32,518 nt of DNA, from positions 1 through 32,518 of the forward strand of contig BJHG01000019.1 in NCBI GenBank assembly GCA_014191975.1. The letters run 5' to 3'. Every line of letters starts with the position of its first letter. Position 1 is the first letter of the stretch. Origin of the DNA: Methylococcaceae bacterium (GTDB lineage: Bacteria > Pseudomonadota > Gammaproteobacteria > Methylococcales > Methylomonadaceae). Below are positions 1-32,518 of the stretch, one piece after another. A model generated the notes under the pieces. It saw nothing but the letters and a program-made list of their open reading frames with translations. It ran no database searches and was not told the origin of the DNA. The position numbers and the translations under genes are program-made.

Positions 1-1
1 T

Positions 2-88
2 GTGCGTGGCCATGCAAAAGTCATGTGTCACTTGATGTTTGGTATTTTGGCGCTCACAGCGAATCAGATGCTGATGTTAGTCACCTGA
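2..88 (+). mobile_element. 3' end of a DDE-type transposase gene (remnant or cut by window edge)
   Basis: The frame starting at base 2 is open to a TGA at 86-88 and reads about 28 residues, with VRGHAKVMCHLMFG followed by LALTAN. This resembles the extreme C-terminus of IS4/IS5/IS1182-like DDE transposases, which often end with an arginine-rich start, a conserved HLMFG-like helix and a hydrophobic tail. The rest of the gene lies outside the window, so it cannot be said whether the element is intact. No terminal inverted repeat could be identified after the stop. Confidence 0.5.
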
Positions 89-552
89 CTATTCAACTGA
101 TCGATTGAAAATGCGATTTTTTGAGTTTATAGGACGACTATGCTCTAAATTTGAGAAAAACCAAGTTATTCGCGACAATTCTCCTGTGAATGAACAACAT
201 TTTTAAAAAATTATGGTTTAGCATGGGTTAATCCCAACACACACTATTAAAACACATTAGTTTTGCAAGAGCCTCCATATTACTATTATTTTAGAATGTC
301 GTCTAATTCCAATAGAATTAGTACTATTGGAATTTTTTTGTGGTGCTGTGTCATCGATTTCTCATGAAATAATATGAAACCAATAGGCTTTTGCTTTCAG
401 AATAAGTAGCACAAACCGTGATTTCACAAACTGGAGATTTCAACAAATGCGTTACATAAGCAAAGTTAAAATTAACAAAATGTCAGCTTGTGTGTGATTA
501 TGGAATAATGCACAACAGTGAATTACAAAAATAAATCAAATACGGAGGACGT
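89..552. other. Non-coding stretch between transposase remnant and yajD
   Basis: No convincing reading frame is present on either strand. The stretch holds one good intrinsic terminator (305-339) and, at its end, the Shine-Dalgarno GGAGG at 544-548 for the next gene. It is visibly A/T-rich. No clear sigma70 promoter with proper spacing was found. It probably contains the end of the insertion element and the leader of the yajD-like gene. Confidence 0.5.
305..339 (+). terminator. Rho-independent terminator
   Basis: A perfect 11-bp stem (305-315 pairing with 324-334) with an 8-base loop is followed by a run of seven T (333-339). It would stop + strand transcription arriving from the transposase side and so insulate the downstream genes. 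Confidence 0.8.
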
Positions 553-942
553 ATGACCATTAAAAAAGTCGCATTAAACCAAGATAAACTAAATCAAATC
601 GTCACAGATGCCCGTAAAAATCAAACCGAGCATGAAAAATCGTATCGAGGACAAGCCTTAAAAATGTATCCGCATATTTGCGGACGTTGTACACGAGAAT
701 TTACGAATGCAAATTTAACGGAGTTAACAGTTCATCACCGCAATCATAATCACGATGATAATCCTGCTGATGGTAGCAATTGGGAGCTTTTGTGTGTGTA
801 TTGTCACGATAATGAGCATCAACGTTTTGAAGAAACACGTTTTGGTTCAGGTTCAAATGGTTCAACAAATGTGCCACTTGGTTCACATAATCCGTTTGCA
901 AATCTGAAAGGTTTGCTTGATGCGTCAAAATCTAAAACGTGA
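553..942 (+). CDS. yajD: YajD-like HNH nuclease family protein
   Basis: The 129-residue product matches the YajD family of small HNH proteins. It has a zinc-type CGRC at about residues 43-46, then LTVHHRNHNHDDNP (HH of the HNH core), DGSNWELLCVYCHDNEH with the second CxxC pair and final histidine, and the family C-terminal NPFANLK. The start is well supported by GGAGG at 544-548, four bases before ATG. The cellular role of YajD is not established; the fold predicts metal-dependent nucleic-acid cleavage. It is followed after 46 bases by the carbon-uptake operon on the same strand, but nothing links the two functionally. Confidence 0.85.
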   Translation: MTIKKVALNQDKLNQIVTDARKNQTEHEKSYRGQALKMYPHICGRCTREFTNANLTELTVHHRNHNHDDNPADGSNWELLCVYCHDNEHQRFEETRFGSGSNGSTNVPLGSHNPFANLKGLLDASKSKT

Positions 943-966
943 TATTTGTACAAAACGTGTTATTTG
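934..966 (+). repeat. Tandem direct repeat upstream of the carbon-uptake operon
   Basis: Two 15-base copies, AAAACGTGATATTTG at 934-948 and AAAACGTGTTATTTG at 952-966, differ at one base and are spaced 18 bases start to start. They overlap the end of yajD and lie 22 bases before the first NuoM-like gene. The position would suit a regulator-binding site, but no regulator is known and chance is possible in A/T-rich DNA. Confidence 0.35.
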
Positions 967-988
967 AATTCACCAACTTTAGATATTC

Positions 989-2467
989 ATGAATATACTC
1001 AGTACGTTACTTTGGACACCGGCATTTGGCGCGTTATTACTTGCCTTTATTTCGTATAAAAACATCCGTTTAATTCGTTCAATTGCTTACCTTTCGACGA
1101 TTTTTGCTTTTTTGTTGAGTTGTAAGTTATTGCTTGATTTTGATTCGTCGAATGTCGATTTACAGTTTTTTGAGTATCAGTCGCTCAACCCTAAAATGGG
1201 TAGCAGTTACGCTTTAGGTGTAGATGGTTTGTCTTTGCCTATGGTTGTTTTGGCAACATTACTCACTTGTATTTCTTTGATTGCTTCATACACCATAAAC
1301 GAGCGTGTGAAAGGTTATCACATCTGTTTATTGATGCTTGAATTTGGCATGTTGGGTGTATTTTTGGCGCAAGATTGGGCAGTTTTTTATATTTTTTGGG
1401 AAGTCACTCTCATACCCCTGTTTTTTCTTATCGACCGATGGGGTGGAAAACGTCGTCACGCTGCCAGCCTTAACTTCGTGCTTTACACGATGGGCGGTTC
1501 GATTTTCATGTTAATTAGCCTAATTGCCGCTTATGAATATGTGCCAGAACACGTTTCGTTAATGCAAGCGATGACCGCTGTTTCTGAGAACATGCCAAAA
1601 GATGAACAAGTTTGGGTTTTATTGGGTTTTCTGATTGGTTTTGGTGTGAAAATGCCAATTTTTCCATTGCATGGTTGGTTGCCGCTTGCACACGTTGAAG
1701 CCCCGAGTCCTGTCAGTATTTTGCTTTCAGGTGTGTTACTCAAAATGGGGGCTTATGGCTTAATTCGTGCGATTGTGATGTTGCCAGCAGCGGCACAAAC
1801 TCTGCAACCGTTACTGATTTTTCTCGCATTATTTGGCATGATTTACGGTGGTTTGCTTGCGTGGCGACAAAGCGATTTAAAAGCCATGGTCGCATATTCA
1901 TCGGTTAGTCATTTGGGAATTGTTTTGCTTGGCATTGCTTGCTTAAATCAAAGGGGATTAACAGGAGCAGTGTTACAAATGACTGCTCACGGCTTGATTG
2001 CAGGCGCGTTATTTTTACTGGTTGGTTTGCTTTATGAACGCACGCACACCCGCGATATTCAAGATTACAGCGCGTTAATCAAAGTCATGCCACGTTTTAC
2101 ATTTTTAACAACCATCGTTTTACTTGCCGCAATGGGATTACCTGGTTCGGTTGGATTTATCGCCGAATTTTATGCATTGCTAGGTGGTTTTGAGAAATGG
2201 GGCGCATTGATGGTATTTTTCAGTTTGAGTATTCTTATCAGCGCGGCATATTCGATGCGAACCATTGGATTGTTATTTACTGGTACCACCAAACCCGCAA
2301 TGGAAAAAATTGCCGATTTGAATACACATGACACGCTCGCCGCAGGATTTTTAGTTTTGGGCATTGTATTTTTTGGTTTATTGCCCGCGTCGATGATTGA
2401 TTTATCGCTAGCAACTATCACCAAAATGAATGACGTTATTCAATTGCAAATTAAGCCTTTGACCTAA
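989..2467 (+). CDS. NuoM/NdhD-like proton-channel subunit 1 of the DAB-type operon
   Basis: This 492-residue polytopic membrane protein belongs to the Mrp/NuoM/NuoL antiporter-like family. The family's charged residues are present: the glutamate in FWEVTL (E138) and the lysine in GFGVKMPIFPLHGWLP (K221), followed by a GFIAEF glutamate near the C-terminal end. About 13-14 hydrophobic segments can be seen. No other complex I genes (nuoA-K) surround it. It sits 2 bases before dabA, which argues for a role in energising inorganic-carbon uptake rather than respiration, analogous to NdhD3/NdhF3 with CupA in cyanobacterial NDH-1MS. No good Shine-Dalgarno precedes the ATG, but the start matches the usual N-terminus. 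Confidence 0.85.
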   Translation: MNILSTLLWTPAFGALLLAFISYKNIRLIRSIAYLSTIFAFLLSCKLLLDFDSSNVDLQFFEYQSLNPKMGSSYALGVDGLSLPMVVLATLLTCISLIASYTINERVKGYHICLLMLEFGMLGVFLAQDWAVFYIFWEVTLIPLFFLIDRWGGKRRHAASLNFVLYTMGGSIFMLISLIAAYEYVPEHVSLMQAMTAVSENMPKDEQVWVLLGFLIGFGVKMPIFPLHGWLPLAHVEAPSPVSILLSGVLLKMGAYGLIRAIVMLPAAAQTLQPLLIFLALFGMIYGGLLAWRQSDLKAMVAYSSVSHLGIVLLGIACLNQRGLTGAVLQMTAHGLIAGALFLLVGLLYERTHTRDIQDYSALIKVMPRFTFLTTIVLLAAMGLPGSVGFIAEFYALLGGFEKWGALMVFFSLSILISAAYSMRTIGLLFTGTTKPAMEKIADLNTHDTLAAGFLVLGIVFFGLLPASMIDLSLATITKMNDVIQLQIKPLT

Positions 2468-2469
2468 AT

Positions 2470-5400
2470 ATGAAATCAACACATTCCCATTCTGCGCGTG
2501 AGCAAATTTTGCATGCTTTGCATCACCTAGACCACATTCTGCCCGCACAAGCTCCGATTTTAAATTTCGTGCATCACAATACGATTCACGGTTTTCAGCA
2601 TTTGCCGTTTGAAGAAGCCTTAGCCGAATTTGAAAAATTGACGGGAATTGAAGGTTATTTGCCTGAAGCGCAACATCGCACCTTTTACGAAAAAGGGCGA
2701 ATTGATGACAGTGATTTATTTGCCGCTTTGTCTGCAAATGCGAATTTGCAAAGTGAGCAAATTTTCTGTGAATTACCGAATAGAAAAATTTATCGCAAAG
2801 AGCTTTATCGTTTGGCAATGTTGTTTGATTTTTCAGCGATTTCTGCCAGTCAATTTACTTGGAAAATACAAGAATCAAACGTTTTAAAGCCAAATGAATC
2901 CTTGTGGCAACACATTTTAGACAAACTGGATTTGACAGAAACCGAATTACACGTTGAAGATTTATTCGATTTAACGCCTGAGCAAGTAGCAAATTGGCAA
3001 AATTCAAATTCAAAGCAACACGTTGAAGAATCGCTCACTAAATCATTTTCTGAAATTGGAAATACCGTCACTTTACGCGGATTTATTGCTAATTTAACTG
3101 GTATGGATTGTCTTAATTTTGTGCGTCCGCAACTTATTCGACTTTGTGCCAGTGCCTTAGATGAGGGCGTAGCAGCATGGTCTGTGCCAAATCGAAGTGA
3201 CACGGGTTTGTATGGAATGTGGCGAGCAATGCTTGATTATGATGCCAATGCTTTTTTGGCAGAATTGCCGAATGCACCTGAATTACTCGCGCAACTTCCT
3301 GATGATGTGATTGATACGATTATTTTTCATCTTGAAGCGCAACACATTCCACAAGAAAAATGGGACGGTTATTTACAGCGACTTGCGTTAGAAATTCCAG
3401 GTTGGGCGGGAATGATAAATTGGCGCGAACAACATCTTGAATACACAACTGAAAACGATATAAAACCCAAACTTGCAGATTTTTTAGCGATTCGTTTAAC
3501 GCTCGATAGACTATATTTGAATCAAATTTGCCGTGATTTTTGGCAATGCGACGCACGGCTAGACAAATTACAAACGTATTTTGAGAGAAATTTAGCAGAG
3601 TTTAGCGTTCGCAGTGAGTTTTATGCTGGGAATTTGCCTGAATATCTCAGTCAACAAGCGCAAGATGTATTGAATAAACCCTCTATCAAAAATAATTTTG
3701 AACAACTCGCCGATTTAATTTCGACGTGGCAAAACAGTCCTTTAGCTAAAACTAAAGAATCCATTTATGACGAAGGTTGGCGATTATTTTGCTTGTGTCA
3801 GCATTTGGATTTAAACGCTGCGAAAATCGAAGCGTTATCAAGTGATTTATTGCGTGAAATGTTGAAATTACTTGATGATTTTAACGATGAAGAACGCAAT
3901 AAAATTTGGTTAGTTGCTTATGAACGGCATTATCGAAATCAAATTTTTCATGGATTAACCGAAAATTATCAGCGTGGACGTTGGTATAAACGTGAAAAAC
4001 GCCCGTCTGCTCAATTGATTTTTTGCATGGATGACAGAGAAGAAGCGATTCGTCGGCATTTAGAAGAATTAAATCCAGAAATTGAAACGCTGGGTGCAGC
4101 GGGATTTTTTGGTGTTCCGATGAATTACAAAGGTTTGGACGATGAAAAAGTCACGCCACTTTGTCCAGTCGTCGTTGTGCCAAGTCATGAAGTGCAAGAA
4201 ATCCCAACAGAACAAGGTTTGTCTGTTTTGCCCACGCATCAAAGTGGACGTAAAAAATTATTGCAAGCGGCGAATGTTTTGCATCAAAGTTTGCGTCGCA
4301 ACACGGTCTTATCTTATCCGTTGATTGATGTTTTCGCACCTTTTACGCTGGCGAATTTGCTTGGAAAATCGTTAATTCCAAAACCACAAAATAGTTTGAT
4401 GAATGGGCTTACACGATTTTTTATGCCTGAACCTGAAACAAAATTGCATTTTTCAGCTGAAAATAATAGTCGAGTTGCAACGCCCGAATTGCCGCGTTTA
4501 GGTTTTACTGACATCGAACAAGCTGATCGCGTGGCAGGATTTTTACGCAATACGGGCTTAACTTATGGTTTTGCTGAGATTGTGGTTTTAATGGGTCATG
4601 GTTCGATTAGCCAAAATAATCCACATTTAGCCGCTTACGATTGTGGCGCGTGTAGTGGAAGGCACGGTGGTCCAAATGCACGAGTATTTGCCGCAATGGC
4701 AAATCGTCCTGAAATTAGGATTCTACTGGCAGAGCGTGGCATTGAAATTCCAACCGATACTTGGTTTGTAGGTTCAGAACACAATACTTGTAACGAAATT
4801 ATTGATTGGTACGACGTAAATGAAATATCAATCGAAAGGGCAAACGCATTCAAAGAATTACAACAACAATTACAACACGCTCAAAAAATGTCAGCGCATG
4901 AACGTTGCCGTCGTTTAGCGTCTGCACCAAAAAATCCCACACCTTCTAAAGCCTTGTTCCACATTCAAGAACGCGCCACTGATTTTTCTCAAGCACGCCC
5001 AGAATTAGGTCATGCAACGAATGCCTTTGCTGTTGTTGGACGTAGAGCGTTAACACAAGGTGCTTTTTTTGATAGACGTGCTTTTTTGATTTCTTACGAC
5101 CCAACGCAAGACCCAGAAGGTAAAACACTTGAAGGTATTTTACTTGCGGTTGGGCCTGTGGGTGCGGGGATTAACTTGGAATACTATTTTTCAACCGTGA
5201 ACAATGAGCGTTTTGGTTGCAGCACCAAAATACCTCATAACATCACGGGTTTATTTGCCGTCATGGAAGGTGCAAGTAGTGATTTACGAACGGGTTTACC
5301 AAGGCAAATGATTGAAATTCATGAGGCGATGCGTTTGCAAATTATTGTTGAAGCCAAAACGAGTGTTTTAGAACAAATTTATGCAAGGCAACCGAGTTTA

Positions 5401-5601
5401 AGTGAGTTAATTGGTGGTGGTTGGGTACATTTGAGTGCGAAAGATCCCGATTCAGAAGACATTTTTGTATTTGAACGCGGCGTTGGTTTTGTACGTTGGC
5501 AAGCTGAAAAACAAAATTTGCCGATTTATGAAAAATCATCGGATTATTATCCAAATCACAGTGAACCGTTACCACCTGTGTTAATTAAACAACCTGAATA
5601 A
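2470..5601 (+). CDS. dabA: DabA (DUF2309), CO2-hydrating subunit of the DAB inorganic-carbon pump
   Basis: The 1043-residue protein is a DUF2309/UPF0753 member. DabA is a cytoplasmic, beta-carbonic-anhydrase-like zinc protein that works with the membrane protein DabB to accumulate bicarbonate, thought to be driven by ion gradients. The expected zinc site is complete: C519 and D521 in FCMDDRE, H710 in MGHGS, and C725 in YDCGACSGRHGG. The C-x-D and H-x14-C spacings equal those reported for the characterised Halothiobacillus DabA (C351/D353/H524/C539), so the fold is conserved but about 170 residues are added before the site. The gene starts 2 bases after the NuoM-like stop and ends 2 bases before the NuoL-like start, so it is co-transcribed with them. 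Confidence 0.93.
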   Translation: MKSTHSHSAREQILHALHHLDHILPAQAPILNFVHHNTIHGFQHLPFEEALAEFEKLTGIEGYLPEAQHRTFYEKGRIDDSDLFAALSANANLQSEQIFCELPNRKIYRKELYRLAMLFDFSAISASQFTWKIQESNVLKPNESLWQHILDKLDLTETELHVEDLFDLTPEQVANWQNSNSKQHVEESLTKSFSEIGNTVTLRGFIANLTGMDCLNFVRPQLIRLCASALDEGVAAWSVPNRSDTGLYGMWRAMLDYDANAFLAELPNAPELLAQLPDDVIDTIIFHLEAQHIPQEKWDGYLQRLALEIPGWAGMINWREQHLEYTTENDIKPKLADFLAIRLTLDRLYLNQICRDFWQCDARLDKLQTYFERNLAEFSVRSEFYAGNLPEYLSQQAQDVLNKPSIKNNFEQLADLISTWQNSPLAKTKESIYDEGWRLFCLCQHLDLNAAKIEALSSDLLREMLKLLDDFNDEERNKIWLVAYERHYRNQIFHGLTENYQRGRWYKREKRPSAQLIFCMDDREEAIRRHLEELNPEIETLGAAGFFGVPMNYKGLDDEKVTPLCPVVVVPSHEVQEIPTEQGLSVLPTHQSGRKKLLQAANVLHQSLRRNTVLSYPLIDVFAPFTLANLLGKSLIPKPQNSLMNGLTRFFMPEPETKLHFSAENNSRVATPELPRLGFTDIEQADRVAGFLRNTGLTYGFAEIVVLMGHGSISQNNPHLAAYDCGACSGRHGGPNARVFAAMANRPEIRILLAERGIEIPTDTWFVGSEHNTCNEIIDWYDVNEISIERANAFKELQQQLQHAQKMSAHERCRRLASAPKNPTPSKALFHIQERATDFSQARPELGHATNAFAVVGRRALTQGAFFDRRAFLISYDPTQDPEGKTLEGILLAVGPVGAGINLEYYFSTVNNERFGCSTKIPHNITGLFAVMEGASSDLRTGLPRQMIEIHEAMRLQIIVEAKTSVLEQIYARQPSLSELIGGGWVHLSAKDPDSEDIFVFERGVGFVRWQAEKQNLPIYEKSSDYYPNHSEPLPPVLIKQPE

Positions 5602-5603
5602 TT

Positions 5604-7166
5604 ATGAAAAATTTAGTCGTCTTTATTCCTCTAATTCCTTTACTTGCAGCCAGTTACATTGGGGTTTTGCATTTATTTAGCGTTCTCGACGGTGAAAAAA
5701 GTGAACGAATCACCGCCCGAATGGCAAATTATGCAATTGGACTTTCTTGTTTGTTGGCTTTAGCACTTTTGGGAACAGATTTATTTTCTCAAAATAACGA
5801 TGTTTTAATCGTTGGCGAATGGCTAAATGTCAATGATTTATCCATTCAACTCCGTTTTTTTACGCATGGATTTAGCCTAAAACTTGCCGCTTTATTTTCG
5901 ATTTTATTATTCATTGTGACGCGCTTTGCCGTGAATTATATGCACCGCGAGGCAGGTTTTCACCGCTTCTTTTTTGTGTTGAGTTTATTTTCAGCGGCAA
6001 TGCTAATGCTCGTTTTATCTGCTAACACTGTCGGCACATTTATCGGTTGGGAAATTGCGGGGCTTTGTTCGTATTTGCTGATTGGTTATATGTACGATAG
6101 ACAAACTGCAACCCAAAATGCCACACGAGTTTTTATTACAAATCGCATTGGTGATGCGGGTTTTGTCGCGGGCATTGGTTTGGGTTATCTTTGGTTAGGC
6201 AACACAAATTGGCTTGAAATGGGCGAATTGGCAAATCCACTTTCTAATCAACAAGCAGAATTATGTGCATTTTGTTTTGCCTTAGCGGCATTTGTGAAAT
6301 CTGCTCAATTGCCTTTTACGCCTTGGCTGGCGCGTGCAATGGAAGGTCCTACGCCGTCGAGTGCTATTTTTTACGGCTCGGTGATGATTCACGCTGGCGT
6401 TTATTTGTTATTTTTGATTCAACCTTTATTAGCTCACGCGCCACTCGTTTCAATGTTGATTGCCATTGTCGGATTATTTACCGCGATTTATGCGACGGTT
6501 GTTGGGCTAACGCAAACCGATATAAAAAGTTCACTAATTTTTGCAACGTCAGGGCAACTCGGATTATTGTTTTTGGAATGTGGTTTAGGTTTTTGGGAAT
6601 TGGCGATTTGGCATTTGTGCGCTCATGCCACAGTTCGAGCTTATCAATTACTTACTGCGCCATCGTTGCTGGTCAATGTCGCAAATAATCCGATAAAACC
6701 TGTTAATGCTTATTTGGCAAAAAATACCCGTTTTTATACTTACGCTTTGCAACGTTTTTGGCTTGAACCGTTAACGGATTTAATCATTGTTAAACCCATT
6801 CAAAACCTTGCAAGTGATTTGAATTATTTTGACAGACACATTCTGGATAATCTAATGGGTTCACCTGCGCCAGCCATTCGTGCAATTTCAAGTTTAGCGC
6901 AAGCCAAAGAACAACAAATTGGCGCACATCTTAATAACAACGAGAATTCATTTGCTCAAGGCAGTGGTTTTGCGGGGAAAATTACCCAATGGACAGCAGA
7001 TATATTAGATTGGTTTGAAAGTCGTTTCATTTTGCGAGGTGTTTCAAAAGACGCGATTGATTACGGTAAGCGTTTAGGACGGATTTGCCAATCTTGTGAA
7101 TTGATGTTGCTCAAACCGCGCTATTTAGCCTTATTTGTTTTCATTACTTTGCTGGTTGCTTTCTAA
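5604..7166 (+). CDS. dabB: DabB-like NuoL/NdhF-family membrane subunit
   Basis: This 520-residue protein has a NuoL/NdhF-type core: GWEIAGLCSYLLIG carries the conserved glutamate (E150) and FVKSAQLPFTPWL the conserved lysine (K232), followed by the family signature AMEGPTPSSA. It is shorter than complex I NuoL (about 610) and lacks a recognisable long lateral-helix arm. That length, and its place directly after dabA, fit DabB, the membrane partner that conducts cations while DabA hydrates CO2. Its last hydrophobic segment ends right at the stop. One base separates it from the next gene's ATG. Confidence 0.85.
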   Translation: MKNLVVFIPLIPLLAASYIGVLHLFSVLDGEKSERITARMANYAIGLSCLLALALLGTDLFSQNNDVLIVGEWLNVNDLSIQLRFFTHGFSLKLAALFSILLFIVTRFAVNYMHREAGFHRFFFVLSLFSAAMLMLVLSANTVGTFIGWEIAGLCSYLLIGYMYDRQTATQNATRVFITNRIGDAGFVAGIGLGYLWLGNTNWLEMGELANPLSNQQAELCAFCFALAAFVKSAQLPFTPWLARAMEGPTPSSAIFYGSVMIHAGVYLLFLIQPLLAHAPLVSMLIAIVGLFTAIYATVVGLTQTDIKSSLIFATSGQLGLLFLECGLGFWELAIWHLCAHATVRAYQLLTAPSLLVNVANNPIKPVNAYLAKNTRFYTYALQRFWLEPLTDLIIVKPIQNLASDLNYFDRHILDNLMGSPAPAIRAISSLAQAKEQQIGAHLNNNENSFAQGSGFAGKITQWTADILDWFESRFILRGVSKDAIDYGKRLGRICQSCELMLLKPRYLALFVFITLLVAF

Positions 7167-7167
7167 A

Positions 7168-8691
7168 ATGGCGTTGGATATTTCCGTTAGTTCTTGGTCA
7201 GACGTTGCACAATTTCCGCTGCTGACTACTCTCACCCTTGTACCGTTAATTGCGATGATTGCCGTCTGGTACGCGAATTCTAAAAAACAAGCCTGGATTT
7301 TTGCGTATTTTGGCGCAAGCATTAACGTACTTTTGAGTGGTTATTTACTTTGGCTATTTGATGACAATAAACAAGGCATTCAGCTTGCCGAACAATTTGA
7401 TTTATTCGGCTTGCATTATCGTGTGGGTTTGGACGGCGTAAATGTTTTGTTTATCCCGTTGACAGCAATTTTGACATTGCTGGCGTTAATTTATAGTTCG
7501 ATTACGCGCCACGCTGAAGATAAATGTTTTATTTCAGCGTTGCTAGGTTATCAAGCTATTTTAATTGGTGCATTTTCAGCGTTGAATGTAATGCAATTTT
7601 GGTTGTGGTCTGCAATGGAACTCGCGCCTGTGATTTACTTAACGCTTCATGCAGGAACGGGGCAAAATCGCAAAAAACTGGTCACGCTTTTGGTGCAATA
7701 CTGGGGTAGCGGACTGCTGATGACGTTTATTGGCTTTTTGGTTTTAGGGCTTGGCGTGGATGATAATCAGACAAGTTTTGACTGGCTCACGTTAGTTCAA
7801 AATAATGACCATTTGCACCATCATATTTTAATTTTTGTGTTGCTATTTTATGGCTTTGCGGTGCGAATGCCGCTGTTTCCATTTCACGGTTGGCTACCGA
7901 TTTTAGCTGAACACGGCACGGTTGCCAGCGCAGCGATTTTTATCGTTGGCTTGAAATTGGGAATTTATGCCGTGATTCGTTTCATTTTACCTTTAGTGCC
8001 GCTGGTCGCCGAACATTGGGCAAACTTTGTAGTATTACTTGGTTTAATCAGTATTTTTTACGGCGCATTGCTCGCATTGATGCAAATTAACATTCGTCGT
8101 TTGTTAGCATTCGCGGTGATTAGCCACACAGGAATGCTGATTATTGGTATTTTTTCATTTGACGAACACGGTTTGGAAGGCACGATTTTATTGTCACTCA
8201 CTTACGGTTTAGCTACAGCGGGAATGCTATTTTGCGTAGGCTTAATTTACGAACGTACACGAACGGCTTTTATTCCACGTTTAGGCGGTTTGTTTGATTC
8301 AAATACACCGATTGGTTTGCTGTTTTTAATCAGCGCGTTAAGCACAATGGTCATGCCTGGCACACCTGGATTTGATGCCGCGCATTTGCTTTTAGAAGGC
8401 TCAATTGAACAACACGGCTGGTGGGTGGCAATTACGATTTTAATCGGTAATGTTTTAGCAACCGCGTTTTTATTATGGACATTTCAACGGCTATTTATTG
8501 CGAATTGTAATCGAACGATTCAACCTTATGGCAGTTTGCATCATCCTGTTTTTAGCGAAAGTGTGATTGTTTTAGCGATTAGTTTGCTGTTAATTGGAAC
8601 AGGTTTTGACACCACACCGCTACTTGATTTTATTGATAAAAAAGCCGCTAGCATTAGTAGTTCTTATCCAAAACTCACACATCAACCATGA
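7168..8691 (+). CDS. NuoM-like subunit 2 with Arg in place of the channel Lys
   Basis: This is a 507-residue NuoM-family membrane protein. The ATG at 7168 lies one base after the upstream stop and is preferred over an in-frame TTG at 7135 inside dabB. The glutamate of the fifth helix is kept (E151 in WSAMELAPV), but the key lysine of the seventh helix is replaced by arginine (R233 in GFAVRMPLFPFHGWLP). The later acidic position, a GFxAEF-like motif in its paralogues, reads GFDAAH. This suggests a subunit with altered or lost proton translocation, perhaps structural. It overlaps the next gene by four bases (ATGA), so translation is coupled. Confidence 0.82.
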   Translation: MALDISVSSWSDVAQFPLLTTLTLVPLIAMIAVWYANSKKQAWIFAYFGASINVLLSGYLLWLFDDNKQGIQLAEQFDLFGLHYRVGLDGVNVLFIPLTAILTLLALIYSSITRHAEDKCFISALLGYQAILIGAFSALNVMQFWLWSAMELAPVIYLTLHAGTGQNRKKLVTLLVQYWGSGLLMTFIGFLVLGLGVDDNQTSFDWLTLVQNNDHLHHHILIFVLLFYGFAVRMPLFPFHGWLPILAEHGTVASAAIFIVGLKLGIYAVIRFILPLVPLVAEHWANFVVLLGLISIFYGALLALMQINIRRLLAFAVISHTGMLIIGIFSFDEHGLEGTILLSLTYGLATAGMLFCVGLIYERTRTAFIPRLGGLFDSNTPIGLLFLISALSTMVMPGTPGFDAAHLLLEGSIEQHGWWVAITILIGNVLATAFLLWTFQRLFIANCNRTIQPYGSLHHPVFSESVIVLAISLLLIGTGFDTTPLLDFIDKKAASISSSYPKLTHQP

Positions 8692-10169
8692 ACGTCGCAA
8701 CTTTTCCAATGTTAAGTTTGATTCTTTTTTTCCCCTTTGTTGGTGTATTAGCGATTGCGGTTATAAATTCTGTTGAAATCGCAAAAAAAATTGCGTTGAT
8801 GACAGCAATTATTGAACTGATTGCCACGTTAATTGTTACGTTTTCATTTGATGCAGAAGTCGCTGGATTTTCACAAGTCGAACGTTATCGCTGGATTCCG
8901 AATCTAAACGCGGAGTTTTTGCTCGGTGTTGATGGAATTTCAGTTTTATTTTTACCCGCTTCGGCATTGCTAACACTGATAACAATTCTTGCGTCGTGGA
9001 ATAACGTTAATCATTTGTCGCGGTTACATTTTGCCTTGTTGCTGATTTTAGAAAGCGTCACGCTAGGCGTTTTTACTGCACTGGATATGTTGTTGTTTTT
9101 CTTATTTTGGGAAGCGACATTGCCGCCGATTTTTTTTCTTATCGGTTTGTGGGGAATTGGAGCGCAACGTCGAGAAGCCGCGTTGAAATACACGTTATTT
9201 ATGTTGTTTGGCGGCGTGCCGTTGTTGTTTGCAATCATAGTTTTGGCGACAAATCACGCGACGCAAACGGGCGAATTATCGTTTAGTTTTTTGCAATTAT
9301 TACAAACACCAATGGCAGACAATTTACAGCTAATTGTATTTTTACTGCTGGTTTTAGGCTTTGCGGTAAAAGCCCCGCTCGCACCGTTTCATACTTGGTT
9401 GCCAACGGTTGCCATGCAAGCACCGACACAAATTAGCGCGTTATTAATGGGTTTAAAATTAGGCGCATTTGGTTTATTACGTTTTGCTTTTCCACTTGCC
9501 CCACACGCAGCGGCGCATCACGCTTGGATTGTGGCGTTATTGGGTGCCGTGACGTTGGTTTATGCCGCGTTGATTGCGTTGAAACAAACCAATTTGCGCG
9601 AATTGTTAGCGTATTTGAGCATTAGTCACGTTGGTTTAGTTGTGTTGGGTATTGCGAGTTTGAATGAACAAAGTTTGCAAGGTGTGATTTTTCAACTGCT
9701 CAATTTTAGTTTGATTGCTAGTGGTTTGATGTTGCTTGCAGGTTTTATGCAACAACGATTTGGTTCAACTGAACTGATTCATTTGGGAGGATTGGCAAAA
9801 GTGATGCCGAAAATGACAGCCTTCTTTTTCTTGTTTAGTCTTGCCAGTATTGGAATGCCGTTAACTAGCGGTTTTCCTGCTGAAATATTGCTGATTATCG
9901 GCGTGATGAAAAATCATCTTGGTTTAGGCATTGCGGCATTATGTGGCGCAATTTTAGGTGCGGCAGCATTACTGACTTTTATTCGTGGTTCATTTTTAGG
10001 CGCGATTATTTATGAAAATCTAAAACAAACTAGCGATTTACGTCCGCGTGAATGGCTGGTTTTAGGTGTACCAATTTTGCTGGTGATAATTTTTGGTTTG
10101 TTTCCACAAATTATTTTGGATACGACCAAACATGCGGCGCAATTTTGGCTGAGTCGGCTTATTTTCTAA
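8688..10169 (+). CDS. NuoM-like proton-channel subunit 3
   Basis: The 493-residue product is a third NuoM/NdhD-family paralogue. It has the conserved glutamate (E142 in FLFWEATLPPIFFLIG), the conserved lysine (K228 in GFAVKAPLAPFHTWLP) and an acidic residue in GFPAEILL near the last helices, so all key ion-path positions are present. It starts in an ATGA overlap with the previous gene and ends 14 bases before the SulP-CA gene. Together with the other paralogues it gives the cluster four antiporter-like subunits, against one in the minimal DabAB. Confidence 0.85.
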   Translation: MNVATFPMLSLILFFPFVGVLAIAVINSVEIAKKIALMTAIIELIATLIVTFSFDAEVAGFSQVERYRWIPNLNAEFLLGVDGISVLFLPASALLTLITILASWNNVNHLSRLHFALLLILESVTLGVFTALDMLLFFLFWEATLPPIFFLIGLWGIGAQRREAALKYTLFMLFGGVPLLFAIIVLATNHATQTGELSFSFLQLLQTPMADNLQLIVFLLLVLGFAVKAPLAPFHTWLPTVAMQAPTQISALLMGLKLGAFGLLRFAFPLAPHAAAHHAWIVALLGAVTLVYAALIALKQTNLRELLAYLSISHVGLVVLGIASLNEQSLQGVIFQLLNFSLIASGLMLLAGFMQQRFGSTELIHLGGLAKVMPKMTAFFFLFSLASIGMPLTSGFPAEILLIIGVMKNHLGLGIAALCGAILGAAALLTFIRGSFLGAIIYENLKQTSDLRPREWLVLGVPILLVIIFGLFPQIILDTTKHAAQFWLSRLIF

Positions 10170-10183
10170 GGAGAACAACTTAA

Positions 10184-12352
10184 ATGCGTCAACATCTAAA
10201 CTGTGATATTCCAGCGGGTATTTCGATTTTTCTGATTGCCATTCCATTATCACTTGGTATTGCATTAGCCTCTGGCGCACCGCTATTTTCGGGACTTATT
10301 GCCAGTATTATCGGTGGTTTGATTGTTGCGCCATTAAGCGGTTCAGCATTAGGCATTAGTGGCGCGGCGGCAGGATTAGTTATTTTAATGTTGAGTGAAA
10401 TTCAAGCACTCGGTTTTGCTGCCTTTTTGTTAGCGGTGATTTTAGCTGGCGTGTTTCAAATTTTAATGGGCTTGGTAAAAATGGGTTCGATTGCTCATTA
10501 CTTCCCTAGTTCTGTGATCAAAGGAATGTTGTCTGGCATTGGCATCGTTATTTTTCTCAAACAAATTCCCCACGCGGTCGGTTACGATAGCGATTACGAA
10601 GGCGATTTATCTTTTTTTCAACCCGATAATTATTCTTCATTTAGTGAATTAGTCGAAATGTTGAAATTTTCGTCACCGACAGCAATTTTTATCGCGCTTA
10701 TTTCGTTAGGGATTTTGATTTTATGGGAACGCCCCGCTTTCAAAAAAAGTAACTTTTTTCAAGTGTTGCATGGTACGTTAATCACGATTGTCGTTGGCAT
10801 TTTGATTAACGAATTTTTACAAAATCATTATCCTGATTTGGCGTTAAAAGAATCACATTTGGTGAATTTGCCCGTTGCCGAAAATACGGGTGAATTATTG
10901 TCACAAATGCACAGCCCCGATTTTTCGCAATTTACGAATCCCGCTGTTTATGTTGCGGCATTGATGTTGGCATTTTTGGCAAGTTTAGAAACCTTGCTTG
11001 CAGTTGAAGCGGTTGATCGCTTGGATGTTTTCAAGCGCGTTACACCGCCGAATCGTGAGTTAGTCGTCCAAGGCATTGGCAATATCGCGTCAGGTTTATT
11101 GGGCGGTTTGCCAATTACGCAAGTTATTATTCGCAGTTCCATCAACGTTCAATCGGGTGCAAAAACAAAAGCGTCAGGCGTTATTTCAGGTGCATTTTTG
11201 TTGGTGACGGTCTGTTTAATTCCCGAATATCTGAACAAAATTCCGTTAGCGAGTTTGGCGAGTATTTTGTTGGTTGTGAGTTATAAATTAACGCACCCAC
11301 GAGTTTTCAAAAAAATGTACAACGCGGGTTTTTATCATTTCATTCCGTTTATTGCCACGATTGTCGGGCTGATTTTGACCAATTTAATGATTGGCATTTT
11401 AATTGGCATGGCGGCGGCTTTGTTGTCGATTGTGTTAGAAAATTACAAAACCGTACAGTATTTTCGAGAAACCCACATCGGCAACAAAATCATTTTTCGC
11501 TTATCGGAACACGTTTCGTTTTTAAACAAAGCGATATTGAAACAAACCTTTGATCAATTGCCTGCGAATTCTGAAATTGTAATTGATGCAACACGCTCGA
11601 AATATCTTGATTACGATGTTTTTGAGGTAATTCGAGATTTCAAAAAAGAAGCTCCACTTAAAAACATTCAACTCACGCTGCAAAATGTGCGCGGTTTTGG
11701 AATTTTGAAGCCCGTTGAAAATGTTCAAGCTCACACTTATGAAAGCCAGCAAGCACTTACGTCTGCCGAAGTGTTGCAGGTTCTCAAAGACGGCAACGCG
11801 AATTTTGTGAATAATTTGGAATCAAATCGCAATTTTCTAGAACAAGTCAATGACACTAGCGATGGTCAATTTCCGATTGCGATTATTTTGAGCTGCATGG
11901 ATTCACGTACCTCGACGGAATTGGTTTTTGATCAAGGGCTGGGTGATATATTTAGCACACGTGTTGCTGGAAATGTTGTGAATAATGACATTTTGGGAAG
12001 TATGGAATACGCTTGCCAAGTCGCGGGGTCAAAGCTAATTGTTGTTTTAGGACACACACATTGTGGCGCTATTAAAGGCGCGTGCGCTCAAGTAAAACTT
12101 GATCATTTAACAGGTTTGCTCGATAAGATTCAGCCTGCTGTGAATTGTATTTGCTCAAAAAATAACGTTACAGAAATTGGATGCCGTGACGATTTAATTC
12201 AAGAAGTCGCGGATAAAAATGTGCAGATAATGGTTGAGAAAATTAAGCAACGTAGTCAAGTTCTTAACGATTTATTACAAGCAAGAAAAATCGGAATTGT
12301 CGGTGGAATGTACGATATTGAAACTGGAAAAGTAAAATTTTACGAAGCGTAA
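10184..12352 (+). CDS. SulP-family bicarbonate transporter fused to beta-carbonic anhydrase
   Basis: The 722-residue fusion has three parts. Residues about 1-420 are a SulP/SLC26-type transporter (10-12 hydrophobic segments, starting with PAGISIFLIAIPLSLGIALASG). Residues about 430-520 resemble a STAS domain. From about 530 to the end lies a beta-carbonic anhydrase with zinc ligands C571, H624 and C627 (SCMDSR and GHTHCG) and the D573/R575 dyad. Such fusions are proposed to import bicarbonate and interconvert it with CO2 at the membrane. AAGGAG at 10168-10173 lies ten bases before the ATG and overlaps the previous stop. Being last in the operon fits a second, DAB-independent route for inorganic carbon. 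Substrate preference cannot be read from sequence; sulfate is the alternative for the SulP part. Confidence 0.88.
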   Translation: MRQHLNCDIPAGISIFLIAIPLSLGIALASGAPLFSGLIASIIGGLIVAPLSGSALGISGAAAGLVILMLSEIQALGFAAFLLAVILAGVFQILMGLVKMGSIAHYFPSSVIKGMLSGIGIVIFLKQIPHAVGYDSDYEGDLSFFQPDNYSSFSELVEMLKFSSPTAIFIALISLGILILWERPAFKKSNFFQVLHGTLITIVVGILINEFLQNHYPDLALKESHLVNLPVAENTGELLSQMHSPDFSQFTNPAVYVAALMLAFLASLETLLAVEAVDRLDVFKRVTPPNRELVVQGIGNIASGLLGGLPITQVIIRSSINVQSGAKTKASGVISGAFLLVTVCLIPEYLNKIPLASLASILLVVSYKLTHPRVFKKMYNAGFYHFIPFIATIVGLILTNLMIGILIGMAAALLSIVLENYKTVQYFRETHIGNKIIFRLSEHVSFLNKAILKQTFDQLPANSEIVIDATRSKYLDYDVFEVIRDFKKEAPLKNIQLTLQNVRGFGILKPVENVQAHTYESQQALTSAEVLQVLKDGNANFVNNLESNRNFLEQVNDTSDGQFPIAIILSCMDSRTSTELVFDQGLGDIFSTRVAGNVVNNDILGSMEYACQVAGSKLIVVLGHTHCGAIKGACAQVKLDHLTGLLDKIQPAVNCICSKNNVTEIGCRDDLIQEVADKNVQIMVEKIKQRSQVLNDLLQARKIGIVGGMYDIETGKVKFYEA

Positions 12353-12550
12353 ATCGGAAATAACACTCTTCCTATTGATGTTGAAAGCCATATAAAAGCT
12401 GCCCTACGTGAAAATCCGGTGTACTGGAAAAATGAACATCCAGGCAACAATGCCCCTTATAGGCCGAAATCTTACCAATCCGAAATAAATTGCACTTGCT
12501 ACTTGAATCCGCCTACTAAATTACCAGCAATTTTTCGAGTAATAATTTGA
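12353..12550 (+). other. Open in-frame extension after the SulP-CA stop codon
   Basis: The frame of the SulP-CA gene stays open for 65 codons beyond its TAA (12350-12352), ending at TGA 12548-12550. It lacks its own ATG start and its 3' end overlaps the oppositely oriented gene at 12521. Segments such as NPVYWKNEHPGNNAPYRPKS look protein-like. It could be the decayed C-terminus of a longer ancestor, a gene fragment, or chance. No terminator was seen here. Confidence 0.25.
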
Positions 12551-12916
12551 ATTACCGTCATCGCGATAATACTCTTTACAATTCTCGCGGTTATAACCAC
12601 GGGCGCGAGTTTGTCGTTCGTAATACTCGTATTCACGGCGTTCGAGTTCCATTTCACGCTGTCTTAATTGATCTTCTCGAATGTCTCGCTGCGTTAATTC
12701 TCGACGATAATTTCTGTCATTATTTTCATATTGCGGGTCATCATCGCGAGTGATGCCGTAGATTGTCGAACCGACAATCGCGCCACCAATAATCGCTGGT
12801 GCAATCCATTGATTACCACCGCCACGATGATGTCCGCCACGATGTCCATATCTGTGGGCATTCGCCATGAAAGGTAATGCCAATAAAAGTGCTGCAATAA
12901 TTAATTTTGATTTCAT
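12521..12916 (-). CDS. Small exported His/Gly-rich protein with glycine-zipper-like segment
   Basis: This 131-residue protein is of unknown function. Residues 1-20 form a clear signal peptide ending in ANA. A histidine/glycine-rich stretch follows (21-34, RYGHRGGHHRGGG), then a small hydrophobic G-rich segment (about 38-54, AIIGGAIVGS) like a glycine zipper. The charged tail is rich in Arg/Glu/Tyr with possible coiled coil (75-105), and two cysteines (C113, C130) sit near the end. GGAG lies ten bases before the ATG. The histidines could bind metal, but that is inference. It is the last gene of the leftward bamD-rluB-DUF2970 group, after a 68-base gap. Confidence 0.7.
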   Translation of the reverse strand: MKSKLIIAALLLALPFMANAHRYGHRGGHHRGGGNQWIAPAIIGGAIVGSTIYGITRDDDPQYENNDRNYRRELTQRDIREDQLRQREMELERREYEYYERQTRARGYNRENCKEYYRDDGNSNYYSKNCW

Positions 12917-12984
12917 GGTTTTTATTCTCCAGTTTGTAAAATTAACTGTGTTGAAATGATAACTAAATTCATAGTTTTAATCGA

Positions 12985-13170
12985 TTACAACACCATCGAG
13001 ACGACCAACATAATCACAACAATAAACGTTAGCGTAAACAGCACACCGCCAATCACATACGCAGACAATGAACCGTGTTCAAAATCTTGCTCACGATTTT
13101 TATTACTTTGAATACCGATTGCTGCTGCGAAAACGCTTTTAGCGACTTGAAGAATGCTTTGTTTTGACAT
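12985..13170 (-). CDS. DUF2970 family small membrane protein
   Basis: This 61-residue protein starts at MSKQSILQVAKSVFAAAIGIQ, followed by a polar stretch and one transmembrane helix at the C-terminus (about 37-61). The pattern and length match DUF2970 proteins. A longer frame runs upstream to 13227, but the ATG at 13168-13170 is preferred because GGAG lies seven bases before it. The gene overlaps the last 32 bases of rluB in another frame, so its translation is likely coupled to rluB. Function is unknown. Confidence 0.75.
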   Translation of the reverse strand: MSKQSILQVAKSVFAAAIGIQSNKNREQDFEHGSLSAYVIGGVLFTLTFIVVIMLVVSMVL

Positions 13171-14098
13171 CTTTTTTCTCCGTTCTAACAACGTGCGATG
13201 TTTCCACAGGCAAGCCCGCAAATTCAAATAATAAATCTAATTCTTTGCTGTTTAATTCCTGACATTTTCCTGTACGTAAACCGTCTGATAACACAACGGG
13301 TCCATAACGTACACGCATTAATCGACTGACCACAACATTTTGTGCTTCCCATAATCGACGAACTAAACGATTTCGACCTTCGCTTACGATAACGTGATAC
13401 CACTTATTCGCACCTTCGCCACCCATGAAATAGATTTGATCAAATTTGGCTTCGCCGTCTTCAAGTTGCACGCCTTTTCGGAGTAATTCTATTTTTTCAG
13501 CAGGTACTTCGCCCAAAATTCGCACCGCATATTCACGTTCGACTTCAGTAGAGGGGTGCATCAATTTGTTGGCTAACTCACCGTTATTTGTAATCAGCAA
13601 CAAGCCTGATGTGTTCACGTCTAAACGTCCTACCGCAATCCAGCGCGAGGTGTCTAATTTTGGTAAAGATGCAAAAATCGTTGGACGACCTTGTGGATCA
13701 TTGCGCGTCACAATTTCGCCCGTTGGTTTGTGGTAAATCAAAACCCGTGTTGGTTGCACCGCAAATTTTTCCCAATGCAGCACGCGATCGTTAAGTTGTA
13801 AATAATCACCTGCTTTGAGATGTGCGCCTTGCTTGACTAGCACGCCGTTAATTTTTAAGCGCCCTTCGGTAATCCAACGTTCAATTTCACGTCGTGAAGC
13901 AACTCCGCCGCGTGCTAAAACTTTTTGAATCCTCTCACCATCTTTTGAGATTTCAACGTCAACGAGTCGCTTTTCAACGGGTTCTTTTCGAGCAAGGGTA
14001 TTTGGACGTACATTTTCACGGCGCATTTGGCTCGCCGATTTATTAGGTTGTTTTTTATCGCGCAATGCGACGGGTTTATTGAGTTGTTTGGTTTTCAC
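13139..14098 (-). CDS. rluB: 23S rRNA pseudouridine synthase RluB (RsuA family)
   Basis: The product is 319 residues. An S4 RNA-binding domain lies at about 55-105 (IQKVLARGGVASRREIERWI), followed by the RsuA-family catalytic domain with GRLDVNTSGLLL (catalytic Asp160) and EREYAVRILG. RluB converts a uridine in helix 89 of 23S rRNA (U2605 in E. coli) to pseudouridine. RluF/RsuA are close alternatives, but the length and the Lys/Arg-rich N-terminal extension (1-45) suit RluB. The start is GTG at 14096-14098, with AGGA five bases upstream. It lies 48 bases downstream of bamD. Confidence 0.85.
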   Translation of the reverse strand: MKTKQLNKPVALRDKKQPNKSASQMRRENVRPNTLARKEPVEKRLVDVEISKDGERIQKVLARGGVASRREIERWITEGRLKINGVLVKQGAHLKAGDYLQLNDRVLHWEKFAVQPTRVLIYHKPTGEIVTRNDPQGRPTIFASLPKLDTSRWIAVGRLDVNTSGLLLITNNGELANKLMHPSTEVEREYAVRILGEVPAEKIELLRKGVQLEDGEAKFDQIYFMGGEGANKWYHVIVSEGRNRLVRRLWEAQNVVVSRLMRVRYGPVVLSDGLRTGKCQELNSKELDLLFEFAGLPVETSHVVRTEKKDVKTKHSSSR

Positions 14099-14146
14099 GT
14101 TTTTCCTGTAAATGTATTTTGACGTTAGTGTTAGTACAATAATTTT

Positions 14147-14998
14147 CTATTTATCCAGTCCGACAAAATCCCAAACTTGATGTGACATTGTTGCACCACT
14201 ATTCTCAGGAACAGGTGCACCGTTTGGATAATTTAACGTATAAATACGTTTCGCATCGTTAGCTAAATCAATCATATTTAACTGTGAATAAGCATCTTGC
14301 AGGATTTCTAACGCAAATGGCACCGCAATCGAACGCGGATATTTTTCTATCACGGTTTTGGCGCGATTTACTGCTGCAATATAAGCCTTACGTTTCATGT
14401 AATAACGGGCAATGTTTATTTCGTGCATCGCTAAATTATTTTTAATCGCGACCGTGCGTTGTTGAGCATCGGCAACGTAATGACTTTTTGGATAGCGGCG
14501 CATCAATTCCGCGAAATTTTCCAGCGCGTCATTTGCGTGAACTTGATCACGTTGCGACGTATCGGTCGGCAAAAAACGATCTACAAAGGTAATTCCTCGA
14601 TTGTAATTAACTAGCCCTTTTAAGTAATACGCATAATCGACGTGATTATCACGCGGATACGTTTTGATAAAACGGTCAGCCGCGTTAATCGCCGATTCGG
14701 CATCATTATTTTTATAATATGCATACGCGCTATCAAGTTGTGTTTGTGGCGCGGCATTATCAAATGGATAACGGGTCTCTAACGCCTCGTATAACTTAAT
14801 CGCTTTGTCGTAATTACTTGCTTCCATTGTGATTTTGGCTTCGGAGCGAAATTTGTCCGCATTCCAACCTGCATAAGTTTCCTCATCGGTTGAACCGCCA
14901 CCTCCAGCCAAGCTTTGCAGCGTTGCGCACCCAGTCAAAACGGTTAAAGAGAGAATTAAACAACAAACGGTTAAAAATTTAATTAGAATGGTGTGCAT
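14147..14998 (-). CDS. bamD: Outer membrane assembly lipoprotein BamD
   Basis: This 283-residue lipoprotein carries a signal peptide and lipobox LTGC with Cys24 as the acylation site, followed by a Gly-rich linker and tetratricopeptide-like helical repeats (about 45-260; ITMEASNYDKAIKLYEALETRYPF and NNDAESAINAADRFIKTYPR-type units). BamD is the essential lipoprotein partner of BamA in beta-barrel insertion into the outer membrane. The divergent rluD on its other side is the usual gammaproteobacterial neighbour, which supports the call. No strong Shine-Dalgarno is visible before the ATG. Confidence 0.92.
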   Translation of the reverse strand: MHTILIKFLTVCCLILSLTVLTGCATLQSLAGGGGSTDEETYAGWNADKFRSEAKITMEASNYDKAIKLYEALETRYPFDNAAPQTQLDSAYAYYKNNDAESAINAADRFIKTYPRDNHVDYAYYLKGLVNYNRGITFVDRFLPTDTSQRDQVHANDALENFAELMRRYPKSHYVADAQQRTVAIKNNLAMHEINIARYYMKRKAYIAAVNRAKTVIEKYPRSIAVPFALEILQDAYSQLNMIDLANDAKRIYTLNYPNGAPVPENSGATMSHQVWDFVGLDK

Positions 14999-15097
14999 AA
15001 ATTGTAGGATTTAGAAATGAATTTGCGCTAATCAAAAGCCTGTAAATCAGCGTATTTAGTGGTGTGAGTATAACTTAACAACTAATGAATTAAAAAT

Positions 15098-16051
15098 ATG
15101 ACGATATTAACCACAGAAGTCCCGCATGAAATGGCAGGAATGCGTTTAGATGCAGTGCTTGCTGAATTATTTGATGATTATTCGCGTAGTAAATTACAAA
15201 TATGGGTGAGAGCAGGGCGTGTAAAAGTGAATGGCGAGGATTTAAAACCGCGTGACAAATTAGTCGGTGGCGAATTTATTAGCCTCGATGCAGAACCTGA
15301 AGTCGTTATTGTTTATGAAGCGGAGAACATTCCACTTGATATTATTTTTGAAGATGACGATATTTTAATTTTAAATAAACCAGCAGGGTTAGTGGTTCAT
15401 CCTGCGATTGGAAATTGGACAGGTACGTTGTTAAATGCGTTGTTATATCATTTGCCGCAGTTAGAAACGTTGCCACGTGCAGGTATCGTGCATCGCATCG
15501 ACAAAGATACCAGTGGATTGTTAATGGTCGCGAAAACATTACAAGCACACAATCATTTAACCGAACAATTACAAGCTCGAACTATTCACCGTGAATATCA
15601 AGCAATTACTCACAATCGTATGATTGCGGGTGGCACGATTGATGATCCAATTGGGCGACATCCAACTGACCGTTTGCGTTATGCCGTGCGTGACAATGGC
15701 AAAGAAGCCGTGACGCACTATCGGGTAATTACACGCTTTAAACGCCACACGCACATTCAAGTGAAACTTGAAACGGGACGTACACATCAAATTCGTGTTC
15801 ACATGGGACATGTTCGTTTTCCGTTGTTAGGCGATCCACTTTATAGTGGTCGTTTTAAATTACCCGCAAAGTGTGCCGAAGCATTAGAAGAGGTTTTGCG
15901 TAGTTTTAAGCGTCAGGCTTTGCACGCAGTAAAATTGGGATTAGTGCATCCGACAACGAGCGAATATATAGAATGGGAACAACCTTTACCCGTTGATATG
16001 TTGGATTTATTAACTGCGTTAGCAAAAAATGATGCTGAAGAAGAGCAATAA
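15098..16051 (+). CDS. rluD: 23S rRNA pseudouridine synthase RluD
   Basis: The product is 317 residues. An S4 domain lies at about 15-65 (RLDAVLAELFDDYSRSKLQ), followed by the RluA-family domain with LNKPAGLVVHP and the catalytic HRIDKDTSGLL (nucleophilic Asp135), then TGRTHQIRVHM. RluD modifies helix 69 of 23S rRNA (U1911, 1915 and 1917 in E. coli), needed for normal ribosome assembly. Length and divergent placement next to bamD support RluD over RluC. A 99-base gap separates it from bamD and must hold both promoters, though no clear consensus was picked out. Confidence 0.92.
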   Translation: MTILTTEVPHEMAGMRLDAVLAELFDDYSRSKLQIWVRAGRVKVNGEDLKPRDKLVGGEFISLDAEPEVVIVYEAENIPLDIIFEDDDILILNKPAGLVVHPAIGNWTGTLLNALLYHLPQLETLPRAGIVHRIDKDTSGLLMVAKTLQAHNHLTEQLQARTIHREYQAITHNRMIAGGTIDDPIGRHPTDRLRYAVRDNGKEAVTHYRVITRFKRHTHIQVKLETGRTHQIRVHMGHVRFPLLGDPLYSGRFKLPAKCAEALEEVLRSFKRQALHAVKLGLVHPTTSEYIEWEQPLPVDMLDLLTALAKNDAEEEQ

Positions 16052-16784
16052 TTTTATTTTTCCGAATTGGAATGTGCCACCGAATGTTCATGCGGTGATG
16101 ACAACGCGCATTAAAGAAAATGCCCGATTCCCTTCAAAAAATGGGGAATGTTATGCCGATTTCAATTTAGCGACTCATGTTAATGATGATTTAGAGCGTG
16201 TTTTAGAAAATCGTCGTTTGCTTAAAACAGAATTATCTTTGCCAACAGAACCATTTTGGCTTGAGCAAATTCACAGTGATAAAGTGATTGAAGCAGGGCA
16301 CGATTGGACTTTATTACAAGCGGACGCGAGTTTTTCAACGCAAAAAGACGTGGTTTGTGTTGTGCTGACAGCAGATTGTTTACCTGTTCTGATCTGTTCG
16401 ACTGACGGCACACAAATCGCCGCCGTTCATGCAGGTTGGCGTGGGTTAGCGAATGGAATTATTTCAAATACCGTTGCCGCGTTGAAAACGAAAGATTTAA
16501 TCGTTTGGTTAGGTGCGGCAATTGGTGTGGAACGTTTTGAAGTGGGTGACGATGTGCGCGACACGTTTTTGCAAAAATCGGCAGATTATTCTGTCGCATT
16601 CAAAGCGCATGAAAATGATTGGCTTGCTAACATTTATCAATTGGCACGAATCGAATTAGCACATTTAGGAATCACCGCTGTTTCTGGTGGTGAATTCTGC
16701 ACCGTGACCGATGCAGAAAGATTTTATTCTTATCGTCGCGAAAAACAAACGGGACGAATGGCGACGTTGATTTGGCGAACGTAA
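16029..16784 (+). CDS. pgeF: PgeF/YfiH multicopper-polyphenol-oxidase-like peptidoglycan editing factor
   Basis: This 251-residue protein is of the YfiH/LACC1 family. Metal/active-site residues are visible: H82 in QIHSD, C117 in TADCLP, and H134 in HAGWRG. Family members have purine-nucleoside phosphorylase/deaminase activity, and E. coli PgeF removes muropeptides with wrong residues. It overlaps the end of rluD by 23 bases, the usual rluD-yfiH arrangement, so it is co-transcribed. The first of two adjacent ATGs is used here; the second (16032) is equally possible. It ends one base before the convergent parE stop. Confidence 0.88.
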   Translation: MMLKKSNNFIFPNWNVPPNVHAVMTTRIKENARFPSKNGECYADFNLATHVNDDLERVLENRRLLKTELSLPTEPFWLEQIHSDKVIEAGHDWTLLQADASFSTQKDVVCVVLTADCLPVLICSTDGTQIAAVHAGWRGLANGIISNTVAALKTKDLIVWLGAAIGVERFEVGDDVRDTFLQKSADYSVAFKAHENDWLANIYQLARIELAHLGITAVSGGEFCTVTDAERFYSYRREKQTGRMATLIWRT

Positions 16785-16785
16785 A

Positions 16786-18717
<1,932 letters not shown>

Positions 18718-18789
18718 TCAAAGTTGTGTAACTGCACATTCTAGTCGTAATTAACACACGCTTCGTTTAAAATATGCAACTTCAAAGAC

Positions 18790-18866
18790 GCGCCCGTAGC
18801 TCAGCTGGATAGAGCGCAGCCCTCCGGAGGCTGAGGTCAGAGGTTCGAATCCGCTCGGGCGCACCA
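18790..18866 (+). tRNA. tRNA-Arg(CCG)
   Basis: A complete 77-base cloverleaf with encoded CCA (18864-18866). The acceptor stem (18790-18796 with the CGGGCGC before A73) is perfect, the D-arm is GCTC/GAGC, and the anticodon stem CAGCC/GGCTG closes a loop CTCCGGA with anticodon CCG at 18824-18826, reading the rare CGG codon. The T-arm AGAGG/CCGCT contains one A-G mismatch at its middle pair; all other conserved features (TTCGAAT) are normal. Confidence 0.95.
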
Positions 18867-19063
18867 ATTATTCAAAATATCGGATGGTCGGATGGTACGA
18901 ATCATTCTAAAAAATTCGACATAAACAATTTTTCGAACAAAATTACGTTTTCATGATCTTTAAGGTTATTGAGAAAGAGTTTAATTCAAAAACAACGAAT
19001 GATGATTGATCAATTGCGGCAATTCATTATTCAATATCAAAAAAAAAATTATAACAATTTCAC

Positions 19064-19606
19064 ATGAAAACTCCCCGATTAGCTTGGGCGATGACTGGCT
19101 CAGGACATTACATTACCGAATGCGTTGAATTTTTATTGACGCTTGAAAACGTCGATTTATACATCAGCCAAGCAGGCGAAGAAGTTCTAAAAATGTACGG
19201 CGTTTCACTCAGTGATTTGCGCGAAAAAATGCCTGTTTATCGCGACAAAACCGCCTCCTGTCCACCCGTTGGACACTTTTACAAAGGCTATTACCACACG
19301 TTTGTTCTCGCGCCCGCGACTTCTAACACGATTGCAAAATGCGTGTTAGGCATCGCCGATTCTCTCGTTACCAATCTATATTCACAAGCTGGAAAATGCC
19401 GCGTGCCAAGCATCGTTTATCCGTGCGACATTGCGCCCGAAATGGAAACCACCGCTCCGAGTGGGAAAGTCATGGTTTATCCCCGAAAAATTGATTTAGA
19501 TGGCACAGAAAAAATTCGTCAATTTGAATATACCACCGTTGTCGAAAGCGTTGACGCCCTGATTTCAACTGTTCAGGAACGCTTAACCACTTTAAAAAAC
19601 CAATGA
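19064..19606 (+). CDS. afpA: AfpA/DmrB-like flavoprotein of H4MPT biosynthesis
   Basis: This 180-residue flavoprotein of the Dfp/UbiX-like fold has an FMN-binding start AWAMTGSGHYITE, an internal LAPATSNTIAKCVLGIADSL and a cysteine-rich YPCDIAPE. It resembles archaeal-type flavoproteins annotated as AfpA or dihydromethanopterin reductase (acceptor), which in methylotrophic bacteria lie in H4MPT gene clusters. It would reduce dihydromethanopterin or a related intermediate. Genes for the same pathway follow at 23831, 25820 and 26362, but 4.2 kb of foreign genes lie between. Its TGA overlaps the ATG of the next frame. No strong Shine-Dalgarno is visible. Confidence 0.72.
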   Translation: MKTPRLAWAMTGSGHYITECVEFLLTLENVDLYISQAGEEVLKMYGVSLSDLREKMPVYRDKTASCPPVGHFYKGYYHTFVLAPATSNTIAKCVLGIADSLVTNLYSQAGKCRVPSIVYPCDIAPEMETTAPSGKVMVYPRKIDLDGTEKIRQFEYTTVVESVDALISTVQERLTTLKNQ

Positions 19607-19684
19607 CTACAATCAGCATCGACACCCAACGCGACCGCGCCGCAAAATTCGCAAAACAATTTGAAACCGCCAGTTATGAAATGG
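19603..19684 (+). repeat. MmeI-like gene head, copy 1 of 2
   Basis: These are the first 82 bases of the MmeI-like head. They match 23074-23155 at 73 of 82 positions, same strand, and both copies start in an ATGA overlap with the preceding gene's stop. Most differences are at third codon positions, which suggests two related genes that diverged under protein-level constraint rather than a recent duplication. Confidence 0.85.
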
Positions 19685-20298
19685 GACAGGCACAACGATT
19701 TGTCACCGATTTTTGTGAAATTTTCGGGATTGACCACCGCCGTTTGTTAGATTTTGAAACACGGGTAAAAAAATCAGGCGGCAAACGCGGACGAATCGAC
19801 GCATTTATTCCGAGCTTGTTACTGGTTGAAATGAAATCAGCAGGCGAAGATTTAGACAAAGCCTACGCGCAGGCAACCGAGTATTTTCACGGCTTGAAAA
19901 ATGAAGAATTGCCGCGCTCCGTGTTGGTGAGCGACTTTCAAAACTTGCATCTTTATAACCTCGAAACTCACACCGAACCCGTAAAAATCAAACTCGCAGA
20001 CTTAGCCCAGAAAATTGACCATTTTCAATTTTTAGCAGGCTACGAACGGATTGCGATTGAAAACCAGCAGAAAATAATTTGTACGACAATTGATTTGTTT
20101 GCAGGCATTGGCGGCATTCGTTTAGGTTTTGAATCTCAACGCTGTAAAAACGTTTTTTCTTCCGAGTGGGACAAAGACACTCAAAAAATGTACCAAGAAA
20201 ATTTTGGTGAAATGCCACACGGCGACATCAATTTTATTGAACCTAACGACATCCCAGATCACGATATTTTATTAGCAGGCTTTTATGGAAATTACTAA
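19603..20298 (+). pseudogene. Hybrid: MmeI-type nuclease head fused to truncated C5-cytosine methyltransferase
   Basis: The 231-residue frame joins two unrelated pieces. Residues 1 to about 155 match the N-terminal nuclease domain of type IIL (MmeI-like) restriction-modification enzymes, including the catalytic D66, E76 and K78 (GRIDAF, LVEMKSAG) with the same spacing as MmeI D70/E80/K82, and the domain end HFQFLAGYE. From about residue 160 it switches to the start of a Dcm-type methyltransferase: SAM motif I DLFAGIGG (164-171), motif II EWD and DHDILLAGF. It breaks off exactly where motif IV PCQPFS should follow, ending in YGNY. All catalytic and target-recognition methyltransferase parts are missing. 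The ATG overlaps the afpA stop (ATGA). The nuclease core could still fold; methylation cannot occur. Confidence 0.8.
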
Positions 20299-21040
20299 TA
20301 GAGATAAGGCTGTTCTTATTGGTTTATATCTTTCAAAATTTGACATTGAAGGGCTTAAAAATTTTGGTTTTTCTAGTTTTACCGAAGCATTCAATACATT
20401 TGGCTATGCTATTGGAGTTAAGCCTGCATCATTGAAGAATTATCGAGATGAATTTGATCCTTTGTTTCCAAATCCAAGAAAAGGTTGGCATAAAAGAGAA
20501 ATTAGAGATTATTGTAAAAGTTGTTACCACAAATATAAAGACTGGCAGCTAAATACTTTTTCTGAATTTATTAAATGTATTGTTTATCCTCACTACGAAA
20601 CCCAAATATTTGCTGAAAGAATTTTTTATGATCACGAAAAAATAGAACAAACTACATTTGCAAAAAGATTAGCAACAGGGCAAGCCGCAGAACAATACTT
20701 TAGAGATGTCTATAATAAAATTCCCATTTTTGAAGATTTTATTTTGGAAGATACAACTAAACTTGGATGCGGGTTTGACTTTAAGTTACATTCAAATGCA
20801 AGTGATAAATTCCTTGCCATTGAGGTAAAAGGCATAAATGGTTCGTCTGGCAATATTATGCTAACTGAAAAAGAACTTAAAATTGTAAATTATCTAAAAG
20901 ATAATTACTACGTTTTCGTTGTAAAGAATTTTGTTGATAAACCAGAGCATATTTATTTTCAAGATCCTCTAAATTGCACTTTAAAATTTGAAAAAACGGA
21001 AAGCAAAATAATTCAGATAAATTACAGCGCAAAAATTTAA
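20285..21040 (+). CDS. DUF3883 / PD-(D/E)XK nuclease-like protein, probable restriction endonuclease
   Basis: The product is 251 residues. The N-terminal half (1-120) is helical and rich in aromatic and charged residues and is not recognised. The C-terminal half has GCGFDFKLH and LAIEVKGINGSSGNIMLTEKE, giving D165, E180 and K182 as a PD-(D/E)XK nuclease site, with the pattern of DUF3883 domains found in restriction-linked proteins. The ATG lies 14 bases inside the 3' end of the broken methyltransferase frame. Its base composition is visibly more A/T-rich than the flanking metabolic genes, which suggests transfer. Its expected partner would be a methyltransferase, here only the truncated C5 enzyme. 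Confidence 0.65.
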   Translation: MEITNRDKAVLIGLYLSKFDIEGLKNFGFSSFTEAFNTFGYAIGVKPASLKNYRDEFDPLFPNPRKGWHKREIRDYCKSCYHKYKDWQLNTFSEFIKCIVYPHYETQIFAERIFYDHEKIEQTTFAKRLATGQAAEQYFRDVYNKIPIFEDFILEDTTKLGCGFDFKLHSNASDKFLAIEVKGINGSSGNIMLTEKELKIVNYLKDNYYVFVVKNFVDKPEHIYFQDPLNCTLKFEKTESKIIQINYSAKI

Positions 21041-21043
21041 CAA

Positions 21044-21253
21044 ATGAAAATATATAAAATTAGTAAGCCGATAATAACAACATTATGGGTTGAATGTGGT
21101 TCAGAAGTTGAAGCAATGAATTGGGCAAATAAAATTGTAGCGACAATTGAAGATGAAAATGGAGTGTTTATTTCCTCGAATGCAATTCGCTATTTTGAAG
21201 CAGAAGCAATTGATTCAGAAGTAAAAATTTTGGAAATTACAGATGAAGCCTGA
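21044..21253 (+). CDS. Small hypothetical protein before the HaeII-like gene
   Basis: This acidic 69-residue protein is not recognised. It is tightly packed, three bases after the DUF3883 gene and overlapping the HaeII-like gene by 11 bases, so it is likely co-translated with them. It has no signal peptide or membrane segment. The composition (many Glu, Ile, Ala) and size would suit a small accessory or control protein, but no helix-turn-helix is visible. Confidence 0.5.
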   Translation: MKIYKISKPIITTLWVECGSEVEAMNWANKIVATIEDENGVFISSNAIRYFEAEAIDSEVKILEITDEA

Positions 21254-22196
21254 AACTATGCTTTCAGATTTGACGACTTATCGCACAAAATCAAAAAAGT
21301 GGCGGGATGTAATTTGTATTCAATTTTTAGGTCGTACAAGTACATCGTCGGCACGTTATCAAGATGATATTTTTAACGATAATGCCGTGCCACCAGCTGT
21401 TTTAGCAATCCTAGGTCAAGAAAATAGAGATACAAATGGGATTGTTGAAGCCTATGTTTATCGAAAATTTTTACAACGTTTTAGCCAAATGTCTACAGGG
21501 TTAGATTATTGCGTCACACACGACAAAACAAATTTTCAGCTAGACGAATTTTTGGCGATGTTCTGGCATGAACCTGGATTGCGCCGAAGCATAGATAAAG
21601 TTTATGAAATCATTGTTTATGTGTTATTTGCCGTTTTGGTTGAAGCTCTTGAAGTTTCTGTTGAAGTCAGTATGAATCCTAATAAAACCGATATTCTCAA
21701 CGAATTTGCTGATTTTGCGAAAAGCGTTATTCAACTTACACCTGAACAAACCACAATAAATCTTAAAGCCAGAATAAACCGTGTTGGCGTGACGAATGCG
21801 GCTGATCGTGGGCTTGATATGTGGGCAAATTTTGGTTTAGCGATTCAAATTAAACATCTTTCTTTAACTGAAGAATTAGCTGAAAACATTGTTTCGTCAG
21901 TGTCAACTGACCGTATTGTCATTGTTTGTAAAGATACAGAACAAAAAATAATCGTTTCGTTGTTAAATCAAATGGGCTGGAAATCAAAAATTCAAAGCAT
22001 CGTTACTGAAAGTGATTTGTTGAGATGGTACGAAAAATCCTTGCGAGGCAAATTTTCTAATTCGGTTGGTAATGCTGTGTTGAAAAAACTATCAGACGAA
22101 ATACAAGTTGAATTCCCAACAACCGACAAAAAAGAATTTCTGCAATTTATCGAAAAACGTGGTTATGACAAACTGACTAACGAAAGTTGGAAATGA
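21243..22196 (+). CDS. HaeII-family type II restriction endonuclease
   Basis: This 317-residue protein resembles the HaeII endonuclease family, recognised by RDVICIQFLGRTSTSSARYQ near the N-terminus and by a C-terminal core LDMWANFGLAIQIKHLSLTEELAE, in which D...QIK could be the metal-binding nuclease signature, followed by DRIVIVCKDTEQ and QMGWKSKIQSIVTE. HaeII itself cuts RGCGCY; specificity here is not readable. A later ATG at 21258 is a possible alternative start. No intact cytosine methyltransferase that could protect the host is found in the window. The TGA overlaps the ATG of an MmeI-like tail remnant. Confidence 0.75.
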   Translation: MKPETMLSDLTTYRTKSKKWRDVICIQFLGRTSTSSARYQDDIFNDNAVPPAVLAILGQENRDTNGIVEAYVYRKFLQRFSQMSTGLDYCVTHDKTNFQLDEFLAMFWHEPGLRRSIDKVYEIIVYVLFAVLVEALEVSVEVSMNPNKTDILNEFADFAKSVIQLTPEQTTINLKARINRVGVTNAADRGLDMWANFGLAIQIKHLSLTEELAENIVSSVSTDRIVIVCKDTEQKIIVSLLNQMGWKSKIQSIVTESDLLRWYEKSLRGKFSNSVGNAVLKKLSDEIQVEFPTTDKKEFLQFIEKRGYDKLTNESWK

Positions 22197-22312
22197 AAAA
22201 GGACGACGCGACACGGGTGGCGTTTTTGTTTGAGAAATATCAGGAATTGGTTGCGCCGTTGGTGGAGGTTGAGAAGGTGAAAAAAATGGGACGGAAAAGT
22301 TCGGTGATTTAA
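22193..22312 (+). pseudogene. MmeI-like C-terminal remnant (tail 1)
   Basis: A 39-codon frame starting ATG in the HaeII-like stop (ATGA) reads MKKDDATRVAFLFEKYQELV then a Lys-rich end. The RVAFLFEKYQ motif with a basic tail is how MmeI-type restriction-modification proteins end. With the head at 19603 it brackets the methyltransferase-fragment/DUF3883/HaeII block, as if this block replaced the middle of an MmeI-like gene. Confidence 0.65.
22228..22284 (+). repeat. MmeI-like gene tail, copy 1 of 3
   Basis: These 57 bases match 23760-23813 with two substitutions and one 3-base gap. An inner 27 bases (22247-22273) are identical to 23159-23185. All copies are on the + strand and, read in the same frame, encode LVAPLV and a Lys-rich end. 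Confidence 0.9.
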
Positions 22313-22394
22313 ACAAGCTAATCAATCAAACTGTCATTCATCTGGCGGTTTTTTTATTCTTTAAATATGGAAAATTTTTCTATATCATTCACCA

Positions 22395-22628
22395 ATGACA
22401 ACAAAACAACGCTTCCGTAATAAATACACACTCCAAGTTAGAGAACGCGACCACAATCCGCCACATGTTCATTTTTATGGTGCGGGTTATGACGTAATAA
22501 TTCTCCTTGAATCACTTGAATTTAGTGGAAATTTTCCATCAAATACAATTCAAAACGAAGTGATGGCATGGGTTGGTGAAAATCAAAATGAACTTTTTAA
22601 GGAATGGTATCTATGGCACACGAAATGA
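22395..22628 (+). CDS. DUF4160 protein, putative toxin-antitoxin component
   Basis: This 77-residue protein has the DUF4160 pattern: RERDHNPPHVHFYGAGYDVII followed by the W...N...L...W end. DUF4160 genes are commonly paired with DUF2442 genes and are suspected type II toxin-antitoxin partners; activity is unproven. It overlaps the downstream gene by 16 bases. It lies between tail 1 and head 2 of the MmeI remnants. No strong Shine-Dalgarno precedes this ATG. Confidence 0.72.
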   Translation: MTTKQRFRNKYTLQVRERDHNPPHVHFYGAGYDVIILLESLEFSGNFPSNTIQNEVMAWVGENQNELFKEWYLWHTK

Positions 22629-23077
22629 AACGTCCTCGATTTAAATCAGTTGAGGTATTAGAGGATTTTAAAATTCGAGCAACATTTATCAATGACAGTA
22701 TTTTTACCATTGATTTCAAACCATTTTTTGCAGAATCGCCGCGATTACGTGAATTGCTTGGCAAACAAACCGTATTTGAAAAAGCGGCAATCATTGAAGG
22801 CGAAGGTTGGGCGGTGGAATGGCAAGATTTAGATATTCAAATTGGCGCGGATACACTTTGGTTAGACGCACAAGCACAAAATGCAACTGATGAAAATACG
22901 AAAATTTTTGCAACGTGGCGGGCGCGTAACGGTTTATCGCTTGCTGAGGCGGCGAAAGCGTTAGGCATGACTTCACGCACGATGAGTGCTTATGGAACAG
23001 GACAACGCCCAGTTCCGCGTTATATTGCGCTTGCTTGTAAAGGTTGGGAAGCTGAAAAAAAATCCCTTAGCGTATGA
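22613..23077 (+). CDS. DUF2442 protein with C-terminal XRE-type helix-turn-helix
   Basis: The product is 154 residues from ATG 22613, chosen because AAGGA (22599-22603) lies nine bases upstream; ATGs at 22604 and 22625 are less well spaced. Residues about 8-80 form a DUF2442 domain (PRFKSVEVLEDFKIRATFIN, LRELLGKQTVFEKA). Residues about 105-145 form an XRE-like HTH (RARNGLSLAEAAKALGMTSRTMS). It probably acts as the DNA-binding antitoxin/autoregulator of the DUF4160 pair. Its TGA overlaps the ATG of MmeI head 2. Confidence 0.72.
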   Translation: MAHEMKRPRFKSVEVLEDFKIRATFINDSIFTIDFKPFFAESPRLRELLGKQTVFEKAAIIEGEGWAVEWQDLDIQIGADTLWLDAQAQNATDENTKIFATWRARNGLSLAEAAKALGMTSRTMSAYGTGQRPVPRYIALACKGWEAEKKSLSV

Positions 23078-23155
23078 CCACAATCAGCCTCGACACTCAA
23101 CGCAACCGTGCCACAAAATTCGCCAAACAATTTGAAATCGCTAGTTATGAAATGG
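23074..23155 (+). repeat. MmeI-like gene head, copy 2 of 2
   Basis: This direct copy of 19603-19684 (73 of 82 bases identical) lacks the downstream nuclease-encoding part present after copy 1. Confidence 0.85.
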
Positions 23156-23224
23156 ACGTTGGTTGCGCCGTTGGTGGAGGTTGAGCAAATTACAAAAACT
23201 AAAAAATCGAAGGTGAAAAAATGA
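23074..23224 (+). pseudogene. Collapsed MmeI-like gene: head 2 joined to tail 2
   Basis: Bases 23074-23155 encode a second MmeI-like N-terminus (MTTISLDTQRNRATKFAKQF...). After ATGG the sequence jumps to tail sequence (23159-23185, identical to 22247-22273) and continues in the tail frame as LVAPLVEVEQITKTKKSKVKK to a TGA at 23222-23224. Head and tail are in different frames, so the head frame stops early, at a TGA at 23182-23184. This is a whole gene of probably about 900 codons reduced to about 150 bases by one internal deletion. It begins in the DUF2442 stop (ATGA) and ends in the next gene's start (ATGA). Confidence 0.8.
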
Positions 23225-23430
23225 GCTACGCAATTGAGCAACAAGAATGGCAAAATTTGCCAGAACACGCACAACGTGAAATTTATGATTTTTTTCTGTT
23301 CATAAAACAACGTTATGCAACGCCAACCCAACCCGAAAATGAACTAAGCGAATTAACGGCTTTTTCAAATCACAGTGCGAATCTTGTTGAAGAATGGGCG
23401 AGTGAAAAAGAGGACGAAATATGGACATAA
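23221..23430 (+). CDS. DUF2281-like putative antitoxin
   Basis: This 69-residue acidic protein has the pattern LPEHAQREIYDFFLFIKQRY, typical of DUF2281/antitoxin-like helices in which a leucine-rich start (LPEE...EVLDFIEFLK in other family members) precedes a variable tail. It overlaps the following PemK/MazF-like gene by 10 bases, the order expected of antitoxin before toxin. Its ATG overlaps the stop of tail 2. Confidence 0.62.
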   Translation: MSYAIEQQEWQNLPEHAQREIYDFFLFIKQRYATPTQPENELSELTAFSNHSANLVEEWASEKEDEIWT

Positions 23431-23765
23431 AAACCGCAGACGTTGTGTTGTGCGAGTTTTATTTTAGCGATTTGAAAGCGAGTAAAAATCGTCCTGTTTT
23501 GGTATTAAAAAATAATTTGCCTTACGATGATTTCGTCGGTTTGCCGATTAGTAGCCAGCTGGACAAGTTGCACGAAGGCGAAGTTGAGATTGATAATTCG
23601 ATGTTTCAATTTGGTGGTATTCCAAAAAAATCGAAAATAATTATTCGGAAGCCGTTTGTGATTTCAAAAAATGTGGTGATTAAAAAATACGGTTCACTCA
23701 ATCAAAGCGATTTTGAAAAGTATCATCGATTATTTTGTCAGTATTTCGGTTGTGACTGCGTTTGA
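23421..23765 (+). CDS. PemK/MazF-like toxin
   Basis: This 114-residue protein has the MazF/PemK fold signature: the N-terminal DVVLCEFYFSDLKASKNRPVLVL (G/D-D-V-V...RP-x-LVL), then VGLPISSQ and the C-terminal IRKPFVISKNVVIKKYG. Family members are ribosome-independent mRNA interferases neutralised by the upstream antitoxin. The usual glycine of GDVV is alanine here (TADVV). The last codons and stop are formed at the junction with tail 3 (GTTTGA is shared with the repeat), so the original C-terminus may be altered. Confidence 0.72.
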   Translation: MDIKTADVVLCEFYFSDLKASKNRPVLVLKNNLPYDDFVGLPISSQLDKLHEGEVEIDNSMFQFGGIPKKSKIIIRKPFVISKNVVIKKYGSLNQSDFEKYHRLFCQYFGCDCV

Positions 23766-23817
23766 GAAATATCAGAACTTGGTTGCGCCGTTGGTGGTTG
23801 AGAAGGTGAAAAATTAA
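23760..23817 (+). pseudogene. MmeI-like C-terminal remnant (tail 3)
   Basis: This third copy of the MmeI tail reads FEKYQNLVAPLVVEKVKN and ends in TAA (23815-23817). It matches tail 1 (22228-22284) with two substitutions and a 3-base gap. It has no start and no head; its first bases supply the stop codon of the PemK-like toxin. It marks the right edge of the island, 13 bases before the H4MPT gene at 23831. Confidence 0.8.
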
Positions 23818-23830
23818 ACAAAAGGATTTC

Positions 23831-25216
23831 ATGACAGAACACATTTTATTTTTAACGGGTTCACTCGCTGAAAAACAGTTGCGAAGTATTTTAGAAAAAA
23901 TGCAGCCCGAATTTACTTACACGGTGCATCAATTAGGTCTGAAAGTCTCGGCGTTAATGACTACAGACATGATTGCGCGTCGGCTCACCGATACATTCGG
24001 CGCGACAAAAATCATTCTTCCGGGTCGGTGTCGTGGCGATATAATCGCGCTTTCTGAAAAATTGGGCATTCCTGTCGAACGTGGCACGGAAGAAGTGAAA
24101 GATTTGCCGTTATTTTTTGGTAAGAAAATCCAGATTGTGAATTTAGATAATTACAGCGTGAAAATCTTTGCTGAAATTACCGACGCGCCAAATTTAACCG
24201 TGCTTGAAATTTTGAATCGTGCCGCCTATTATCGAAGGAATGGCGCGGATGTGATTGATTTGGGGTGTTTACCGAGTACGCCATTTCCGCACATGGAAGA
24301 CGCGATTTCTGCGTTAAAACAAGCGGGTTTTTTGGTGAGTTTGGATTCGCTCGACACTGTGGATTTATTGCGAGGCGGCAAGGCTGGCGCGGATTATTTG
24401 TTGAGTTTGCATGAATCTACGATGTGGATTGCGGACGAAGTGAACGCCACGCCGATTATTATTCCCGAAACGCATACCGATTTAGACTCGCTCGATCGGG
24501 CGATTAAAATCATGCAGGCGAAAAACCGTCCATTTGTCGTTGACCCAATTTTAGACCCGATTCATTTTGGTTTTACCGCGTCGATTGTGCGTTATCACGA
24601 AGTTCGAAAAAATCATCCCGACGTAGAAATGATGATGGGTGTGGGCAATATTACTGAATTGACACACGCCGACACCGCTGGCATGAATGCGATATTGATG
24701 GGAATGTGTTCGGAGTTGAATATCAATCATATTTTAGCGACTGAAGTCAGCAATCATGCGGCGCGAGCGATAAAAGAAGCGGATTTAGCGCGGCGCATTA
24801 TGTTTGCCGCCAAAGAACATGACACGTTGCCAAAACATATCAATTCGGGTTTGATGGCGTTGCACGAACCCGCCGCTTTTCCATATTCGTTGGATGAAAT
24901 TCAAGAACTCGCGGCGCAAATAAAAGATCCGAGTTATCGCATTCAAATCAGTGAAAACGCCGTGCATATTTTTAATCGTGACGGTTTTCACAGCGCGACC
25001 GATCCGTTTGAATTATTCCCAAAGTTAGGCGTTGAAAACGATGGCGGTCATGCGTTTTATTTGGGTGTGGAATTGGCACGTGCTGAAATTGCCCAAAAAT
25101 TAGGCAAGCGTTTTAATCAAGATCAATCGTTGGATTGGGGTTGCGCGGTGGATTCAACAGAATCTGAAATCGATTTGCACACCTTCAAACCCGCTGGAAC
25201 TACATTAAAAAAATGA
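23831..25216 (+). CDS. DUF6513 dihydropteroate-synthase-like protein of H4MPT biosynthesis
   Basis: The product is 461 residues. The N-terminal about 110 residues form the DUF6513 domain (ILFLTGSLAEKQLRSILEKM, ILPGRCRGD). A TIM-barrel pterin-binding (dihydropteroate-synthase-like) domain follows, with GADVIDLGCLPSTPFP, LVSLDSLD, VVDPILDPIHFGF and MMMGVGNITELTHADTAGMNA. Such proteins occur almost only in H4MPT-producing bacteria and archaea, where they are believed to act in pterin-aminobenzoate-type joining or a related step; the exact reaction is not settled. AAAGGA (23821-23826) precedes the ATG. Its TGA overlaps the ATG of the transposase gene that follows. Confidence 0.85.
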   Translation: MTEHILFLTGSLAEKQLRSILEKMQPEFTYTVHQLGLKVSALMTTDMIARRLTDTFGATKIILPGRCRGDIIALSEKLGIPVERGTEEVKDLPLFFGKKIQIVNLDNYSVKIFAEITDAPNLTVLEILNRAAYYRRNGADVIDLGCLPSTPFPHMEDAISALKQAGFLVSLDSLDTVDLLRGGKAGADYLLSLHESTMWIADEVNATPIIIPETHTDLDSLDRAIKIMQAKNRPFVVDPILDPIHFGFTASIVRYHEVRKNHPDVEMMMGVGNITELTHADTAGMNAILMGMCSELNINHILATEVSNHAARAIKEADLARRIMFAAKEHDTLPKHINSGLMALHEPAAFPYSLDEIQELAAQIKDPSYRIQISENAVHIFNRDGFHSATDPFELFPKLGVENDGGHAFYLGVELARAEIAQKLGKRFNQDQSLDWGCAVDSTESEIDLHTFKPAGTTLKK

Positions 25217-25809
25217 ATACGCTACCGCAACGCAGTTCAATACGTTTACGTCATTATGATTATTCGCAGGCGGGTTTCTATTTTGTTACGATTTGTACGC
25301 ACGAAAAACAGGCGTTATTTGGTGAAATTATCACTGGGGAAATGCGTTTAAACCTTGCGGGAATCATTGCACAATCGGAATGGCATAAAACGGGGTTGAT
25401 GCGTGAAAAAATTATTTTGCATGATTTTGTGGTGATGCCAAATCATGTTCATGGAATTATCGAAATTGTGAATTTAAACGATATAACCTCCGCCAATTAT
25501 CCAAATGTAGGGGCGCACTGCGTGCGCCCGCATAACGACAGCATTCACGACGACGACAATTCCGTCTATTATCCAAATTCTGTTATTGGTGGGCGCACGC
25601 AGTGCGCCCCTGCGCTGGGTTTTGTGATTCAAGGTTATAAAGCCGCTGTCACAAAACAAATCAATTTGCTGTGTGGTGTTACAGGTCAAAAAATCTGGCA
25701 ACGTAATTACCATGAACACGTTATTCGCAACGAAGCCTCTTACCTAAAAATTGCCGAATATGTTCAAACCAATCCGTTAAAATGGCACGACGACCGTTAC
25801 CACTTCTAA
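25213..25809 (+). mobile_element. REP-associated tyrosine transposase (TnpA-REP, Y1 family)
   Basis: This 198-residue single-domain HUH transposase has FYFVTICTHEKQALFG near the N-terminus, the HUH metal motif MPNHVHGII (H78, H80), and YHEHVIRNEASYLKIAEYVQTNP, with Tyr183 the likely nucleophile (Tyr177 is an alternative). Family members act on REP/BIME hairpins and are usually single-copy, domesticated genes. The ATG overlaps the DUF6513 stop (ATGA). The segment about 90-135 is unusual: it contains the translation of two REP-like hairpins (GAHCVRP and GRTQCAP). The gene lies between two H4MPT genes on the same strand. Confidence 0.88.
25510..25610. repeat. Inverted pair of REP-like hairpins inside the transposase gene
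   Basis: The 20 bases at 25510-25529 are the exact reverse complement of 25591-25610. Each arm is itself a hairpin: an 8-bp stem GGGCGCAC/GTGCGCCC with a 3-base loop (25511-25529 and 25591-25609). This is the layout of a BIME (two REPs in opposite orientation), 61 bases apart, here in frame within the coding sequence. The arms are far more G/C-rich than the surroundings. Confidence 0.85.
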
Positions 25810-25819
25810 CTTTATTATC

Positions 25820-26365
25820 ATGATTCAAGAACTTATTGTTACCACCCAAAATGCCGCTGGCGTTCCACATCTCGCACCGATGGGCGTTCACGTTCACGGC
25901 GACGAAATCCACATTTTGCCATTTCGACCGTCAACCACTTTAGCGAATTTACTCGAAACCAAATCCGCCGTTTTAAATTATTGCGACGACGTGCGAATTT
26001 TTGCAGGCTGTTTAACAGGGCGGCGTGATTGGATTTTAAACGGTTTAGTTTTGGATGGCGCGTTGGCGCATAGCGAACTTCAATTAGTGCGAATTATTGA
26101 CGATGACACCCGCCCGACCTTGATTTGTAAAATTTTAAACACCGTCAATCACGCGCCATTTATGGGATTTAATCGCGCTCAATTCGCCGTTTTGGAAGCG
26201 GCGATTTTGGTCAGTCGTTTGCACATGTTGCCGCTAGAAAAAATCGACAGCGAAATTGCCTATTTAAAAATTGGTTTAGACAAAACCGCTGGTGAACGTG
26301 AATTAGAAGCGTGGCTGTGTTTAATGGACGTGATTGAAACGTTCAAAAGGGAAAATTCAAAATGA
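25820..26365 (+). CDS. DUF447 family protein of the H4MPT cluster
   Basis: This 181-residue protein of the DUF447 family has an FMN-binding split-barrel-like start (MIQELIVTTQNAAGVPHLAPMGVHVHGDEI), a middle YCDDVRIFAG and a helical C-terminal part with FNRAQFAVLEAAILVSRLHMLP. DUF447 genes accompany H4MPT/methanofuran biosynthesis genes in methylotrophs; the reaction is unknown. It overlaps mfnB by four bases (ATGA), so the two are translationally coupled. It is separated from the DUF6513 gene only by the inserted transposase gene. Confidence 0.82.
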   Translation: MIQELIVTTQNAAGVPHLAPMGVHVHGDEIHILPFRPSTTLANLLETKSAVLNYCDDVRIFAGCLTGRRDWILNGLVLDGALAHSELQLVRIIDDDTRPTLICKILNTVNHAPFMGFNRAQFAVLEAAILVSRLHMLPLEKIDSEIAYLKIGLDKTAGERELEAWLCLMDVIETFKRENSK

Positions 26366-27051
26366 CAGGAATGTTAGCCAGTATTAAAAATTTACGCGAA
26401 GCAGAATTCGTTTTAAACGCCAACGTCGATATTATCGATTTGAAGCAACCCGAATTTGGTGCGTTAGGCGCATTGCCCGTCGAATTGGTCGCAGAAATTG
26501 TTCAAAAAATCAACAGCCGTTGTCCGGTTAGCGCGACGGTGGGCGATCTGCCAATGGACGCAGATGTGATTTTTAAAGCTGTTTCAGAAATGGCAAAAAC
26601 GGGTGTGGATTTTGTCAAAATCGGCTTTTTTCCTGATGGCGATTGGCTGTCGATTGTGCAAAAACTGGGCGATTTAACAGAAAATACACGTTTGATTGCG
26701 GTATTATTTGCCGATGAAAAGCCTGGTTTTGCTATTATTTCAGAATTGAAAAAGGCGAGTTTTGCCGGCGTAATGCTCGACACAATGCACAAAAAAAATG
26801 GTTCATTGACCCAAATAATGTCGCACGAAACAATTGCTGAATTTGTTGAACTTGCTAAAAAAGAAGCATTAATTTGTGGTTTAGCGGGTTCGTTGCGATT
26901 AGAAAATATTGGGGAATTGTTGACTTTTGACGTAGATTATTTGGGTTTTCGTGGCGCGTTGTGCAATCAAAATAATCGTGTAGCACAATTAGATTTGAAT
27001 GCACTTCAAAAAATACGACACGCCATTCCAACTAAAAATAACGCCCATTAA
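26362..27051 (+). CDS. mfnB: (5-formylfuran-3-yl)methyl phosphate synthase, MfnB
   Basis: This 229-residue TIM-barrel protein matches MfnB/DUF556, which condenses two glyceraldehyde-3-phosphate molecules to the furan precursor of methanofuran. The Schiff-base and catalytic lysines are visible: K28 in DLKQPEFGALGALP and K86 in VDFVKIGFF, one residue offset from K27/K85 of the archaeal enzyme. The ATG at 26362 has AAGGG (26347-26351) ten bases upstream; a second ATG at 26371 would give the more usual short N-terminus. It overlaps the convergent nhaD gene by 20 bases. Confidence 0.9.
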   Translation: MTGMLASIKNLREAEFVLNANVDIIDLKQPEFGALGALPVELVAEIVQKINSRCPVSATVGDLPMDADVIFKAVSEMAKTGVDFVKIGFFPDGDWLSIVQKLGDLTENTRLIAVLFADEKPGFAIISELKKASFAGVMLDTMHKKNGSLTQIMSHETIAEFVELAKKEALICGLAGSLRLENIGELLTFDVDYLGFRGALCNQNNRVAQLDLNALQKIRHAIPTKNNAH

Positions 27052-28678
27052 TTAAAAAGTGCGCCACGATACTACCAACATAACCAAGAGCAATAACGGG
27101 TGTCCATTTTAAATGGTTTGTAAAGGTGTAAATGCCTTTTGCCTGCCCCATTAACCCGACACCTGCCGCTGAACCAACCGCTAACAAACTGCCACCAACT
27201 CCGGCCGTTAAAGTCACTAGAAGCCATTGACCTTCAGAAATATTCGGCATCATCGTTAAAACTGCCAACATAATAGTGCCGTTATCCACAAATGCTGACG
27301 CAATACCAACCATAATGTTTGCAACTGTCGGATCAATTTCACCGTATAAATAATTTGAAGTTAGAGTTAAATATCCAATAAAACTCAATCCACTAACACT
27401 TAACATAACACCATAGAAAAAGAGTAGCGTGTCCCATTCCAAATTTGCAACTTTTTGAAAAACGTCAAACGATTGTCCAGATTTTTGGTGTTCTTGAATG
27501 TCTAACGCTTCTGTTAATTGGTGAGAAGTGATGATATGTTCTTGCACCAATACGTCACCAAGACGTGATGATTTACTTTCAGATTGCTCAGATACTTGAA
27601 TAGCTAAGGCTTCTTGTAATTGGTCTGATGTAATAATATGTTCTTGAACCAAAAGCACGCCAAGAGGAGATGCTGGCACTTGATGTATCTGGGTTTGTAT
27701 CGCTTCATCCAAGTGTATATCTAAAACGTCAGTCATTTTTTCAGTTTTTTGCAGATAAAAACTAAAAAACTGTAGATATGTTAAACCCAGCATCATTCCC
27801 GCAGCAGGTGGTAGATGTAGAAAGTTTTCAAAGCATGTTGCCGTAATAATTGTCAGCAAAAACAAAGCAATAATCACAAAACCACCACGTTTCATATCTT
27901 TAACTTCTGAAACGGCATCTGGTGTTTCAGCTGGAATCCAAAAGTGCATGACCGCTGCTGGCAATGTGAAATTGATAATGGCAGGAATTAATAATGAAAA
28001 GAAATCCGCGAATGGCACAACGCCTTTTTGCCAAACAAGTAACGTCGTAATATCACCAAATGGGCTAAATGACCCACCTGCATTTGATGCAACCACCACG
28101 TTAATACAGGCAATTGTTACAAATTGACGATTATTTTTACCCATTGCCAAAATAACAGACCCCATTAACAACGCCGTTGTTAAATTATTGCAAACTGAAG
28201 AAATGAAAAATGCTTGAATGCCTGTAATCCAAAACAATTGGCGATAAGTAAAATTTTTACTTAGCAACCAAATACGCAAACTTTCAAAAACACCTCGATC
28301 TTCCATTGCGTTTAAATAGGTCATTGAAACCATGATAAACAAAAATAATTCGACGTAACTTTCTAATGAAGCTCGAAACGCTGCACCTGCTTGTTCAGTC
28401 ATTCCACCCTGAACATAAATAAATGCAATTAAAATCCAAATGCCGCTAGCCGCAAAAACCATCGGTTTTGATTTACGAAGTTCCGTTATTTCTTCTGACA
28501 TGGCCAATAAATATGCGCCAACAAATAAAACTAACGCAGCATAACCAACCCAATGTGTTGTTAAATTAAGCGGTATATTGCTTGTTTTTTCTGTAGCGAA
28601 ACTTAAAGTAGGAAAAAAAGAAAACAGAATTAAAACAAATAAATGATGCACATTGAGACGGTTGGCAATTTTTTTCAT
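27032..28678 (-). CDS. nhaD: NhaD-type Na+/H+ antiporter with inserted MshEN/GspE-N-like tandem repeats
   Basis: The product is 548 residues. A signal-peptide-like N-terminus (1-29, ending SFA) precedes an NhaD/ArsB-type ion transporter of about 12 helices, with SVCNNLTTALLMGSVILAMG, NAGGSFSPFGDITTLL, EWDTLLFFYGV and VDNGTIMLAVL as family landmarks. It exchanges Na+ (or Li+) for H+ across the inner membrane. Between LGLTYLQFFSFYLQK and FDVFQKVANLEWDTL, where relatives have a short loop, about 90 residues (316-406) are inserted. They hold two 24-residue repeats, 338-361 and 372-395, of the form LGxxLVQEHIITSxQLxEALxIQ, resembling MshEN/GspE N-terminal motifs. A weak leftward promoter (TTACAG, 15 bases, TACAAT; complement of 28710-28736) lies upstream. 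Confidence 0.88.
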   Translation of the reverse strand: MKKIANRLNVHHLFVLILFSFFPTLSFATEKTSNIPLNLTTHWVGYAALVLFVGAYLLAMSEEITELRKSKPMVFAASGIWILIAFIYVQGGMTEQAGAAFRASLESYVELFLFIMVSMTYLNAMEDRGVFESLRIWLLSKNFTYRQLFWITGIQAFFISSVCNNLTTALLMGSVILAMGKNNRQFVTIACINVVVASNAGGSFSPFGDITTLLVWQKGVVPFADFFSLLIPAIINFTLPAAVMHFWIPAETPDAVSEVKDMKRGGFVIIALFLLTIITATCFENFLHLPPAAGMMLGLTYLQFFSFYLQKTEKMTDVLDIHLDEAIQTQIHQVPASPLGVLLVQEHIITSDQLQEALAIQVSEQSESKSSRLGDVLVQEHIITSHQLTEALDIQEHQKSGQSFDVFQKVANLEWDTLLFFYGVMLSVSGLSFIGYLTLTSNYLYGEIDPTVANIMVGIASAFVDNGTIMLAVLTMMPNISEGQWLLVTLTAGVGGSLLAVGSAAGVGLMGQAKGIYTFTNHLKWTPVIALGYVGSIVAHFLINGRYF

Positions 28679-28737
28679 ATGAACTCGTTAAAATGTAAGG
28701 TTTGATTAAATTGTATGGGCGTTATTCTAACTGTAAA

Positions 28738-28766
28738 TTGAAGTGAAACCGTAAGATTGTTATAGT
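28738..28766 (+). promoter_or_regulatory. Sigma70-type promoter for rne
   Basis: TTGAAG (28738-28743) and TATAGT (28761-28766) are spaced 17 bases apart, close to consensus. Transcription would start near 28773, giving an rne leader of about 320 bases. Confidence 0.65.
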
Positions 28767-28772
28767 GGTACG

Positions 28773-29093
28773 GTTTTAATCAATCTTAATAAATCGCCGT
28801 CCGCTAAAACTAAAGGTAACTCTAATTGGCGATGATTGAAATAGCGACTTTGAGACGCTTTAAAGCTCAAACCGAATTTCGGGTTTTTCGTTCGACCCAA
28901 GACGAACGTTTTAAAAAAACCTGCCTGACCTTTCACTTGACTAATCACCTTAAACGACTATCTGTCCGCACACTTTCGTTTTTCATACAAACGTCTCATA
29001 AAAGCCGCCTAGATAATATCGTTTTAATTCACGAATGTGTTTAGTCACCACGCGCCAATACAGCGCAGGTTACAAATAAAAAGGATACACAAC
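28773..29093 (+). promoter_or_regulatory. Long structured 5' leader of rne
   Basis: This 320-base stretch has no convincing gene (one 72-codon frame lacks family features and a Shine-Dalgarno). It contains a strong hairpin at 28882-28921: outer GGTTTTT/AAAAACC and inner CGTTCG/CGAACG stems with a 6-base bulge on the 3' side and loop ACCCAAGA. RNase E genes in enterobacteria carry long 5' leaders through which RNase E controls its own mRNA; a similar role here is inference. AAGGA before 29094 is the ribosome site. Confidence 0.5.
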
Positions 29094-31187
29094 ATGAAAA
29101 GAATGCTAATCAACGCCTCGCAAGTAGAAGAACTGCGCGTCGCGTTAGTTGACGGGAATAAACTTTACGATTTTGATATTGAAATCCCCTCGAAAGAACA
29201 AAAAAAATCGAATATTTACAAAGGGATTATCACCCATGTTGAAGCCAGTTTAGAAGCGGCTTTTGTTAATTATGGCGCTGAAAAACACGGTTTTTTACCC
29301 TTCAAAGAAATCGCGCCACATTATCGCCGTCCTGTTCAAACTGTTGCATCAGAAGACGGTGTAAAACCGCGTCGCCCCGCCGTTAAGGATTTAATTCGCA
29401 TTGGACAAGAAGTGATTGTTCAAATCGAAAAAGAAGAACGTGGCAATAAAGGTGCTGCGTTGACAACTTATGTTAGTTTGGCAGGCACGTATTTGGTTTT
29501 GATGCCTAATAATCCCAAAGCAGGCGGCATTTCACGTCGTATCGAAGGTGAAACTCGAAATGAATTACGCGACGCAATGCACGCGTTGGAAATTCCTGAA
29601 AATATGGGTTTAATTGTGCGAACCGCTGGTTGCGGTAAAAACGTAGAAGAATTGCAGTGGGATTTAAATTATTTATTGCAACTTTGGGAAGCAATCGATC
29701 GTTCGACGCAACAACAAGCCGCGCCATTTCTTGTTTTTCAAGAAAGCAATGTCATTATTCGCGCTTTACGCGATCATTTGCGAAACAATATTGACGAAAT
29801 TTTGATTGATGATTTAGAAGCCTTCAATTTGGTTAAAAGTTTCTTAAAGCAAGTCATTCCTGATTTTTTGACTAAAATTCGTCTTTATAAAGACGCTGTA
29901 CCATTGTTTAATAAATATCACATCGAATCTCAAATCGAAGTTGCATATAATCGTGAAGTTTCATTGCCTTCTGGTGGCTCAATTGTGATTGATCACACCG
30001 AAGCCTTAACCTCAATTGACATTAACTCAGCGCGTGCGACGAAAGGTAGTGACATCGAAGAAACGGCTTTTAATACAAATATCGAAGCGACAGATGAAAT
30101 TGCACGTCAATTGCGTTTACGTGATTTGGGCGGTTTGTTTGTCATTGATTATATTGATATGGGTTCAACAAAGCATCAAAGGCAAGTTGAAAATCATTTG
30201 CGTGAAGCCATTAAAATCGATCGTGCTCGAATTCAAACGGGACGTATTTCACGTTTTGGTTTACTTGAAATGTCACGTCAAAGAATGCGTCCATCCCTTG
30301 GAGATTCAACGCAATTAGCGTGTCCGCGTTGTAAAGGTCAAGGTACGATTCGTAACGTTGAGTCTGTCGCATTATCGGTATTACGAATCATTGAAGAGGA
30401 TGCTATGAAGAAGGACGTTGAAAAAATCATTGCCCATTTGCCAATTGAATGCGCTGCATTTCTGCTCAATGAGAAGCGTAGCGTGATTGATCGCATCGAA
30501 AATCGATTAAAAGTGGGAATTGTAATTTTGCCAAGTCGGCATTTAGAAACACCGTCTTATGAGATTGAAGTGATTCGAGAACGTGATTATCACGAAGAAA
30601 AAAGCAGTTATGCTCAAATTAAAACAGAAGTAATTAATATTCCAGAGTTTGCTCAACACGTTAAACATCAGGCTAATGCGACGAAACCTGCGGCTGTAAC
30701 AGAATTTATGCATGATTCTCCTGCACCAATGCTTAATAAAAATGAAGCCGCGATTTTGATTAAACGTTTTTGGGGTAAATTGTCAAAAGCAGCTTCAGGA
30801 AATGATATTGAAATTATTGATGATTTTGTGGCTGTAGACGGTGATTTTGAAGTGACTGAATCATCGTCTGAATTACCATTACCCAAAACATCAAAAAATA
30901 GAAATCGCAACAAAAATCAACGAAATAAAAAACAACGTGCTGCTAAAACTGTTGTAGAGGGTTCTGAAATAGCGATTACATCTCCAGAGAATGAAAGTAT
31001 TGTGCCGATTGTGTTTACAGCTCAAGAAGTGGCAACAGATTCTGAAGCAGCACCGCAAAAGAACAGTAATCGTAATAATTTACGTCGAGGACCCAATCGA
31101 CGCAGACCACGTAATCCTGATTATAAAAAGTCTGAAAGTGATAACGCTGATTTTGTTAAGGTATCACATTCCGAAAATACTGATTAA
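29094..31187 (+). CDS. rne: Ribonuclease E
   Basis: The 697-residue product starts at [21 protein letters not shown], the normal RNase E/G start, with AAGGA upstream; a longer frame from 29037 has no such support. An S1 domain lies at about 37-125, followed by the 5' sensor and the DNase-I-like catalytic region with [10 protein letters not shown] (D309) and VIDYIDM (D355), matching the magnesium-binding aspartates D303/D346 of E. coli. CPRCKGQG carries the zinc-link cysteines C410/C413. The C-terminal region is low-complexity, with an Arg/Asn/Lys-rich segment (about 600-625) and a final Arg-rich block, but is much shorter than in E. coli (1061 residues), so the degradosome scaffold is reduced. 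It endonucleolytically cuts mRNA and rRNA precursors. Confidence 0.92.
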
Positions 31188-31211
31188 AATCATCTAAATT
31201 AATGCTATGTC

Positions 31212-31251
31212 AAATAAAGCGTGTTTACGAAAGTGAATGCGCTTTATTTTT
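31212..31251 (+). terminator. Rho-independent terminator after rne
   Basis: A perfect 10-bp stem (31212-31221 with 31240-31249) with an 18-base loop is followed by a T-rich run, 25 bases after the rne stop. The A-rich 5' arm would let it work weakly in both directions. Confidence 0.7.
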
Positions 31252-31285
31252 GTTTATTATCCATGTATTAAGCCATTTTCCTAAG

Positions 31286-31316
31286 TTGAGTAGACACTGT
31301 TTTTATGGTGTAATAT
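31286..31316 (+). promoter_or_regulatory. Possible promoter for the nqr operon
   Basis: TTGAGT (31286-31291) and TAATAT (31311-31316) are 19 bases apart, longer than ideal. They lie between the rne terminator and nqrA, where a promoter is needed. Confidence 0.4.
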
Positions 31317-31365
31317 GTTAGTTTTATGTCTTTACATCCTTCTGTTTTTGTAATTAAAAGTTTAA

Positions 31366-32518
<1,153 letters not shown>

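Follow-up and report, generated by a model that had tools for sequence, protein, structure and literature searches.

The window, a stretch of 32,518 nucleotides from a Methylococcaceae bacterium (genome G000), carries at positions 19603-23817 an island in which two MmeI-type gene starts (heads) and three MmeI-type gene ends (tails) alternate with restriction and toxin-antitoxin (TA) genes. The island is bordered by afpA and a DUF6513-like gene, and these two border genes abut directly in 7 of 18 same-genus genomes. The features are, in order:

19064..19606, plus strand: afpA-like flavoprotein, left border (Pfam Flavoprotein; NCBIfam AfpA below cut-off)
19603..20070, plus strand: head 1, a complete MmeI_N nuclease domain (Pfam, 5hr4, relatives); the repeated head comprises its first 82 nt
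20071..20298, plus strand: 5' remnant of an M.HaeII-type C5-methyltransferase, fused in frame to MmeI_N (Pfam DNA_methylase; G011 homology)
20285..21040, plus strand: NOV_C/DUF3883-type ORF (Pfam, E 2.8e-12)
21044..21253, plus strand: 69-aa ORF without a family match
21243..22196, plus strand: HaeII-type restriction endonuclease, 317 aa (Pfam RE_HaeII, E 1.5e-139)
22196..22288, plus strand: tail 1, the C-terminal coding end of an MmeI gene (matches the ends of relatives' MmeI genes)
22395..22628, plus strand: DUF4160 protein (Pfam; DhiT-like toxin match below curated cut-off)
22604..23077, plus strand: DUF2442 and helix-turn-helix protein, likely partner of the DUF4160 protein (Pfam)
23074..23155, plus strand: head 2, a remnant of an MmeI start (repeat match to head 1)
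23159..23207, plus strand: tail 2, joined to head 2 in a different reading frame (repeat match to tail 1)
23221..23430, plus strand: DUF2281-like (VapB-like) putative antitoxin (matches below curated cut-offs)
23421..23765, plus strand: PemK/MazF-like putative toxin (PemK_toxin above cut-off)
23760..23813, plus strand: tail 3 (repeat match to tail 1)
23831..25216, plus strand: DUF6513-like/dihydropteroate-synthase-like gene, right border (TIGR00284 below its cut-off)

This gene order agrees with that proposed by a first-pass annotation and is supported by Pfam, with DUF2281 matched only below curated cut-offs. The stop codons of afpA and of the DUF2442 gene overlap the starts of head 1 and head 2, respectively (ATGA in both cases), and tail 3 supplies the last codon and the stop of the PemK/MazF-like gene. 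The DUF4160/DUF2442 and DUF2281/PemK pairs are putative TA modules. The right-border gene is present in 17 of the 18 genomes.

The two head copies (19603-19684 and 23074-23155) are 89% identical over 82 nt, and a whole-genome search with 19603-20070 recovers head 2 at E 3.1e-24. The first-pass annotation had recognized this repeat and confined head 1 to it; MmeI_N homology in fact runs for 468 nt (19603-20070), through residue 156. Head 1 matches Pfam MmeI_N (E 6.1e-30) and the MmeI structure 5hr4 (E 3.9e-33), and shares 97-98% amino acid identity with four loci of G011 and G003. It keeps a D...E-M-K pattern, which we take to be the catalytic residues of the nuclease. The N-terminal PD-(D/E)XK nuclease domain of MmeI (Type IIL) enzymes is thus present, whereas MmeI_Mtase, MmeI_TRD, and MmeI_C are absent from the nine island ORFs scanned with Pfam.

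All three tail copies are likewise found, the third (23760-23813) and second (23159-23198) matching tail 1 at E 2.0e-16 and 9.4e-8. Tail 1 begins at 22196, not at 22228 as initially annotated. It is 94-95% identical over 87-89 nt to the MmeI gene ends of G009:C96 (94% over 89 nt), G003:C13, G010:C28, and G014:C182. Heads and tails both match MmeI-family ends, so that a lack of such matches, which would have spoken against the original proposal, did not appear. The join of head 2 and tail 2 is frame-shifted and encodes 36 residues before a stop. Two further tail-like pieces were set aside: a 40-nt stretch at 23022-23061 (63%) is probably a chance match, and a 27-nt piece upstream of an MmeI-type gene in G011 and G014 (L079 8220-8246, L096 8933-8959) may be one. 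A tail pattern allowing up to 3 mismatches has 18 matches in 9 of the 18 genomes and none in a reversed control.

Judged by homology, the first module is not an MmeI shell: it joins the MmeI nuclease domain to M.HaeII. In G011 (contig C220), the fusion MmeI_N::M.HaeII is 473 aa long and is accompanied by R.HaeII. The window fusion is 93% identical to it in nucleotides over 19596-20283. The homology ends at about 20283, and the C5-methyltransferase part covers residues 161-227 only (Pfam DNA_methylase). The NOV_C ORF belongs to a block occupying the place of the bulk of M.HaeII and the beginning of R.HaeII; the ORF has no solved-structure relative at E up to 1 and weakly matches parts of TmtA models. 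R.HaeII of the window, a predicted enzyme, is truncated at its N terminus (317 aa vs. 352 aa in G011) and spans positions 36-338 of the 338-position RE_HaeII profile, the first 35 being absent. As in a HaeII restriction-modification (R-M) system, the endonuclease matches RE_HaeII, and methyltransferase and endonuclease stand together in relatives. Unlike in such a system, the methyltransferase forms part of an MmeI_N fusion in G011 and G008; in the window it is truncated, and the G000 assembly holds no full copy of it elsewhere, with one other partial C5-methyltransferase match at 37%.

In G000, G011, and G008, the HaeII unit is enclosed by MmeI_N and an MmeI tail, with different neighbors in each; the G008 contig begins inside MmeI_N. 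A parallel case occurs in G009:C96, where M and R of HaeII type stand between roughly the first 25 nt and roughly the last 54 nt of a different MmeI-like gene. No MmeI ends were found near the HaeII systems of G004, G015, G007, and G006, the last two cut by contig ends, except a 28-nt antisense match near that of G004. Between G000 and G011, dS is 0.30 for MmeI_N (95% bootstrap 0.18-0.44) and 0.68 for R.HaeII (0.52-0.90), suggesting that head and payload have different histories. The R.HaeII value (0.68-0.69) is near that of afpA (0.79), so dS alone is no proof of lateral transfer of R.HaeII. The nuclease part of the chimera shows a dN/dS of about 0.02 between two species over the 97 codons held by both assemblies, which suggests that the chimera works; it is apparently maintained. 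A structure prediction of the G011 fusion made without an alignment gave a mean pLDDT of 34 and was not used as evidence.

The first-pass annotation had named intact MmeI genes or different payloads between the same ends in relatives as support for its proposal, and both exist. At one locus, G014 (contig C182) has a 938-aa MmeI gene with MmeI_N, hel, Mtase, TRD, and C domains all present, and G011 (C220) has the chimera and R.HaeII. The two genomes share a BrnT/BrnA pair, a second tail, and a border at the GNAT end that are identical at 640 of 643 positions. The payload switch falls within the first tail; the left switch falls a short way into the opposite flank. Measured in steps of 250 nt, the two sequences are 94-100% identical over the final 1.25 kb ahead of the tail and, beyond that, mostly 79-94% identical, with one end step at 95%. 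In G004, GNAT and NifE, border names that are partly our assumption, lie about 130 nt apart, and the locus is empty.

The slot between afpA and the DUF6513-like gene also varies. It is empty in G001, G003, G004, G007, G010, G011, and G017, and holds about 1.7 kb in three of the 18 genomes (G005 and G016, whose ORFs were read and are presumably ars-like, and G013, by size only). It contains MmeI and DUF559 in G009 and the island in G000; in G008, afpA is followed by another gene, and five genomes (G002, G006, G012, G014, and G015) have no call. The flanks of the island are conserved genes, not the unrelated sequence that would have contradicted the original proposal. Alternative R-M payloads with shared flanks are thus seen at the same locus in G014 and G011 and in the afpA-DUF6513 slot; the MmeI ends are retained, whereas the payload enclosed by them or following them varies. 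Each species is represented by a single genome, in most cases a draft of many contigs, and the exchanges are inferred from these comparisons, none having been seen to happen.

MmeI genes also lose their interior and leave head and tail scars. Besides head 2-tail 2, a gene in G017:C84 retains a head, an internal piece, and a tail, and a lone tail is found in G000:C34, in line with the earlier suggestion that MmeI genes were hollowed while their neighbors were kept. G009:C5 has a decayed copy beside an intact MmeI gene, and G010 a lone head after an MmeI gene. The loose MmeI pieces are mostly ends, two being internal, in a tally that is biased because most of the loci had been selected for having tail or MmeI matches. 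The gutted genes, decayed copy, and lone head, together with head 2-tail 2, could mean that a row of intact, inherited MmeI-TA units was hollowed by internal deletions with no exchange of payload. Such decay is quite unlikely as a full account, since it leaves unexplained the different genes between the same ends in G014 and G011, the HaeII unit with different neighbors in three species, and the empty sites. The first-pass annotation had posed hollowing and exchange at the ends as alternatives. Its interpretation is partly supported: both are observed and do not exclude each other. Ordinary recombination accounts for the data, and a role of the ends as dedicated cassette borders would be a further assumption.

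A recurrent pattern is a full-length MmeI tail followed by TA-like genes and then another, shorter tail. Five other loci have this pattern: G014/G011:C220 (BrnT/BrnA), G003:C13, G011:C21, G001:C88, and G098, the last from another genus. A second tail follows only 4 of 27 distinct tails in a self-comparison with limited flanks; tail 1 of G000 and G011:C220 lay outside it. A complete, coding left tail and a shorter right tail with TA genes between them would fit insertion of a TA or R-M module with a long target duplication (about 60 bp), and duplications on the order of 100 bp are outlined for R-M systems in PMC3874152. This origin is unlikely: the length differs between cases, and right tails may carry their own C-terminal codons (VKKVKKSTA vs. 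VKAKRVKK in G014), so that they resemble the end of a previously resident gene more than a duplicate produced by insertion.

The positions of the extra tails bear on whether the tail is the site of a candidate integrase, with TA genes plus tail as the cassette. By BLAST, extra tails begin at about 28, 32, 33, 40, 47, and 51-52 of tail 1, and the clustering of several at 28-33 could hint at a preferred site. DUF2281/PemK plus tail occurs at two different loci (G000 and G001) with its left edge at an ATGA start and the same right joint: PemK meets the tail at the same alignment position, replacing the C-terminus seen in G004. Tails also occur in G001, where no MmeI gene was detected. Against such a dedicated system, other tail copies start at 40-52 and right ends vary, so that no integron-like site with fixed ends is found. 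The tails are MmeI coding ends, and some second tails read in frame to their own stop. No recombinase is present among the 10 window proteins scanned with Pfam, and none was noticed in a non-exhaustive reading of the ORF lists of the rest of the window and the other loci. A cassette system of the integrase type is very unlikely and was not adopted as the main reading, since the ends vary and no recombinase was noticed.

Homogenization of both ends was considered and set aside as weakly supported. In pairwise comparison of seven MmeI genes from the genus (21 non-independent pairs), 175 of 205 fourfold sites agree in the tail, compared with 2471 of 4530 in the body, which counts in favor of exchange through the ends. 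At synonymous codons, the tail window ranks first of 37 at 86%, only narrowly ahead of the runner-up at 83%, so constraint on codons or protein may account for part of the tail similarity. The head window, at 67%, does not stand out.

The reading we prefer, with a probability of about 0.7, is that the island is an R-M/TA slot that successive recombination events between MmeI-type (Type IIL) units built up within one genus. Since the ends stay recognizable while the content between or after them differs or is lost, they look like shared anchors for swapping defense genes by ordinary recombination, not parts of a dedicated machine. Incoming DNA with a relative of the resident MmeI gene would recombine by homology in the head or tail, and its opposite side would be joined by homology or illegitimately. 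R-M and TA genes would thereby be swapped in, added, or lost, and the old MmeI ends would be left behind as scars on which a further exchange could draw. In G000, the first unit may originally have been MmeI_N::M.HaeII plus R.HaeII, with the NOV_C block later cutting off the methyltransferase; the second MmeI gene would have been hollowed, and the third would have left its tail only.

The island resembles known cases of R-M allele exchange and domain movement, in an unusual architecture. Compared with the MmeI family, exemplified by the full domain set in G014 and matched by head 1 through 5hr4, the window keeps only the ends and the nuclease domain. DpnI and DpnII of Streptococcus pneumoniae occupy one site with common flanks. 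As summarized in PMC3573125, pneumococci carry either DpnI or DpnII, and dpnI has been replaced by dpnII in the laboratory; PMC5398294 outlines one S. suis locus with different defense elements by strain. Alternative systems at one locus are common to these cases and the island, but here the shared part also takes in the R-M gene's own ends. In DOMO, a movement of domains through recombination between repeats that flank TRDs, conserved sequences inside R-M genes act as recombination homology, as described in brief in PMC3077401. What DOMO moves are recognition domains; the MmeI ends, by contrast, enclose or precede TA-like genes and entire R-M genes of another class. Insertion of R-M systems with long target duplication (summarized in PMC3874152) is similar in that direct repeats of about 50-60 nt flank inserted addiction-type modules, but the repeats here derive from the 3' end of a different R-M gene and vary in length and in C-terminal codons. 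A literature search, mostly at the level of titles and abstracts, found neither MmeI ends as exchange borders nor such a nuclease-C5-methyltransferase fusion.

A broader proposal, tentative and on balance doubtful, is that Type IIL gene ends act as portable, recombinase-free homology arms: any R-M or TA payload that gains an MmeI head or tail could be swapped into every MmeI-occupied slot, and this would have yielded a new, maintained form of enzyme in which an MmeI nuclease domain is joined to a C5-methyltransferase, beside its own endonuclease. If true, no mobile element would be needed for defense genes of unrelated classes to replace one another, as the resident gene supplies the homology with its own ends. 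MmeI_N::M.HaeII is a testable chimera. The slots also let one ask whether R-M loss or replacement proceeds via addiction, as TA-like genes persist where the R-M gene is gone.

The island lies at 19603–23817 on contig C19 of the window's own genome (G000), whose assembly comprises 131 contigs. The first-pass annotation had described repeated heads and tails of an MmeI-type gene, and both were borne out, with E values of 3.1e-24 for the second head in a whole-genome search and of 2.0e-16 and 9.4e-8 for the extra tails. Head 1 is a complete MmeI_N nuclease domain of 156 residues, joined in frame to the initial ~67 residues of a C5-methyltransferase. This fragment is followed by a NOV_C ORF, a 69-aa ORF, a HaeII endonuclease without profile positions 1–35, and tail 1. 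Beyond tail 1 lie a DUF4160 gene, a DUF2442-HTH gene, an out-of-frame head 2–tail 2 junction, a DUF2281-like gene, a PemK gene, and tail 3. The system looks worn, with M.HaeII shortened, R.HaeII truncated, and two MmeI units gone.

In G000, the island occupies the slot between afpA and the DUF6513-like gene. Among the 18 same-genus genomes, five of which could not be judged, afpA directly adjoins the DUF6513-like gene in seven and is separated from it by ~1.7 kb in three; G008 carries a different gene 3′ of afpA. These slot states indicate that the whole island is an insertion. The slot is used by an MmeI gene in another species: the intact gene sought there is present in G009 (931 aa), with a DUF559 gene on its 3′ side. 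The gene 5′ of it has only a weak HTH match and resembles a RepL-type gene, matching RepL, upstream of another G009 MmeI gene. Plasmid-replication-type RepL-like genes stand immediately 5′ of MmeI genes at three compared loci, L077 (5561–6076), L094 (5929–6462; RepL match, E 4.8e-5), and L082 (806–1357), the first and last assigned by likeness only. This position directly 5′ of MmeI genes hints at a plasmid origin of the MmeI units.

Two other features of the window were recognized by eye from ORFs. An ORF at 25213–25809, immediately 3′ of the DUF6513-like gene, resembles a REP-associated transposase and contains a perfect 21-nt inverted repeat (25509–25529/25591–25611). A gene cluster at 989–12352 resembles DabA/NuoL-NuoM-type proton pumps and a SulP transporter–carbonic anhydrase fusion, likely an inorganic-carbon uptake set.

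Different payloads between the same MmeI ends, as proposed earlier, are found at a locus between GNAT and NifE genes (border names partly by eye; BrnT assigned by Pfam, BrnA by eye). G014 carries MmeI (938 aa)-tail-BrnT-BrnA-tail, and G011 carries MmeI_N::M.HaeII (473 aa)-R.HaeII (352 aa)-tail-BrnT-BrnA-tail. Starting midway along the first tail, the two align almost perfectly across BrnTA and the second tail to the GNAT end (640/643 identical, first tail left out), and the alignment breaks down 5′ of the first tail, placing the switch within the tail. In G004, the border genes are ~130 nt apart.

Of 151 family genomes, 28 contain tail DNA, and within the genus the tail pattern matches in 9 of 18 genomes. 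MmeI_N is present in 12 of 61 relatives, and MmeI protein matches, remnants counted, occur in 9 of the 18 genus members. In a self-comparison of 27 distinct tails, four have a second, shorter tail beyond small genes on the 3′ side. Genes between two tails are as follows.

G014:C182, BrnT/BrnA between the MmeI tail and a second, shorter tail
G003:C13, Gp49-like gene and HI1420-type antidote
G011:C21, PemK-like ORF on the opposite strand, partner gene not identified
G098 (from a different genus), ORFs judged by eye to be BrnT- and BrnA-like

G011:C220, outside the self-comparison, has this arrangement too. G001, in which MmeI was not detected, carries tail-268-aa gene-DUF2281/PemK-tail between genes that we take to be dprA-like and smg-like. 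In G000 and G001, PemK stops at an identical position of the tail; a PemK relative in G004 has a different C-terminus and is tail-free. On G000:C34 (L174, 2072–2224), a lone MmeI tail precedes ATGA and two small genes, of which the second was judged zeta-toxin-like by eye. At L176 (1285–2608; G014:C74), the MmeI tail is followed by another payload, a fragment of an ApeA N-terminal domain plus a gene for an AAA_15 ATPase. At L180 (4215–4939; G017:C84), an MmeI gene is gutted stepwise, and a CCDC90-like gene (below cut-off) and a BrnA-like remnant persist between the head and the last tail.

R.HaeII is found in 8 of 18 genomes (nine matches; the G006 copy in two pieces). It lies between MmeI_N and an MmeI tail in G000, G011, and G008. 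In G009, it is bounded by the short ends of another MmeI-like gene, whose copy on G000:C45 matches MmeI_Mtase, hel, and N. The HaeII R-M genes at L211 (5974–8015; G009:C96) have 25 nt from the start of this gene on one side and 54 nt from its end on the other. In G000 (L175, 1825–4688; G000:C45), the gene is broken into two ORFs, and in G010 it has an open frame of 987 codons. MmeI ends were not found around R.HaeII of G004, G015, G007, and G006, barring a 28-nt antisense match near that of G004; the G007 and G006 loci are interrupted by contig ends. The G007 methyltransferase start, MTKIINIENQQK, is similar to the MmeI_N end IENQQK, possibly a scar that the fusion left behind. Among the 80 of 301 relatives listed in a genome-collection search, which may omit records of G000, one has a full-length fusion (G011), and in G008 the fusion runs off the contig at residue 60. 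Three match in the MmeI_N part alone, as far as residue 183; the other 75 match from residue 116 or later, mainly in the methyltransferase.

Between G000 and G011, dS is 0.30 for MmeI_N (95% bootstrap 0.18–0.44), 0.51 for the M.HaeII fragment (0.25–0.99), and 0.68 for R.HaeII (95% bootstrap 0.52–0.90); head and endonuclease therefore appear to differ in history. For G011 against G008, dS is 0.44–0.47 in each of the three parts versus 1.17 for afpA, a single yardstick gene, and the MmeI_N part has a dN of 0.009 across 97 codons. We read these values as transfer of the fusion between species as one unit, with the nuclease part kept. The G011 HaeII genes are closer to the MmeI-free G004 copy (L207; dS 0.26 for M, 0.25 for R) than to those of G008 (0.47 and 0.44), so HaeII payloads may be exchanged between the fused and the MmeI-free state.

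Across one genome per species, mostly draft, the comparison shows payload differences with a switch in the tail, lost gene interiors, and tails with TA-like genes attached. The exchange would best be accounted for by recombination of the RecA type in heads and tails, with occasional illegitimate joining on the opposite side, as described for homology-facilitated illegitimate recombination (PMC3240628). On sequence alone, a site-specific system could also lie behind the exchange. The tail is the top window for synonymous codon agreement among MmeI genes, but its lead is narrow (86% versus 83% for the runner-up) and the head is ordinary (67%); both points, and the HaeII copies without MmeI ends, count against exchange at the ends. 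We found no literature description of R-M gene ends repeatedly bordering another R-M class and TA-like genes at several loci, or of a nuclease::C5-methyltransferase chimera arising from such exchange. R-M genes as alternative alleles (PMC3573125), domain movement at repeats (PMC3077401), and insertion with long target duplication (PMC3874152) have been described. Unlike in those systems, the ends of one R-M class here border another class together with TA-like genes.
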